A DNA stretch of 64,000 nt from Ghiorsea bivora (GCF_000744415.1 NZ_JQLW01000008.1:1-64000); one strand, 5' to 3'. Shown: positions 1 to 64,000, numbered from the stretch's first letter. Notes: generated from the sequence alone by a model not told the origin. Numbers and translations are program-made.

Positions 1-386
1 ATCGTGGTGAAGCAGGCGACAACATTGGCGCATTGTTACGTGGTACCAAACGTGAAGACGTTGAGCGTGGTCAAGTATTGGCTAAGCCTGGTTCAATCAC
101 ACCACACACTGAGTTCAAAGCTGAAGCATATATTTTGAACAAAGATGAGGGTGGTCGTCACACACCATTCTTCGACGGTTACCGTCCACAGTTTTACTTC
201 CGTACAACTGACGTGACTGGTTCTGTTAAGTTGCCTGAAGGCACTGAAATGGTAATGCCTGGCGATAATGTCGCTATGGACGTAACATTGATTACACCAA
301 TCGCAATGGATAAAGAGCTTAGGTTTGCTATCCGCGAAGGTGGACGCACAGTTGGCGCTGGCGTTGTAACTGATATTAACAAGTAA
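1..386 (+). CDS. tuf: Elongation factor Tu, C-terminal part (5' end outside window)
   Basis: EF-Tu carries aminoacyl-tRNA to the ribosome as a GTP complex. The reading frame is open from base 3 and holds about 127 residues of domains 2 and 3: the [10 protein letters not shown] and [10 protein letters not shown] segments, the [10 protein letters not shown] stretch, and a C terminus ending [10 protein letters not shown]. The GTPase domain lies upstream of the window. It ends 13 bases before rpsJ, the usual tuf-S10 operon junction. A TTG at 33 is internal and is not the start. Confidence 0.97.
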
Positions 387-399
387 TTCGAGAGTATAC

Positions 400-708
400 A
401 TGTCAACTCAAACTATTCGTATTCGCTTGAAGGCTTTTGACCATAGAATTTTGGACAAAAGCGCTCAAGACATTGTAGAAACAGCAAAACGTACTGGAGC
501 AACAGTTCGGGGTCCTATTCCGATTCCAACAAAAATCCGTAAGTTCTGCGTGATTCGTTCACCGCATAAATATAAAGATTCGCGTGAACAATTTGAAATT
601 CGGACGCATAAGCGTCTATTAGACATCGATAAACCAACACCACAAACTGTGGATGCGTTGATGAAGCTAGACCTTCCGTCTGGCGTCGATGTTGAAATTA
701 AACTTTAA
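400..708 (+). CDS. rpsJ: 30S ribosomal protein S10
   Basis: Small-subunit head protein, also NusE in antitermination complexes. The 102-residue length is normal for S10, and the [20 protein letters not shown] and RTHKRLLDI segments are diagnostic. It is the first ribosomal protein gene of the S10 operon here, following tuf and preceding rplC by 11 bases. Confidence 0.98.
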
Positions 709-719
709 GGGGCGTTGTC

Positions 720-1352
720 ATGAGTACAGGTTTAATTGCCCGTAAAGCGGGTATGACACAGGTTTTCGCTGAAGATGGTTCAGTTGTTCCTGTAACTGTT
801 CTTAATGTTGAACCGTGCAAAGTTATTTCTTTGCGCACATCAGCTAAAGATGGTTACAACGCTGTGCAAGTAGGTTTCGGAAAAGCTAAGAAAGTAGTTT
901 CTCGTGGTGTGCAAGGTCATTATGCACGTCAAGGTCAAGAAGCTATGGGTGGCTTGATGGAATTTAGAACTGCCGCAGAGCCTGAATTGGAGCTGGGTCA
1001 AGATTTGACTGCAGCATTGTTTGAAGCAGGCCAAAAGCTTGATATTTCAGGTACATCAAAAGGTCGCGGTTTTGCGGGTGTGATGAAGCGTTACAACTTC
1101 GGTGGTCAGCGTGCAACACATGGTGCTGAAAAAGTACATCGTCAAATGGGTTCAACGGGTCAGTGCCAATGGCCTGGTCGCGTATTCCCTGGTAAAAAAA
1201 TGCCTGGTCATTATGGCGACAAGCGTATTACGACGCAAAATATTGAAATTGTTCGCATTGATGAAGAACAAAATCGTATTCTAGTGAAAGGTGCTGTACC
1301 TGGTGCTAAGAACGGTTTGCTTGAGCTTCGTCCTGCGGTGAAGGGAGCATAA
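720..1352 (+). CDS. rplC: 50S ribosomal protein L3
   Basis: L3 is an early assembly protein near the peptidyl-transferase centre. The 210-residue product starts MSTGLIARKAGMTQVF and carries the conserved internal loop with GTSKGRGFAGVMKRYNFGG, followed by ATHG and the MPGHYG segment. A GGGG-containing ribosome binding site lies 5-10 bases before the ATG. rplD begins one base after its stop. Confidence 0.98.
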   Translation: MSTGLIARKAGMTQVFAEDGSVVPVTVLNVEPCKVISLRTSAKDGYNAVQVGFGKAKKVVSRGVQGHYARQGQEAMGGLMEFRTAAEPELELGQDLTAALFEAGQKLDISGTSKGRGFAGVMKRYNFGGQRATHGAEKVHRQMGSTGQCQWPGRVFPGKKMPGHYGDKRITTQNIEIVRIDEEQNRILVKGAVPGAKNGLLELRPAVKGA

Positions 1353-1353
1353 G

Positions 1354-1983
1354 GTGACAGCAGTTAAGATTGTTGATCAAAACAACAAAGAAGTCGGCTC
1401 TCGTGATTTGAATGCGAACGTTTTCGGCTTAGAAGCAGATAATGGTTTGGTTCATCGCGTGTATAGTGCTTTGGCTAGAGCGCAACGCGCTGGTACGCAT
1501 AGCACAAAAACTGTAGCTGATGTTTCTGGTGGTGGTAAAAAACCATTCAAACAAAAAGGTACAGGTCGTGCGCGTCAAGGTACAACACGTGCAGCGCAAA
1601 TGCGTCATGGTGGTACGGCACATGGTCCGCAACCACATGATTACAATACGCGTATCAATAAAAAAGAACGTCGCTTAGCAACAGCTTTGGTTTTGTCTGA
1701 TGCATTGCGTGAAGGTCGTTTGATTGTATTGAATAAGCTTGAATTGAAAGAAGCGAAGACCAAATCATTTATTGCTGTGCGTGATGCACTTAAAGTTGAG
1801 TCAGGTTTATTTGTCTTGGCTGAAAGCAATAATGAAGTAGAACTTTCTGGTCGTAACGTGCCGTTGAGCAAAGTTGTGCTGGATGGTCAAATGAATTTAC
1901 ATGACATGTTAAAATTCGATCACTTGGTTGTGACTGAAGATGCATTGTCAAACTTAGAAAAACGCTTGGGAGGTGAAGGATGA
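1354..1983 (+). CDS. rplD: 50S ribosomal protein L4
   Basis: L4 lines the exit tunnel; in enteric bacteria it also represses its own operon, which is not shown here. The 209-residue protein uses a GTG start just after the rplC stop, with GGGAG overlapping the end of rplC as ribosome binding site. The extended loop GKKPFKQKGTGRARQGTTRA is clear. Its last codons overlap the rplW start by 4 bases (ATGA), suggesting coupling. Confidence 0.97.
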   Translation: MTAVKIVDQNNKEVGSRDLNANVFGLEADNGLVHRVYSALARAQRAGTHSTKTVADVSGGGKKPFKQKGTGRARQGTTRAAQMRHGGTAHGPQPHDYNTRINKKERRLATALVLSDALREGRLIVLNKLELKEAKTKSFIAVRDALKVESGLFVLAESNNEVELSGRNVPLSKVVLDGQMNLHDMLKFDHLVVTEDALSNLEKRLGGEG

Positions 1984-2279
1984 ACGCAAAATATCATCAC
2001 TTTAATACGCTCCATAAGCCTGTAATTACTGAAAAGAGCTATAAAGCTACTAGCGATGCGAACCAATACACATTTCGCGTAGCACCAGATGCAACAAAGC
2101 TTCAAGTAAAAGCAGCTGTTGAGGCTATTTTTGAAGTTAAAGTTGAAAAGGTTCAAGTTGTGAACTTGCCTAGCAAGGAAAAGCGTCGCGGCGCTCACAC
2201 AGGAACTCGCTCTGGTTATCGTAAAGCTATTGTGCGTTTGGTTGAAGGCCAGTCGCTAGAAGTAGCGGAAGAGGCATAA
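1980..2279 (+). CDS. rplW: 50S ribosomal protein L23
   Basis: L23 sits at the tunnel exit and docks trigger factor and SRP. The 99-residue product has the typical HKPVITEKSYKA N terminus and the KEKRRGAHTGTRSGYRKAIV loop. The GGAGGTGAAGG site just upstream lies inside the end of rplD. Confidence 0.97.
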   Translation: MNAKYHHFNTLHKPVITEKSYKATSDANQYTFRVAPDATKLQVKAAVEAIFEVKVEKVQVVNLPSKEKRRGAHTGTRSGYRKAIVRLVEGQSLEVAEEA

Positions 2280-2282
2280 GAC

Positions 2283-3113
2283 ATGGCAATTAAAGTTTGG
2301 AAACCAATGACCAATGGTGTTCGTGGACGCGTTGCGATTGTAAATCCTGATTTGTACAAAGGTGCACCAGAAGCACGTTTGACTGAAGGTCTTACAAAAT
2401 CGGGCGGTCGTAACAACAATGGTCGCATCACTTCTCGTCACCGTGGTGGCGGACATAAGCGCCTTTATCGCTTGATTGATTTTAAACGTGACAATCAAGG
2501 AATTGAAGGTAAGGTTGCGCGCCTTGAATATGACCCGAATCGCACAGCGCATATTGCGTTGGTTGTTTTCTCAAATGGCGATAAGCGTTATATCTTGGCA
2601 CCACAAGGGTTGCGCGCTGGTGACAAAGTTGTTTCAGGTTCTGAAGCAGAAATTCGTCCAGGTAACGCATTGCCATTAGGTAATATCCGTGTGGGTACAA
2701 TGTTGCACAATGTTGAAATGAAACCAGGCAAGGGCGGTCAAATGGCGCGTACTGCAGGTGCTTCAGTTCAATTGATGGGTAAAGAAAATGGCAAGGCTAT
2801 TTTGAAGTTGCCATCAGGTGAGTTTCGCCGTGTTGATTTACGTTGCATGGCAAGTGTTGGTGTGATTGGTAATGCTGATCATTCAAACCAAAAAATTGGT
2901 AAAGCTGGTCGCTCGCGTTGGTTGGGGAAACGTCCTCATGTGCGTGGTGTGGCTATGAACCCAGTTGACCATCCACATGGTGGTGGTGAAGGGCGTACAT
3001 CAGGTGGTCGTCACCCTGTAACGCCTTGGGGTGTTCCAACCAAGGGTCGTAAGACCCGTAAAAAGAATAAGACTTCGAATCGTGATATTGTTCGTCGTCG
3101 CAATCAGAAGTGA
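2283..3113 (+). CDS. rplB: 50S ribosomal protein L2
   Basis: L2 is needed for subunit association and peptidyl transfer. The 276-residue length is normal. The conserved C-terminal motif [19 protein letters not shown], including the histidine at the catalytic centre, is complete. It follows rplW by three bases and precedes rpsS by eight. Confidence 0.98.
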
Positions 3114-3121
3114 GGTAGCAC

Positions 3122-3400
3122 ATGGCGCGTTCATTAAAGAAAGGTCCATACATTGAAGCTTCTCTTGAAAAGAAAGTTTTGGCTGCTGTCGAGAATGGAA
3201 AAAAAGGTGTGATCAAAACTTGGTCACGTCGTTCTACAATTTCACCTGATTTTGTAGGTTTGAATTTTGCTGTTCATAACGGTAACAAGTTTATCCCTGT
3301 TTTTGTCTCTGAGAACATGGTGGGTCACAAGTTGGGTGAGTTTTCGCCAACGCGTACTTATTATGGTCACGGTGCTGACAAAAAAGCACGGAAGAGGTAA
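3122..3400 (+). CDS. rpsS: 30S ribosomal protein S19
   Basis: S19 lies in the 30S head and contacts S13 and tRNA. The 92-residue product opens [19 protein letters not shown] and includes the [15 protein letters not shown] and [11 protein letters not shown] motifs of the family. Ribosome binding site GAGG is about 5 bases before ATG. Confidence 0.98.
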
Positions 3401-3406
3401 GTGGTT

Positions 3407-3748
3407 ATGTCTGTAGAAGTACGTGCGATGCATAAAAATGCACATATTAGCGCACAAAAAGTTCGTACAGTTGCAAATGCTGTTCGTGGGTTGCCAGTTG
3501 ATCGTGCACTAGCCGCATTGTCATTGTCGCCTAAGAAAGCGGCGCGTGTAATTGAGAAAGTTGTGAAGTCTGCGGTTGCCAATGCTGAGCAAAACAATGG
3601 TTTGGATGTGGATAATTTGTTGATTTCAACAATCACAGTCGACCAAGGTGAAGTTTTGAAGCGTTACCGTCCAAAAGGTATGGGTCGTATGCGCCAGCGT
3701 TTTCATCGTCATAGTCATGTAACAGTGGCTGTGAGCGAACGTAGTTAA
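3407..3748 (+). CDS. rplV: 50S ribosomal protein L22
   Basis: L22 lines the exit tunnel with L4. The frame can start at GTG 3401, but ATG 3407 is preferred: AGAGGT ends about 7 bases before it, and the product then begins MSVEVRAMHKNAHISAQKVR. This gives 113 residues, normal for L22. The C-terminal beta hairpin with RYRPKGMGRMRQRFHRHSH is intact. Confidence 0.96.
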   Translation: MSVEVRAMHKNAHISAQKVRTVANAVRGLPVDRALAALSLSPKKAARVIEKVVKSAVANAEQNNGLDVDNLLISTITVDQGEVLKRYRPKGMGRMRQRFHRHSHVTVAVSERS

Positions 3749-3760
3749 GGGAGTTCTGGA

Positions 3761-4411
3761 ATGGGACAAAAAGTCAATCCAATTGGTTTCCGAGTTGGTA
3801 TTACCCGTGGTTGGGAATCAGTTTGGTATGCAGCAGATAAAGATTTTGGTTCACTTCTTCGTGAAGACATCAAAATGCGTAGATATATCAAGGCTAGAAT
3901 GAAACATGCGGGTGTATCTCGTATCGTGATTGAAAGACCTGCTGGTAAAGTGAAAGTAACTGTGCATACTGCGCGCCCCGGCGTAATTATTGGCCGCAAA
4001 GGTTCTGAAATTGAAGCATTGCGTTCTGAGTTGTTACGTCAGTTTGGGCAAGAAGTACAAGTTTATATTGTTGAGATTAGACGCCCTGAAGCTGAAGCTC
4101 AATTGGTAGCAGAAAACATTGCTTTCCAATTGGAGCGTCGTGTTGCTTTCCGTCGTGCGATGAAACGTGCGGTGCAAGGTGCTATGCGCATGGGTGCAAA
4201 AGGTGTTCGTATCAACTGTTCAGGCCGCTTAGGTGGTGCTGATATTGCTCGCATGGAATGGTATCGTGAAGGTCGTGTGCCTTTGCATACATTGCGTGCT
4301 GACATCGATTACGGTGTCGCTGAAGCCAAGACTACTTATGGTATTATTGGCGTTAAGGTTTGGGTATTTAACGGCGAGAAGCTTGGCGTAAGCGAAGCTG
4401 CGAACGCATAA
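3761..4411 (+). CDS. rpsC: 30S ribosomal protein S3
   Basis: S3 forms the mRNA entry channel of the 30S subunit. The 216-residue protein has the KH RNA-binding segment ([14 protein letters not shown], near residues 71-85) and the C-terminal domain motif [20 protein letters not shown]. Start [13 protein letters not shown] is typical and is preceded by GGGAG. Confidence 0.98.
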
Positions 4412-4426
4412 CGGAGACTATGAGTT

Positions 4427-4849
4427 ATGTTACAACCAAAGAAAGTTCGGTGGCGTAAGCACCATAAAGAGCTTCAACGCATTCGCGGCAAAGCTACTCG
4501 TGGTGTGGATTTTAATTTCGGCGATTTTGGAATTAAAGCAATGGAGCCAGGTCGTATTACTGCGCGTCAAATTGAGGCTGCTCGTATTACGATGACACGT
4601 CATATTAAACGTCAGGGTCGCGTATGGATTCGTATGTTCCCTGATTTGCCAGTATCGAAGAAACCTGCGGAAGTTCGCATGGGTAAAGGTAAAGGTTCTC
4701 CAGAGTATTGGGTTGCTGCAGTACGTGCAGGTCGTATGCTTTTTGAAATGGACGGTGTTGATGAAACATTGGCTAGAGAAGCACTTGAGCGTGCAGCTTC
4801 TAAGCTTCCTATTCGTACTAAGATTGTTGTGCGTGGAGTTGGACGATGA
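4427..4849 (+). CDS. rplP: 50S ribosomal protein L16
   Basis: L16 contacts A-site tRNA in the large subunit. The 140-residue product has the standard [14 protein letters not shown] start, the RQIEAARI motif and the [12 protein letters not shown] signature. Its stop overlaps the rpmC start as ATGA. Confidence 0.98.
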
Positions 4850-5031
4850 AAGCAAAAGAATTGCGTGAATTGAAAGACGCAGAATTGAAAGAAAAGATGG
4901 ATGAATTGGCTGCTGAAGGTATGAAGCTTAGGTTCCAAAAGGCTACTATGCAGTTGAATGCAACAAGCAAAATTACATCGAATCGCCGTGAGATAGCGCG
5001 TATTCAGACAATTTTGGCTGAGCGTCGCTAA
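4846..5031 (+). CDS. rpmC: 50S ribosomal protein L29
   Basis: L29 lies by the exit tunnel next to L23. It is a 61-residue, two-helix protein with the [20 protein letters not shown] start and a [10 protein letters not shown] second helix. The 4-base overlap with rplP suggests translational coupling. Confidence 0.97.
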
Positions 5032-5044
5032 GAGGGTTATAGAG

Positions 5045-5311
5045 ATGAGTGAAGTAAGTAGTAATAAGCGCACCCTAGAGGGTGTTGTTGTCAGCAATAA
5101 AGGTGATAAAACTATTATTGTTGAAGTTGAGCGTCGTTTTTTACATGCGCGATACCGTAAAACAGTGAGTGCACATAAAAAATATATGGCTCACGATGCA
5201 GAGAATACTTGTAACATTGGTGATACAGTTCGCATTTCCGAATGTCGCCCATTGTCACGTCGTAAGACTTGGATAATGGATGCTGTTATTACTCGTGCTG
5301 AACAACTTTAG
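5045..5311 (+). CDS. rpsQ: 30S ribosomal protein S17
   Basis: S17 binds 16S rRNA early in assembly. The 88-residue OB-fold protein contains RTLEGVVVSNKGDKTI and the family motif DTVRISECRPLSRRKTW. It lies between rpmC and rplN as in most bacteria. Confidence 0.97.
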   Translation: MSEVSSNKRTLEGVVVSNKGDKTIIVEVERRFLHARYRKTVSAHKKYMAHDAENTCNIGDTVRISECRPLSRRKTWIMDAVITRAEQL

Positions 5312-5321
5312 GAGTTATTAG

Positions 5322-5690
5322 ATGATTCAGACTGAAACAGTTCTGCAAGTAGCAGATAACTCTGGTGCCCGTCGTGTGACATGCATTAAAGTATTGGGCG
5401 GCTCTAAGCGTCGTTATGCAAGTGTTGGTGACGTAATCGTAGTTGCGGTTAAGGAAACTATTCCTGGCGGCAAAGTGAAGAAGGGTGAAGTTCAACGTGC
5501 TGTTGTAGTGCGTGTGGCGAAAGAATTCCGTCGTCCTGATGGAAGTTCGATTCGTTTTGATGAGAATGCCGCTGTGTTGTTGAATAAACAAGGCGAGCCA
5601 ATCGGCACCCGTATCTTTGGCCCAGTAACTCGTGAGCTTCGTGCTAAGGGATATATGAAAATTATCTCTCTTGCACCAGAAGTTCTGTAA
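5322..5690 (+). CDS. rplN: 50S ribosomal protein L14
   Basis: L14 sits at the subunit interface. The 122-residue length is invariant for the family, and [19 protein letters not shown] and the [10 protein letters not shown] motif are conserved. This begins the part corresponding to the spc operon; no separate promoter or terminator was seen between it and rpsQ. Confidence 0.98.
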
Positions 5691-5708
5691 TAGATAAGAG
5701 GATATAAG

Positions 5709-6038
5709 ATGTCTACGAACGTAAATTATCGTATTCGCAGTGGTGATGAAGTTGTGGTCATTACTGGTCGTGATAAAGGTGCCCGAGGTAATGTTACACG
5801 TGTTTTGCCAGAAAAAGGTAAAATCATTGTTGCTAAGGTAAACATGGTTAAGCGTCATACGAAACCAACACAAAACAGCTCTGGTGGTATTGTAGAGCGT
5901 GAAGCACCGTTAGAAATCTCTAATGTACAATTTGTATGTCCTAAATGTGACGCTGGCGTTCGTTTGGGTGCTAAAACATTGGAAGATGGTCGTAAAGTTC
6001 GCACTTGCCGCAAATGTGGCGAAGTGCTGGATAAGTAG
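5709..6038 (+). CDS. rplX: 50S ribosomal protein L24, cysteine-containing form
   Basis: L24 initiates 50S assembly. The KOW motif is near residues 12-40 ([20 protein letters not shown]). The C terminus carries two CxxC pairs, CPKC and CRKC, separated by about 20 residues. Many L24 proteins lack these, so a zinc ribbon is inferred. Length 109 residues. It is followed 10 bases later by rplE. Confidence 0.97.
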
Positions 6039-6048
6039 GAGTAGTGCA

Positions 6049-6588
6049 ATGGCACGCTTGAAAGAAGATTATAATAAACGTGTAAAACCAGCGCTCATTA
6101 AAGAGTTGGGTTATAAAAACGTAATGGAAGTACCTGCGATTACAAAAATTGTAATCAATATGGGTTGTGGTGAAGCTTCGCAAAACCGCAAGTTGTTGGA
6201 TGGTGCTTTAAGTGATATGTCAGCGCTTTCTGGTCAAAAACCAGTGGTGACTAAGGCTAGAAAATCAATTGCAAACTTTAAGTTGCGTGATGATATGCCA
6301 GTTGGCTGTCGTGTAACGCTTCGAGGTGAGCGCATGTGGGAATTTTTCGACCGTTTGGTGAATATTGCTTTGCCTCGTATTCGTGACTTCCGTGGTGTAA
6401 GCCCGAAGGCTTTTGACGGACGTGGCAACTACACTTTGGGTGTAAAAGAGCAAATCATTTTCCCAGAAATTGATTATGATAAAATTGATAAAATTCGTGG
6501 TATGGACATTACAATTTGTACTACTGCGAAGACAAATGACGAAGGGCGTGCGCTGTTGAAGCAATTTAGTATGCCTTTCCGTAACTAG
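6049..6588 (+). CDS. rplE: 50S ribosomal protein L5
   Basis: L5 holds 5S rRNA in the central protuberance. The frame is open upstream into rplX, but the start at ATG 6049 gives [20 protein letters not shown], the normal L5 beginning, with TAGGAG about 8 bases ahead. The 179-residue product matches the family length and has the [14 protein letters not shown] and [16 protein letters not shown] motifs. Confidence 0.97.
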
Positions 6589-6599
6589 AGGAGCTTTTA

Positions 6600-6785
6600 A
6601 TGGCAACGAAAGCATTGGTTGTTAAAAGTAACCGTACGCCGAAATTTAAGGTTCGTGGTTATACGCGCTGTCAGTTGTGTGGTCGTCCGCATTCTGTATA
6701 TCGTAAATTTGGTATGTGTCGTATCTGCTTGAGAAAACATGCACTAGCTGGTGAAATTCCAGGCATGAAGAAATCAAGCTGGTAA
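6600..6785 (+). CDS. rpsN: 30S ribosomal protein S14, zinc-binding 61-residue type
   Basis: This is the short zinc-dependent form (type Z), with CQLC and CRIC pairs near residues 24-27 and 40-43. Enteric proteobacteria carry the longer, cysteine-free 101-residue form. The type Z protein is common in Gram-positives, Thermus and some other lineages. It sits between rplE and rpsH as expected. Confidence 0.97.
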
Positions 6786-6804
6786 TTGGGTAGGAGATAA
6801 GTTT

Positions 6805-7200
6805 ATGATGATGGATCGTATTGCGGACATGTTAACCCGCATTCGCAACGCTCAACAAGCAGGCCTTGAGAAGGTTGAAATGCCAGGTAGTAATACCTTG
6901 GTTTCAATTGCTCAAATTCTGAAAGCAGAAGGTTATATTCAAGGCGGCAAGCCTTATAACTATAAAGGTCATCGCTATTTGCGTTTGACACTTCGTTATG
7001 ATGACGAAGGACAACCTGTTATTCGTGAAATTAAACGTGTATCAAAATCAGGTCGTCGTGTGTATGCACCAGCAACAGAGTTGCCTCGCGTACGTAATGG
7101 TTATGGTATTGCTGTAATTAGTACTTCACAAGGTCTTATGACTGACAAAGATGCTCGTGCCAAAAACATTGGTGGCGAAGTTCTTTGTACAGTATTTTAG
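6805..7200 (+). CDS. rpsH: 30S ribosomal protein S8
   Basis: S8 binds helix 21 of 16S rRNA. Three in-frame ATG codons occur in a row (6805, 6808, 6811). AGGAG at 6792-6796 gives the best spacing (8 bases) to the first. The 131-residue product has DRIADMLTRIRNA and a C terminus with ISTSQGLMTDKDARAKNIGG, both diagnostic. Confidence 0.97.
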   Translation: MMMDRIADMLTRIRNAQQAGLEKVEMPGSNTLVSIAQILKAEGYIQGGKPYNYKGHRYLRLTLRYDDEGQPVIREIKRVSKSGRRVYAPATELPRVRNGYGIAVISTSQGLMTDKDARAKNIGGEVLCTVF

Positions 7201-7212
7201 AGGTAGATTGAT

Positions 7213-7746
7213 ATGTCTCGTGTAGGTAAACAACCTGTTTCAATCCCAGCTGGTGTTGAAATCACGGTAAACGCAAACAGTATTACAGCAAAAGGCCCTA
7301 AAGCTTCAATGGACTCTCCATTGTTTGAAGGTATTACAGCTGTAGTTGAAGGTAATCAAGTTCAACTTTCTTGTGCTGATTTTGGCAGCAAGAAGATGAA
7401 AGGTAACTTTGGTCTAGCTAGAGCCCTATTGGCGAACAACGTTATTGGTGTGAGCAAAGGTTTTGAGAAAACTTTGGAGCTTCGCGGTGTTGGTTACCGT
7501 GCAAAAGTACAAGGTAAAAACCTTGATTTGTCTTTAGGTTTTTCGCACCCTGTTCTTTATCCGATTCCAGAAGGTATCGAAGCTAAGGTTGAGAAATCAA
7601 ACATTATTATTTCTGGTTTTGATAAACAGAAAGTTGGTCAGGTTGCATCAGAAATTCGTGCTTTCCGTCCACCAGAGCCTTATAAAGGTAAAGGTGTACG
7701 TTATGCAGATGAGTATGTAGCAATGAAAGAAGGTAAACGGGCTTAA
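7213..7746 (+). CDS. rplF: 50S ribosomal protein L6
   Basis: L6 lies near the sarcin-ricin loop and the factor-binding site. The 177-residue product begins MSRVGKQPVSIPAGVEI and ends with the PEPYKGKGVRYADE motif that marks L6. The gap to rplR is 31 bases, one of the larger ones in this operon. Confidence 0.98.
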   Translation: MSRVGKQPVSIPAGVEITVNANSITAKGPKASMDSPLFEGITAVVEGNQVQLSCADFGSKKMKGNFGLARALLANNVIGVSKGFEKTLELRGVGYRAKVQGKNLDLSLGFSHPVLYPIPEGIEAKVEKSNIIISGFDKQKVGQVASEIRAFRPPEPYKGKGVRYADEYVAMKEGKRA

Positions 7747-7777
7747 TCAGGCTTGATAGGATAGGAGACGTTTCAAA

Positions 7778-8131
7778 GTGGCAGTAAAACGTTATGAAAA
7801 CAATGCAGCAGTACGCCGTCAAAGACGCGTACGTGCTAAAGTAAAGGCATCTGGTCGTTTACGTATTAGTATTTTTCGTTCTTCGAGAAATATTTATGCT
7901 CAAATTATTGATGATGCAGCAGGTGCAACGCTAGTTTCAGCATCAAGCTTGGATAAAAGTATCAAAAACGGCGGTGGTCGTGAAGGTGCTGAAGCTGTTG
8001 GTAAACTTCTAGCAGAACGCGCTGTAGAGAAAAAATTGTCTAACTTGGCTTTTGATCGTGGTTCGTATCCTTATCATGGCCGTGTACAGGCATTGGCTGA
8101 AGCAGCTCGTGCTGCTGGCTTGAAGTTCTAG
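7778..8131 (+). CDS. rplR: 50S ribosomal protein L18
   Basis: L18 binds 5S rRNA with L5. It has a GTG start with AGGAG about 11 bases upstream. The 117-residue product has the [20 protein letters not shown] motif and the C-terminal [20 protein letters not shown] signature. Confidence 0.97.
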
Positions 8132-8141
8132 GAGATTTTGA

Positions 8142-8621
8142 ATGATTAATGCAGAAGAACTTGAGCTAACTGAAAAGCTCGTTCACATTAACCGCGTAGC
8201 TAAGGTTGTAGCTGGTGGTCGTCGCTTTGGTTTTGCAGCTTTGATGGTTGTTGGTGATGGTGATGGGCATGTTGGTTTTGGTTACGCTAAAGCGAAAGAA
8301 GTGCCAGAAGCAATTCGTAAAGCAAATGAAATTGCACGCAAATCTTTGATTTTTGTACCTCGTAAAGATGGTACAATTTTTTATCAAACAACAGGTATTC
8401 AAGATGCATCACGTGTGATGCTTAAACCTGCGACAGAAGGTACTGGTGTGATTGCTGGTGCTGCAGTTCGTGCAGTGATTGAAGCTGTTGGTATTCGTGA
8501 TATTTTGACTAAGGCACACGGTTCACGTAACCCTATCAATGTTGTTCGTGCAACAGTGAATGGTTTGAAAGACCTTGAAAGCCCGGAACAAGTTGCTGCT
8601 CGTCGCGGCAAAGCTTCTTAA
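8142..8621 (+). CDS. rpsE: 30S ribosomal protein S5
   Basis: S5 affects decoding accuracy and forms part of the mRNA channel. The 159-residue protein has the double-stranded RNA-binding-like N domain ([19 protein letters not shown]) and the [16 protein letters not shown] segment. Spacing to rplR is 10 bases. Confidence 0.98.
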
Positions 8622-8638
8622 GTCAGAGGGTATATATA

Positions 8639-8827
8639 ATGGCTAAGAAAACTTTTAAAATTCGTCAGATCAAAAGTGGTATTGGATACCCTAAAGATCA
8701 AAATGCAACACTGCGTGGCTTAGGTCTTCGTCGTATGCATCAAGTGGTAGAGCTTGAAGACACTGCTTCAACGCGTGGCATGCTAAATAAAGTACGTCAC
8801 CTTGTTGTTGAAGTTCAAGAGTCTTAA
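8639..8827 (+). CDS. rpmD: 50S ribosomal protein L30
   Basis: A 62-residue L30 with the [21 protein letters not shown] terminus and [15 protein letters not shown] motif. It lies between rpsE and rplO as in most bacteria that keep L30. Confidence 0.95.
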
Positions 8828-8848
8828 GGAAAGGATTCGGGGACGAAC

Positions 8849-9292
8849 ATGAAATTAAATAATATTCAAGCAAATGCAGGTCAGCGTCGCAATCGTAAGC
8901 GTTTAGGTTGCGGTATTGGCACAGGCCATGGTAAAACTGGTGGTCGTGGTCACAAAGGTCAAAAATCACGTTCTGGCGGCGGCGTTATGCGCGGCTTTGA
9001 AGGTGGTCAAATGTCTTTGATTCGCCGTCTTCCAAAACGTGGGTTTACACCGCTTTCACGCAATACCTTTCAATTGGTTAATGTGGGTCAGCTGAATAGC
9101 TTTGAATCAGGTTCGACTGTGGATGCAGCAGCATTGTACGCAGCTGGTCTTATTCGTAACGCTGTTGACCCTGTAAAACTTTTGGCATCAGGTGACTGTG
9201 AAGTCAAGTTAACAGTTTCAGTAGCAAAAACGTCAGCAGCAGCGACCGCTAAAGTCGAAAAAGCTGGTGGCTCTGTAGCGGTTTCGGCCTAA
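8849..9292 (+). CDS. rplO: 50S ribosomal protein L15
   Basis: L15 is a late-assembly 50S protein. The basic glycine-rich N terminus (GIGTGHGKTGGRGHKGQKSR) and the GFEGGQMSLIRRLPKRGF motif are diagnostic. 147 residues. The secY start follows three bases after the stop. Confidence 0.97.
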   Translation: MKLNNIQANAGQRRNRKRLGCGIGTGHGKTGGRGHKGQKSRSGGGVMRGFEGGQMSLIRRLPKRGFTPLSRNTFQLVNVGQLNSFESGSTVDAAALYAAGLIRNAVDPVKLLASGDCEVKLTVSVAKTSAAATAKVEKAGGSVAVSA

Positions 9293-9295
9293 CAG

Positions 9296-10621
9296 ATGCA
9301 ACAACCACAACTGGGAGGGCTTGCCAATATTGGTAAGTCTGGAGAGCTAAAACAGCGGATTTTATTCGTCTTGGGTATGTTGATTGTATATCGTATTGGT
9401 GCACATATTCCTGTGCCTGGTATGGATGCACAAGTACTGGCTCAGTTTTTTGAACAAACATCAAATTCTCTTTTGGGTTTATTTGATATGTTTTCAGGTG
9501 GCGCGTTATCGCGTTTAACCATTTTTGCACTGGGTATTATGCCGTATATTTCGGCATCAATTATTATGCAGTTGTTGCAAGTGGTGTCTCCTAAGCTTGA
9601 GCAGTTGAAGAAAGAAGGTGAGGCTGGACGACGTAAGATCACACAGTACACCCGTTATGGTACAGTATTCCTAGCCGTGTTTCAGGCAATAGGTATGTCT
9701 ATCGGTCTGGAATCTTTCTCAGTTGGTGGTCGACCTGTGGTGATTGATCCAGGTATGGACTTTAGAATTATTACAGTGATTACATTGGTTTCAGGTACAA
9801 TATTTTTGATGTGGCTTGGAGAGCAAATTACTGAGCGGGGTATTGGTAATGGTATTTCATTGATTATCTTTGCTGGTATTGTTGCAGGTCTACCAAGTGC
9901 AATCGGTGGTACTTTGGAATTGGCACGGACTGGTGAGTTTCAGCCATTAGCGGTACTAGGCATTTTGATTATGGTGCTCGTAGTGACTTATTTGGTGGTT
10001 TGGTTTGAGCGTGCACAGCGCCGAATTCCTGTACAGTATGCCAAGCGACAAGTTGGCAATAAAATGTTTGGCGGCAAAGCCTCATTTTTGCCTTTGAAGA
10101 TTAATACGGCAGGTGTAATACCACCTATTTTTGCTTCAAGTTTAATTCTTTTGCCTGCTACATTTGCGCAGTTTACCAAAGATTCACCTAATTTTGAGTG
10201 GATTGGTGACATTGCTGCCTTAATGGCCCCAGGTCAGTGGTTATACTTATTGATGTTTAGTGGTTTGGTGGGCTTCTTCTGCTTCTTTTATACGGCTATT
10301 GTTTTTAACCCTAAGGATACTGCAGATAATTTGAAAAAAGCAGGTGGTTTTGTGCCCGGTATCCGACCTGGTCAGAATACAGCAAAATATATTGATTCTG
10401 TTTTAACCCGTATCACTGTTGTTGGTGCAATTTATGTGACATTGGTTTGTTTGTTGCCAGAAGCTTTGATTAGTCTTTATGGTGTACCCTTTTATTTTGG
10501 TGGAACAAGTCTATTGATTATTGTGGTTGTAACGATGGATACGATGGCACAAATTCAGTCTCATTTGATGAGTAGTCAATATGAGAGCATGATGAAACAA
10601 GCCAAGTTGAAGCGTCGCTAG
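9296..10621 (+). CDS. secY: Protein translocase subunit SecY
   Basis: SecY is the channel of the Sec translocon in the inner membrane. The 441-residue protein has about ten hydrophobic segments; visible motifs include [37 protein letters not shown] and the cytoplasmic loop [13 protein letters not shown]. It follows rplO and overlaps the adk start by one base. Confidence 0.98.
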
Positions 10622-11265
10622 TGAATATCATTCTCTTTGGGCCTCCAGGGGTTGGTAAAGGAACACAGGGTGCTAAGTTAGCTGAGCAGTTTGGTATTGT
10701 TCATTTGGCTATGGGTGATTTGTTACGGGCAGCTGTTTCTGAGAAGACGGAGCTCGGATTAAAAGCCAAGGCCTTTATGGATGCAGGCAAGCTGGTGACG
10801 GATGATTTGGTTATCGGCCTGATTGAGGAACGTATTATTGCAGATGATGCTGTAAATGGTTTTTTACTGGATGGTTTTCCGCGTAATGTTGCTCAAGCAG
10901 TAGCTTTGAATGAAATGTTGGAAAAACATGGCTTGAAAATTGACCATGTTATCTTCATGGATGCTTCAAAAGAGGCGCTTTTGCAACGTTTGACAGGGCG
11001 CTTAACATGTAGTGCTTGCGGTTTTGGATTTCATCGGCATTATTCGCCACCCAAAATTGAGGGGCAATGTGATAAGTGTGGTGGTTCTCTTTATCAGAGA
11101 ACAGATGACACTGAAGAAGTTATTTCACAGCGTCTTGAAGTTTATGCGGATCAAACATCACCACTGCTTGATTTTTATGGTGATGACAATGTGTTTAGTA
11201 AAGTGGATGCCGAAGCTGGCATGGATGAGGTTTACGCCTCTCTAGAGCGAGTGGTTAAAGGATAA
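10621..11265 (+). CDS. adk: Adenylate kinase, zinc-lid type
   Basis: Interconverts AMP + ATP and 2 ADP. It uses a GTG start whose first base is the last base of the secY stop codon. The P-loop [11 protein letters not shown] is at residues 7-17. The lid carries CSAC and CDKC pairs, the zinc-binding form common in Gram-positives; enteric Adk has no such cysteines. 214 residues. Placement after secY is seen in several lineages but not in E. coli. Confidence 0.97.
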
Positions 11266-11266
11266 C

Positions 11267-11485
11267 ATGGCTAAAGAAGATATTATTGAAATGGCTGGTG
11301 AGGTGGTTGAGAAACTACCAAACGCAATGTTCAAGGTTAAACTTGAAAATGGTCATGAAGTTTTGTGTACGATTTCTGGTAAGATGCGTAAGTATTATAT
11401 TCGTATTTTGCCAGGTGACAAAGTTAAGGTAGATATTTCACCTTATGATTTGAGTCGCGGTCGCATTAGCTACCGTGAAAAATAA
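11267..11485 (+). CDS. infA: Translation initiation factor IF-1
   Basis: IF-1 binds the 30S A site during initiation. The 72-residue OB-fold protein has [19 protein letters not shown] and the conserved [18 protein letters not shown] segment. It begins one base after the adk stop. Confidence 0.98.
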
Positions 11486-11524
11486 CCGCAGCTTTATGCT
11501 GTGGGTGAAGATGGAGGGCGTACT

Positions 11525-11638
11525 GTGAAAGTTCGTGCGTCTGTAAAGAAAATGTGTATGAAGTGTCAAGTAATTCGACGCAAAGGCGTGGTTCGCATTA
11601 TATGTGAAAACCCACGTCATAAGCAGCGTCAGGGTTAA
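11525..11638 (+). CDS. rpmJ: 50S ribosomal protein L36, zinc-binding type
   Basis: A 37-residue protein read from GTG 11525: [20 protein letters not shown] and onward, ending with NPRHKQRQG. The zinc ligands CMKC, a third cysteine (IICENP) and the final histidine are all present. GGAGGG lies about 6 bases upstream. It sits between infA and rpsM, where rpmJ is usually found. Confidence 0.96.
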
Positions 11639-11667
11639 TTATGACTCTTGCTAAGAAGGTGGCATAA

Positions 11668-12036
11668 ATGGCTCGTATTGCTGGTGTAAATATACCAACA
11701 CAAAAACGCGTTGTAGTTGCGCTTACTTACATCTTTGGTGTAGGTGCGTCTCGCGCGTCAGAAATTTTAGAAAAGTTAAACATTGACCCTGATACTCGAG
11801 TTAATGCATTAACTGACGAACAGGTTGATAATATTCGTAATTTGTTAAACGCAGATTACAAGATTGAAGGTGATTTGCGCCGTGAAGTCTTGATGGATAT
11901 TAAACGTCTGACAGATTTAGGTTGTTACCGTGGCTTGCGTCACCGTAAGGGTCTACCTGTTCGTGGACAGAAAAGTAAAACAAATGCACGTACACGCAAA
12001 GGTCCTCGTCGGGCAGTTGCGGGTAAGAAGAAGTAA
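11668..12036 (+). CDS. rpsM: 30S ribosomal protein S13
   Basis: S13 lies in the 30S head and touches P-site tRNA. The 122-residue protein starts [19 protein letters not shown] and ends with the basic tail containing [16 protein letters not shown] and TRKGPRRA. This is the first gene of the alpha-operon part. Confidence 0.98.
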
Positions 12037-12050
12037 GGTCGGGTTGAATA

Positions 12051-12437
12051 ATGGCTAAACCAAAAAGCACTAAGAAGCGCGTTCGCAAGAATATTGCTAA
12101 CGCTGTAGCACACATTAAAGCTTCTTTTAATAATACAATTATCACGTTTACTGATGATTCAGGCAATACTATTAGCTGGGCAACCAGTGGTGGCGCAGGA
12201 TTCAAAGGTTCGCGTAAAAGTACACCGTTCGCGGCTCAGGTTGCAGCTGAAGAAGCAGCAGTTAAAGCCATGGATCATGGTGTAAAAAATGTTTCAGTAT
12301 TGGTGAAAGGTCCGGGTTCTGGTCGTGAATCTGCTATGCGTGCGATTGCCGCTGCAGGTTTAAATGTCACGTCTATTCGTGATGTAACACCAATTCCACA
12401 CAACGGTTGTCGTCCGCCGAAACGTCGTCGGGTTTAG
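12051..12437 (+). CDS. rpsK: 30S ribosomal protein S11
   Basis: S11 is on the platform near the E site. The 128-residue protein has the [15 protein letters not shown] motif and the conserved C terminus [18 protein letters not shown]. Confidence 0.98.
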
Positions 12438-12449
12438 GAGTAGTATAAC

Positions 12450-13079
12450 ATGGCTCGTTATTTAGAAGCGAAGTGTCGTCTTTGCCGCCGTGAAGGTGAA
12501 AAACTTTTCTTGAAAGGAACCAAATGTCATTCGGCTAAATGCCCAATGGAAGAGCGTCCTTTCCCTCCTGGAATGCACGGTCAAGGCCGTCGCGTAAAAG
12601 TATCCAACTATGGTGTACAGTTGCGTGAAAAACAAAAAGTTAAGCGTATTTATGGTTTGCAAGAAAAACAATTTTTGCGTTATTATAAAGATGCAGATAA
12701 AATGACTGGTATTACCGGTACTACATTGTTGCAGCTTTTAGAAAGCCGTTTGGACAATGTTGTTTACCGTATGGGTTTTGCATCTTCACGTACTGAAGCA
12801 CGTCAAGTGGTTCGTCATAAGCAAATCCAGGTAAATGGTGCTATTTTGAATATCCCATCTTACCGTGTTAAAGCTGGTGATCGCATCTCTTTGGTTGATG
12901 CAGCTAAAGAACATTTACGTGTGACTGCTGCAGCTGATGCTGCAGGTCAAAAAGGTTTACCTGAGTGGTTGGATGTTGATTTGCAACAGCGCCAAGGTGT
13001 TTTCCGTGAATTGCCAGTTCGTGATCAGTTGGATGCGGGTATTCGCGAACAACTTATTGTTGAACTGTATTCTAAATAA
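12450..13079 (+). CDS. rpsD: 30S ribosomal protein S4, with four-cysteine N terminus
   Basis: S4 nucleates 30S assembly. The N terminus has cysteines at residues 9, 12, 26 and 31, the zinc-binding C+ arrangement described for thermophilic and Gram-positive S4. The S4 RNA-binding domain starts near residue 98 (SRLDNVVYRMGFASSRTEAR). 209 residues. In enteric bacteria S4 represses the alpha operon; no leader pseudoknot was looked for here. Confidence 0.97.
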   Translation: MARYLEAKCRLCRREGEKLFLKGTKCHSAKCPMEERPFPPGMHGQGRRVKVSNYGVQLREKQKVKRIYGLQEKQFLRYYKDADKMTGITGTTLLQLLESRLDNVVYRMGFASSRTEARQVVRHKQIQVNGAILNIPSYRVKAGDRISLVDAAKEHLRVTAAADAAGQKGLPEWLDVDLQQRQGVFRELPVRDQLDAGIREQLIVELYSK

Positions 13080-13099
13080 GGTTTTGAGGTTTAAACAGT

Positions 13100-14080
13100 A
13101 TGGAACTTATTAATCCGCGTTCTATTTCCATTGAAGAGATGGTTGCAGGTCGTTCCGCCAAAATCGTATTTGAACCTCTTGAACGTGGTTTTGGTACAAC
13201 GATTGGTAACGGTCTCCGCAGAATGTTGTTGTCATCATTGCCTGGTGCAGCAGTAACATCTGTTTCTTTTGATGGTGTTATGCACGAATTTGACTCTATT
13301 AGTGGTGTTCGTGAAGACGTTGTCGACATGATTTTAACATTGAAAGATCTTGATGTTCATATGACTGGTGATGTTGCCGAAACATTAAGTCTTGATGTGT
13401 CTGGTCCTGCTGTAGTTACTGCTGCAGATATTCAGTGTCCTGCAGGTGTTACAATTCTTAATCCTGAATTGGTTATTGCACATCTTAATGATGATGGAAA
13501 AATCAAAGCTGAATTTATTGTTGAAAAAGGTCGTGGTTATGACCCTGCTCAAGATAGGGAAGAAGATGATAGACCAAAAGGTTTCCTTTTGATTGATGCT
13601 TCATATTCACCTATTCGTCGTGTTGCTATGCGTGTTGAAAATGCGCGTGTTAGTAAAAAGACAAATTATGATAAATTGATTATGGAAGTTGATACTGATG
13701 GTTCAATTGGTCCGCAAGAAGCAATCAGTGCTGCTGCAGCCATGTTGCAAGCGCAATTAAACGTATTTGTTGATTTTGATGTGGTTGAAGATGATACGGC
13801 AACAGAAGATGAAGGTGATAATGTTGCAGACTTGTTAAGTCAACCTATTGATCACTTAGACCTTTCTGTTCGTTCAATGAATTGTTTGAAAAGTGATAAT
13901 GTATTTTATGTGGGTGACCTTGTTCAACGTACAGAGCAAGAGATGTTGCGCACACCAAACTTTGGTCGTAAATCATTAACTGAGATTAAATTGGTTCTTG
14001 ATAGTATGGGTCTTGAGTTGGGTATGGAGCTTGATGGTTGGACTTCTGAGTCTGCTGTTGAGACAGTTGAAGAGAGTTAA
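13100..14080 (+). CDS. rpoA: RNA polymerase alpha subunit
   Basis: Alpha scaffolds RNA polymerase assembly, and its C-terminal domain contacts UP elements and activators. The N-terminal domain (residues 1-230) has [20 protein letters not shown]. An acidic linker ([12 protein letters not shown]) leads to the C-terminal domain with [12 protein letters not shown] and the helix-hairpin-helix segment. 326 residues, a normal length. Confidence 0.98.
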
Positions 14081-14094
14081 AGAGGAATTACACG

Positions 14095-14490
14095 ATGAGA
14101 CATCGCAAACATCGCACATCGCTGGGTCTTGTATCAGGACACCGTCGTGCACTATTAGCAAACTTAGCAACAGCTTTGTTGGAACATGGTAAGATTGAAA
14201 CTACACAAGCTAAAGCTCGTGCGGTTCAGCCCTATGTTGAAAAGTTGATTACACTTGGCAAAAAAGGTGACTTACATTCACGTCGTCAGGCATTGTCTAA
14301 ACTACGTTACCGTCCAATTGTTGATCACTTATTTGGTGATGTGGCTGAGGCGTTTAAAGAGCGTCCAGGTGGTTATACACGTATTATCAAAACACGTATC
14401 CGTGTTGGTGATGCAGCACCGATGGCATTGATTGAATTGGTTGAAAATGTTAAGGCAAATGGCACTGAGTTGGTTGACGAAGCTGCATAA
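14095..14490 (+). CDS. rplQ: 50S ribosomal protein L17
   Basis: L17 lies near the tunnel exit. The 131-residue protein starts MRHRKHRTSLGLVSGHRRAL and includes KIETTQAKARAVQPYVEKLI. It is the last gene of the ribosomal operon; a terminator follows within 25 bases. Confidence 0.98.
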   Translation: MRHRKHRTSLGLVSGHRRALLANLATALLEHGKIETTQAKARAVQPYVEKLITLGKKGDLHSRRQALSKLRYRPIVDHLFGDVAEAFKERPGGYTRIIKTRIRVGDAAPMALIELVENVKANGTELVDEAA

Positions 14491-14510
14491 GTAAGATTGT
14501 TAAAAGATTT

Positions 14511-14543
14511 AAAAAGCTCCGCATTTGCGGAGCTTTTTTTTTT
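14511..14543 (+). terminator. Rho-independent terminator after rplQ
   Basis: Perfect stem AAAAAGCTCCGC / GCGGAGCTTTTT with an ATTT loop, followed by an uninterrupted T run. It closes the long tuf-to-rplQ transcription unit. Confidence 0.95.
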
Positions 14544-14579
14544 GGGCTAAACTATTCTTAATGATAGATAGGGGTTTTT

Positions 14580-16070
14580 ATGAAAAGAAATAGTTTGATA
14601 TACATGGCAGTTGCTTCATCCATTCTGACATCAACTGTAGTTTCTGCTACAGAGTTTCGTTCTTCGACTGTGCGCGCTTTGGGTATGGGTGGATCGAACA
14701 TTGCATCTACCAACGGTGTTGATGCAACGTATTGGAATCCTGCTGCATATGGTTTTTTTGGTGAAAGTGATGATTCAGCTGAGACTAAATCTGTGGATAA
14801 TAGTCGTTTAAGTGAAAAGAGTTGGGGTATGGACTTAAGTGTAGATGCTGGTGGTAAAGCGTTTGGTCCTTTAGATAAAAACACAACAATCCTTAAGTCT
14901 TTGATTAACCCATCAACTATACCTACTGGTCAGTTGACAACTAATGTTGGGCAAACCGTTGCTGATGTTGCCGCTTTTTCTAAAGGTATTGCCTCCTTAG
15001 ACCCATCACCAATGGGTGTGGGTGCATTTGCAGATGTGGGTTCTGGGATTCGTATTGGTAGCTATGGTATAAATGTTCGAGGAACATTAGACGTGGGTGG
15101 TACAGTGGTTCTGGATAATCAGAACGCAAGGCTTGATGTGCTTACAGCTGTTGTTGGTGGAAATATCACAGTGGGTGCAGCAGGTACTCTTGCTATAGCG
15201 CCAAATGGTTTTTTTACAGCAGCTCAAAGAACAAATATGTTAAATCAACTGACTTCACCTGCTGGTGGTTTAACTGCTGATGCAGCAGCTTCTGTTATCA
15301 TAGGTTATGAAGCTGCACTTACTGCGAACAATGGTGGCATAAGTGCTGCGGCGGCTGAAGGGAATTTGATTTCTGCGGCAACGGCACCAGGAGATATTAC
15401 TAAGAATAATACAGCGTGGGCATTGCGTGGTGCGTTAGTAAAAGAGCTTGGGGTAACCTATGGTCATGCAATTAATGACCGTTTGAGTATTGGCGGTGTG
15501 TTGAAATATATGCAGGCAGAGCTGTTTGACTATAAAACTGATATTCTTGGTACAACTGGTAACACAGCCACCTCAAATAATGGTGCTACAGAAACTTCAA
15601 CAGGTTTTGGTTTAGATTTAGGCGTGATGTATAGAATGCCTTCTTACCAGTTTGGTTTGACGGTGCGTAATATTAACGCACCTTCGTTTACATATTCGGC
15701 AACGGGTTATACCTATAAGATGGATCCGCAAGCTAAGGTAGGTGCAGCTTGGATGCCTTCTCGAGATTTCACCCTTGAGTTGGGTTACGATGTTACTAAA
15801 AATAAAGGTGTGATTGAGACAGATGAGTCGCAGTATGTGAATTTGGGATTAGAATGGGATGCTTGGCATGTTCTTGCGCTTCGGGCTGGTGCATATCAGA
15901 ACTTAGCTCAGTCAGATATCGGCTTAGTGGCAACCGCAGGTTTGGGATTAAACCTTTGGGCTGTGCGATTGGATATAGCGGGTGCAATTTCCTCAAACAA
16001 GGTCACCTTCGAGGGTAAAGATGTGCCCGCTTATGCCATGGCTTCACTTGCCTTATCTTCTGATTTCTAA
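14580..16070 (+). CDS. Outer-membrane beta-barrel-like protein (TraF_2/FadL-type)
   Basis: 496 residues. The signal peptide ends near residue 23 (SSILTSTVVSA). The mature start has RALGMGGSNIASTNGVDATY and WNPA, a pattern seen in outer-membrane proteins of the FadL/PorV type and in the family labelled 'conjugal transfer TraF' (TraF_2). The C-terminal half has alternating aromatic strands (YGHAINDRLSIGGVLKYMQ) and ends in DF, as barrels do. The middle (about residues 115-270) is alanine-, glycine- and asparagine-rich. Flanked by terminators, it is probably a single-gene unit. Nothing nearby points to conjugation, so the TraF label should not be read as a function. Substrate unknown. Confidence 0.7.
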   Translation: MKRNSLIYMAVASSILTSTVVSATEFRSSTVRALGMGGSNIASTNGVDATYWNPAAYGFFGESDDSAETKSVDNSRLSEKSWGMDLSVDAGGKAFGPLDKNTTILKSLINPSTIPTGQLTTNVGQTVADVAAFSKGIASLDPSPMGVGAFADVGSGIRIGSYGINVRGTLDVGGTVVLDNQNARLDVLTAVVGGNITVGAAGTLAIAPNGFFTAAQRTNMLNQLTSPAGGLTADAAASVIIGYEAALTANNGGISAAAAEGNLISAATAPGDITKNNTAWALRGALVKELGVTYGHAINDRLSIGGVLKYMQAELFDYKTDILGTTGNTATSNNGATETSTGFGLDLGVMYRMPSYQFGLTVRNINAPSFTYSATGYTYKMDPQAKVGAAWMPSRDFTLELGYDVTKNKGVIETDESQYVNLGLEWDAWHVLALRAGAYQNLAQSDIGLVATAGLGLNLWAVRLDIAGAISSNKVTFEGKDVPAYAMASLALSSDF

Positions 16071-16100
16071 ATCACTTTTAATGGAGTAATGGGTGTCATG

Positions 16101-16126
16101 AAGGGGTGCGAAGGCATCCCTTTTTT
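16101..16126 (+). terminator. Terminator after the outer-membrane protein gene
   Basis: Stem AAGGGGTGC / GCATCCCTT (one G-T pair) with a GAAG loop and a run of six T. It lies 31 bases after the stop codon. Confidence 0.8.
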
Positions 16127-16217
16127 ATTGATGAAGTTTAAATGATTGTTTTTTCATATTGTTTCTGTTAGAAATCGCCGCGCTTGAGAGAGGATGTCGT
16201 CTTGTGGGGATGATCAC

Positions 16218-16598
16218 ATGTTAGATAATGGTGCTGAACAAAAAGTTCAGATTCGCTCTTTGTTGCTCTGGCAAGCAGGAGCAGTAACAATGGTAGCTAC
16301 TATTGTTTTTATACTGTTTTCAGGTTCGTTGGCAGTTCTTTTTGGAGGATGTTTGACGATACTGTCCACTTGGCATGTTTACAAAAGTGTATGCATATCG
16401 GGTGCGGATAGAGTGCGGCTGCTTAAATTGGCGGGAATTAGATTTGCTTTATTTTTACTGGCTTTGGCAGTGGGAATTTACTTTTTTAATTTACAGCCGG
16501 TAGCCTTGATTGCAGGTGTGGCATCTGCCTATATTGCAATGTATATAAGTAGTCTAATAATGAGTTTTAAGAAAATGAAGGGAGATGGTCTTGGCTGA
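16218..16598 (+). CDS. atpI: ATP synthase subunit I (AtpI)
   Basis: AtpI is a small inner-membrane protein thought to aid c-ring assembly. About 126 residues with four hydrophobic segments; the charged turn DRVRLLKLAGIRFALF between helices 2 and 3 is typical. The frame also has ATG 16194, but its AGAGAGG abuts the codon, whereas GGGGA is 6 bases before ATG 16218, so the latter is preferred. It overlaps the start of atpB, as is usual at the head of atp operons. Confidence 0.8.
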   Translation: MLDNGAEQKVQIRSLLLWQAGAVTMVATIVFILFSGSLAVLFGGCLTILSTWHVYKSVCISGADRVRLLKLAGIRFALFLLALAVGIYFFNLQPVALIAGVASAYIAMYISSLIMSFKKMKGDGLG

Positions 16599-17478
16599 AC
16601 ACGGACATGTTGAACAGGGGCAAATGGCAGGGCATGCTGAAGAGCATGGTGCGACCATTGCGGATCACTTAGAGTATTGGACGTACAAGTTTGATGATAG
16701 TAATCCATTCATGCAAATCCACGTGGATACCATGATTATGACGAGTGTTATTGCGTTAGCATTGATTGGTTTTGCACTTTGGTTGCGTGGGAAGATTACA
16801 GAAGGTGCGCCAACAGGTGCGCAAAACTTTATTGAAACGATTGTTGATTTTATCAATGAGACAGTTGATAATAACTTTGCTGTGCATAATCCATGGATGG
16901 CGCCGCTGGCATTTACGATTTTTGTTTTTATTTTCCTATGTAATACGATTGATATCTTGCCAGCATATTTGCTTGGGCATATTGCACATTCTTTCGGGGC
17001 ACCTGCGTTCCGACCTGTGCCAACCAATGACTTAAACTTGCCTTTGGCTATGGCGCTTTCAGTGTTTGCAATGACTATCTATTATGAACTTAAGCTTAAG
17101 CCTATGCATTTCTTGAAAGATATGGTGAATGAGCCGTTTACTAGCTTGGTTCCAATGTGGGCAAAACCAATTGTAATGCCTATTAATCTTGTTTTGAAAA
17201 TTGTGGAAGAAGTTGCTAAACCTTTGAGTCTTTCTTTCCGGTTGTTTGGTAATATGTTTGCGGGTGAGGTTATTTTCTTGCTGATTGCATTCTTATTATT
17301 CGCAGACTCGGTGGATGACTTGTTAAGTGTGGGTGGCATCATTGCTGAAGTATTAGGTTTCGTGATTGCTTTGGGCTGGTCATTTTTCCATATGTTTATT
17401 GGCTTGCTTCAGGCCTTTATCTTTATGACTCTTACGGTGGTGTATTTATCTATGACGCACCAGCCTGTAGAGCACTAA
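16591..17478 (+). CDS. atpB: ATP synthase Fo subunit a
   Basis: Subunit a forms the proton half-channels. TTG 16591 is preferred (GGGAG is 6 bases upstream; product MAEHGHVEQGQ), but ATG 16585 in the same frame is possible. The long histidine-rich N terminus and the SLSFRLFGNMFAGEVIF segment with the essential arginine are clear. A final helix pair includes LQAFIFMTLTVVYLSM. About 295 residues, overlapping atpI by 8 bases. Confidence 0.96.
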   Translation: MAEHGHVEQGQMAGHAEEHGATIADHLEYWTYKFDDSNPFMQIHVDTMIMTSVIALALIGFALWLRGKITEGAPTGAQNFIETIVDFINETVDNNFAVHNPWMAPLAFTIFVFIFLCNTIDILPAYLLGHIAHSFGAPAFRPVPTNDLNLPLAMALSVFAMTIYYELKLKPMHFLKDMVNEPFTSLVPMWAKPIVMPINLVLKIVEEVAKPLSLSFRLFGNMFAGEVIFLLIAFLLFADSVDDLLSVGGIIAEVLGFVIALGWSFFHMFIGLLQAFIFMTLTVVYLSMTHQPVEH

Positions 17479-17529
17479 TCGCAAAGCGATGTATTTTAAA
17501 AAAAGTAGTAAAACTAAGGAGTAGTAAAA

Positions 17530-17784
17530 ATGGATGCAACAGTAATCATCACCGCTGCGACAGCAATTTCTGTCGGTATAATTTTGGCAGCTGCAGGTTT
17601 AGGTTCTGCAATTGCTTGGGGCTTGATCTGCGCTAAAACTATGGAAGGTATTTCTCGTCAGCCAGAAATGCGCTCTACATTGGTATTTAACATGTTTATT
17701 TTCGCAGGTTTGATGGAATCTTTCCCGTTTATTATTATGGCATTCGCACTATGGTTCGTATTTGCTAACCCATTCTTGGGCTAA
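17530..17784 (+). CDS. atpE: ATP synthase Fo subunit c
   Basis: 84-residue double-helix proteolipid. The polar loop is SRQPE (residues 42-46). The ion-binding carboxylate is Glu63 in AGLMESFPF. A serine follows it (Glu-Ser, as in sodium-type rings), but the first-helix glutamine of sodium-type subunits is replaced by Trp30 by alignment on the loop, so proton coupling is more likely. GGAG lies about 8 bases upstream of ATG. Confidence 0.96.
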   Translation: MDATVIITAATAISVGIILAAAGLGSAIAWGLICAKTMEGISRQPEMRSTLVFNMFIFAGLMESFPFIIMAFALWFVFANPFLG

Positions 17785-17817
17785 TCGCGAAATTAAGAAC
17801 TTTAAAGGGGTAAAGAA

Positions 17818-18297
17818 ATGAGTGTAGACTTAACATTAGTTGGACAAATGATCGTTTTCTTAACGATGGTAGTTTTGTTGGGTAAACTTCTTTATCAACC
17901 TTTGAATGATGCGATGGCAGCTAGAACGCAAAAGATTGAAGAAGGTCTTGCTGCGGCAGAAGCTGGTAAAAATGCACAAGCGGATGCGGAAGCGGAAGTG
18001 AAAGCGAAAATCGAAGAAGCCAAGCAAACGGCACAAGAAATTGTATCGGGTGCTGAGCGTCGCGCATTAGAAGTTTCAGAAGAAGCTGTTAATAAAGCGC
18101 GTCACGATGCAGAGCTTATTATTCAAAGTGCGAAAGAAGAAGCGGAAGCAGAAGCAGGCCGTGTGCGTCTAGGTTTGCAGAAAGAAGTGGTTTCTTTGGC
18201 TGTTTTAGCAGCTGAGAAAATTGTTGAAGCAGAACTCGATGAAGGTAAACACGCAGCATTGATTGAAAAAGTCATTGCTGAAGGTGTGTCCGCATGA
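17818..18297 (+). CDS. atpF: ATP synthase Fo subunit b
   Basis: Peripheral stalk subunit of 159 residues: one N-terminal membrane helix (VGQMIVFLTMVVLLGKLLYQ) and a long charged coiled coil rich in Ala, Glu and Lys. A single b gene is present, so the stalk is probably a b2 homodimer. It overlaps the atpH start by 4 bases. Confidence 0.95.
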   Translation: MSVDLTLVGQMIVFLTMVVLLGKLLYQPLNDAMAARTQKIEEGLAAAEAGKNAQADAEAEVKAKIEEAKQTAQEIVSGAERRALEVSEEAVNKARHDAELIIQSAKEEAEAEAGRVRLGLQKEVVSLAVLAAEKIVEAELDEGKHAALIEKVIAEGVSA

Positions 18298-18818
18298 GTA
18301 CCGAAAGATCAATAGCTAGTCGTTACGCAACGGCTTTGTTTGAACTTCACCAAGAAGGCATTGATGTTGCAGAAGACTTGAGCAAAGTTGCGCAAGTCAC
18401 TGAAAATGAAGACGCGCAAGCACTATTGATAAACTCACAAATTCCAGCAGAAGACCGTGCTAAAGCGGTATTGAAAGCTGCATCTGTGAAAGATGAGTAT
18501 GTGCTTCGTTTGTTGGTGATGTTGTGTTCGCGTAATAAAGCAACGTTATTGGTTTTAATCAATGAAATGCTTGATAAGTTAATACGCGAAGAAAAATCGG
18601 AGGTGATGGTTGATGTGACCGTTGCTAAGGATTTGAAAGCAGATCTTGCAAACAAGCTAAAAGAATCAATCAGTGCTGGTTTGGGTAAAGCGGTCGAGTT
18701 AAATGTTAAGACCGATGCTTCGATTTTAGGTGGTTTGATTCTAAATATTGGCGACCGCCAAATTGATCACTCTGTACGTGGCCGTATTAATGGCTTAAAA
18801 CGTGCATTGTCGGTTTGA
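18294..18818 (+). CDS. atpH: ATP synthase F1 subunit delta
   Basis: Delta links the b stalk to the top of F1. 174 residues beginning STERSIASRYATALFEL, with the C-terminal motif ILGGLILNIGDRQIDHSVRG typical of the OSCP/delta family. The ATGA overlap with atpF suggests coupled translation. Confidence 0.95.
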   Translation: MSTERSIASRYATALFELHQEGIDVAEDLSKVAQVTENEDAQALLINSQIPAEDRAKAVLKAASVKDEYVLRLLVMLCSRNKATLLVLINEMLDKLIREEKSEVMVDVTVAKDLKADLANKLKESISAGLGKAVELNVKTDASILGGLILNIGDRQIDHSVRGRINGLKRALSV

Positions 18819-18842
18819 TTAGATACAGAGGATATTGAGATT

Positions 18843-20384
18843 ATGAAACTTGATACAGCAGAAATTAGTTCTATTATTAAAGAACAAATCAAGGGTTTTG
18901 AAGCCAGTGCAAATGATGCAAACGTTGGACGTTTGATTTCAGTTGGTGATGGTGTTGCTTTGGTTCATGGCCTAGGCGCAGCAATGGCTGGTGAAATGCT
19001 TGAGTTCCCTGGTGATACACTAGGCATGGTGCTTAACCTTGAGCAAGATAGTGTTGGTGTAATCATCTTTGGTGAATATACGCACTTGGCTGAAGGCGAT
19101 GAAGTCAAATGTACGGGTCGTATTTTTGAAGTGCCAGTGGGTCACGGTCTTAAAGGTCGTGTGCTTAATGCTTTGGGTCAGCCTATTGATGGAAAAGGCG
19201 CGGTTGAGAATGATGGCTTTGATGCTGTTGAAAAAATCGCACCAGGTGTAATTGAGCGTAAATCTGTTGATCAGCCTTTGCAAACTGGTATTAAAGCAAT
19301 CGATTCTATGGTTCCTGTGGGTCGCGGTCAGCGTGAGTTGATTATTGGTGACCGTCAAACAGGTAAAACTGCGATTGCAATTGATACGATTATTAACCAA
19401 AAAGACACTGGTGTGACTTGTGTGTATGTGGCGATTGGGCAAAAAGCTTCTACAGTGGCGAATGTTGTTCGCACGCTAAAAGAACATGATGCTTTGGACC
19501 ATACGATTATTGTGTCAGCCAGTGCTTCTGAAGCAGCTGCGTTGCAATACATTGCACCTTACTCTGGTTGCACAATGGGTGAGTATTTCCGTGACCGTGG
19601 TGAAGATGCACTTATTGTTTATGATGATCTTACAAAACAAGCTTGGGCTTACCGTCAAATCTCTTTGATTTTGCGTCGTCCTCCAGGTCGTGAAGCATAT
19701 CCTGGTGATGTTTTCTACATTCATTCACGTTTACTTGAACGTGCGTCTCGTGTTGATGAGACTTATGTTGAAAAGTTCACCAATGGTGAAGTGAAAGGCA
19801 AAACAGGTTCTTTAACTTCATTGCCAATCATTGAAACCCAAGAGGGTGATGTTTCTGCATTCGTACCAACCAACGTAATCTCTATTACCGATGGTCAGAT
19901 TTTCTTGGAAACATCTATGTTTAACTCTGGTCAACGTCCTGCAATTAATGCTGGTTTGTCTGTATCACGTGTTGGTGGTGCTGCACAAACCAAAGCAATG
20001 AAAAAAGTGGGTGGTGGTTTGCGTCTTGATTTGGCTCAGTATCGTGAGTTGGCAGCCTTTGCTCAGTTTGCATCTGACCTTGACGAAGCTACACGTGCAC
20101 AAATTGAACGTGGTAAACGTGGTGTTGAAGTTTTGAAGCAAGATGAAAATACACCGCAATCTGTTGCAGAAATGACAGCAGTGTTGTTTGCACTTAATAA
20201 TGGTGATTTGGATGAAGTTGATGCCAATCAGATTGTTGCTTTTGAAAAAGCTTACATTGCTTATTTGAACTCCAACCATGGTGATTTCATCAAAGATTTG
20301 AATGCAACACCAACATTAAGCGATGAAGTTACAGAAACTTTGAAGAAAGCAGTAGCAGACTTTAAAGCGACTGGCACCTACTAA
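18843..20384 (+). CDS. atpA: ATP synthase F1 subunit alpha
   Basis: Non-catalytic nucleotide-binding subunit of 513 residues. The P-loop [15 protein letters not shown] is near residues 169-183. The signature [17 protein letters not shown] and the arginine-finger region within it are intact. Length and gene order match proteobacterial F-type enzymes. Confidence 0.98.
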
Positions 20385-20397
20385 GAGGAGCTAACCA

Positions 20398-21255
20398 ATG
20401 GCATCGGCTAAGGAAATACGCGGGCAAATTAAAGCCACGCAAAACACTTCAAAGATTACCAAAGCCATGGAAATGGTTGCGGCAAGTAAAATGCGTAAAG
20501 CACAAGATGCTGTGTCTTCGTCACGCGCTTATGCTGAAGGTATCCATACCATCATTGCAAACTTAACTCAGGCTCATCCTGAATATAAACATCCCTTTAT
20601 TACACCTCGTGATGAAGTGAAAAAAGTTGCTTATATTGTGGTGTCTTCGGATAAAGGTTTGTGCGGTGGTTTGAATACCAATGTGTTTAAACACGCGTTA
20701 ACAAGCATGAAGAAAGTACAGGAAACAGCTGAAGTTGAAGTGTTCAACATTGGTCGTCGTGCTGGTTTGTTCATGAAACGTGTTGCGCCACTTGCAGCAA
20801 GTGCTGAAGATATTAATGATCAGCCTACATTGTCAGAAGTTTTACCAATTGTGACACTTGCAGCTGAGAAATTTATCAAAGGTGAGTATGATGAAGTTCG
20901 CTTGGTATTTAATACCTTTGTGAACACCATGACACAAACACCAACTGAAGTGACTTTAATCCCTAGCCCTGAGCCAGAGGTTGAAAATCTATCTGGACAT
21001 TGGGATTACCTATACGAGCCAGATAGTAAAGAGGTGCTCGATGGATTGTTGCGCCGTTATATTGAAACGATTGTTTATCAATCTGTGTTGGAAAACAAAG
21101 CTTGTGAACAATCAGCACGAATGGTTGCAATGAAATCTGCAACAGACAATGCAAAAGATATTATATCTGATTTGCAAATTACTTATAACAAGGCGCGTCA
21201 AGCAGCAATTACACAAGAACTTGCTGAAATTTGTGCCGGTGCAGCAGCTGCATAG
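20398..21255 (+). CDS. atpG: ATP synthase F1 subunit gamma
   Basis: The central rotor shaft, 285 residues. The N-terminal helix carries IRGQIKATQNTSKITKAMEM and VAASKMRKAQ. The C-terminal helix has SARMVAMKSATDNAKDIISD, the family signature. GAGGAG lies about 8 bases before the ATG. Confidence 0.97.
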   Translation: MASAKEIRGQIKATQNTSKITKAMEMVAASKMRKAQDAVSSSRAYAEGIHTIIANLTQAHPEYKHPFITPRDEVKKVAYIVVSSDKGLCGGLNTNVFKHALTSMKKVQETAEVEVFNIGRRAGLFMKRVAPLAASAEDINDQPTLSEVLPIVTLAAEKFIKGEYDEVRLVFNTFVNTMTQTPTEVTLIPSPEPEVENLSGHWDYLYEPDSKEVLDGLLRRYIETIVYQSVLENKACEQSARMVAMKSATDNAKDIISDLQITYNKARQAAITQELAEICAGAAAA

Positions 21256-22665
<1,410 letters not shown>

Positions 22666-22670
22666 TTATC

Positions 22671-23078
22671 ATGTCTAGCATGGAAGTTTTAGTCGCCACG
22701 GCTGAGCGCGAAGTTTATAGAGGCCAAGCAACCATGTTGATTGTGCCTGGTTCTGAGGGTGAGCTTGGTATTTTACCAAAACATAGTCCTTTATTGTCTG
22801 GCTTAAAGTCAGGTGAGCTTATTATTACCAATGGTGATGAAGTGGATGAAGTCTTTGTTTCTGGTGGTTACATGGAAGTGCAACCTGATAAGGTAACAAT
22901 TCTTGCAGATACTGCAGAGCGTGCATCTGATATGGATGAAGCTGAGATTGTTGCAGCACAACGTCGTGCTGAAGAAATTGTAGCATCTAAAAATGGTGAT
23001 ACCGATTTGGCCATGGCTGAAGCTGAGCTTGCAATGCTTACTGCACGTTTACGTTTGATTCGTAAAAAGCATAAATAA
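22671..23078 (+). CDS. atpC: ATP synthase F1 subunit epsilon
   Basis: Epsilon couples gamma to the c ring and inhibits ATP hydrolysis. 135 residues: N-terminal beta sandwich (VPGSEGELGILPKHSPLLSG, FVSGGYMEVQPDKVTILADT) and a two-helix C-terminal domain (EAELAMLTARLRLIRKK). Last gene of the operon, followed by a terminator. Confidence 0.96.
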   Translation: MSSMEVLVATAEREVYRGQATMLIVPGSEGELGILPKHSPLLSGLKSGELIITNGDEVDEVFVSGGYMEVQPDKVTILADTAERASDMDEAEIVAAQRRAEEIVASKNGDTDLAMAEAELAMLTARLRLIRKKHK

Positions 23079-23106
23079 TAAAAGTTATACTATATAACTG
23101 TAAAAT

Positions 23107-23132
23107 AGGTCGCCATTTGGCGGCCTTTTTTA
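23107..23132 (+). terminator. Rho-independent terminator after atpC
   Basis: Stem GGTCGCC / GGCGGCC (one G-T pair) with an ATTT loop and a T run. It ends the ATP synthase operon. Confidence 0.9.
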
Positions 23133-23199
23133 TGTTAGATATTGCTTGTTATGTTCTTTCTTTTTACAGTAAGCCATGATTCTTAAAAAAGAAAATTGT

Positions 23200-23817
23200 A
23201 TGCATATGTGCACACGGCTAAAAATTTGCGGAATCACCCGTTTAGAGGATGCCCTACTGGCATCAGAATACGGAGCAGATGCCATTGGTTTTGTTTTTTA
23301 TGATAAATCACCACGTTATATTCATCCTGAAAATGCGGAAGAAATTATTCAAAGCTTGCCGCCTTTTATGACGGTTGTAGGTTTGTTTGTAAACCCTACG
23401 CAAGAAAATATTGATGATGTATTAGCGGTATGTTCCCTTGATATTTTGCAACTCCATGGTGATGAATCGGCTGATTTTTGTTCAGCCCAAAAACGCCGAG
23501 TGATTAAAGCACTACCCGTCTCCGAACCAAAAGACTTAACACGTATTGCGGCATATGATTGCGCAGTGCTGCTTGACGCTAAAGCCCCTTTGGGTATCTA
23601 TGGTGGTACGGGCAACAGTTTTGATTGGAACATGCTAAGCGGGATTCAACATCATGCTCCACTTATCCTTGCTGGTGGTATAGATTTGAATAATGTAACT
23701 GAGGCAAAACAGATCCAAGGTTTTTATGCGCTGGATGTATCTTCAGGGGTCGAAGTTGCTAAAGGCATTAAAGATAGAAAAAAATTAAAAGAATTATGTG
23801 AGAAGTTCTGTGATTAA
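23200..23817 (+). CDS. trpF: Phosphoribosylanthranilate isomerase
   Basis: Third step of tryptophan synthesis from anthranilate. 205-residue TIM barrel with the catalytic cysteine in [18 protein letters not shown] in the middle, and the C-terminal phosphate-binding [10 protein letters not shown] and ALDVSSGVE. Possible starts are ATG 23176, 23200 and 23206; none has a strong ribosome site. The later ones give the usual short N terminus before KICGIT. It overlaps trpB by 20 bases. Confidence 0.93.
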
Positions 23818-25039
23818 TTATGATTTAAGCATCAAACATGCACCAGATGAGGGTGGACATTTCGGCAAGTTTGGTGGTCGGTTTGCAGCAGAAACCTTGA
23901 TGCAGCCGTTGAAAGAAATTGAGGATGCTTTTTTTTCAGCATGGGCAGACCCTAGTTTCCATGAGGAACGACTTGATTTACTCAAAAACTATGTGGGCAG
24001 GTCCACACCACTTTACCATGCAAAACAACTGACTGCTGAGGTCGGCGGGGCGCAAATCTACTTAAAACGTGAAGATTTGAATCATACAGGTGCGCATAAG
24101 GTTAATAATACCATTGGCCAGGCATTGCTTGCACGGCGTATGGGTAAAAAGAAAGTGATTGCTGAAACAGGGGCTGGTCAACATGGAGTTGCAACTGCAA
24201 CGGTCGCAGCCATGTTTAATATGCAATGCGATATTTATATGGGGCGCGAAGATATTCGTAGACAGGCTCCAAATGTGTTTCGCATGAAACTGCTTGGTGC
24301 TAATGTTATTCCCGTTGATTCAGGGAATGCGACTTTAAAAGATGCCGTGAACGAAGCATTGCGTGTTTGGGTAGCATCGTGTGAAGATACATATTACATT
24401 TTTGGTACTGCTGCAGGGCCACATCCTTTTCCACTCATGGTTCGTCAATTTCACACGGTCATTGGCCAAGAAGCTAGAGCGCAGTGTTTAGCGCAAGCAG
24501 GTAAGCTGCCTGATGTTGCTGTTGCGTGCGTGGGTGGCGGTTCGAATGCTATGGGGTTGTTGCATCCACTATGGGATGATACAGGTGTGCGTTTGGTGGC
24601 TGTTGAAGCAGGTGGTCATGGTTTAAATTCTGGAGAACATGCGGCATCACTTGCACAGGGTCATCCAGGTATTATTCATGGTAGTTTAAGTTATGTTTTG
24701 GCTGATAATGAAGGGCAAATTTCTGCAGATGCACACAGTATTTCAGCAGGTTTGGACTACCCTGGTGTCGGTCCTGAATTGGCATTTATGAAGGAAGAAG
24801 GGCGTTTAGACTTGGATAGTGCGACCGATGATGAGGCGTTAGAAGCATTTCAAACCTTAACTAAAGCGGAGGGTATTATCCCTGCATTGGAGTCTAGCCA
24901 TGCTTTAGCTGCTGGTATGCGCATTGCGTCTGCTATGGAAAAAGACCAAGTTGTGCTTATTAATTTATCGGGTCGTGGTGATAAAGACCTGGGTACAGTC
25001 ATGGATTTATTGGGTTTTGATGATGAGGGGCAATCATGA
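23798..25039 (+). CDS. trpB: Tryptophan synthase beta chain
   Basis: Joins indole and serine with PLP. Begins at GTG 23798 within the end of trpF; GTG 23810 in frame is an alternative. 413 residues. The PLP lysine is in HTGAHKVNN (Lys101 in this numbering), and the PLP-phosphate loop is GGGSNAMG. Glutamate and ammonia-channel regions look complete. TrpA overlaps by ATGA. Confidence 0.97.
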
Positions 25040-25845
25040 GTAAGCGTTTAGCAGAAGTTTTTACACGCTGTAAAGCGGAAAACAGGTCGGCGCTTGTTGG
25101 ATATTTAACTGCGGGCGACCCATCAGTTAAAATATCAGAAAAGTTGATGCATAGCCTCGCGGAACATGTAGATATTATTGAAATCGGCCTTCCTTTTTCA
25201 GACCCTATGGCCGATGGGCCTGTCATTCAGGCAGCAAGTGAACGGGCGCTTGCTGCTGGTACACATTTTGATGATGTGCTGCATATTGCAAAGCGTATTC
25301 GTGAAAAACACCCTGAGATTGGTATTGTGCTTATGGGGTACGCCAATGTTCCTTATACCATAGGTATTGAAGATTTTTCAAAACGTGCTTCTACAGTAGG
25401 CGTGGATGGCGTGTTGTTGGTTGATATACCAGCCGAGGAAAGTGGTTTGTGTGCTGATATATTCAAACAATATGGCTTAAGCCAAATCATGTTATTGGCA
25501 CCCACATCAACGGAAGAAAGGATACAACTGGCAGCTGCTGTAGGTGATGGATTTATTTATTATGTGTCACTTGCAGGTATCACTGGAGCAGAGATGGGGG
25601 AAGTAGCTAAAATTAAAGATAAGTTGTCATTAATTCGACAATACTCTAAGCTCCCTATATGTGTAGGTTTTGGTGTGAAAACAACAAAGCAAGCAGCTGA
25701 CCTTGCAAGTTTTGCTGATGGTGTTGTTGTTGGCAGTCATTTTGTGAGTCAAATCACATCCAACCCAGGCACGGAAGATGTAATGGTGAATAACTTATCT
25801 GCATCTGCCTCAGCATTGGCCTCAGCAATGTATAAGGCAAAGTAA
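25036..25845 (+). CDS. trpA: Tryptophan synthase alpha chain
   Basis: Cleaves indole-3-glycerol phosphate to indole. 269 residues. The catalytic Glu49 and Asp60 are at their canonical positions in [14 protein letters not shown]. The phosphate-binding [11 protein letters not shown] and ADGVVVGS segments are present. A perfect CRP-type palindrome lies inside this gene near its 3' end (25743-25758). Confidence 0.97.
25743..25784 (+). promoter_or_regulatory. Putative CRP-type site and -10 element inside trpA
   Basis: TGTGAGTCAAATCACA (25743-25758) is a perfect TGTGA-N6-TCACA palindrome. TGTAAT (25779-25784, five of six matches to TATAAT) is centred 31 bases after the palindrome centre, placing the site near -41 of a start at about 25791. 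That is class II CRP geometry. The next gene downstream, at 25869, is the phosphodiesterase-like protein. Being inside a coding region, it could be coincidence. Confidence 0.45.
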
Positions 25846-25868
25846 GCTGTGGAAGTATTGGAGAATAG

Positions 25869-26660
25869 ATGAAAATTCGAGTGTTGGGCTGTTATGGTGG
25901 GCAGCTATTGGGCTTTCACCTGACCTCTTTTTTGGTGAATGATACTGTGTTGTTAGATGCAGGGTCACCGACTGAAATCCTTACACTTGAAGAGCAAGGT
26001 AATATTGAGCATATTTTTCTTTCGCATACACATCTTGATCATATCAAAGATATTGCATTTTTAGCGGATAACCGCTCTTTAAAACGCTGGGGCGGACAAC
26101 CTGAGGCCGGCGCAATTACGATTCACAGTTTACAAGAAAATCTTCATACATTGTCTGAACACTTTTTAAATAACATTGTTTGGCCTGATTTTACGAAAAT
26201 ACCAACCAAAAAAGATGGTATTTTGAAGATGAGAAGCTTTAAGGCTGAAGAGGTTATCGAGGTTGATGGTTTAAAGGTTACGCCTATTCGTGTTGAACAC
26301 CCTGTGCCGTGTACGGGTTTTTTATTGGATCAAGATGGTGTGCAAATGATTTTTACAGCTGATACTGGGCATACGGATAGAATTTGGGAAGTTGCCAATG
26401 CTCAGCCCAATTTGCGCGCCTTGATTATGGACTGTTCATTTCCTAACAACTGTGAAGAATTGGCAGAGATTAGTGGTCACTTGACACCCAAAGGCATGGC
26501 ACAAGAATTGAAAAAATTGGATCGTTTGGGTGAAATCCCTATTTATTTATATCATATGAAACCAGAAGTTTTGACTGAAATGGCTTCAGAGGTTGAAGCT
26601 GAAAGTATTCCTCATTTGCGTATGTTAACGCAAGTTGATGAGCTTATCATCGAAGCATAA
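25869..26660 (+). CDS. Metallo-beta-lactamase-fold protein, class II cyclic-nucleotide phosphodiesterase-like
   Basis: 263 residues. The metal-binding motif SHTHLDH is at residues 52-58, further ligands are plausible at HPVPCTG, TADTGHTD and near the C terminus (YHMKPE). The HTHLDHI arrangement and the overall layout resemble class II cAMP phosphodiesterases (CpdP/PDE1 group) more than hydrolytic lactamases. It sits between trpA and accD, which are often adjacent, so it looks inserted. GGAG-type site (TTGGAGAATAG) before ATG. Substrate is inferred, not shown; another phosphodiesterase activity is possible. Confidence 0.7.
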   Translation: MKIRVLGCYGGQLLGFHLTSFLVNDTVLLDAGSPTEILTLEEQGNIEHIFLSHTHLDHIKDIAFLADNRSLKRWGGQPEAGAITIHSLQENLHTLSEHFLNNIVWPDFTKIPTKKDGILKMRSFKAEEVIEVDGLKVTPIRVEHPVPCTGFLLDQDGVQMIFTADTGHTDRIWEVANAQPNLRALIMDCSFPNNCEELAEISGHLTPKGMAQELKKLDRLGEIPIYLYHMKPEVLTEMASEVEAESIPHLRMLTQVDELIIEA

Positions 26661-26682
26661 CTGGTTTTTTAAAGGAACTTAT

Positions 26683-27555
26683 ATGAGTTGGTTAACCCGT
26701 TTAATTGAGCGACCTAAAAGTATTTTGGGTTCAAGTAAAGATAGTGATACACCTGATGGTTTATGGATTAAATGTCCAGGTTGTGCGGATACTTTGTATA
26801 ATAAAGAGTTAATGCGCTCTGACATGGTATGCCCGCGTTGCAATCAACATTTACGCCTACCTACAGCGGATCGTGCGTCTTTTTTGTTTGATGCAGACAG
26901 CTATGATGAATGTGATACCCATTTGTTTTCTAAAGATATTTTGCAATTTAAAGATCAAAAACGTTACAGTGACCGTATTAAAGCTGCCAATAAAAAGGCG
27001 GGAAAAAATGATGCGGCACGTAATTATTTAGGTGATATTGAAGGCGTGACGACTTCAGTGACCATGTTTGAATTTGCCTATATGGGTGGAAGCATGGGGT
27101 CGGTTGTGGGTGAAAAAATAGTTTTGGGTATGGAGCGTGCGCTTGAACGTGGCTGCCCATACTTATTGGTTACCGCATCTGGTGGTGCACGTATGCAGGA
27201 AGGCATTTTGTCATTGATGCAAATGGCGAAAACATCGTCTGTGGTTAATAAATTGAATGAAGCCAAGCTTCCGTTCGTTTGTTTACTGACAGACCCAACC
27301 ATGGGTGGTGTGTCTGCGTCAGTTGCATGGCTGGGTGATGTGATTATTGCTGAACCCGGTGCTTTGATTGGTTTTGCAGGACCAAGAGTGATTCAAGAAA
27401 CTGTGGCAGAAGAGTTGCCCGAAGGTTTTCAACGCGCAGAATTTTTGCTTGAGCATGGTTTGGTAGATGCTGTGGTTGATCGTCGCGAACAGCGCACATA
27501 CCTCAAAACATTGTTTGACCATATGATGGCAAGAGCTTACCGGCAAACGCATTAA
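26683..27555 (+). CDS. accD: Acetyl-CoA carboxylase carboxyltransferase subunit beta
   Basis: Transfers carboxyl from biotin to acetyl-CoA in fatty acid synthesis. The frame extends upstream into the previous gene, but ATG 26683 has AAAGGA 6 bases upstream and gives the normal MSWLTRLIERPK start. 290 residues. The zinc ribbon uses CPGC (31-34) and CPRC (50-53). The crotonase-like core includes GGARMQEGILSLMQMAKTS and PTMGGVSAS. Confidence 0.97.
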   Translation: MSWLTRLIERPKSILGSSKDSDTPDGLWIKCPGCADTLYNKELMRSDMVCPRCNQHLRLPTADRASFLFDADSYDECDTHLFSKDILQFKDQKRYSDRIKAANKKAGKNDAARNYLGDIEGVTTSVTMFEFAYMGGSMGSVVGEKIVLGMERALERGCPYLLVTASGGARMQEGILSLMQMAKTSSVVNKLNEAKLPFVCLLTDPTMGGVSASVAWLGDVIIAEPGALIGFAGPRVIQETVAEELPEGFQRAEFLLEHGLVDAVVDRREQRTYLKTLFDHMMARAYRQTH

Positions 27556-27558
27556 ATC

Positions 27559-28734
27559 ATGACACAAGATAAGCCTCGCTCTGTTGAGGCTTGGTTAGAA
27601 GCATTGGGTTTGCCCAGTGCTGATCGAAACTATTTACCAGGACATGAACGTGTTCAAATGCTGCTTGATGCAGCGAAAAAAGAAGGTTTACCTTTTCAGC
27701 GCCCACTGCTGCGTATTCGTGTGGCAGGCACCAATGGTAAGGGTTCAACGGCACATTTCTTAGCCCAAGGTTTACAAACCTGCGGGTATAAAGTTGGCCT
27801 TTATACTTCGCCGCATATTCAACAGTTTCATGAGCGTATGCGCATCCAAGGTATTTCAATTTCCAATGCGCAACTCACACATCTTATGGCGAAGATTATG
27901 CCGTTGGCATTGGATGTTGGTGCCTCTTATTTTGAAACAGCGACAGTGCTGGCATTGAGTCACTTTAGTATGCAGCAGGTGGATGTAGAAATTTTAGAAG
28001 CCGGTGTGGGAGCAAAATTGGATGCAACCACGGCAGTGCCTGCAGATGTGGGTGTTTTGACACCTATTGCTTTGGATCATCAAGATTGGTTAGGTGATGA
28101 TTTGATATCAATTGCACAAGATAAGGCATATGTTTTTCAAGGTTGTACACTTAAGGTCAGCGCACCTCAGACATCAGAAGTGAAACAGGTTTTATCGAAT
28201 CTGGATTGCAATATTATTGAGGCTAAACCTTTGGTTGAACCCTTGGCAATGTTGGGTATGCACCAACAAGAAAATGCAGGGGTGGCTTGGCAGGTATTGC
28301 AGCAGCTTCAATGTAATCATCATGCATTTATATCATTGGACTTGAATGGTTGTTTGCAGGTGTTGAAACAAACGAATATTGCAGGTCGTTTGCAGGTATG
28401 TACCTATTTGCAGCATACTTTCTGGTTGGATGCGGCACACAATAGCCATGCTATTCAAAGTTTGTTGCCTACACTTGCATCATTAGGGTATATATTTGAT
28501 GCGATTATTTTATGCACAAGGCAAGATAGAGATTTGAGCGATTGTGTGCCGAAACTGAAGCCATTTACACATAAAATGGTGGTGATGACAGGTCATGGAA
28601 AACATACCTACACTTCATTGGAAGATGCATTGCAAGCGGAAACAAAAGCTATAACTTCGGGGCGCTTTCTTGTTTTAGGTTCTTTTGTAACCTTAGGTTC
28701 GGTATTGCAATGGATGGAACAGCATGAGCTTTAG
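27559..28734 (+). CDS. folC: Folylpolyglutamate synthase / dihydrofolate synthase
   Basis: Mur-ligase-fold enzyme adding glutamate to (dihydro)folate. P-loop RVAGTNGKGSTAHFLAQG; Mg/loop region SPHIQQFHERMRIQG; C-terminal domain WLDAAHNSHA. 391 residues, slightly short for the family. It begins three bases after accD, the common accD-folC pairing. It overlaps the next gene by 11 bases. Confidence 0.93.
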   Translation: MTQDKPRSVEAWLEALGLPSADRNYLPGHERVQMLLDAAKKEGLPFQRPLLRIRVAGTNGKGSTAHFLAQGLQTCGYKVGLYTSPHIQQFHERMRIQGISISNAQLTHLMAKIMPLALDVGASYFETATVLALSHFSMQQVDVEILEAGVGAKLDATTAVPADVGVLTPIALDHQDWLGDDLISIAQDKAYVFQGCTLKVSAPQTSEVKQVLSNLDCNIIEAKPLVEPLAMLGMHQQENAGVAWQVLQQLQCNHHAFISLDLNGCLQVLKQTNIAGRLQVCTYLQHTFWLDAAHNSHAIQSLLPTLASLGYIFDAIILCTRQDRDLSDCVPKLKPFTHKMVVMTGHGKHTYTSLEDALQAETKAITSGRFLVLGSFVTLGSVLQWMEQHEL

Positions 28735-29131
28735 CATTCATATAAACCATGAGAAACAGTTATTGTATGTAGAAGGTCAGGGTATGATAACTGCAGCGGA
28801 TATTGATCAATATTATCCAAGTTTAAAAGCAGTATCTGGTATTGAACATTGTGACAAAGCGCTGGTGAATTTGGCGGAGATGGGGGTAAGTTTAAAAGCT
28901 GCGCCAATTAAAAGAATACGTTCATTGGGGTTGTTGTTTAAACATGGGCCAGTTTTGCCTGAAGGTGCAAAAATAGCGATTGTAGTGCGTAGCACGTTGG
29001 CTTTTGGTTTTGTACGTTTGTTTATGGCAAGTCGTGGAGAACGGGTGACGATTCGACCGTTTAAAAGTATGCAGCAAGCTATGTATTGGTTGTCGATTGT
29101 TGAGCAGGATGTGTTACAGGCAAAGTTGTAA
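28724..29131 (+). CDS. SpoIIAA/STAS-like protein of unknown role
   Basis: 135 residues with no signal peptide or membrane segment. The pattern (short N-terminal strands, a central VNLAEMGVS strand-loop, then IAIVVRSTLAFGFVRLFMA and SMQQAMYWL near the end) resembles SpoIIAA-like/STAS proteins of about 120 residues. The start overlaps the end of folC by 11 bases, suggesting cotranslation. Function is not predicted. Confidence 0.6.
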   Translation: MSFSIHINHEKQLLYVEGQGMITAADIDQYYPSLKAVSGIEHCDKALVNLAEMGVSLKAAPIKRIRSLGLLFKHGPVLPEGAKIAIVVRSTLAFGFVRLFMASRGERVTIRPFKSMQQAMYWLSIVEQDVLQAKL

Positions 29132-29203
29132 GTTTGTGGGTATTATGATGAGAGCAGGAATGATAAATATTGTGTTTATAAGATTTTATATCATCATTTG
29201 TGC

Positions 29204-29908
29204 ATGAGTTCAATATATGTAGATCCTGAAGAAATTAAACGCTTTGAAGCCATTGCTACAGAATGGTGGGATCCGGATGGTCGGTTTAAACCTTTGCATC
29301 AAATTAACCCCTTACGTTTGGATTATATTGCACAACGCGTGGATTTAAGCGCTGCCAAAGTTTTGGATGTGGGTTGCGGTGGAGGTTTGCTTGCTGAAAG
29401 CATGGCAGCCCGTGGTGCTGAGGTGACAGGTATTGACCGTTCACCTAAGGCATTAAGTGTTGCTGCTGTTCATGCGGAGCAGTCAGGTGTTCAAGTGGAC
29501 TATCAAGAAAATGATGCGGAAACATGGGCCGAAACACATCAGGGTACCTATGATGTGGTGACTTGTTTAGAGGTGTTGGAGCATGTGCCAGATGTGGAGC
29601 GGGCAGTTCAAGCGTGTGCCGATATGCTCAAGCCTGATGGTTTGTTTTTCTTTGCCACATTAAATCGTACGCCAGAGTGTTACCTTAAAGCTATCATTGG
29701 TGCTGAGTATATTATGGGTTGGTTGCCTAAGGGAACGCACCAATACAATAAATTTATTCGCCCATCAGAAATGGTTCAGGCGGTTCGTCATGCTGGTTTA
29801 GAAGAGCAAGATATGCAGGGGTTGAGCTATCGGATGTTATTGGGGCAGTTCTATTTATCGCACAATTTGAATGTGAACTATTTAGGGTTTGCGCGGAAAC
29901 CCGCCTAA
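29204..29908 (+). CDS. ubiG: Ubiquinone biosynthesis O-methyltransferase
   Basis: SAM-dependent methyltransferase for two O-methylation steps of ubiquinone synthesis. 234 residues. Start ATG 29204 (MSSIYVDPEEIKRFEAIA); a TTG two codons earlier is less likely. UbiG features include the EWWDPDGRFKPLHQINPLRL N terminus, SAM motif VLDVGCGGGLLAE and the LEVLEHVPD post-motif. Its presence implies ubiquinone in the respiratory chain. Confidence 0.95.
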   Translation: MSSIYVDPEEIKRFEAIATEWWDPDGRFKPLHQINPLRLDYIAQRVDLSAAKVLDVGCGGGLLAESMAARGAEVTGIDRSPKALSVAAVHAEQSGVQVDYQENDAETWAETHQGTYDVVTCLEVLEHVPDVERAVQACADMLKPDGLFFFATLNRTPECYLKAIIGAEYIMGWLPKGTHQYNKFIRPSEMVQAVRHAGLEEQDMQGLSYRMLLGQFYLSHNLNVNYLGFARKPA

Positions 29909-29918
29909 GTAGGTGGTT

Positions 29919-31886
29919 GTGCGCAGCCTTATTGTTGTTGGTTTATGTTTGCTGCCTGTATATGCAAGTGCAGCAACCATGGTTGCTGATCAAATACAGC
30001 AAGACAGTTATGGGCAAATTTCGGCATCAGGTCAAGTGCAGCTTGAAGGCAAAGATATTCGGATTAAAGCTGAGCATTTGCGTGTTGATGCAGATTCTCA
30101 AGCTGGTGTTTTACAACAAGCTACAGTGTATTTTGATGGTTACACCCTCAAAGGTGAACGTTTGCAACGTATCGACCTTGAAACATTCAAAGGTGAAAAT
30201 GTAGAGTTTAGTACCTGCCCAGAAGATGAGTGGGCATGGTCAATTGTTGCGGATGAAGCAAGCCTAGATAAAGAAGAAGGTTTGTTTACGGCGAAAGGTG
30301 CTTGGTTTGAACTGGGTGGTGTACCCGTGTTGTATGCGCCTGTTTGGCGGCAGGCGCTGAGCCGCCGTTCAGGATTTTTGATGCCTAAGGTTTCGAATAG
30401 TAGTCGGCGGGGGTCTGAATTTACATTACCTTTTTATTGGGCAGGTGCACCCAATTGGGATGTGATGTTGCAGCCGCATTGGATGTCCAAACGGGGCATG
30501 ATGTCAGATATTGAATGGCGATATATGTCGAATCAATATAAAGCTTCGGTTCGATTACAAAGTATTTATGATGAGCAAACACAAACGCAACGGGGGCGGT
30601 TGCTTAGTGATGTAGCCTGGCAGATCAGCCCTGCTATTCAGGCAAATATTAATATTGATGCAATTACGAAAGATGATGGTTTGTATGTTGCAGACTTTCC
30701 TTTGTTAGGCGAAAATGTTTCCAAAGCATATTTGACCAGTACTGCTGCTTTAAGCTGGAAAGAAGGTCGGGATAGTGCAACGTTGAGCACGAGATACCAG
30801 CAACGTTTGGGTGGTTTAAGTAATGATGCCACATTGCAAACCTTACCGCGTTTTGACACCCAACATTATTTTGATATTGGTTTGTCCTCACAATTATCTG
30901 TGCAACAACAAACAACCCGATTTGATAGGATTTCTGGTTTTTCAGGGCTTCGCTCAGGCGTAAAGTCTTCACTCACCATACCCTGGTATATGCAAGGTGG
31001 TGCAGTATCGGTTTTTTGGGGTGTTCAAGGGCAAGTTGTGGGTTATGATACACAAAACTTTACATCCCAAACAACATCGTATGCGGCGGTAGCTTCTAGT
31101 TTACAGCTTGAAGCACCGTTTGAGCGCGTGTTTGGAGAACAACAATGGCGGCATGAAATTAAACCTGTTTTGCGTATTGATGTATCGGCTTCACCCAATC
31201 AAGCAGATATACCAAGGTATGACTCGGTTCTATTGCCTTTAAGTATTACCAATATCCTGCAAGGTAATCGTTACTCAGGTTGGGATAGGTTTGAGCGTAT
31301 GCAACGGGTAAGTCTTTTGTTAGAGACATCATTGGAACACAAAAGTGAACAGTTGAATGTGCGCAGGGTGCTTGAAGGACAATTGGGTTTAGTGTGGGAT
31401 GATTTGCAAACATCGGTGGATGCAGGTGTTGATGTGCCGCCTGCCAATCGCGTGTCGAATGTATTGGCAGAAATAAGTTGGCTGCCTAGTGTGCAAACAC
31501 GGTTATCAGTAGGGGGGCAGCACGACCCTAAATTGAATGATTGGGTGGAGTCTCATGCTAGTATGCGCTGGTCTGGTGAGCAGCAGCAATATTTGGCTGC
31601 CTCATGGCAGCGCACCAAAGCCAGCCACTCCAGTGCTTTGGAGTCACTGAATGTAAGTGGGCAAGCACAGCTAAACCAGCGTTGGCATACATATGCTTCA
31701 GTTCAATATGACTTGTTAAGAAGCTATACGCTTCAAGCTATTGCGGGTTTGAAGTATGAACATGCATGCTGGCGTTTGGGTGTGGAAAGGTATCAAAATT
31801 ATTTGGCTGGTAGTAATGGTGAAAGTGATATTGGCACGCGCATCTTGCTCGAATTTGATGGTCTAGGTAGCTTTGGTGATGGATAA
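29919..31886 (+). CDS. lptD: LPS-assembly protein LptD
   Basis: Outer-membrane translocon for lipopolysaccharide. GTG 29919 is preferred over GTG 29913 because AGG is 5 bases upstream; either gives a signal peptide ending YASA. An LptA-like N-terminal domain (about residues 20-130; SGQVQLEGKDIRIKAEHLRV) precedes a long barrel. About 655 residues, a little shorter than E. coli LptD. Only a few cysteines are visible (STCPED near residue 97 and HACWRL near the C terminus). It overlaps surA. Confidence 0.93.
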   Translation: MRSLIVVGLCLLPVYASAATMVADQIQQDSYGQISASGQVQLEGKDIRIKAEHLRVDADSQAGVLQQATVYFDGYTLKGERLQRIDLETFKGENVEFSTCPEDEWAWSIVADEASLDKEEGLFTAKGAWFELGGVPVLYAPVWRQALSRRSGFLMPKVSNSSRRGSEFTLPFYWAGAPNWDVMLQPHWMSKRGMMSDIEWRYMSNQYKASVRLQSIYDEQTQTQRGRLLSDVAWQISPAIQANINIDAITKDDGLYVADFPLLGENVSKAYLTSTAALSWKEGRDSATLSTRYQQRLGGLSNDATLQTLPRFDTQHYFDIGLSSQLSVQQQTTRFDRISGFSGLRSGVKSSLTIPWYMQGGAVSVFWGVQGQVVGYDTQNFTSQTTSYAAVASSLQLEAPFERVFGEQQWRHEIKPVLRIDVSASPNQADIPRYDSVLLPLSITNILQGNRYSGWDRFERMQRVSLLLETSLEHKSEQLNVRRVLEGQLGLVWDDLQTSVDAGVDVPPANRVSNVLAEISWLPSVQTRLSVGGQHDPKLNDWVESHASMRWSGEQQQYLAASWQRTKASHSSALESLNVSGQAQLNQRWHTYASVQYDLLRSYTLQAIAGLKYEHACWRLGVERYQNYLAGSNGESDIGTRILLEFDGLGSFGDG

Positions 31887-33237
31887 TTTTGTGAGGTTTG
31901 TTTTGATTAGTAAGAGAAGTATTTTGGGTTTGATGTTTGTTATGTTTGTTTCGGCACCAGCGTATGCTGAGCGCTTGGATGCGATTGCGGCTGTGGTGAA
32001 TGGTGAGGTGGTTACTTGTTATGAGGTTGAGCAAGCTGAGAAAACTTTAAAAGACCAGTTGGTTCAGCAGGGCATTGCATTGCCCAGTGATAGCGTTATT
32101 TATCAGCGCAGTTTAGATGCACGCGTGATGCGAGCACTGCAACACCAAGAAGCACAAAACCTTGAAATAAAGGTTGGCGCTGAAGAAGTTGAAGCAGCTA
32201 TGGCGGATGTTGAAAAACGAAATAAACTTGAGCCTGGGCAATTGGAAAGTGTGTTACGGGCACAAGGTATTGATGTTGATAACTATCGCCAAACATTAAA
32301 AGATAGACTGTTGAACTCACGATTGATGAATATTGCTGTGCGCTCAAAAATTAGCATCAGTGAAGAGGCTATGCGTGAGTATTATCGTAAACATTTAAAG
32401 AACCCTAAACCTGCGCGTGAAGTACGTGTTGCGCAGTTGTTTATCGCTCTGCCAGCAGAAGCAGATTCAGCGGCAGTGGAAGCAACTCGGCAGCGGGTGA
32501 ATGCCTTATATCAGCAGTTAAAATCGGGTGCTGATTTTACACGTATGGTTACTTTGGAGTCTGATGCGCCTGACTCGACATCAGGTGGTGATATGGGCTG
32601 GGTTTCACCTGGGGCAGTAAAAGGAGCTTTTGCACAAGTGTTTTCGCTTAAAGTGGGTGAGTTAACCGATGTGATTCGCTCTTCTGGTGGTTTTCACATT
32701 CTTAAAGTAACAGATGAACGTATGCGTAAACCGCAAAGCACGGAAGCTTATGAAGAGGTACATGCACGACATATTTTGATTAAGGTTCCTGATAGTGCTG
32801 ATATGAATACACAGATGAAAATCAGACAACGTGCTGAGAAAATTGCTAAAGAAATGCAAGGTGTTTCTGATAAGGCTTTTGCTGTTCGGGCAAAAGAGCT
32901 GTCACAAGGACCAAGTGCATCACGAGGCGGTGATTTGGGATGGTTTAAACCTGGACAGATGGTTCCAGCATTTGATCAAGTGGTTTTTACTATGAAAGCT
33001 GGTGAAACAAGCGGTGTGGTAGAGACACAGTTTGGTTTACATATCATACGTGTGGTGGAAAAACGAAAAGTGAATCCCAATGCATTTGAGGCACGTAAAG
33101 CTGAAATTGAGCAGCGTTTGATTGAGGCTGAAATGCAGCAGCAAGTTCCACGATGGTTAAACAGTCTGAAAGAACAAGCACAAATTAAAGAGATGAGCTG
33201 TAAAGACTTATTGCCTACAGCACAGACTGAAAAGTAG
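31879..33237 (+). CDS. surA: Periplasmic chaperone / peptidyl-prolyl isomerase SurA
   Basis: Escorts outer-membrane proteins through the periplasm. ATG 31879 lies in the last codons of lptD. Signal peptide LMFVMFVSAPAYA, then the N domain (RLDAIAAVVNGEVVTCYEVE) and two parvulin domains (near residues 170-275 and 285-390, with GGDMGWVSPG and GGDLGWFKPGQMVPAFD). 452 residues. The lptD-surA-pdxA order is conserved, with a broken gene inserted here. Confidence 0.95.
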   Translation: MDNFVRFVLISKRSILGLMFVMFVSAPAYAERLDAIAAVVNGEVVTCYEVEQAEKTLKDQLVQQGIALPSDSVIYQRSLDARVMRALQHQEAQNLEIKVGAEEVEAAMADVEKRNKLEPGQLESVLRAQGIDVDNYRQTLKDRLLNSRLMNIAVRSKISISEEAMREYYRKHLKNPKPAREVRVAQLFIALPAEADSAAVEATRQRVNALYQQLKSGADFTRMVTLESDAPDSTSGGDMGWVSPGAVKGAFAQVFSLKVGELTDVIRSSGGFHILKVTDERMRKPQSTEAYEEVHARHILIKVPDSADMNTQMKIRQRAEKIAKEMQGVSDKAFAVRAKELSQGPSASRGGDLGWFKPGQMVPAFDQVVFTMKAGETSGVVETQFGLHIIRVVEKRKVNPNAFEARKAEIEQRLIEAEMQQQVPRWLNSLKEQAQIKEMSCKDLLPTAQTEK

Positions 33238-33266
33238 TGATGGGTGTTGCGGGTCAGAGCTAACAG

Positions 33267-33636
33267 TTACCCGCTGAAACCACTGAAGATGGGGTTGCAG
33301 AAAAAGCACAAGCTGAGGCTAAAAGTTTTGATGGCATGGTAGCACAAGGATATGCAAGCTTATTTTGCAGCTTATGATAATCATGTTTTACCCAATACGA
33401 AGTGTGTAAGTTTTGTGCAATGGAAAAAGTATAAGCAAGCTGTTGTACCCCAACACCAAGATATTCGTTTGGTTATTGAAACTGTTGAGGTTGAAGTGAG
33501 CCCCAGTGCAGATGAGGAGAGTTTTGTTCTTGGCCAAAACTTTAAGTCCAACCGGCTGGAAGAGCGTGATTGTAAGCAGGTTGTTTTACGTCAAGAGGAT
33601 AGAGCTTGGAAAATCGTTAAAGAAGTTACGTTGTAA
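33267..33636 (+). pseudogene. Remnant of an NTF2-like-domain protein
   Basis: The 427-base gap between surA and pdxA holds a broken gene. From 33352 an open frame encodes MQAYFAAYDNHVLP through EDRAWKIVKEVTL, resembling the NTF2-like domain at the C terminus of some L,D-transpeptidases and TPR proteins. Upstream in this frame the family's AW-x-x-KD-x-x-AYFAAY pattern reads AW, stop (TAG 33340-33342), HKDMQAYFAAY. A different frame (33267 onward) holds a linker-like LPAETTEDGVAEKAQAEAKS. A frameshift, a stop codon and loss of the N-terminal part are inferred. Confidence 0.6.
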
Positions 33637-33664
33637 TCAAAGGCGTGATTGAAGAGAAATTATT

Positions 33665-34654
33665 ATGAAACCATTTGTATTAACTGTGGGAGAACCCGCA
33701 GGTATAGGGCCAGACTGTGTATTGTTGGCATTTCAAGCTCAACCTGAGATATTTCGCAATATTATTGTGATTGCTAAACGTGGTTGGCTTACAAGTCGTG
33801 CGAAAGTTTTGGGTTTATCCATGCTAATTTTAGACTGTGATGCATCATTCGAACGGGATGTGGCGCGAGATATTCTTTGGGTTTATGACCCTACAGATGA
33901 CGGAATGCGCGTTGTTATTGCTGGTAAACCTTCTGTTGAAGAAGCTGAATCTGTGGTGTGTTGTATTCGTATTGCTGCAGAAATGTGTATAAGTAAACAA
34001 GCCGCAGGTTTGATTACAGCACCGATTGAAAAGGCAGTTTTAAAAGATGCCGGTTTTGCCTTTCCTGGGCATACGGAGTTTCTAGCTGATATTGCAGGCG
34101 TTGAGCGGGTGGTCATGATGTTGGCATCACAGGTGGTACGCATTGCGCTGCTGACCACACATGTAGCGATTAAAGCGGTGCCTGATTTGCTTAATCAAGC
34201 GGATACCATCACCAATATTCGTATCACTTATCAAACCATGCAACAGCAAATGGGTATACCAAAGCCACGTTTGGCATTGTGTGGTTTAAACCCTCATGCA
34301 GGGGAACAAGGTCATTTTGGCAAAGAAGAAATTGATATTCTGACACCTGCTTTAAATGTTTTAGCTGAGCAGGGTATTGTGGTTGATGGCCCACTGCCTG
34401 CCGATACGCTATTTTCAGCAGATATGCGTCAGCATTATGATGCGATTGTATGTTGTTATCATGATCAAGGTTTGATTCCTATCAAGGCATTGAGTTTTGG
34501 GGATACGGTTAATGTGACATTGGGTCTACCTTTTATTCGTACAAGTGTTGACCATGGCACGGCATTAAGTCGTGCAGGAACTGGGAATATCAGTTATACT
34601 AGTTTAATAGCTGCAATTGAAATGGCGCAAAGCCAATATCGGAGTATATCATGA
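33665..34654 (+). CDS. pdxA: 4-hydroxythreonine-4-phosphate dehydrogenase
   Basis: NAD-dependent step of pyridoxal phosphate synthesis. 329 residues. Start motif TVGEPAGIGPDCVL, metal-binding histidines in FPGHTEFLAD and CYHDQGLIP, plus LNPHAGEQGHFG. It follows the lptD-surA pair as in many proteobacteria and overlaps the next gene by 4 bases. Confidence 0.96.
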   Translation: MKPFVLTVGEPAGIGPDCVLLAFQAQPEIFRNIIVIAKRGWLTSRAKVLGLSMLILDCDASFERDVARDILWVYDPTDDGMRVVIAGKPSVEEAESVVCCIRIAAEMCISKQAAGLITAPIEKAVLKDAGFAFPGHTEFLADIAGVERVVMMLASQVVRIALLTTHVAIKAVPDLLNQADTITNIRITYQTMQQQMGIPKPRLALCGLNPHAGEQGHFGKEEIDILTPALNVLAEQGIVVDGPLPADTLFSADMRQHYDAIVCCYHDQGLIPIKALSFGDTVNVTLGLPFIRTSVDHGTALSRAGTGNISYTSLIAAIEMAQSQYRSIS

Positions 34655-35229
34655 TTGAAGATATGGTTGGGAAAGTTTTGCTAGCAACACCTTCAATGGT
34701 TGACCCTATGTTTAAGGATAGTGTGGTTTTGCTTTGTCATCATGATGATGAAGGTTCTATGGGTTTGGTATTAAACAAAACACAGGGTATCAGTGTGTTT
34801 GATGTATTGGATGATATGGGTCTTTGTGATACGCCACTGGGCAAAGGTGAAGCACAAATGAAATTTGGTGAAACATGGGTCTATGAAGCAGGTCCTGTGG
34901 ATACATACCGTGGTTTTGTATTGCATGCTGAGCATACGATTTATGACTCTACAATGCGTATTCATGATGATTTATACCTGACAACATCCAAAGATATTTT
35001 GGAGGATTTGGCACAAGGCAAAGGCCCTGAGAAGTTTCTTTTGTTGCTGGGTTATGCAGGGTGGAGTGCAGGGCAATTAGAGCAAGAAATGATAGAAAAT
35101 GACTGGTTGCTGGGGTATGCCACACCAACTTTGGTTTTTGATACACCAGCAGAAGATAAGTGGACATTGGCAGCGCATGGTATTGGGATTGAACGTGGTC
35201 AGTTAAGTACACAAATTGGGCATGCCTGA
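34651..35229 (+). CDS. algH: YqgE/AlgH family protein (UPF0301)
   Basis: 192 residues. Typical family motifs: GKVLLATPSMVDPMFKDSVV, EGSMGLVLNKTQ, the YEAGPVD turn and LLGYAGWSAGQLEQEM near residue 130. AlgH was named as an alginate regulator in Pseudomonas, but its biochemical role is unclear. It shares 4 bases with pdxA and one base with the next gene, so the three are probably cotranslated. Confidence 0.93.
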   Translation: MIEDMVGKVLLATPSMVDPMFKDSVVLLCHHDDEGSMGLVLNKTQGISVFDVLDDMGLCDTPLGKGEAQMKFGETWVYEAGPVDTYRGFVLHAEHTIYDSTMRIHDDLYLTTSKDILEDLAQGKGPEKFLLLLGYAGWSAGQLEQEMIENDWLLGYATPTLVFDTPAEDKWTLAAHGIGIERGQLSTQIGHA

Positions 35230-35780
35230 TGCAGGTATTGATTGCCTATCACTCAGATTATATGCATACACAAGCTGTCGCAGATGCCATTGTAGCAGGT
35301 GCTAAAGCAGCGCTGGCGGATGCAGATGAAGTGGCAAATGTAGTTCTAAAGCAGACTGTTGATGTTGGGCTTGATGATATGTGTGCAGCAGACGTGCTCA
35401 TTTTTGGTTCACCTGTGCACATGGGAAGCATGGCTTGGCAAATGAAGCAGTTGATTGATTCGGGTTCAAAGCTGTGGATGGCGGGTGAACTTGAAGGTAA
35501 AATTGGTGGTGTCTTTGCCACCTATGGTGGTTATGGTGGGGCAGGTGGCGGTGTAGAGCAAACATTGATTGCGTTGCATGCAAACTTTTTAGAGCACGGC
35601 ATGCTTGTTTGTGGTTTTCCACGTTCACTGTCGGGTTATGCATATGCTGGTCTGCACTGGGGTTTGGCTGTGCGCACGGGTAACGAAGAAGGTATGCCAG
35701 AAGGCATTGATGAAGCTGCATTGCTTGCAGCACGGGCGTATGGTTCTCATGTGATGGAAACAGCGCTTCGTTTGAAATAA
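35229..35780 (+). CDS. Flavodoxin-fold (WrbA-like) protein
   Basis: 183 residues with a flavodoxin-like fold: N-terminal strand-loop MQVLIAYHSDYMHTQAVADA (FMN phosphate region), FGSPVHMGSMAWQMKQLID and GGVFATYGGYGGAGGG. These match the WrbA/NAD(P)H:quinone oxidoreductase group. Its ATG overlaps the algH stop by one base. Electron donor and acceptor are unknown. Confidence 0.75.
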   Translation: MQVLIAYHSDYMHTQAVADAIVAGAKAALADADEVANVVLKQTVDVGLDDMCAADVLIFGSPVHMGSMAWQMKQLIDSGSKLWMAGELEGKIGGVFATYGGYGGAGGGVEQTLIALHANFLEHGMLVCGFPRSLSGYAYAGLHWGLAVRTGNEEGMPEGIDEAALLAARAYGSHVMETALRLK

Positions 35781-35799
35781 CAAAAAGGTTTAATGTCCA

Positions 35800-36744
35800 A
35801 TGTCCGTTTATACAGAACTTACAACACAAAATTTTGAATCCATTCTTGTAGATTATAGCTTAGGCAAGTTGCAATCTTATACAGGTATTGCTGCAGGCAT
35901 TGAAAACAGCAACTTCTTTATTGATATGCAAGATGGTAAGCGATATGTGCTGACTGTTTTTGAGCGTTTGGATGCACAAGAGTTACCATACTTTATGCGT
36001 TTGATGAAACATTTGGCTAGCCACGGTTTGCAAAGCCCAGATGTGATGGTGCGTAAAGATGGAACGCTTATTTTTGCTTTGGATACAGAAGAGGGTATCA
36101 AACAAGGTTGCATAGTGTCGTGTTTAGCGGGTGAAACGCTGGACTTTCTTAATGAAGCGCAGCTTGCTTCATCCGCTGGAGCTTTGGCTACGTTGCATGT
36201 TGCAGGCAGCAATTTTGCTGAACACAGAGAAAATCCAACAAATTTTACTTGGCTTGAAGATACCATTGCAGACATGCAAGCGGATGTCGCCAAAACTTAT
36301 GGTCAAGATGCGTTGGACTTGTTGAATGATGAACTTGCATATCAAAAACAACAACATGTTGGAGATTTGCCTAGCGGTGTGATTCATGGGGATTTGTTTG
36401 TTGATAATATCTTGTTTGAGGGTAACCAAGTATCAGGTGTTATTGATTTTTATTATGCGCATAACTCGGCTTACGTGATGGATATTGCGATTGCCATCAA
36501 TGCACAAGCCATTGTGTTTGGTGATGAGGATAAAGCGCGTATGGCAGCATTTTTGAAGGGTTATGAATCCAAACGTGCTTTAACGGCTGCTGAAAAATCG
36601 GCGTTGCATGATTTATTGCGCTTGGCGGCATTGCGCTTTTGGGTATCACGTTTATTTGATGCATTATACCCAAGAGATGGGGCAATGACACAAACCAAAG
36701 ACCCTGAGGAATACCGCGAGAAGCTTTTATTGCATCGTGCTTAA
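35800..36744 (+). CDS. thrB: Homoserine kinase, choline-kinase-fold type (ThrB2)
   Basis: Phosphorylates homoserine in threonine synthesis. 314 residues of the aminoglycoside/choline kinase fold rather than the GHMP fold of enteric ThrB. Nucleotide region GIENSNFFIDMQDGKRYVLT; catalytic loop GVIHGDLFVDNILF (Asp and Asn); metal-binding GVIDFYYAH. The N terminus MSVYTELTTQNFESILVDY is typical. Confidence 0.92.
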   Translation: MSVYTELTTQNFESILVDYSLGKLQSYTGIAAGIENSNFFIDMQDGKRYVLTVFERLDAQELPYFMRLMKHLASHGLQSPDVMVRKDGTLIFALDTEEGIKQGCIVSCLAGETLDFLNEAQLASSAGALATLHVAGSNFAEHRENPTNFTWLEDTIADMQADVAKTYGQDALDLLNDELAYQKQQHVGDLPSGVIHGDLFVDNILFEGNQVSGVIDFYYAHNSAYVMDIAIAINAQAIVFGDEDKARMAAFLKGYESKRALTAAEKSALHDLLRLAALRFWVSRLFDALYPRDGAMTQTKDPEEYREKLLLHRA

Positions 36745-36855
36745 CTATACGGGTTAATGATTGCCTTTATGGTTTAAAGACACTACCTTAAATTGTGACG
36801 TAGCTTGCGGAATGACAGTGATTGGTTGCTTACTGTGTTGGCTGTTGAGGAGTTC

Positions 36856-39384
36856 ATGGGTATTATTTTAAAGAAAAATACGTTTTGGATTGTGTTGCTG
36901 GTGATGATATTGCTGGTGATGCAGTGGTTGCACTTTTCTCCCATTCCACAGGTGAACCAGTTTATTTATGATCATAGTATGCAATTGGTGCATAAAAATC
37001 CCAGTCATGCGGAGAATATTGTGTTGGTCAGTATTTATGCTGATGACCTTAGCCAGCAAGATAGTGATATACGGCTTAAACAAGTGATTGCCAATGTGTT
37101 AGCAGTGGTGCGTGAAGCCAAGAGCAAAAGCATTTCCATTTTGATACCGCTTGATAAGCGTGAAGCTAACTCTAGCCTGAGTTATTTGGATAATATTGAA
37201 GCTTATTTGCAGGGTATGGAACAGCCCAAGTCGGATATTAAAGCGTTAACCAGTTTGGTGGGTATGGCGCGTGATGATTTGGATATTGATAACCTGTTGG
37301 CTAAAGAAATTCACAAGGCAAAACATATTTATTTGCCTTTCTATATAACCAAACCACTTTCTAAGTTGCCTGACTTCCTGAAATCATCGGTATTGAAAGC
37401 GCAACAGCAACAAGATGTATATGATATGACTTGGTTTATGCCGCAGCGTTATGAAAGGGGTGTGGTGTACACTGATGCATTCCCATTGCAACGTTTAGCC
37501 AAGGGCGCGTATGGCTTGGGTTATTTATCGACTTGGTATGATGCTGCTGATGGTCGCGTACGCAGCGTGCAATTGGCACAAACTTATGCCCAAACATGGG
37601 TGGCAAGTCTGCCTTTATTATTATCTGCTGAGATGATGAATCTACGCGCTAAAGATATTGTGTTTGCACCTATGCAGTATGTAACATTGGCCAATAAACA
37701 CATTCGCCTTGATGATAAACAACGGGTTTTACCACATTTTTATACCGCATTGGATGAAGCCAGTTCAGTGTTTCAGCGCTATACATACCAGCAGCTGATG
37801 TCTGGCGATGTCAGCAAACAGCTTCGGGGAAAAATGGTGCTTTTGGATGCACCAGACCAACTGCAGCCCATTTACACGCCCATTGGTGCGTTATCAGGGC
37901 CTGCAGAGCTGATGGCGCACACAGTAACCAGCTTATTAAATCAAGATGTTTATATACAGTCGCCCAATATGTTGTGGGTCGTATTCGCGGTGTTTGTATT
38001 GCTGGTGTTATATTTAATCTTTGCTTTACCAAGATTACGTTTGATGACGGGTGTTTTGTTAAGTTTATTTATATTGGTGCTTTTGCTTGCAGGCGAAGTA
38101 TATATGCTTCTAGGCCAGCAGGTTTGGTTGTATGGCGGCATAAACATACTGTTATTGCTTGTTGGTGCATCTTTGGTATTGATACGAAAACTTGTGCAAA
38201 TCATGCATCACAAACAAACCTTAGAGATGGCGCAAGTCAATAGGCAGCTTGGTTTGATGTTGCAGGAAAAAGGGAAGTTGGAACAAGCATTTGAACGTTT
38301 CCAAAAGCTTCCTATGACTAAGGCTAGTTTGGATTTACTTTATAATTTGGCATTGGACTTTGAGCGCAAGCGTAAGTTCAACAATACGGTTGCGGTGTAT
38401 CAATATATTTTACAGCAACAAGCTGACTTTAAAGATGTTGCCAAACGTATGGTTTCCGCTGAAAAAATGCAGCATGTTTCAAGCATGGGTACAGGGCAAT
38501 TTAGTACGATTACCTCCTTATTGAGCCAAGGTGATGAAAAACCTATGTTGGGTAGATTTGTCTTGGAAAGAGAATTGGGTAAAGGGGCTATGGGTGCGGT
38601 TTATCTGGGTAGAGACCCGAAAATTGACCGTGTCGTAGCCGTGAAAACTTTAGCATTGGCAGAAGAGTTTGAAAGCACTGAGGTGAAAGAAGTGGAGCAG
38701 CGCTTTTTTCATGAAGCCAGTGCTGCAGGGCGCTTGAATCACCCCAATATTGTTACCATTTATGATGCAGCAGAAGACCATGACCTTGCTTATATCGCCA
38801 TGGAATATATCGAAGGTAAATCATTAAGTGATTTCTCACAAAAGGATACTTTATTACCTGTGCCTGTGGTGCTGAATATTATTGCCAAGATTGCCGATGC
38901 CTTGGATTATGCAGGGAAAAAAGAGATTGTGCATAGGGATATAAAACCTGCCAATATTATGTATCATGAAGAAAGTGGTACGGTTAAAGTCACCGACTTT
39001 GGTATTGCGCGTATTGCTTCATCAGGACGCACGAAGACGGGTATGATTTTGGGTACACCCTCATTTATGTCACCAGAGCAAATGAATGGGCAACCTGTGG
39101 ATTCGCGCTCAGATATTTTTTCATTGGGTGTCACCATGTATGTGTTGCTCACAGGTGTGAAACCATTTCAAGGTGATTCGCTGGCAGCAATTTCTTATAA
39201 AATTGTAAATGATAAACACTTAGATATTTTGATGGTACGCAGTGATTTACCCGTATGTGTAAAAAGTATTATTAACAAAGCATTGCAAAAAGAGCCTGAT
39301 AAACGCTATCAAACAGGTGGTACGATGCGCAGGGCTTTATTACGTTGTCTTAAAACGGCTGTGGAGAATGAGGCTACTGGATGA
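36856..39384 (+). CDS. Membrane Ser/Thr protein kinase with CHASE2-type sensor
   Basis: About 842 residues. The frame opens earlier, but ATG 36856 has GAGGAG 4-5 bases upstream. Order: one N-terminal membrane helix (about 10-28); an extracytoplasmic region of about 330 residues with the CHASE2 pattern (IYDHSMQLVHK early, GKMVLLDAPDQLQPIYTPIG late); three membrane helices (about 370-445); a TPR-like stretch (about 450-550); a Hanks-type kinase (about 565-840). Kinase motifs are complete: GKGAMGAVY, VAVKTL, IVHRDIKPANIMY, VTDFGIARI, GTPSFMSPEQ. Likely active. Signal and substrates unknown. Its 3' end overlaps mnmA convergently by 11 bases. Confidence 0.9.
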   Translation: MGIILKKNTFWIVLLVMILLVMQWLHFSPIPQVNQFIYDHSMQLVHKNPSHAENIVLVSIYADDLSQQDSDIRLKQVIANVLAVVREAKSKSISILIPLDKREANSSLSYLDNIEAYLQGMEQPKSDIKALTSLVGMARDDLDIDNLLAKEIHKAKHIYLPFYITKPLSKLPDFLKSSVLKAQQQQDVYDMTWFMPQRYERGVVYTDAFPLQRLAKGAYGLGYLSTWYDAADGRVRSVQLAQTYAQTWVASLPLLLSAEMMNLRAKDIVFAPMQYVTLANKHIRLDDKQRVLPHFYTALDEASSVFQRYTYQQLMSGDVSKQLRGKMVLLDAPDQLQPIYTPIGALSGPAELMAHTVTSLLNQDVYIQSPNMLWVVFAVFVLLVLYLIFALPRLRLMTGVLLSLFILVLLLAGEVYMLLGQQVWLYGGINILLLLVGASLVLIRKLVQIMHHKQTLEMAQVNRQLGLMLQEKGKLEQAFERFQKLPMTKASLDLLYNLALDFERKRKFNNTVAVYQYILQQQADFKDVAKRMVSAEKMQHVSSMGTGQFSTITSLLSQGDEKPMLGRFVLERELGKGAMGAVYLGRDPKIDRVVAVKTLALAEEFESTEVKEVEQRFFHEASAAGRLNHPNIVTIYDAAEDHDLAYIAMEYIEGKSLSDFSQKDTLLPVPVVLNIIAKIADALDYAGKKEIVHRDIKPANIMYHEESGTVKVTDFGIARIASSGRTKTGMILGTPSFMSPEQMNGQPVDSRSDIFSLGVTMYVLLTGVKPFQGDSLAAISYKIVNDKHLDILMVRSDLPVCVKSIINKALQKEPDKRYQTGGTMRRALLRCLKTAVENEATG

Positions 39385-40489
39385 TGGATGAAACAATGCC
39401 GCCACCAACCAGTTCATCACCCACATAAAATGCGGCAACTTGACCTGGAGCTGTGGGGCGCTGTAGTTCATCAAAAATAAGTATGGTATCGCTACCATCC
39501 ATTTGAATCTTGCATGGTGAAGGGCGCATTTGATAGCGTACTTTGGACAGTACTTTTTCTTCGGCTTTAATATGACGCAACCAAGTGGTTCCAGAGACAT
39601 TCACTTCACGAATCAAAGCATCTTCTGGTGGGGCGACAATCACACGTGCAGTTACACCATCTAACTCGACCACGTGCCAAGGTCCATTGGGTAAACCTAA
39701 ACCTTTGCGTTGCCCCAGTGTGTAATGTGCAATGCCTTGGTGGCGACCAAGAATATTACCTTCGCGGTCCATAATATCACCAGCTCTAAAACCTGCTTCA
39801 GCACCTTCTTTTTTCAGAAAGGCAATGCGGTTTCCAGCAGGGATGAAACAAATGTCTTGCGACTCATGTTTTTCAGCTGTCATCAAATCATAGTGGCGAG
39901 CTAAAATGCGTGTGCCATCTTTTTGCAAATGCCCTACAGGAAACAAAATCCTGGAAACTTGCTGTTTGTTGGTGGTGGCTAAGAAATAACTTTGGTCTTT
40001 GATTTGGTCGTTGCCACGGTAAATATGTACCCCTTCTTCATCATCGTTGCGTTGTACATAATGCCCTGTTGCGACATATTTAGCTTCGAGTTCATCTGCA
40101 GCATTGAGCAGTGCGCCAAATTTCACAAACCGATTGCAACGTTCACAAGGGTTGGGGGTGCGTCCTGTTTCATAGTCTTCAATGAAAGGGTTGATAACAT
40201 TCTCACGAAAGTTTTCACGCATATCCATATTGTAAAATGGAATGCCGATTTGGTCGCAAACGCGACGTGCATCATAAGCATCATCCAATGAGCAACATGA
40301 ACCATGTCCAGATACTTCATCGCGGTTGTAGTCCCAAACGTGTAAAAAAACACCAATCACATCAGCGCCGGCTTCTTTGAGTAGTGCGGCAACAACAGAA
40401 GAGTCAACGCCGCCAGACATCGCAGCAATCACACGCACACCTTTGAGGTGTGATAAGTCAGGTTTGAGTGATTGAATGTCTGTTGTCAT
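39374..40489 (-). CDS. mnmA: tRNA-specific 2-thiouridylase MnmA
   Basis: Makes 2-thiouridine at wobble position 34. Start ATG at 40489 (GGAG five bases upstream; MTTDIQSLKP), seven codons inside the longest frame. 371 residues. PP-loop AAMSGGVDSSVVAALL; catalytic cysteines in NPCERCN and QDICFIP; C-terminal domain with FDELQRPTAPGQVAAFY. Confidence 0.97.
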   Translation of the reverse strand: MTTDIQSLKPDLSHLKGVRVIAAMSGGVDSSVVAALLKEAGADVIGVFLHVWDYNRDEVSGHGSCCSLDDAYDARRVCDQIGIPFYNMDMRENFRENVINPFIEDYETGRTPNPCERCNRFVKFGALLNAADELEAKYVATGHYVQRNDDEEGVHIYRGNDQIKDQSYFLATTNKQQVSRILFPVGHLQKDGTRILARHYDLMTAEKHESQDICFIPAGNRIAFLKKEGAEAGFRAGDIMDREGNILGRHQGIAHYTLGQRKGLGLPNGPWHVVELDGVTARVIVAPPEDALIREVNVSGTTWLRHIKAEEKVLSKVRYQMRPSPCKIQMDGSDTILIFDELQRPTAPGQVAAFYVGDELVGGGIVSSIIQ

Positions 40490-40504
40490 TAAAACTCCGT
40501 GTGA

Positions 40505-40545
40505 AAACAAAAAAGCCTACATGTTTTGCAACAATGTAGGCTTTT
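40505..40545 (-). terminator. Terminator downstream of the sspA-like gene
   Basis: Perfect 12-base stem AAAAGCCTACAT / ATGTAGGCTTTT (40511-40522 and 40534-40545). Read on the minus strand, the stem is followed by a T run. It separates the GST-like gene from mnmA. Confidence 0.88.
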
Positions 40546-40565
40546 ATATGCGTTGTATAAAAGGC

Positions 40566-41162
40566 CTACAGACTATCGCGCAGCATTTTCTCATGCTCAG
40601 ATAATGAGCGTTCAAATGCAGGGCGTTCAAAAATTCTGTCCATGTATGCTTCAAGGTTAGGCCAATCAATGGTGCTGATACCATTGGATTCTAAACGCCA
40701 CAATACAGGAGCCAATGAGATGTCAGCAAGTGAGTATTGTTCACCAATGAAGAATACTTGGTTTGCCAAGTAACCATCTAAAGATGCCAAATATGCTTTC
40801 ATTTTTTTGCTTGGTTCAGATTTTTTCTTCAAACGAACCAAGTTGTAATGTAATGGGTAAACTTCTTCTTCAATACGCATTACAGCCAAACGCATTTGGG
40901 CGCGCTCTGCTGGTGAACCAGGTTTAAGTGGCGGGTGTGGGTAGCGTTCATCCAAGTATTCATTGACAACAGAAGGTTCAAAAAACACAACGTCACGATC
41001 AATCACGGTTGGTAATTTACCATATGGGTTGATTTTCATGAAATCGGAAGGGAGGTTGTCTTCATCCAACTCAAAGGTTTCAACAGGCAACTCTTTTTCA
41101 GCCAATACAATACGTGTACGGTGTGAATCAGGTGAAATGCCACTTGAATATAACTTAATCAT
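40566..41162 (-). CDS. sspA: SspA-like glutathione S-transferase-fold protein
   Basis: 198 residues: thioredoxin-like N domain (MIKLYSSGISPDSHRTRIVL, NPYGKLPTVIDRDVVFFEP) and all-helical C domain (GEQYSLADISLAPVLWRL). Closest in layout to stringent starvation protein A, which binds RNA polymerase rather than acting as a transferase. A generic GST is possible. GGAGGAAG lies before the ATG. No sspB neighbour is visible. Confidence 0.8.
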   Translation of the reverse strand: MIKLYSSGISPDSHRTRIVLAEKELPVETFELDEDNLPSDFMKINPYGKLPTVIDRDVVFFEPSVVNEYLDERYPHPPLKPGSPAERAQMRLAVMRIEEEVYPLHYNLVRLKKKSEPSKKMKAYLASLDGYLANQVFFIGEQYSLADISLAPVLWRLESNGISTIDWPNLEAYMDRIFERPAFERSLSEHEKMLRDSL

Positions 41163-41239
41163 TTACTTCCTCCAGCAAAAAAGGTTGCGGAATATACCAT
41201 TATTTACAGAAAAATAAAGGTCGTTTGTTTGAAGGTTTG

Positions 41240-41965
41240 TTAAAGGTCAGATTGTAACCAATTGTGGGCTTGTTCAATGGCAGATAGCAGGTTCCTATCC
41301 ATAGCATAATATGCAGCAATTGCCGATGCTAGACGACAACCTGTGCCATGTAGGTTTAAGGGTGAGATGTTTTGTTTAGTATGTTCAAATATTTCGATAT
41401 TACCGTAGGTATCGCAGAAAATATCGCGTAATATATTGCCTTGCCCGTGCCCTCCTTTGAGTAATACAGGGGTTTGGTAGGCTAAAACCAAAGCGGAGGC
41501 TATTTCAATAGGGTCTTGATTTTTTTGACTTAAAAAATAAGCAGCTTCTTGTAAGTTTGGTGTCCAAAGCATGCTGTGTTGAAGTAGCTTCTGATAGGAA
41601 GTTTTAGCTGTGGTTTGTTCAAAGAGCAATTGGCCTGATGATGCAATCAATACAGGGTCTACAATGAATGGTGTATTGCTAATAAATGGTATGAGTGCTT
41701 CTACATGGTCTTGATCGTATAACATGCCCGTTTTGATACATGCTACATCATAATAGCTGGTGATTGCTTCAAGTTCTGCTTGGAACTGGGGTATAGAAGA
41801 AGCTTGGATATGCAATATTTCTTTGGGGTTTTGTGCGGTGAGTGCGGTGGTTGCCGAACAACCTTGCACACCCAAAGTGTTAAATACGCGCAAGTCAGCC
41901 TGAACCCCTGCACCAGCGCAAGAATCTGAGCCGCCTACACTTAGGCAGACGGGGCGTTGTTCCAC
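41240..41965 (-). CDS. thiD: Hydroxymethylpyrimidine (phospho)kinase ThiD
   Basis: Phosphorylates HMP and HMP-P for thiamine synthesis. 241 residues of the ribokinase fold: GGSDSCAGAGVQADLRVF at the substrate site, CIKTGMLYD, and the anion-hole GTGCRLASAIAAY with its catalytic residue region. It overlaps the end of thiE by 25 bases. Confidence 0.93.
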   Translation of the reverse strand: MEQRPVCLSVGGSDSCAGAGVQADLRVFNTLGVQGCSATTALTAQNPKEILHIQASSIPQFQAELEAITSYYDVACIKTGMLYDQDHVEALIPFISNTPFIVDPVLIASSGQLLFEQTTAKTSYQKLLQHSMLWTPNLQEAAYFLSQKNQDPIEIASALVLAYQTPVLLKGGHGQGNILRDIFCDTYGNIEIFEHTKQNISPLNLHGTGCRLASAIAAYYAMDRNLLSAIEQAHNWLQSDL

Positions 41966-42594
41966 AATGTTACCATGTTTTCTGCGTTGGTTTGTACATC
42001 CTGCGCTGAGCCTTCAAATAAACTAGAAATCACAGCCGCATAGGTTGCACCTGCCATTTTTATCATCACTAGGTTATCGAGGGTAATGCCGCCGATTGCA
42101 CATATGTTTGCATCGGGAAACATGGCACAAGCTTTGGTTAGGCGTGGCACACCAATCACAGGTACATCCGATTTGGTATGTGATGCAAACACTGCACCAA
42201 AAGATATATAATCTGCACCATATTGCAGAGCAGACTTGGCATATTGCGCATCGGCTCGGGCTGTGATGCCAATAATAAAATCATCAGGTGCTTGGCTGCG
42301 AAGTTTGGCAAGCTCTGGGGCATCGTCTTTACCCAAATGCACACCATCCGCAGCACTTTCTAAGGCAAGCTGTATGGAATCATTGATGATAAGTGTAGTA
42401 TCATATTTTTGGGTAAGTTCGCGCAGCGCTTTGGCACGTTTGAGACCACGTTTAAACCCTTGTTTTTTATCGCGAAGCTGTAAGATGCAAACGCCGCCAA
42501 GCATGGCAGCTTCTGCTTTTTCGAGTAGAAGTTCTGTTTCAATGTCGGCGGGTAATATGCCGTATATACCGGATGTCATTTCTTTTTGAGCCAT
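41941..42594 (-). CDS. thiE: Thiamine-phosphate synthase ThiE
   Basis: Joins HMP-PP and thiazole phosphate. 217 residues: GGVCILQLRDKKQG, INDSIQLALESAADGVHLGKDD, and ADYISFGAVFASHTKSD as the phosphate-binding part. GGI near IGGITLDN is conserved. ATG 42579 (MTSGIYGIL) is an alternative start. No TPP riboswitch motif was seen upstream. Confidence 0.93.
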   Translation of the reverse strand: MAQKEMTSGIYGILPADIETELLLEKAEAAMLGGVCILQLRDKKQGFKRGLKRAKALRELTQKYDTTLIINDSIQLALESAADGVHLGKDDAPELAKLRSQAPDDFIIGITARADAQYAKSALQYGADYISFGAVFASHTKSDVPVIGVPRLTKACAMFPDANICAIGGITLDNLVMIKMAGATYAAVISSLFEGSAQDVQTNAENMVTLWNNAPSA

Positions 42595-42684
42595 GCCGCA
42601 AGTGTAACCTTATGCGGAAAAGGTTTCCTTAACTTTTATTCTGCGAATCATGTTTGAATGCATACTCAGTGAACTTACTCTTCT

Positions 42685-42948
42685 TTATAGTCCATTTGCC
42701 ATGTTAACATAATACTGCATCGCAGCTTTATGTTGTTTGATAGCTTTGGGAGGTAATTTGCCTGCCAGAGTTAGTTGTTCTACAAAATTATTTATTTCTT
42801 CATTCGAGCCAAGATTTTTAGTGCTTAGATTGAGCCCCAAGTGCTTGGAAACGCTGTTAAGCGACTTGATAACCCCACCCACGTTTTCATTAGCATGAAG
42901 TTTTATTGTTTTTAAATAACCTTCAAATTCAGTTTGATACTTGATCAA
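42685..42948 (-). CDS. Small protein of unknown function
   Basis: 87 residues from a TTG start with AAGGAG eight bases upstream (42957-42962). The unusual start with a strong ribosome site argues that it is real. Two helical halves are likely (TEFEGYLKTIKLHANENVGG; EEINNFVEQLTLAGKLPP). The pattern vaguely recalls N-terminal domains before HNH-type nucleases, but no nuclease motif is present. It is preceded by a structured, terminator-containing leader. Confidence 0.6.
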   Translation of the reverse strand: MIKYQTEFEGYLKTIKLHANENVGGVIKSLNSVSKHLGLNLSTKNLGSNEEINNFVEQLTLAGKLPPKAIKQHKAAMQYYVNMANGL

Positions 42949-42980
42949 TTTTTACACTCCTTGTGTTTATTTTTAGCAAA

Positions 42981-43008
42981 TAAAAAATGGCAGACATGAG
43001 TCCGCCAT
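42981..43008 (-). terminator. Terminator-like hairpin before the small gene
   Basis: On the minus strand, stem ATGGCGGAC / GTCTGCCAT (one mismatch) with a TCAT loop, followed by TTTTTTA. It may end the queG-gph transcript, or act as an attenuator just upstream of the TTG-start gene. Confidence 0.75.
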
Positions 43009-43140
43009 CTCTTATAATCCATTATTCTAAAGCTATAGCAAAATCACCTGCAAGTGGTGTAAGGGTTTGCGCAGTATGCAGCAGCCCCTTAATATACCTT
43101 GCCTGAGAGCAAATGCTCCAAAGAAGGTGAAAACCTTTAT
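43009..43140 (-). other. Intergenic stretch with a series of hairpins
   Basis: Between gph and the small gene, the minus strand can form at least four short hairpins: AAGGT/ACCTT (43124-43137), GAGC/GCTC (43107-43118), AAGGG/CCCTT (43061-43090) and CACC/GGTG (43045-43059). These are followed by the terminator-like stem. The layout could be a leader/riboswitch-like element or a small RNA. No known class was recognised. Confidence 0.4.
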
Positions 43141-43145
43141 GAAAC

Positions 43146-43814
43146 TTAGCCGATAAGTTTTAGTAAATCCGTGAAGTGTGGAAGGCTAACCACTTTATCT
43201 GCATATTCAGCAGGCACATCTTGATAACCATGTTCTGCGAAAGCAACAGTATGACACTGCGCTGCAAAACCAGCTTCAACGTCAAAACGCGTATCACCAA
43301 CCATCACGGTTTCACTGTGGTCAACGCCCATTGCACGACAGCATTCTAACAACATATCAGGCGCTGGTTTTTTTGGAAATCCATCTTCTGGTGATAATGC
43401 CAAAGTCATATAACCATCAAGGCCTAAAGCGGCAGTCACTTTCACGCGCGCTTTGGCAGGTTTGGCAGTCACGATACACATTTTATAACCTTTGCTTTGT
43501 AGGGTATCCAACGTTTCTTTCACGCCAGGAAGCATTTTGCCTTCATCGGCTGGATGCTGCTCATAAAAATCAGTGAATGCATGATACATCGCCATGGTAT
43601 CAGGGTGATTCATAGGTTTACCAAGTACGTTTGAAGCAAGTTTTTGAGCGCCGCCGCCAACATGGGGTTGGGTTTCTTTTGTGGTCATTTGAAAGTCATA
43701 ACCCAGTTTTTTTAAGGCACGGTTTGCATTAGCACGGATATCGGGAAGAGCATCAATCAATGTGCCGTCCAAATCAAAAATGAATGCTTTAATGGGTTTC
43801 TTGTTATTACTCAT
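43146..43814 (-). CDS. gph: Phosphoglycolate phosphatase
   Basis: HAD-family phosphatase of 222 residues. Motif I FDLDGTLIDALPD; motif II VTAKP; motif III KKPAPDMLL; motif IV VGDTRFDVEAG. Gph clears 2-phosphoglycolate from DNA repair or carbon fixation; other small phosphosugars are possible substrates. Its ATG overlaps the queG stop by 4 bases. Confidence 0.88.
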   Translation of the reverse strand: MSNNKKPIKAFIFDLDGTLIDALPDIRANANRALKKLGYDFQMTTKETQPHVGGGAQKLASNVLGKPMNHPDTMAMYHAFTDFYEQHPADEGKMLPGVKETLDTLQSKGYKMCIVTAKPAKARVKVTAALGLDGYMTLALSPEDGFPKKPAPDMLLECCRAMGVDHSETVMVGDTRFDVEAGFAAQCHTVAFAEHGYQDVPAEYADKVVSLPHFTDLLKLIG

Positions 43815-44944
43815 GTTTTCCTCTCAAAACTGGCGATTTCAGCCAATATTTCATTATGTTGTTCTTTTTCTTTCAATAACTGTATATGTTTTTGAACATC
43901 TTGCTGTTGGCTTGCAAGTTGCCCCAGTGCCCACACGGCATGACCACGAATCAAAGGTTCATTGTCATCCAAAACACCAAGCAGTTGCGGTACAAAACTT
44001 ACGTCACCACTATTACCCATGGCAATGCATACATTGCGCAACAGCCCCGCACGCTTGGTTCTTTTGATGGCGGATTTGCGAAACATTTGGCGAAAACCTT
44101 CATCGTCTAAGGACAGAAGCATAGCAAGCTCTGGCAAAAATGTATCCTCACGTGGTTTGAGGAAATCGTTTGATGGTGCTTTAACTTTACTGTTCCAAGG
44201 GCAAATTGTTTGGCAATCATCACAACCAAAAATTCGATTGCCCATAGCTTTGCGTAAGTTCTCAGGGATAAAACCTTTAAATTCAATGGTTAAATACGAA
44301 ATACAAAGACGCGCATCCACCACATAAGGTGAGACAATGGCACCTGTGGGGCAAGCGGGTATACAATCGGTGCATGTGCCGCAGTGCAATGTTGCTTCGG
44401 TGTCAGGTTCAATGTTCGCTGTGGTGAAAAGCTCAGCCAAAAAAAACCAAGAGCCATATTCACGGTTAATGCTCAGTGAGTGTTTACCTTGCCATGCCAG
44501 ACCACCTTTGGCAGCCAGTGCATGTTCTAACACGGGTGCTGTATCCACATAAACGCGTTGCCCATGTTGACCCAACAGTGCATCCAAATCTCGCGCCAAA
44601 GCTTTAAGTTTTTTCTTCATCAGCTCGTGGTAGTCATCACCTCTGGCATAACTGGCAATAATACCTTGCTGTGGGATTGCGTGTTTATGGTTGGGTGGAG
44701 AATAAGGCATGCCTAAAGAAATCACGGTTTGAATATCATCCAACATGGTCGCTGGGTTTTTACGCCTATGGGTGCGTATTTCTTCACCCATATAATCCAT
44801 GTCACCATACATTTTCGCATCTACCCATCTGTCTAAAGCTTCTTGGTCAATCGCATTAACTTGCGGATGGGTGAAGGCACACAAGGCAAAACCGTGTGTT
44901 TGGGCGAGCATTTGAATTTCTTGTTTTGGGTCGTTTTGTACCAT
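43811..44944 (-). CDS. queG: Epoxyqueuosine reductase QueG
   Basis: Last step of queuosine synthesis in tRNA, using cobalamin and two 4Fe-4S clusters. The frame is open upstream, but ATG 44944 gives [20 protein letters not shown], a normal start, in 377 residues. Cluster motifs [16 protein letters not shown] and [11 protein letters not shown] are complete. A HEAT-repeat tail follows ([20 protein letters not shown]). It is divergent from folE, which makes the first precursor of the same pathway. Confidence 0.95.
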
Positions 44945-45038
44945 GGCGCTATTTAAGCATATCAAACTTAGAGAATGTATCGTTTTATATTCGTTTCGCA
45001 TTGAGCTATGGTTGCGGCAATATTTGCAGGAGAGCATT

Positions 45039-45635
45039 ATGCCCAATGAATTTGATGTAAATGACCCGAAAAATAAAGAAGCTATGGCGCACGTGAAAGC
45101 TCTCTTGGCGCATTTTGGTGAAGATCCAGAGCGTGAAGGTTTGTTGGAAACACCCAAGCGTGTGGTTAAAGCATTTGAAGAATATTTTTCAGGCTACAAA
45201 GAAGATCCGTCGGAACATTTGAAAAAAACCTTTGAAGAAGTCGAAGGTTATGATGAACTAGTGATGGTGTCGGATATTGATGTGCATAGCCATTGTGAGC
45301 ATCATCTTGCGCCGTTTTTTGGTAAGGCGCATGTGGCATATATACCCAATGGAAAGGTCGTGGGTTTGTCTAAACTTGGGCGTTTGGTGGATGGCTTTGC
45401 CAAACGGTTGCAGGTGCAAGAAAAGTTAACCATGCAAGTTCATAATGCCATGGAAGAAGTATTGCAGCCTGCGGGTGTGGCGGTGATTTTGCAGTGTAAA
45501 CATTCATGCATGTGTTACCGAGGGGTGAAAAAGCCTGATGCAGTAACAACAACCTCCAAGTTGAGTGGTGCATTTCTGAATAATCCATCCTCGCGTTTGG
45601 AGTTGTTTCAACTGATTCATAATCACGGTCTTTAG
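45039..45635 (+). CDS. folE: GTP cyclohydrolase I
   Basis: Converts GTP to dihydroneopterin triphosphate for folate and queuosine. The start is ATG 45039 with AGGAGAG five bases upstream; the frame runs on upstream without a ribosome site. 198 residues. Zinc ligands in [11 protein letters not shown] and [10 protein letters not shown]; signature [20 protein letters not shown]. It is divergent from queG with a 94-base gap. Confidence 0.96.
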
Positions 45636-45785
45636 TTTTTGTAAGATTTATGTTGACCTTAGCGCATAAAATGAACATCATGCCGTTCGTATTGGTAAGA
45701 TTTTAGTACAAGCTGGTTTTAGGATTGGTAACTATTAAGAGAAACAATGCAATTTAAGATGTAACACAAGAAAGAGGAAAGATAC

Positions 45786-45995
45786 ATGTCTAATCAAGTA
45801 GAAGGAACTGTAAAATGGTTCAATGACGAGAAAGGTTTCGGTTTTATCGAGCAAGAGGGTGGCGATGACGTATTCGTACATCACACTGCGATTAACTCTG
45901 AAGGCTTCCGTTCTTTAGAAGAAGGCCAAAAAGTAACTATGGAAGTAGTTCAAGGTCAAAAAGGACCACAAGCAGAAAACGTCGTTCCTCAATAA
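45786..45995 (+). CDS. Cold-shock protein (CspA family)
   Basis: 69-residue OB-fold RNA chaperone. RNP1 KGFGFIEQ and RNP2 DVFVHHTAI are intact; opening [14 protein letters not shown] is typical. GAGGAAAG lies about 6 bases upstream. The 150-base upstream gap may hold a long leader, as is common for csp mRNAs. Its own terminator follows at 46046. Confidence 0.96.
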
Positions 45996-46045
45996 TAGTT
46001 TTGTAGGAGTTCTGCCTTAGGGCAGACGGTTTCAGTTTTGTTTTC

Positions 46046-46076
46046 AAAGGCATTGTAGAAATACAGTGCCTTTTTT
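46046..46076 (+). terminator. Terminator after the csp gene
   Basis: Stem AAAGGCATTGTA / TACAGTGCCTTT (one wobble pair) with a GAAA loop and six T. A smaller hairpin TCTGCC/GGCAGA lies just before it. Confidence 0.88.
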
Positions 46077-46091
46077 ATGTTCACTGTTGAT

Positions 46092-46781
46092 GGGATCGTC
46101 TCAGATAACTAAATATTTTACTTTCTAACCCGTTGTTTTAACAGTACTAATTGTTCCTTTGGACTTGGGTTGTTGAAACGCCACTCACATTCCTTCAAAA
46201 AGTAGTACAAATGCGCTTTGGGAACACCATTAAATTTAAGCATATGACGTTTGGCTTGGTTTCAATACCATTGATGTGATTATGCTTATGTGCAAACAGC
46301 TTTGAATGGTTAATTCGATAGTGCTTAAATTCAGAAATATCTAACATATTATAGCCCAGTCAACAGTCTATATAAACGATGCTATTAGGCTTTACTTTAC
46401 TTTGAATAATGGGTATTAAAGTTGATGATTTTGCATCAGATATAATCTTGGTATAGACCTTACCAACCCTTTTAAGCAAATCAAAAACAGGCACTTTACC
46501 TGCATCCTTTCCTGTGACCGCCAAAGTAGTTTTCATCAACTTCAATCTCACCACTTAGAAATTCAGCCGTTTCTTGTTTAACTTCAGTGCTAATCATGAC
46601 CCGCAAACGGTGATAGTAATATACACCTGTTTTACGATTTAGCCCACCAATTCAGAAGCACATCTAGCTGTACTTCCAGTTACAAAATGCTCCATTAGCC
46701 GTAGCTGTTTTGAATGACTTAATCGACTCTTCCTCATGCTGTCCCTCACCATAACTATTTCTAGTTATCTGGGGCATCCCC
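46092..46781 (-). mobile_element. Decayed IS1595-family (IS1016-like) insertion sequence
   Basis: About 690 bases bounded by imperfect terminal inverted repeats. The left end reads GGGATCGTCTCAGATAACTA (46092-46111). The right end, on the minus strand, reads GGGGATGCCCCAGATAACTA (46781-46762). Both share CAGATAACTA. The interior is a broken DDE transposase of the ISXO2/IS1595 type. No 8-base target duplication was visible in the flanks. It lies only 7 bases from the stop of the neighbouring cNMP-binding gene. Confidence 0.85.
46118..46737 (-). pseudogene. IS1595-family transposase, disrupted
   Basis: Reading the minus strand with frame changes recovers MRKSRLSHSKQLRLMEHFV, NRKTGVYYYHRLRVMI, EIEVDENYFGG, AGKVPVFDLLKRVGKVYTK, DISEFKHYRINHSKLFAHKH and ECEWRFNNPSPKEQLVLL. 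The catalytic DE-x-YFGG and the final helix region are recognisable. At least three frameshifts and one in-frame stop (after IVYIDC) break it, so it cannot make an active transposase. Only a 64-codon piece remains open (46360-46554). Confidence 0.88.
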
Positions 46782-46788
46782 TACTATT

Positions 46789-47865
46789 TTACAGTCTGGA
46801 TATTTCTTGCATCATCTTCACTTTTTGCATATCGGCATGCTGTACCAGTTTTTCTTTTAACGGGGGGTAAGCTACGCTGACATTTAATAAATCATCAAAC
46901 GCTATATGTGCAAGTGATGCATCTGTTTTGGCAGCAAGCTCTGCCATACTTGTGGTTTCACCGCCGTGTAGTGAGGTGTCTCCAGCAATGGATAAGGGGG
47001 GAAGAGGGGATAACATCACCTTTTCTTTATTGCGATTATGTGCCAAATAACAAACATGCCCGCTGATGACAATATCAATGCCATGCACGGGTTGTTTCAA
47101 ATCATAAATAAGTGTGTTGGCTGCAAAGTGGCGTATAGTGAGTTTTCTTGCGAGGTATTTGGTGAGTTTTAAAGGCAGGGTCTGAAATACATCATTGCGA
47201 GCAAGGGCTTGTACATGTGTGCGAAAAATAGCGCGTTGTTTAAGCATTTTATCCAGATGTGGGTTGCCTTTGATCATGGATGAAACTTTTTTTCGGGGAA
47301 TCTCTACTACTTTTGCGGTTGGCGAAGATACAAAAACATCAATATCCATAGTGCTGGGTTTGAGTAAGGTGTGTTCCCCCAGAATATCGAGTTCTCCCAT
47401 ATGTTCTACGAGAATGCGCGTGCCTTCGTGGTTGATAGCAAACGCATCAGCATTGCCCTCTACAATAAGTGTAAGGGTATCACTTAAATCTTCAGCGCGA
47501 CAAATTGCTTGCCCTTCTTTGAGTTTCTTCTGATGTATTTTCAACCAAATTTTACTGGTTAACTCATGAATGATTTTCCCCGTAATGGCATGTTTATCAT
47601 GATCTTCAAAGGCTGTGTCATCCAGCAAGATACGTCCAATTTGTGGGTGTTGTTTGGCAAAAGCCTTGGCTTCTTTGGGTGAGCGTTTAGCAATAATATC
47701 ATGCAAATGTTGTAAGGTGATGGTTGCTGTTGCTTCGCGACCTAGGGTTTGCAACATTTTGGCGTACCGCTGCAAATAAGACTCGTTATCGGGGTACATT
47801 TCAACCAGATTAGCATAAGTATCCAATGCTTTTTCCAGTTCTTTTTTTGTGATTTTTTGGGCCAT
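46789..47865 (-). CDS. Protein with tandem cyclic-nucleotide-binding domains
   Basis: 358 residues. A TPR-like N terminus (about 8-50; ALDTYANLVEMYPDNESYLQ) is followed by CNB domain 1 (about 105-205; ADAFAINHEGTRILVEHMGE, LGEHTLL) and CNB domain 2 (about 230-340; GIDIVISGHVCYLA, IAGDTSL). Neither phosphate cassette has a clean canonical RA motif, so ligand binding is uncertain. No helix-turn-helix is seen, so it is not a CRP-like regulator. Third gene of an operon with the HD-GYP-like and ExeA-like genes; start is 9 bases after the previous stop. Confidence 0.8.
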   Translation of the reverse strand: MAQKITKKELEKALDTYANLVEMYPDNESYLQRYAKMLQTLGREATATITLQHLHDIIAKRSPKEAKAFAKQHPQIGRILLDDTAFEDHDKHAITGKIIHELTSKIWLKIHQKKLKEGQAICRAEDLSDTLTLIVEGNADAFAINHEGTRILVEHMGELDILGEHTLLKPSTMDIDVFVSSPTAKVVEIPRKKVSSMIKGNPHLDKMLKQRAIFRTHVQALARNDVFQTLPLKLTKYLARKLTIRHFAANTLIYDLKQPVHGIDIVISGHVCYLAHNRNKEKVMLSPLPPLSIAGDTSLHGGETTSMAELAAKTDASLAHIAFDDLLNVSVAYPPLKEKLVQHADMQKVKMMQEISRL

Positions 47866-47874
47866 ATTTGCCTA

Positions 47875-49122
47875 CTAAGTATTATCACTTCCTAATGATT
47901 CTTCATACATGCACTTTTGAATCATAAGGTTGGGTTGTTGTTTTAAATCGATTTCTCTAGCCGTGATAGGGTTACCATTGCTATCCATGTTGATGTAAAC
48001 CACAGGGCGCAAGGGGAATTTACTGTGCACCATGATAACCTGACCAATTTCTCCAGTGTTAAGCTGAACGAAAGTTCCAACGGGGTATAGCGATACAGCT
48101 TCAATCAATGCTTTGAGCAATATGGGGTCAAATGCTTTTTTGTGACGGTTCACCAGTTCACGAATAGCATCACGTGGTAATAAACGCGGACGGTAGGGGC
48201 GAATATGAATCAAGGCCTCAAACATAGATAACAGACCGACAACACGGGCAATCCAAGCAATATCATGCCCTGATAACCCTTGTGGACCACTACCATCATA
48301 GCGTTCAGCAGCTTGCTCTGCGGCAAGTAAAATATTTTCATGAGACACATGGCATGATTTTAAGTATTTCACAGCATTTTCAGGCGCTTGGCGAATTAAA
48401 GCAAGTTCATCTTTGGTCAGTTTACCAACTTTTTGACGGACTTCACTAGGCACCATTGCCATACCAATATGATGCAGCATCGCCGCGCTGGCATGTTGCA
48501 CGATGGCGTTGTGCTGTAGTTTTAAGCGTAAACTTATTTTGATGGTATAAAGCATCATCATGATGGATTTTTCAACCAAATCATTCACGCTGCAGTCGGT
48601 ATTGCATATTTGTTTAATATTACGGCTGATTTCTAGTTCCAAAGCATCCAAAACCTTGGTGTTATCTTCAAGTTGCTCCATGAGATTTTGTAGTGAGGTA
48701 TCTAAGGTGCTTAAGTCAGTCGCTTCTTGTTTTTCAGCAGCTTGGAAAATTGTTTGCAAAGACTGGCTCACTTCTTGAAGCCAAGTTGCAACAGAAAAAT
48801 TATGTATATGTGTTGACGTATTTTCGGTTATAGGTTTCTGTTTCACAGCTTCTTGCGTATTTTCTTCCTCATTTGGTAAGGCATCAATACTAAGTTCTTG
48901 CGCTTGACTGGTTTGTTCATCTTCAGGGAGGTTTGCTTCATCAAGAAGCTCTGTTGTTACCACAGGTTCTAATGTGGAATCATGATTTTCGCCCTGTTGG
49001 GCATAAGGGTTATGTTGGTTGCTTGTTGTGTTTGCAGCTTCTGTGACTTTAATACTATCATCAGTCGTAGCATGTTTTTTATGTTGCTGGTGTGCGCGTA
49101 ATAAATCAAAATACTTTGTCAT
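47875..49122 (-). CDS. Degenerate HD-GYP-like protein
   Basis: 415 residues. The first 110 are acidic, low-complexity and probably disordered; a helical region follows (about 110-200). The HD-GYP-like domain spans about 205-360: LHHIGMAMVP, VGKLTKDELALIRQAP, AERYDGSGPQGLSGHDIAWI and RPYRP. Family metal ligands are altered: HD becomes HH, the HP histidine becomes AP, HHE becomes AAE, and the later aspartate becomes Ser. Hydrolysis of cyclic-di-GMP is therefore unlikely, and binding or scaffolding is inferred. Its ATG overlaps the stop of the ExeA-like gene. Confidence 0.78.
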   Translation of the reverse strand: MTKYFDLLRAHQQHKKHATTDDSIKVTEAANTTSNQHNPYAQQGENHDSTLEPVVTTELLDEANLPEDEQTSQAQELSIDALPNEEENTQEAVKQKPITENTSTHIHNFSVATWLQEVSQSLQTIFQAAEKQEATDLSTLDTSLQNLMEQLEDNTKVLDALELEISRNIKQICNTDCSVNDLVEKSIMMMLYTIKISLRLKLQHNAIVQHASAAMLHHIGMAMVPSEVRQKVGKLTKDELALIRQAPENAVKYLKSCHVSHENILLAAEQAAERYDGSGPQGLSGHDIAWIARVVGLLSMFEALIHIRPYRPRLLPRDAIRELVNRHKKAFDPILLKALIEAVSLYPVGTFVQLNTGEIGQVIMVHSKFPLRPVVYINMDSNGNPITAREIDLKQQPNLMIQKCMYEESLGSDNT

Positions 49123-49922
49123 TAGCCTGGATACCTTTGCATGGTGGCTTGCACCAATTTGCTATCAATCAATGCAGATGATGTACGTTGTCCAACGAGC
49201 AAACACCGATCCATCAAGTGGTTGATACGCCGTGGTACACCGCCTGTATGCTGATGAATAAGTATGATGGCTTGTTTGGTTAAAATAGGGCGCTCGCAAC
49301 CTGCAATTTGTAATCGGTGTAATACATAATTTAAAGTATTTTGTGTGTTTAACTTGCCTACATGCAGGTTAAGTGCGACGCGTTGCTGTAGTTGTGGAAT
49401 TTGCGCGATTTTTTCTTGTAATTCAGGTTGTCCTACAAGCAGTAGTGTGACCAAGAACCTATCGCCGAGTTGAAAGTTAAGCAGTAAACGAAGTTCTTCT
49501 AAGGTGGTGATGTCAGGAACACTTTGGGCTTCATCAATACAAATCAGGGTATCTCTGTTTTCCGTGGCATTTTTGCTGAGATGTTCTCTAAGCGCAGTTA
49601 AAAGAATGTTTTTATCTTTTTCAACGATGCCCAAACCTAGTTGTTGACTAATTTCAAACAACATTTCTAAAGGGGATAAGCTTGAATAGTTGATTAAAGC
49701 AATATCAAAACGTTCTTGGGGTAAATCAAGTAATACGCGTTGGGTGGATGTGGTTTTTCCGCAGCCAATTTCGCCTGTAAGTACAATGGCTCCTCGTCGA
49801 CGTATGATAGCATCATAAAGGTCTTCACAAAGGGTACGATGTTCATCGGTTTCATAATAAAAATGTGACGACGGAACATTGTCGAATGGAAAATCATTCA
49901 GCTTCCAATGTTCAAGATACAT
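49122..49922 (-). CDS. ExeA/MshM-like AAA ATPase
   Basis: 266 residues from ATG 49922 (AAAGGAGTT just upstream); the open frame extends 22 codons further without a ribosome site. Walker A LTGEIGCGKTTST, Walker B TLICIDEAQSVP, sensor-like LLVGQPELQEK, and a C-terminal GGVPRRINHLMDRCLL. These are family traits of ExeA-type ATPases of type II secretion and MSHA pili, but this one lacks a peptidoglycan-binding domain. First gene of a three-gene operon behind a sigma-54 promoter. Confidence 0.87.
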   Translation of the reverse strand: MYLEHWKLNDFPFDNVPSSHFYYETDEHRTLCEDLYDAIIRRRGAIVLTGEIGCGKTTSTQRVLLDLPQERFDIALINYSSLSPLEMLFEISQQLGLGIVEKDKNILLTALREHLSKNATENRDTLICIDEAQSVPDITTLEELRLLLNFQLGDRFLVTLLLVGQPELQEKIAQIPQLQQRVALNLHVGKLNTQNTLNYVLHRLQIAGCERPILTKQAIILIHQHTGGVPRRINHLMDRCLLVGQRTSSALIDSKLVQATMQRYPG

Positions 49923-49987
49923 ATCCAACTCCTTTGCAAAACATGCTGCTTTGGCATGGGTTAACATACACGCACATTGCATAATCA

Positions 49988-50003
49988 AGCAAATATACTG
50001 CCA
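49988..50003 (-). promoter_or_regulatory. Sigma-54 promoter for the ExeA-like operon
   Basis: On the minus strand TGGCAGTATATTTGCT matches the sigma-54 consensus TGGCAC-N5-TTGC(A/T) with the required GG-N10-GC spacing. It lies 65 bases upstream of ATG 49922. The same bases form one arm of a 15-base inverted repeat whose other arm (50016-50032) faces the phosphatase gene. Confidence 0.8.
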
Positions 50004-50032
50004 TAATTCAAGTTTTGGCAGTATATTTTTGC
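49989..50032. repeat. Inverted repeat between divergent genes
   Basis: GCAAATATACTGCCA (49989-50003) and TGGCAGTATATTTTTGC (50016-50032) are complementary apart from two extra T. The minus-facing arm is a canonical sigma-54 promoter; the plus-facing arm has GG-N12-GC and is probably too long for sigma-54. It lies in the gap between the ExeA-like gene and the phosphatase. Confidence 0.8.
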
Positions 50033-50099
50033 AAGTGCATAAGGTTGGTATATGTTTGCCCTATTTATAATAGCCGCTGTAAGGGTAAAGAGGAAGGGT

Positions 50100-50687
50100 A
50101 TGCTGATCATTGATTTGTTGCGACATGGAGCCTTGCAAGGTGGGGTGAAATACAGGGGTGCTTTGGATGAAGACTTAACGCAAACGGGGAGAGAAGCCAT
50201 GGATAAGGTATGGCAACAGCTGCAAGGTGAGGTGGATACGATTATCTGCTCACCACTGTCACGTTGTGCTGAGCCAGCACTTTTATGGGCAGAACAGGCT
50301 GATATTCCTTGTGTAGTTGAGCCTGCGATTCAAGAATTATCCTACGGTGATTGGGAAGGGCTGACTGCAGCACAGATTGAACACGCATACCCAGGCATTT
50401 TGCAAGCATGGCGACAAGACCCTACACCAATGACACCACCCAATGGTGAACCGATGTTGGATTTTTCCAAGCGTATACAAGTCTTTTTGCATCATTTGAT
50501 TCAAGAACATAAACATGGTCATGTATTATTGGTCGCGCATTCAGGTTCGATTCGCATGTTGATTGCGCATGCTTTACAAGCCCCTATTGTTAGTACAAGA
50601 CACTTGTCTATGCCTTATGCTTGTTGGAGTCGCTTAAAGGTAGATAAGGGGCATGTGAGCTTGCAGTTTCATGCCAAGACTATGTAA
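50100..50687 (+). CDS. Histidine phosphatase (CobC/phosphoglycerate mutase-like)
   Basis: 195 residues from ATG 50100 with AGAGGAAGGG upstream; an earlier in-frame ATG (50052) lacks support. Catalytic LLRHGAL (RHG), SPLSRCAEPA, LSYGDWEGL and the second histidine in VAHSGSIRML. These match alpha-ribazole phosphatase/phosphoglycerate mutase relatives. No other cobalamin gene is nearby, so the substrate is open. The 3' end overlaps fliW by 8 bases, convergently. Confidence 0.82.
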   Translation: MLIIDLLRHGALQGGVKYRGALDEDLTQTGREAMDKVWQQLQGEVDTIICSPLSRCAEPALLWAEQADIPCVVEPAIQELSYGDWEGLTAAQIEHAYPGILQAWRQDPTPMTPPNGEPMLDFSKRIQVFLHHLIQEHKHGHVLLVAHSGSIRMLIAHALQAPIVSTRHLSMPYACWSRLKVDKGHVSLQFHAKTM

Positions 50688-51117
50688 GGTTAGGTTGGTG
50701 CATCCAAGGGTAACGCAGCTCTAAATCCGTATCATTACGGATACATTGCAAGCCCATGGATTGGCTTTCGTTGATGGCAATGGGTGCTTTGAGGTTGGCT
50801 GTTACCCAAGTTTTGTCGGCAAAAGGATTAAGAACAAGCATCCACATGATATGGTCGTCTTTATCAAGTTTAAGGCAAGCGCGTTGCTCTTTACTTAATG
50901 TTGGAGGTTCACCCAAGCGGGCGGTGTCCCAAGGGGTTAAAATAAATGATGCCTCTTCATATTCTAAAGATTGCATACAAAGCATATTACCTTTGCCTTC
51001 GTAAATAAAAGCAAAACGTGATGCATCAGGAAACCCCGCTAAACCTCTAGGGAATGAAAACTCACGTATTGTGTTGGGCTGAACAAAGCTTTGAAGGGGA
51101 GAAGAAATTGCTGTCAT
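50680..51117 (-). CDS. fliW: Flagellar assembly factor FliW
   Basis: 145 residues with IREFSFPRGLAGFPDASRFAF, the family start, and VLNPFADKTWVTANLKAPIAIN in the middle. In Bacillus and Campylobacter FliW binds CsrA and flagellin, releasing CsrA when flagellin accumulates. Here it directly follows csrA, which supports that role. Confidence 0.92.
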   Translation of the reverse strand: MTAISSPLQSFVQPNTIREFSFPRGLAGFPDASRFAFIYEGKGNMLCMQSLEYEEASFILTPWDTARLGEPPTLSKEQRACLKLDKDDHIMWMLVLNPFADKTWVTANLKAPIAINESQSMGLQCIRNDTDLELRYPWMHQPNLT

Positions 51118-51118
51118 A

Positions 51119-51337
51119 TTACTTACCTTGCTTGAGCCAAGCTAGTGCATCACCAGCCATTGCGGCCTTATTTTCTTGCTGAATTTGTTCATAAATTTCT
51201 AATCTATGGACTGCTACATCTTCGGGTGCTTCGATACCAAAGCGGGTAATACGCCCGTCTTGGATATCAAGTATGACAAGGCGTATATCATCATTGATAC
51301 GTATGGCTTGCCCAATTTTTCGGCGTATGACCATCAT
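51119..51337 (-). CDS. csrA: Carbon storage regulator CsrA
   Basis: RNA-binding post-transcriptional regulator. 72 residues with VIRRKIGQAIRINDDIRL and APEDVAVHRLEIYEQIQ. Two ATG codons in a row; AGGAG is about 9 bases before the first. Lying between flgL and fliW, it fits the FliW-CsrA-flagellin circuit known from other bacteria. Confidence 0.95.
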   Translation of the reverse strand: MMVIRRKIGQAIRINDDIRLVILDIQDGRITRFGIEAPEDVAVHRLEIYEQIQQENKAAMAGDALAWLKQGK

Positions 51338-51365
51338 AGTCGGCGGCTCCTTTTAAATGTAGCCA

Positions 51366-52247
51366 TTAGCGTAAATAATTTACCAGTGACATACTTTTTA
51401 AGTTGGCAATTTGGGTGTAAGCTGCTTTTAATGCCGTGTCGGCGGTTTGCATATCCACCACGAGTTTTGCAACATCTGCCGACTCATGCTCACTTAGTCG
51501 CTTATCAATCGCAAAACTCATATCACTATAGGATGCCTTATAACTTTGAATGGCACTGATTTGCCCACCCACACGGCTGGTTAAGTCGATGACTTCATTG
51601 GTTGCTGAGGTGAGGTTGCCAATGGCATTGCTGATACCTTGCCTATCGCCAGTTTCTAAAGCGGTGATAAAAGATTGTAGTGCTGTGAACGTATTGGTGA
51701 AAGCAGGCTCATCACCCCGTACATTGGTAGTAATGCTTTGATTGGTATTCACGGCAACTGTTCTGTCTTGGTTGGAACCTTGGTATTGGTATGCCCCAGT
51801 TGCATCTTGGACAAAAGCTGTTGCGCCTGTGTCGGTACCCGCAAATAAAGCTTCTCCCATCCATGTTTGGTTGGCTGAGTTGGCAACTTGATCTAATAAG
51901 TGGCGTACTTCAACAGCTGCGGTGAGTTGTTCGCCAGCGCTGGTTTGTGCTGATGATTGTTGTACAGCTAAGGTTTGCGCACGGGTTAACACATTGCTGA
52001 TGTCATTAAGCATAGTTTGGCTTGAAGACAAGCGTGAATCCGCAATAGATAAGGCTTCAACACTACCTTTGATTTGGCTTTGGGTATGGCGTAAGTCTAA
52101 AGATATTTTGTAATCTAAACCTGCTTGAGCAGGGCGTTGAAAACGCGTGCCTGATGAAATCGCTGCATTGGCATCATTTTTTATTTTGAGTTGTTTATTG
52201 ATACCTACAGTGAGGCTATCGTACATTTGGTTTTGGGTTACTCTCAT
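51366..52247 (-). CDS. flgL: Flagellar hook-associated protein 3 (FlgL)
   Basis: Junction protein between hook and filament. 293 residues, flagellin-like N terminus (MRVTQNQMYDSLTVGINKQL) and C-terminal coiled coil (LSEHESADVAKLVVDMQTAD). Its ATG overlaps the flgK stop by 4 bases. Confidence 0.93.
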   Translation of the reverse strand: MRVTQNQMYDSLTVGINKQLKIKNDANAAISSGTRFQRPAQAGLDYKISLDLRHTQSQIKGSVEALSIADSRLSSSQTMLNDISNVLTRAQTLAVQQSSAQTSAGEQLTAAVEVRHLLDQVANSANQTWMGEALFAGTDTGATAFVQDATGAYQYQGSNQDRTVAVNTNQSITTNVRGDEPAFTNTFTALQSFITALETGDRQGISNAIGNLTSATNEVIDLTSRVGGQISAIQSYKASYSDMSFAIDKRLSEHESADVAKLVVDMQTADTALKAAYTQIANLKSMSLVNYLR

Positions 52248-53980
52248 CTTAATATCCCCATCAAGGAATCCATCATTTGATTGCTTGTTGATATAACTTT
52301 TGCTGAGGCTTCATAAGCCCTTTGAAACTTCATCATGGCAATTAACTCCTCATCAACATTAACACCTGATACGGCATCACGTTGTTGGGTGAGACTATCG
52401 GCTTCGGCTTGGCGGTAAGCGCCTTGCTGATTGGCGAGACCAACATCAAGCCCATATTGGGAAGACAGTGTTGAAATACGGCTATGTAAACTTGCGGCAG
52501 GGCTTCCATCTACACTCAGTGCTTGGTCTTGTAGGTTCATGATTTGTACAGCTGCGGTATTGTCACCAGCAAATATTAATGAGCTACCCTGAGCAATACT
52601 GCCTGTATTGATGGCGCTGGCATTGTTTTGAACCTGTTGTGAAACGACAATGTTTCCTGCTGTCGCACCATGAAAGAAGCTATTTACTTCATAGGCTGCA
52701 AGGAAGTTGCTGGTATCATTAGAAAATGCCATGGTGTTTGCACCTGCATCAAGGTTTAGTCTGCCCGCAATATCGACACTTGCTGTAACACCAGAACCTG
52801 ATGCATTAATGGCTGTGACAACATCATTCATGGTTGCACCAGCGGCAAGGTTGATGGTGAAGTCACTGCTTGGTGTAAGTGGTGTGCCTGTTGCATCATA
52901 GACATGCAGGCTAAAGCTACCTGCTTGTACTTGCCCTGCAAATGTAACGCCTTGGCTTGGGTCATTGAGTGCAAGAGCAGGGTTAAGTGCACCTTGCCCT
53001 GATTGTACAATAGATGCACGAGTTCCGCCACCAGCACTGCTATGCACTTGGTTGGTGGTGTAGGCAAGGTTGGCTGCAAAGCTATCCAAACTATCCATAT
53101 AACTTTGAAAATTACCATCGCGTAATGCCAATAAACCACCCAATGAACCGCCGGTGTCTAAACCTTGAATGGGTGCGTTTTTTCCTTGGATAACAATATC
53201 CCGGAAACCATTTGCACCCGTAGTATTACCGCGCTGAAGGTGGCGTGCTGTACCATCATGGGTCAACATGTCACCGCCCTTGGTTTGAATGAGTACATTA
53301 CCATCTTGCGTATTCACTTGCTGAATAGGGATGATTTGTGCCAATTGACGAATGGCTTCATCACGTTGATCGCGTAAGTCGTTGGCTGCACTAGATGCAC
53401 CTTGTTGGGATGCTTCTTGTGATTTAATTTGATTGCTTAAAGAAGCAATGGCATCAATTTTAAGGTTTGCAGCATCAATTTGTTGATTGATATCTTGATC
53501 TAAACTTTGCTGGGCATTGCTAAGCTGGGTATACATTTGATTGAGCTGGGTGGTTAAAGTCTCACTTTTGTTCAAGACATTGTTTTTTTGTGCCACATCT
53601 TGGGGGTTGTTGCTTAGTTGCTGCCATGATAGAAAATAGTCATTTACAGCTGCTGATAGCCCCGTGTTATCCAAACTACCAAATGCACTCTCTACTGTGG
53701 TTAAACCTGATGTCACTGTATTCCAAAATGCAAACTGTGAAGTGTTTTCACGCATGGCATTGTTAATGAGTGGGTCAACGCTGCGTTGGATGTCATTGAG
53801 GTTTACCCCACGACCTAAATTTAAGTTGCCAATACTTACAGGGCTAGCGGTAACAATATTAGGACTTTGTCTTGAATAACCAGGGGTGTTTACATTTGCC
53901 ATATTGTGCGACAATACATCAATTGCTTTTTGCTGCGCGCGTAAGCTTGATGCGGCAATATTTAAAGATGCGAAACTCAT
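52244..53980 (-). CDS. flgK: Flagellar hook-associated protein 1 (FlgK)
   Basis: 578 residues. N-terminal rod/hook motif SLRAQQKAIDVLSHNMANVN and TPGYSRQ; C-terminal VDEELIAMMKFQRAYEASAK. Both ends are helical and conserved, and the middle is variable. It overlaps flgN by 4 bases. Confidence 0.95.
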   Translation of the reverse strand: MSFASLNIAASSLRAQQKAIDVLSHNMANVNTPGYSRQSPNIVTASPVSIGNLNLGRGVNLNDIQRSVDPLINNAMRENTSQFAFWNTVTSGLTTVESAFGSLDNTGLSAAVNDYFLSWQQLSNNPQDVAQKNNVLNKSETLTTQLNQMYTQLSNAQQSLDQDINQQIDAANLKIDAIASLSNQIKSQEASQQGASSAANDLRDQRDEAIRQLAQIIPIQQVNTQDGNVLIQTKGGDMLTHDGTARHLQRGNTTGANGFRDIVIQGKNAPIQGLDTGGSLGGLLALRDGNFQSYMDSLDSFAANLAYTTNQVHSSAGGGTRASIVQSGQGALNPALALNDPSQGVTFAGQVQAGSFSLHVYDATGTPLTPSSDFTINLAAGATMNDVVTAINASGSGVTASVDIAGRLNLDAGANTMAFSNDTSNFLAAYEVNSFFHGATAGNIVVSQQVQNNASAINTGSIAQGSSLIFAGDNTAAVQIMNLQDQALSVDGSPAASLHSRISTLSSQYGLDVGLANQQGAYRQAEADSLTQQRDAVSGVNVDEELIAMMKFQRAYEASAKVISTSNQMMDSLMGILR

Positions 53981-54453
53981 CTGGATACCTGCTGCGTGGC
54001 ATAATTTTTTTGGTAGGTTTGCGGTACATCAACCGCACCAATGTGTTGTAAAATACTGGTGGTTACATTCCAAGCGGCGCGCAAACGTAAATGGTTTTCA
54101 ATGTGATCTTTTTCTAAGGTCTGCATACGGCGCATTAATTCAATACGCATGTTTTGCAACATGTCTGCTTCATCATCAGCATAAGCATCAATTAAATATT
54201 CCATGGTATGCTGGCTATCACTTAAACCCATAAGACGTTGGCACCTGCTTTCCAATTCATCGAGAATACTTTGGGTGCGAGCCCTGCGTTCAACAAGTTC
54301 AGTCAGAGCGGCGGCATTAAATACTTTCATGGCATCACGCTCTTCAAGAATGATGTTTTCTTGTTCAGTAATGCATGTATGCATGTCCTGTAGAATTTGC
54401 CGTATCATGGCTGGCATTTGGCTGATGTGATGTTCAGGTGTTGAATGATTCAT
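53977..54453 (-). CDS. flgN: Flagellar export chaperone FlgN
   Basis: 158 residues from ATG 54453, with a GGGGGTAAG ribosome site. Mostly helical, heptad-like, with RARTQSILDELESRCQRLMG near the middle. Sequence match to FlgN is weak by eye, but position between flgM and flgK is typical for FlgN, the chaperone of FlgK and FlgL. Confidence 0.8.
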   Translation of the reverse strand: MNHSTPEHHISQMPAMIRQILQDMHTCITEQENIILEERDAMKVFNAAALTELVERRARTQSILDELESRCQRLMGLSDSQHTMEYLIDAYADDEADMLQNMRIELMRRMQTLEKDHIENHLRLRAAWNVTTSILQHIGAVDVPQTYQKNYATQQVSR

Positions 54454-54457
54454 GGTC

Positions 54458-54736
54458 TTACCCCCAAGAGTGTTCGGACAAGGCATTACGAACAATATAG
54501 GTGGATACCGCCTTGTGATCCATTTGGTATGTACCTTGTTCTAAAGCATTACGTATTTCTTCGATTTGCTCTAAGCGTACATCTGGCATGTCTGATAACA
54601 TGACTTTGGCGCGCTCACGTAAACCCGCAGCATCCGATACCTGCACGCTATCGTGGCTGGTTTTAGCAGCAGAACCTTTGGTTTTTTTTGTGGATTTGCT
54701 GGCTGCTGTTGGCGCAGATGAACCTTGAATACGCAT
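54458..54736 (-). CDS. flgM: Anti-sigma-28 factor FlgM
   Basis: 92 residues: a flexible, lysine- and serine-rich N terminus (SKSTKKTKGSAAKTSHDSVQ) and the sigma-binding C-terminal helices (LEQIEEIRNALEQGTYQMDH). FlgM holds FliA until the hook is complete. No sigma-28 gene is in this window. Confidence 0.88.
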   Translation of the reverse strand: MRIQGSSAPTAASKSTKKTKGSAAKTSHDSVQVSDAAGLRERAKVMLSDMPDVRLEQIEEIRNALEQGTYQMDHKAVSTYIVRNALSEHSWG

Positions 54737-55188
54737 TAAATACCTCCTAATGTAGGATTATCGACCACATTCATCTTCTTTATACTATCGGTAGCTTTTT
54801 GAATGTCTTGAATGGACGGTGTGCCTTGTGCTTGCTCGTCTCGTTCAAGCTGACGATATATGCTCATAGCCAAACCAAGAGGTGCCTGTTTGCTGCCTGA
54901 CTCAGCGATTGCTTGATCCATCATGCCTTCATACATGTCATCGGCATAACCTCGAGGTAGAAGTTCTGACTCAGGTATTGTTTTACGCATGGCACTCATC
55001 ATTTGCTGTAGAAATATGGCTTCAAATTGACGACTCACCTTCCATAATTCTTGATCTTTAATTTCAGTTTTTGGGTTAATATGAACGCCTTTTAGCGACA
55101 CGAGGTTTTTTGTTGGCTGAGCTGCAGCTTTCATGGTGGGCTGCTTTTTCATCACTTGCCCGATGACGGTTTCAACTAAATCACGCAT
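54736..55188 (-). CDS. flgJ: Rod-binding protein FlgJ, N-terminal domain only
   Basis: 150 residues with the rod-capping core KVSRQFEAIFLQQMMSAMRK and DDMYEGMMDQAIAESGSKQA. The C-terminal muramidase domain of gamma-proteobacterial FlgJ is absent, so wall cutting must be done by another enzyme. It shares single bases with flgI and flgM. Confidence 0.9.
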   Translation of the reverse strand: MRDLVETVIGQVMKKQPTMKAAAQPTKNLVSLKGVHINPKTEIKDQELWKVSRQFEAIFLQQMMSAMRKTIPESELLPRGYADDMYEGMMDQAIAESGSKQAPLGLAMSIYRQLERDEQAQGTPSIQDIQKATDSIKKMNVVDNPTLGGI

Positions 55189-56291
55189 TATATGATTTTC
55201 AACTCAGCATGCAGTGCGCCTGCGGCTTTGATCGCTTGCAGCACTGCAATCAAGTCGCTAGGTGATGCGCCTACTGTATTTAGGGCAGAGACAAGTGATG
55301 CTAAAGTTACTTGTCTTGGTAAGACAACGAGTTTGGCAGGGTCTTCTTCAACAGTAATGTCGGTGGTAGGTGTTGTAACTGTTGTACCTTCAGAGAAACC
55401 ATAGGGTTGGGATACATCAGCACTTTCAGATACATTAATGCTAATATTCCCGTGAGAGACGGCGACAGTTTCAATGGTGACATCTCGCCCCATAACAATG
55501 GTTCCTGTTCTTTCATCAATGACAACGATGGCAGGTCTATCGGTGCGAAGCTCCAGTTGTTCAAGCTGTGCAATCAAATCAACTGCATCGCCTTGTACAT
55601 TCCAAACCTCGACGGTGCCTGCATCAACAGCTTTAGCAATGCCTTTCCCCATGCTTTTATTGATAACATCTTTCATGCGGCGCACGGTCGTGAAATCAGG
55701 GTCGCGTAACATAATAGTTACTTTTTCTTGGGCAGAAAAGAAGCCTGACGGTGCGGCTTTTTCAACACGTGCACCATTGGGTACTTTGCCTGCTGTAGGA
55801 TGGTTTTTTACGCTGCTTGAGGCTTTGCCTGAAACGGAAAATCCACCTATAGAAATGCTGCCTTGTGCGACAGCGTAAGCCTGACCATCACCACCTAAAA
55901 GAGGAGTGATAAGTAGTGTGCCGCCACGTAGGCTTGATGCATCACCCATGCTTGAAACGGTGATGTCTATTTTTTGCCCTGGGCGGGCAAAGGCAGGTAG
56001 CTCTGCAGTGACCATCACCGCAGCAATGTTTTCAGGTTTTATTTTGGTAATTTTAGGACGTACATTAATGCCAAAACGCTCTAACATGGCAGTGATACTA
56101 TTGATGGTAAATGGAGATGTTGTTGAGTCATCACCTGTACCATCTAAACCGACAACAATACCATAACCAATCAATGCATTGGCTCGAACACCTTCAATAT
56201 CAGCCAAATCTTTGATACGCTCAGCTTGTGCAGCAGTAGCAAAAGAAATTGACATGAGCAAAAAGGTAATATATTTCAATATGGTTTTCAT
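55188..56291 (-). CDS. flgI: Flagellar P-ring protein FlgI
   Basis: 367 residues from ATG 56291; a GTG four codons earlier is less likely. The signal peptide ends FATAAQA. The conserved start ERIKDLADIEGVRANALIGY and GIVVGLDGTGDDS are clear, and the C terminus has LVSALNTVGASPSDLIAVLQ. It forms the bushing in the peptidoglycan layer. TAATG junction with flgH. Confidence 0.96.
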   Translation of the reverse strand: MKTILKYITFLLMSISFATAAQAERIKDLADIEGVRANALIGYGIVVGLDGTGDDSTTSPFTINSITAMLERFGINVRPKITKIKPENIAAVMVTAELPAFARPGQKIDITVSSMGDASSLRGGTLLITPLLGGDGQAYAVAQGSISIGGFSVSGKASSSVKNHPTAGKVPNGARVEKAAPSGFFSAQEKVTIMLRDPDFTTVRRMKDVINKSMGKGIAKAVDAGTVEVWNVQGDAVDLIAQLEQLELRTDRPAIVVIDERTGTIVMGRDVTIETVAVSHGNISINVSESADVSQPYGFSEGTTVTTPTTDITVEEDPAKLVVLPRQVTLASLVSALNTVGASPSDLIAVLQAIKAAGALHAELKII

Positions 56292-57001
56292 TAGAAGGGC
56301 CACAATGCGTCAAGTGTTTGACCAAGCCAGCCTTCGTCGGACATGGCTGCAAGAGAACCGCCCCCCCCATAACTGATATGAGCTTGGGCGACTTGTGCAG
56401 AAAGAATAGTATTTTCAGCGGAAATATCAGAAGGACGAACAATACCTGTAAAAGTGAGTTCTTGAGGCTGTTGATTGATGGTTACTTCGCGGCGACCAAT
56501 GATTTTCATGTTGCCATTAGGGTAAACTTCTGTAACTACAGACGTAACACTGGCAATAAGAGAGTCTGAGTTGGTGGTTTCTCCAGCGCCTGTAAAACTT
56601 TTATCATTGCTGGTATCCATAGCCAATTTTGGGTCAAAGTTGGGGGCAATACTTTTTTCCAAACCAAATAAGGCGCTAAGGCTAGAAGTATGTTGTGAAG
56701 ACCTGCTCTTTTTTGTACCTAACGAGCGGGTGGCGCTGGCATTTTCTTGTACCAATACCATAACGAGATCACCAACTTGGTGGGCTTTTGGGTCGGTAAA
56801 CATGGTTGCACCTGTATTGTGCCATAATGAGCCTGTGCTGGTATGATTTAGTACGGCGGTTTGTAGCGCTTTATCAACAATAGGTTTGTTTAGGTCTTGG
56901 GTAACTTCTTTTTTTGTTGCACCACAAGCACTCAGCAGAATCATACTAATAATAAGAGCAGTTAAACGAGTGGCTAGGTGTGGTTTTGAAGTAAGGAACA
57001 T
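56291..57001 (-). CDS. flgH: Flagellar L-ring lipoprotein FlgH
   Basis: 236 residues. Lipoprotein signal with lipobox LLSAC (Cys26). Family motifs SLWHNTGATMFTDPKAHQVG, GRREVTINQQPQELTFTGIV and RPSDIS. It forms the outer-membrane ring. Junction with flgA overlaps by one base. Confidence 0.95.
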   Translation of the reverse strand: MFLTSKPHLATRLTALIISMILLSACGATKKEVTQDLNKPIVDKALQTAVLNHTSTGSLWHNTGATMFTDPKAHQVGDLVMVLVQENASATRSLGTKKSRSSQHTSSLSALFGLEKSIAPNFDPKLAMDTSNDKSFTGAGETTNSDSLIASVTSVVTEVYPNGNMKIIGRREVTINQQPQELTFTGIVRPSDISAENTILSAQVAQAHISYGGGGSLAAMSDEGWLGQTLDALWPF

Positions 57002-57702
57002 TATACACCTCCTATAGTTACGGAAACCGTATGTGCATTTTGTACAATACTCTGTAGTTTTTGTTTGCTGCGTGAGTTTTGAACCAACATGCGATCGCCA
57101 CGGCTACCTGATTTAAGTGCAATACCTTCGGCTCGGACTTGAATACCGCCTAAGGTAACCAATATCGTCACATGATCACCACGCTTAATAAGGGGAGGGC
57201 GTTTGACCATAGATGAAACGACCACATCATCCCTGCGCATGCGTGTTAAGCTTTTTAAACCTACTACATCTGACAAAGACGACCATGTTTGACCGCGCAG
57301 GCCAGCAATGTTTTTCCATTCTAATTGTAACATACTTCTATCTAGCATAGTTCGTGCCGAAATATCCTGGTTGAGTGTAACAACATTACGCATCCATTTG
57401 ACCTGCGCTGTAACATACCAACGTCTAAGGCTTTTTCCTGTGCCACGTTCTGCAATCAATGATACACGGGATGGCAACGAACGCAGGTTAGGTAGTGACC
57501 AACGTAGTTTTCCTGTGGTATTTGGCCAGCGTGGAATATTAATAAGCTCAGCGACAGCACCTTTTGCCGATGGTTTAGAGGCAAAAAATGCCGTTAAAGA
57601 TTTTTGCATTTCGGGGTCAATATTTTTTGCTGTGACAGGTGTTTCTGCCTGAGCCACATGGGCAGCCAATAACATAAACAAAAAGAAAAAGGATTTAAGC
57701 AT
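57001..57702 (-). CDS. flgA: P-ring assembly chaperone FlgA
   Basis: 233 residues. N-terminal signal peptide (FFLFMLLAAHVAQA), weakly conserved middle, and a C-terminal SAF-type domain with MVKRPPLIKRGDHVTILVTL and VRAEGIALKSGSRGD. It helps FlgI assemble in the periplasm. It lies between flgG and flgH. Confidence 0.92.
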   Translation of the reverse strand: MLKSFFFLFMLLAAHVAQAETPVTAKNIDPEMQKSLTAFFASKPSAKGAVAELINIPRWPNTTGKLRWSLPNLRSLPSRVSLIAERGTGKSLRRWYVTAQVKWMRNVVTLNQDISARTMLDRSMLQLEWKNIAGLRGQTWSSLSDVVGLKSLTRMRRDDVVVSSMVKRPPLIKRGDHVTILVTLGGIQVRAEGIALKSGSRGDRMLVQNSRSKQKLQSIVQNAHTVSVTIGGV

Positions 57703-57707
57703 GGTGT

Positions 57708-58496
57708 TTAACGTTTGAGACCGTTAGCTGTTTGTAGCATTTCATCTGCAGCTTGGACTGATTTTGAATTCATCTCATAAGCACGCTGCCCTGCGATAAG
57801 GTTTACCATTTCTTCAACCATATTTACATTGGACATTTCAAGCATACCTTGACCTAAACCACCAAACCCATTTTCACCTGGAATACCTGAAAGGGGTTGT
57901 CCTGATGCATTTGTGGCTTGGAAAATAGAATTACCAAGATGAGATAGCCCCGCAGGGTTACTAAAATCGACAGTTTGAATTTGACCGACCACAGTAGATA
58001 TAGTGCCTGGCTGCTCAATAGAGACGGTGCCATCAGGGCTAATTTGAATGCTTAAAGTGTCATTGGGTAAGGTGATTGTTGGTTGGATCGGATTACCACT
58101 TGCCGTAACCAACAAACCTTGTGCATCCCGACTTAAAGAACCTGAACGTGTATAACCAATCTCTCCATTGGGCAATTGGACTTCAAAGAACCCTCGGCCT
58201 TGAATAGCGAGGTCTAAAGGGTTGCTTGTTTGTTGAAAGCTTCCTTCTGAAAACATATATTCAATGCTTGCTGTTTGTACACCAAGACCAACTTGAATGC
58301 CTGAGGGTAGCTGTGTACCCGCAGAACTGGCTTCCGCCCCGGGCGCTTTGATTTGCTGGTACATTAAGTCTTGGAAGTTTGCCCTACCCCGTTTGAAACC
58401 TGCTGTATTAACATTAGCTAGATTATTGGCAATAACATCGACATTGGTGGTTTGTGCTGCCATGCCTGTTGCGGCTGTCCATAGTGAACGCATCAT
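57708..58496 (-). CDS. flgG: Flagellar distal rod protein FlgG
   Basis: 262 residues. N-terminal [20 protein letters not shown] and [20 protein letters not shown] terminus [20 protein letters not shown]. FlgG-specific features include [20 protein letters not shown]. Thirteen bases separate it from flgF. Confidence 0.95.
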
Positions 58497-58509
58497 AATA
58501 GTTTACCTC

Positions 58510-59253
58510 TTAACCTGAAATTTTCCCGACATTCGAGCTAAGTTGCCCTGCCAGTTGATTGTATTGTTCCACAACTTTCATTGTTGATTCGTATGCTCTT
58601 AAGGTGGCAACCATTTCGGTCATGGCGAGCACGGAGTTGACGTTGGAGCCTTCGAGTGCGCCGTGTTGCACAACAACATCACCTACAGCAGGCTCGATAT
58701 TGCTTGCATCGGTGAGTAGCAATGTACCTTCTTTTTGTTGTAGTTTTTGGTCGTCAATCACTTTAACCAAAGCCAACTGAGCCACTTGTATGTCGTTGAC
58801 ATAAATCGCGCCGCCACTGGTGCCTGTGATTTCACCATTGGGTAAAGTGATAGGTGCACCTGAGTTATCAAGAACAGGTAAACCGCCTTGGGTGATAAGA
58901 TTGCTATCTGCATCAAGGCGAAAATTGCCTGCCCGAGTTAAAGCAACGCTGCCGTCTTGTTGTTTCACTTGGAAATAACCTTCGGCAAGGATGGCAAAGT
59001 CTAAGGCACTACTGGTTTGTTTGATGGTTCCAGCTTTGGTATCAATATATTGTGAGCCCATGCTCAAATAAGATGCGGGTGTTTTCTCTTTGTTGCCTGT
59101 CGCCATTAAATTATTGGATAAAACAGTTTTGAAAGATGATCGTGATGCTTTGTAACCTGTAGTGTTCACATTGGCGAGATTATGCGTGATATTGTCCAAG
59201 CGGTTTTCAGCCATAGTACTTGCGACACCTGAAATAAAGAAACCACGTTGCAT
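58510..59253 (-). CDS. flgF: Flagellar proximal rod protein FlgF
   Basis: 247 residues from ATG 59253 with GAGGAGAA five bases upstream; the frame extends six codons more. GFFISGVASTMAENRLDNIT and HNLANVNTTGYKASRSSFK mark the rod family. It is shorter than FlgE and adjacent to flgG. First gene of the flagellar cluster, behind a sigma-54 promoter. Confidence 0.92.
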   Translation of the reverse strand: MQRGFFISGVASTMAENRLDNITHNLANVNTTGYKASRSSFKTVLSNNLMATGNKEKTPASYLSMGSQYIDTKAGTIKQTSSALDFAILAEGYFQVKQQDGSVALTRAGNFRLDADSNLITQGGLPVLDNSGAPITLPNGEITGTSGGAIYVNDIQVAQLALVKVIDDQKLQQKEGTLLLTDASNIEPAVGDVVVQHGALEGSNVNSVLAMTEMVATLRAYESTMKVVEQYNQLAGQLSSNVGKISG

Positions 59254-59298
59254 ATTTTTCTCCTCGAACACGATTGAAACTGTGTATGTGGAAGAAAG

Positions 59299-59314
59299 AG
59301 CATGTTTAATGCCA
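59299..59314 (-). promoter_or_regulatory. Sigma-54 promoter upstream of flgF
   Basis: On the minus strand TGGCATTAAACATGCT has GG-N10-GC spacing and matches most of the sigma-54 consensus. It is 46 bases upstream of the flgF ATG, in the right direction. Sigma-54 control of rod and ring genes is known in several flagellated proteobacteria. Confidence 0.7.
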
Positions 59315-59448
59315 AGCTTTGTTTTTTCTTAAGCTACTGTTTTTAAAGGATTCATGGTTTTGTTACTGTCAGCCTTTCGGCATGAATGGCCGAAGTTAGG
59401 GAAAAAATTTCCGCTTATATATTGTTTGCTTCAAATGTGGTTGTACAT

Positions 59449-60270
59449 TCATGTAAGCTTGTCGGGTAATGTCATTTCTTCTGCTGCAACATACACAACG
59501 GCAGGATATACAGGACCAACATCAACGATGTTCCATACATCGTCACGCAGCCCCAACTCAATATCGATTACATCACCTTCACGCAATTGCTGCAAAATAG
59601 CATCAGGTAAAGTAATCGGGCCAATCAGTTTGTCAGGCTCACTATCAAAAGATAACCATAGTTGGTTGGCATTGATTTGTGCAATACGCGCATGTCCTTC
59701 TTTAAAAGATGAAAAACGTATACCGCGTAGCCGTGGTGATACACCCCCACCCAAGCGGATATGATACAAAAGTAAGTGGGCGGCAATAGCCGCGCGTTTT
59801 GCATCAGGCAGTGTGTCTTGTAAAATAAGTTTACTGGATTCAAAGGTTTTGCTGTCCATCCAATGGTGTTGGTGTGTGAATACTAACCAACTTAATAGCG
59901 TTTCAGTGCACTCTTGTACCATCAGCGAGTTGGTTGAAGGCTCGCGGAGCAAATGCCAAGCAATAAAATCACGCAGGTATTCGCCTGTGATACGTTCTAA
60001 AGGAAGCTCATCTAAGGAAAGTGTGATGTCTTCTTGATGTTCACCTTGCATAAGTTTGTTGATAAAATTATCTAAAGATTCTTCCCAGGCTTGCGCAGAA
60101 ATCTCTTCTTCCATGTCTTCTGGTTGAAATAAATCAGAATAATAAACCAAATATTCACTGAAAAGCTGAAAGGTTTGTTCAGCTTTTCGTATGTTTTCAG
60201 GTTCGGCGTGATCTTGATTTTGTAAATCAAGGAGGAAGCGGTCAAATGTTTCCTGCAATGTTATGCTCAT
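59449..60270 (-). CDS. Hypothetical protein, 273 residues
   Basis: No signal peptide or membrane segment. The acidic helical N half (QETFDRFLLDLQNQDHAEPE; PEDMEEEISAQAWEE) precedes a C-terminal beta-rich part: LRGIRFSSFKEGHARIAQIN, LIGPITLPDAILQQLREGDV and WNIVDVGPVYPAVVYVAAEE. No family was recognised. It lies upstream of flgF on the same strand (195-base gap with its own sigma-54 promoter for flgF) and is divergent from efp. Good ATG and coding character make it real. Confidence 0.8.
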   Translation of the reverse strand: MSITLQETFDRFLLDLQNQDHAEPENIRKAEQTFQLFSEYLVYYSDLFQPEDMEEEISAQAWEESLDNFINKLMQGEHQEDITLSLDELPLERITGEYLRDFIAWHLLREPSTNSLMVQECTETLLSWLVFTHQHHWMDSKTFESSKLILQDTLPDAKRAAIAAHLLLYHIRLGGGVSPRLRGIRFSSFKEGHARIAQINANQLWLSFDSEPDKLIGPITLPDAILQQLREGDVIDIELGLRDDVWNIVDVGPVYPAVVYVAAEEMTLPDKLT

Positions 60271-60394
60271 GAATCATCCTCACGGTTGTTGTCTAGCAAG
60301 GGAATAGCTAGGCTTCATTTTTTATTAATTATGGCAAACATACCATGGGCACCGTTTTTGAGAAGGTTGTGATGGTTGAAAGAGGAGAAACACC

Positions 60395-60955
60395 ATGCTT
60401 ATTAATGTAACTTCGGTTCGCACAGGTCATATTTTGGACTGGGATGGTGGCCTGTGGAAGGTTGTGAAAACTCATCATGTAACACCAGGCAAAGGCGTGG
60501 CTTGTATGCAGTTGGAAATGCGTAACCTTGAGAAAGGAAACAAGACCAACAAACGATTTAACTCAACAGAAAAGGTTGAACGTGTGGTATTAAACCAGCG
60601 TAAAATGCAGTTTCTTTATGAAGATGGTGGTCAGTATAACTTTATGGATATGGAAACGTATGATCAAATCGCCTTGGGCGAAGATATGGTGGAAGCTGCC
60701 AAACCTTATATGTTGCCAGAGATGGAAGTGGAAGTGGAGTTTCATGATGAGCGACCTTTAAATGTAAAACTTCCACAGTCCGTTAACCTTGTGGTGACAG
60801 AATGTGATGCATCCATCAAAGGGCAAACAGCAACCAGCTCGTATAAACCAGGGGTATTAGAAACAGGTGCATCCATCATGGTTCCACCTTATTTGGAAGC
60901 GGGCACTAAGGTTCGGGTGAATACAGAAACAGGTGAATACATGGAACGTGCTTAG
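60395..60955 (+). CDS. efp: Elongation factor P
   Basis: Relieves ribosome stalling at polyproline. 186 residues with three beta-barrel domains. The modified loop is HHVTPGKG, with lysine at the tip, consistent with beta-lysylation by EpmA/EpmB rather than arginine rhamnosylation. Further motifs are NKTNKRFNSTEKVERV and SYKPGVLETGASIMVPPYLE. GAGGAG lies about 8 bases upstream. Confidence 0.96.
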   Translation: MLINVTSVRTGHILDWDGGLWKVVKTHHVTPGKGVACMQLEMRNLEKGNKTNKRFNSTEKVERVVLNQRKMQFLYEDGGQYNFMDMETYDQIALGEDMVEAAKPYMLPEMEVEVEFHDERPLNVKLPQSVNLVVTECDASIKGQTATSSYKPGVLETGASIMVPPYLEAGTKVRVNTETGEYMERA

Positions 60956-60956
60956 C

Positions 60957-60998
60957 TGTGATTGCTATCACATGAGCAGCATAATGTGCGGCTATGAT
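60957..60998 (+). promoter_or_regulatory. Putative CRP-type site and -10 element for the cytochrome pair
   Basis: TGTGATTGCTATCACA (60957-60972) is a perfect TGTGA-N6-TCACA palindrome just after the efp stop. TATGAT (60993-60998) is centred 31 bases after its centre, placing the site near -41 of a start at about 61005. This is class II CRP geometry. The dihaem cytochrome gene starts at 61040. Confidence 0.65.
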
Positions 60999-61039
60999 GC
61001 CCTCTCTTTTGGTAAGTAAATATAGTTTCGGGGTATGAT

Positions 61040-61594
61040 TTGAAAAAACATTATTTAAATTGCTTGTTGATAGGTTTTGTATCTTTAAGTTTGTCATCTG
61101 TAGCTATTGCAGATGATGATGGCGATGAACATGAAGGTTTTTTTAGTCGTTTTAGCCAAAGTAATGTGAAGGTTCCACAAAGTAAGCTTTACCAATCTGA
61201 CTGTGCATCTTGTCATATGGCTTATCAGCCCAATTTGTTACCCAGTGCTTCATGGGAAAAAGTGATGGCTCCCAAAGCCTTGGAAGATCATTTTGGTGAT
61301 AATGCAGAAATAAATGAGCAGGATAGGTTGTCTATCTTGGCATATTTAAAAACGTATGCTGCTGATAATAAAGGTAAACGTTTGTTGCGTTTCAACAGGG
61401 GCGAAGCGCCATTGCGGGTTACTGAGTTGCGTTATTTTAAACGTGAGCACAATGAAATTCCAAAACGTATGGTGCAAGACAATCCGAAAGTACGTTCTTT
61501 GAGTAATTGTTTGGCATGTCATACAGGTGCAGAACGAGGCAATTATGGTGAGCGTGGGATTCGTATTTCAGGTTATGGTTACTGGGAAGATTAA
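61040..61594 (+). CDS. Periplasmic dihaem cytochrome c (DHC family)
   Basis: 184 residues from a TTG start with GGGGT about 7 bases upstream. Signal peptide ends VAIA. Haem c sites CASCH (55-59) and CLACH (157-161). The layout (DCASCHMAYQPNLLPSASWE; late NCLACHTGAERGNYGERGIR) matches small dihaem cytochromes often paired with cytochrome b561. Probably an electron carrier receiving from the following membrane protein. No downstream partner is known. Confidence 0.9.
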   Translation: MKKHYLNCLLIGFVSLSLSSVAIADDDGDEHEGFFSRFSQSNVKVPQSKLYQSDCASCHMAYQPNLLPSASWEKVMAPKALEDHFGDNAEINEQDRLSILAYLKTYAADNKGKRLLRFNRGEAPLRVTELRYFKREHNEIPKRMVQDNPKVRSLSNCLACHTGAERGNYGERGIRISGYGYWED

Positions 61595-61625
61595 ATTAAT
61601 AAACATTGGTAAAAAGGTGTAAGTG

Positions 61626-62192
61626 ATGAAAGAATTAGTTTGGGACTTGTTTGTTCGTGTTTTTCATTGGAGTTTGGTTGTAAGTTTTACGGCGGCCTAT
61701 CTTACAGCAGAATATGGTTATGATGAAGTGCACGAGTACCTAGGATATATTATAACGGCATTGTTAATTTCACGTATAGTGTGGGGGTTTATTGGTAGTA
61801 AATACGCGCGATTTTCTAGTTTTATTTATCCTATCAGTGAAAAACTTAAACATTTCAAAGCGATATTGAAGAATGATCACCAAGAATACCATATGGGGCA
61901 CACTCCGCTGGGTGGTGCTATGGTTTTTGCCATATTGTTTGGCTTGTTAGGCTTGGTTTCTTCAGGGCTTATATTGTTAGGGTGGAGTGAGTATACGGGG
62001 CCAGTTTGGGCACTAGATATTCCAGTTTCAGAGCGTTTGGGAGAGGCTGCTAAATGGGTTCATTATCATTTGCCTGAATTGATGTTGTTTTTAATTGGCG
62101 CGCACATCATAGGTGTGTTTGTAGCAATTAAACAACATGGCGAGGCTCTAGTGCAATCTATGTTTCATGGTTACAAAAGTAAAAAGAGTTAA
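61626..62192 (+). CDS. Cytochrome b561 family membrane protein
   Basis: 188 residues from ATG 61626 (GTG 61623 also possible). Four membrane helices; haem-ligand histidines plausible in RVFHWSLV, EVHEYLGYI, VHYHLPELM and IGAHIIGVF. Start VWDLFVRVFHWSLV is typical of bacterial b561/Ni-hydrogenase-type cytochromes. With the preceding dihaem cytochrome it likely forms a quinone- or periplasm-linked electron-transfer pair. Ends one base before the marR stop, convergent. Confidence 0.88.
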   Translation: MKELVWDLFVRVFHWSLVVSFTAAYLTAEYGYDEVHEYLGYIITALLISRIVWGFIGSKYARFSSFIYPISEKLKHFKAILKNDHQEYHMGHTPLGGAMVFAILFGLLGLVSSGLILLGWSEYTGPVWALDIPVSERLGEAAKWVHYHLPELMLFLIGAHIIGVFVAIKQHGEALVQSMFHGYKSKKS

Positions 62193-62660
62193 TTACTTAT
62201 CACAGTAAGGCGCGTTGATGTTGTTTGTAATTTGATTCAAGGTGTTAATCATCTGTGTAAATTCAGTATCAGATATGCCTTGTAAAGTCATGTCGCTAAG
62301 GGCGTGAAGCTTGGGTATGAATTGCTCAAATATGTTTTGACCTTTTGGCGTGATGTGCGCACGAATGATGCGGCGGTCTTCATGATCTTGAATGCGTTCT
62401 ACGAGGTTGAATTGAACCAAACTGTTGAGTAAACGTGTAACTGAAGCTTTATCTTTCTCCAATATATGTGCCAACTTTGTTTGTGTAAGTCCTTCAAAAT
62501 GTTGGATGATCATTAAAGCCTGTGCGGCTTCTGGTGTAATATCATAACCCAAATCTTTATATGCTTGACTGGTCTGCTGGCGCATAAAACACATCAACTG
62601 TCCAATTAAGGGCATAATGGCAGCTAGTTTTATGTCTGTGCTTGGTTGGAAATCTTTCAT
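62193..62660 (-). CDS. MarR-family transcriptional regulator
   Basis: 155 residues from ATG 62660; the frame extends 12 codons further with no ribosome site. Winged-helix core GLTQTKLAHILEKDKASVTR with wing RIQDHEDRRIIRAHITPKG. Divergent from the TolC-family gene, with a perfect palindrome between them, it probably represses both. Confidence 0.9.
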   Translation of the reverse strand: MKDFQPSTDIKLAAIMPLIGQLMCFMRQQTSQAYKDLGYDITPEAAQALMIIQHFEGLTQTKLAHILEKDKASVTRLLNSLVQFNLVERIQDHEDRRIIRAHITPKGQNIFEQFIPKLHALSDMTLQGISDTEFTQMINTLNQITNNINAPYCDK

Positions 62661-62683
62661 AGTGGCAAACGATAGGGTTATTG

Positions 62684-62712
62684 TTGATAAAATCAATAGT
62701 TGACCATGTCAA
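62684..62712 (-). promoter_or_regulatory. Putative sigma-70 promoter for marR
   Basis: On the minus strand TTGACA, 17 bases, TATCAA. The -35 lies inside the palindrome at 62694-62718, so binding there would block it. Leader to ATG is about 17 bases. Confidence 0.55.
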
Positions 62713-62718
62713 CTATTG
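62694..62718. promoter_or_regulatory. Probable MarR operator
   Basis: Perfect 10-base inverted repeat CAATAGTTGA / TCAACTATTG around five bases. It overlaps the -35 elements of both divergent promoters. Size and symmetry fit a MarR-dimer site, and autoregulation is inferred. Confidence 0.75.
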
Positions 62719-62727
62719 TTCTAATGT
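62700..62727 (+). promoter_or_regulatory. Putative sigma-70 promoter for the TolC-family gene
   Basis: TTGACC, 16 bases, TAATGT on the plus strand, with the -35 inside the MarR palindrome. About 55 bases upstream of the GTG start. Confidence 0.5.
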
Positions 62728-62788
62728 TCGTCACATGTTTTTGTTTTCATGGAAATCTACTATAGTGAACAAGCAAAGAGGTGTCAGT

Positions 62789-64000
62789 GTGAACAAAGTA
62801 GGAAAAATATGGATGACGACTTGTTTGTGTTTTGTGTTGCAAACACCAGTTCAGGCAAAAGTATTATCCTTATCGGATGTATTAAGCAATGTATTTGCAA
62901 AAAGCCCAGACTTGCAAGCTTCAAATGTGCAGGTGCATATTCAACGTGCCAATAGCTTACAGCTTGATGGAGCACTCGATATGCAATATGGTGGAAGCAT
63001 TGGTTTGAGTAATGAAAGCGCACCAACAACCAATCCTTTTGCGCCTACAGAAACCAATGCGGCATTTGTTTCAGGTCAGGTGGTTCAGCCCTTTGAGGAT
63101 GGTAGTACATTAACAGGGACATTATTATATAATAGTGCCGAATTGATTTATCCAGCTTCAGTTATTCCTGAGTTTCAAAGTAAACCCAACCCGCAATATG
63201 AACACCAAATTGATTTGATTTACCGTTACCCGCTGGTTGCAGGCTCTGGGAATCCTAATTATACGTATCAAAAAGAAGCGAGCTTGGCAGAAGAGAAAGC
63301 AGCAAAACTTCGTATAGCTTTGCTTAAGGAGCAAATTGCAGGACAGGCGATTGGTATGTATGCCCAGTTTGTGTTGAGCGATTTATCTTTAAAACTTGCA
63401 AAAGATGCGGTGTTCCGTGCTGCTCAGCTTTTAGAGAATCAAAAGAAGCGGGAAAGTTTTGGTTTGGTGGAAAAGGCAGACCGCTACCAAACCGAGGCAT
63501 TGCTAGCTGCAAGAAAGCTGCAATTGGCACAAGCCAAAGCGGAGAAACGCGCTGCACAAACCGCACTCAATCGTTTGATGTATCAAGATGCTGGTACGCC
63601 GCTTGTTGTGAAATTTTCCTCACCCAAGGTTCAATTGCAATCCGTATCACAAATGTTGGCTAAAGCAGAGTCTAAACGCCCTGTTTTCCAAGTATTAGCG
63701 GCACAATATAAGGCTGCAGAAGCGCAGTTAAGTCTAGCACAAACATCGGATGATTATCAGTTGGACTTGATTGGGCAGGTGGGTACACGGGCTTTGAGTG
63801 GTAATGCTGGCACAGCTTTTACTAAAGGTTTTAACCCTGTACATGATAGATATATTGGCATCAGTGTTGAATTTAGTGATGTGTTGGACAACAAAAGTAG
63901 TCATGCGGCGGTGCAAAAGAGCGTGTTAGCGCTGGAGAGTATTAATATTGAACGTCGCAAAGCTGTGATGGATTTGCAGACAGAAATTGCCACGCTTTTG
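62789..64000 (+). CDS. TolC-family outer-membrane efflux protein (3' end outside window)
   Basis: Open from GTG 62789 to the window end, 404 codons. AGAGGTG lies about 5 bases upstream; a GTG eight codons earlier is less likely. Signal peptide ends VQA, then LSLSDVLSNVFAKSPDLQAS, the usual start of TolC/OEP proteins. The long helical stretches (for example EKAAKLRIALLKEQ and ARKLQLAQAKAEKRAAQTAL) fit the TolC coiled coils. The partner RND or ABC pump genes, if any, are beyond the window. Control by the adjacent MarR protein is likely. Confidence 0.85.
   Translation, partial: MNKVGKIWMTTCLCFVLQTPVQAKVLSLSDVLSNVFAKSPDLQASNVQVHIQRANSLQLDGALDMQYGGSIGLSNESAPTTNPFAPTETNAAFVSGQVVQPFEDGSTLTGTLLYNSAELIYPASVIPEFQSKPNPQYEHQIDLIYRYPLVAGSGNPNYTYQKEASLAEEKAAKLRIALLKEQIAGQAIGMYAQFVLSDLSLKLAKDAVFRAAQLLENQKKRESFGLVEKADRYQTEALLAARKLQLAQAKAEKRAAQTALNRLMYQDAGTPLVVKFSSPKVQLQSVSQMLAKAESKRPVFQVLAAQYKAAEAQLSLAQTSDDYQLDLIGQVGTRALSGNAGTAFTKGFNPVHDRYIGISVEFSDVLDNKSSHAAVQKSVLALESINIERRKAVMDLQTEIATLL

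Follow-up and report, generated by a model that had tools for sequence, protein, structure and literature searches.

Introduction

What do an ATPase, an HD-GYP-family pseudoenzyme and a protein with two cyclic-nucleotide-binding (CNB) domains do together in one operon that lies next to flagellar genes? The question is raised by a stretch of 64 kb (hereafter the window; GC content 42.6%) on contig C8 of the genome of the iron-oxidizing zetaproteobacterium Ghiorsea bivora TAG-1, which comprises 2.15 Mb in 13 contigs, and no description of this combination of proteins was found in the open-access literature. An earlier note on this DNA had guessed at a second-messenger-responsive module acting on motility or envelope machinery. 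The part of this guess that stands is a co-conserved module of second-messenger type that is associated with envelope machinery, but the machinery is an exopolysaccharide (EPS) exporter and not the flagellum.

The operon is proposed here, with a probability of about 0.6, to be a cytoplasmic accessory or control module of a Wzy-type EPS secretion system, which would consist of a motor, a switch and an adaptor and would have been relocated in Ghiorsea. That the module is linked to EPS in some way is highly probable, and the specific mechanism by which it would gate EPS export is put forward tentatively. Extracellular polymers shape the iron mats that are built by Zetaproteobacteria, and an operon that looked like an orphan is now tied to a specific EPS system, which provides a partner to test. 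Since a conserved HD-GYP pseudoenzyme has thereby been given a defined partner, the idea can be tested directly in a cultured isolate. Of the structures made by these bacteria, only for twisted stalks has a candidate gene cluster been put forward (PMC8250860), and what underlies sheaths and other forms at the molecular level is described as little studied (PMC10734525).

Gene organization

The operon consists of three minus-strand genes arranged head to tail, which encode an ExeA/XrtA-type AAA ATPase (49922-49122, 266 aa), the HD-GYP-family pseudoenzyme, termed here the HD protein (49122-47875, 415 aa), and the tandem CNB protein (47865-46789, 358 aa). The junctions reported in the earlier note are confirmed and are those of a real operon, the first two genes sharing 1 base at 49122 (TAATG) and the last two being separated by 9 bases (47875 to 47865). 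The ATPase is taken to start at ATG 49922 (MYLEHW), which gives 266 residues, and not at the listed TTG 49988, because its orthologs begin at MYLEHW. On the other side of the intergenic region is the divergent gene of a CobC-like histidine phosphatase (50052-50687, plus strand), a neighbor that is kept in Ghiorsea and is not counted as part of the module, followed by the minus-strand genes for FliW, a flagellin-type protein, FlgM and further flagellar proteins (50680-60270), a genus-specific neighborhood that also lies outside the module.

Linkage and co-inheritance with an EPS exporter

In the other genera, the ATPase and HD genes, in some cases with the CNB gene, are found head to head with the genes for the exporter, a Wzz/BY-kinase protein and a Wzy_C protein, which are followed by those for AmiC and an MsbA-like ABC exporter. 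The EPS exporter is a Wza-like protein of 750-930 aa with FG-GAP, OmpA, Poly_export and SLBB domains, whose top family is TIGR03027 with a score under the cut-off, and this Poly_export/SLBB exporter, the Wzz/BY-kinase and the Wzy_C protein are the features of a Wzy-type EPS locus to which the module is linked. The ATPase and exporter genes are head to head on 19/19 contigs, one of them from a genome outside the class, at distances of 107-480 bases with one at 2.4 kb. The ATPase and HD genes are on the same strand on 32/32 contigs, separated by no more than 134 bases except in the outgroup genome G078, where an apparent gap of 946 bases is an artifact of a partial match and the open reading frames overlap; HD-CNB pairs, as defined by contig coordinates, number 25. 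In G078 the ATPase-HD pair is divergent from exporter-Wzc-Wzy genes, and no CNB gene is next to that for HD. In TAG-1, the exporter (58% identical to the copy in locus L074), a Wzc-like copolymerase/kinase, a small protein and a Wzy-like polymerase are encoded on contig C6, apart from the module on C8.

Co-conservation had been proposed as a check on the module, and it is found: the three genes are co-conserved, and the ATPase and HD genes share the presence/absence pattern of the exporter. The named relatives in which the HD protein was found belong to Ghiorsea or are other Zetaproteobacteria. Among 78 genomes of the class, 37 have both HD and exporter and 39 have neither, HD alone is present in none, and the exporter alone is present in two incomplete genomes, G017 (where there is an ATPase and no HD match) and G074. 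The Fisher value for this co-occurrence, 6e-20, ignores kinship and overstates independence because the genomes are related, and the independent events are therefore far fewer than 37. The ATPase, HD protein and exporter are all absent from G018 and G071, which lie inside otherwise positive genera, and these joint absences indicate real joint losses. In a sample of 398 genomes drawn from across the phylum, no genome other than those of the class and G078 has the full-length exporter, and strict ATPase and HD scores have the same limit.

The HD-GYP pseudoenzyme and the CNB protein

The HD protein, assigned to its family by the HD_5 match (E=9e-24, profile search), alignment and a structural model, contains an N-terminal helix (residues 2-16), a disordered linker to residue ~106, a helical region, the HD domain and a small C-terminal beta domain. 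The model has a pLDDT of ~90 over most of residues 111-410 and matches DvhD (9rbz), PA4781, PmGH and Bd1817. An active HD-GYP phosphodiesterase has the metal ligands HD, HH and D together with GYP, and the corresponding positions were set by comparison with 5z7c and 4mcw. The alignment bears out the earlier description of an HD-GYP protein without metal ligands, as these are missing in 29/29 sequences from the class: the HD motif has become HH or HQ and the next ligand His is lost, small or polar residues stand at the HH positions, Ser or Thr has taken the place of the metal Asp, and the GYP motif is likewise gone. The HD copy of the outgroup genome G078 (in locus L175:9969-15231) has kept HD and GYP and has lost HH, and is, as judged from its residues, apparently an intermediate state in the decay of the active site. 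An HD match in Phycisphaerae (L155) has neither an ATPase nor an exporter partner in its locus.

Among the solved relatives closest to the HD protein is DvhD of Desulfovibrio vulgaris (PDB 9rbz), which serves a biofilm-adhesin system as a non-catalytic c-di-GMP receptor (PMC13090378) and, like the HD protein of the module, has an HD-GYP fold without metal ligands. However, DvhD is a PAS/dCache receptor of the membrane in which SQ stands in place of HD and the GYP Tyr is kept, whereas the module's protein has no sensor domain, has HH or HQ in place of HD, has lost GYP and has an ATPase as its partner. In a mapping made by hand from a printed profile alignment, 3/8 of the c-di-GMP contacts of DvhD (L577, R650 and Y652) align with the invariant residues L235, R308 and Y310 of the HD protein; contacts Y621 (the GYP Tyr), K582, Y523 and E668 are not kept, and M646 is Leu in the TAG-1 copy.

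The CNB protein contains the cNMP_binding domain twice (E=1e-18, profile search), and its model (mean pLDDT 85) shows a helical, TPR-like region at the N terminus and two CNB folds with no HTH, so that the predicted structure agrees with the claim of a tandem CNB protein without a DNA-binding domain. A regulator of the CRP/FNR type combines CNB with an HTH DNA-binding domain, which is absent here from both the domain matches and the model. The two CNB folds resemble the tandem CNB of PKA regulatory subunits and CRP (Foldseek E ~1e-15), from which the protein differs in having no HTH, no kinase partner gene and, in the TAG-1 copy, no pocket Arg. The term tandem CNB is correct, but the TAG-1 copy is without the usual ligand-binding residues. 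Binding of cNMP calls for a phosphate-binding cassette of GE and Arg-(S/T/A), which is incomplete in this protein, as the pocket of CNB1 reads GEHTLLKPSTMDIDV, with GE present and Arg missing, and CNB2 has lost both parts of the motif. Since the canonical Arg is missing from both pockets, cNMP binding by the TAG-1 protein is doubtful.

These losses, together with those of the metal ligands and GYP in the HD protein, fit a variant in which both are pure ligand-free scaffolds and "second messenger" is a matter of mere ancestry. This variant is compatible with the EPS link and is a serious possibility, if somewhat short of even odds. It is opposed by the invariance of the three residues that correspond to DvhD contacts and by the canonical Arg, which most other genera have in CNB1 and which a second CNB paralog also keeps. 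The gene of that paralog lies behind the first in related Ghiorsea genomes and encodes a near-consensus pocket (GELAFLDNTPRNADI and similar). In TAG-1 its place is occupied by a decayed transposase remnant (46079-46786, minus strand), which is IS1595-like and both flanks of which align with the flanks in the relatives; copies of the remnant (87% and 80%) are found elsewhere in the genome at C13:42451 and C8:202662. A third CNB protein (~435 aa) with consensus pockets is encoded beside GTP cyclohydrolase I in relatives (L064:15130-16440 and L066:12879-14177, compared with 43800-45700 in the window). The whole TAG-1 genome gave a single match to the CNB protein, and TAG-1 therefore seems to have shed this family.

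The CNB gene is located behind that for HD in Ghiorsea and in parts of genera g4, g8, g9, g14 and g18, and the modules of g13, several g4 genomes and G078 do not include it. In g11, putatively Mariprofundus, it is kept without the ATPase, HD and exporter genes. In g7 (L090:1-3400, L230) it is directly beside AmiC and upstream of hflKC-like genes, the EPS, ATPase and HD genes being gone, and this arrangement looks like a scar after loss of the EPS part; the hflKC-side neighbors of the g11 gene are the same as those in g7. Because several genera have the module without a CNB gene and this gene persists alone in g11, the ATPase and HD protein are the conserved core, with the CNB protein as the loosest member.

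Promoter and flagellar neighborhood

A sigma-54-type site, ATGGCAGTATATTTGCTTGA, is present on the minus strand at 50004-49985, with GG at -24 and GC at -12 in GG-N10-GC spacing; 66 nt separate the -12 GC from the ATG of the ATPase. A single site with such a score is unremarkable, since there are 24 sites scoring at least 10 in the window versus 7.8 in shuffles. The sigma-54-type promoter of the earlier note is instead supported by conservation, as the only conserved intergenic block in the upstream regions of 12 Ghiorsea-clade genomes is CTTGAA-n-TGGCA-N5-TTTGCTTGA, in which the -24 GG reads AG in two of the 12; the site has the same class of position in these genomes. Most of the other genera lack a comparable site ahead of the ATPase gene. 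A sigma-54 site upstream of the EPS exporter was also considered and was dropped, as it is present in TAG-1 and some close relatives and is not conserved across Ghiorsea.

Within Ghiorsea the operon has, in most cases, FliW, flagellin-type and other flagellar genes as neighbors. This neighborhood and the sigma-54-type promoter, both of which had been noted earlier, are features of Ghiorsea only. They would agree with conversion of the module, after its relocation, into a flagellar or motility regulator in that genus, since the flagellar neighbors and the promoter are conserved in most of Ghiorsea and the EPS linkage is broken there. The broken linkage also counts against the EPS-module reading itself, as do the occurrence of the CNB protein without the EPS cluster in g11 and the several missing DvhD contacts. 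However, a new role in motility is unlikely given that the exporter is retained in every module-bearing Ghiorsea genome, that the Ghiorsea ATPase is 57-71% identical to the EPS-linked orthologs of the family, and that every other genus with linkage data ties the module to EPS.

The ATPase and its relatives

The ATPase has an AAA_22 domain (E=1e-22, profile search) with intact Walker A (GEIGCGKTT) and DEAQ motifs, which are invariant among the orthologs. Its superfamily is that of GspA/ExeA, with which it shares the AAA_22 core, and it is 33% identical to a longer homolog in the TAG-1 genome, so that it might be a factor that assembles type II secretion systems or type IV pili and lies beside EPS genes by chance. 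Yet GspA/ExeA has a C-terminal peptidoglycan-binding region and GspB or secretin neighbors, and here the 266 aa are those of the ATPase alone, with no peptidoglycan-binding domain and no GspB or secretin alongside. In addition, a separate ExeA-like protein (568-aa frame) is encoded on contig C5 of TAG-1, and the presence or absence of the ATPase tracks the EPS exporter. Such an assembly factor is hence improbable, and a role in type II secretion or pili was rejected because, as the earlier note had stated, no secretin or pilin gene adjoins the module. In gammaproteobacterial family f9 (L203-L210), the gene of a GspA-like ATPase, with or without a GspB-like neighbor, is convergent with an HD-GYP gene. 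This arrangement would favor the secretion alternative and was treated as incidental, the genes being convergent and the adjacency being seen in one sampled family only.

Membership in the XrtA/PEP-CTERM exosortase-linked EPS systems is suggested by TIGR03015 and TIGR03027, the top families of the ATPase and the exporter. The former is named as an ATPase of the XrtA/PEP-CTERM system, the clusters of which contain EPS genes, and this kinship also favors the EPS module proposed here; in both systems an ExeA/MshM-type ATPase is encoded with Wza-, Wzc- and Wzy-like EPS proteins. However, the exporter and ATPase score under the curated cut-offs (187 bits versus 324.5 for the ATPase in TIGR03015, its best NCBIfam family), the partners of the ATPase are an HD-GYP pseudoenzyme and a CNB protein, and the exosortase XrtA/EpsH (PF09721) had no match in TAG-1 or any other Ghiorsea genome. 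Membership is accordingly very improbable and was rejected. A role in anti-phage defense gave weak matches only and was also rejected.

Proposed mechanism and the AmiC-MsbA locus

In the proposed EPS module, the ATPase would be a motor or assembly factor that acts on the export complex, presumably through physical contact with the exporter. The HD-GYP pseudoenzyme, its constant partner, would act without catalysis, either as a switch or as a scaffold, and might read c-di-GMP in the manner of DvhD, and the CNB protein would be an accessory adaptor. The module would most probably power and gate EPS export, the gating step, the sensing of a ligand and the direction of control being conjectural. 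In Ghiorsea, the operon would have been relocated beside flagellar genes and come under sigma-54, so that export competence would be co-expressed with genes for motility and attachment.

The locus from which the module is missing in Ghiorsea has a different content in other genera. In g11 (L215-L221), the AmiC-MsbA pair is preceded by genes for a TLC-type transporter, a mannose-P isomerase/GMP-type protein, a CotH/SH3 protein and a GH113 protein, an arrangement that has been described beside the twisted-stalk cluster sfz of Mariprofundus (PMC8250860). What occupies the amidase-MsbA locus thus depends on the genus: it is the EPS cluster in some, sfz-type genes in Mariprofundus and neither of these in Ghiorsea. 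Comparison of L215-L221 with L225, L072 and L074 suggests that the locus hosts alternative EPS systems, the mutual exclusion of sfz-type genes and EPS cluster being seen in 7 sampled g11 loci. Many genomes other than those of Mariprofundus have the module-linked EPS system, and none of the sampled g11 genomes does. Like this system, sfz is a zetaproteobacterial EPS locus beside the same amidase and MsbA-like genes, but sfz has different synthase and exporter genes and is situated there in genomes without the module-linked cluster.

It is conceivable, although rather unlikely in this full form, that the operon represents an undescribed EPS-export control complex in which a catalytically dead HD-GYP receptor for c-di-GMP, together with a CNB adaptor, gates a dedicated motor ATPase. 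Such a complex would serve the matrix polysaccharide of Zetaproteobacteria without twisted stalks, including a genus proposed to build iron-oxide sheaths, and would belong to the ancestral amidase-MsbA locus that holds sfz in Mariprofundus. G. bivora is reported to form amorphous oxides. A sheath-specific role was rejected since the exporter and HD protein are also present in this species, and they are found in all genomes of the genus Ghiorsea but one, which is 56% complete.

Two other genes of the window are also of interest. One (36805-39384) encodes a fusion of CHASE2 with a Ser/Thr protein kinase (859 aa), a possible sensor kinase, and the other (14580-16070), between housekeeping genes, encodes a TraF_2-domain protein of the conjugal-transfer TraF family.
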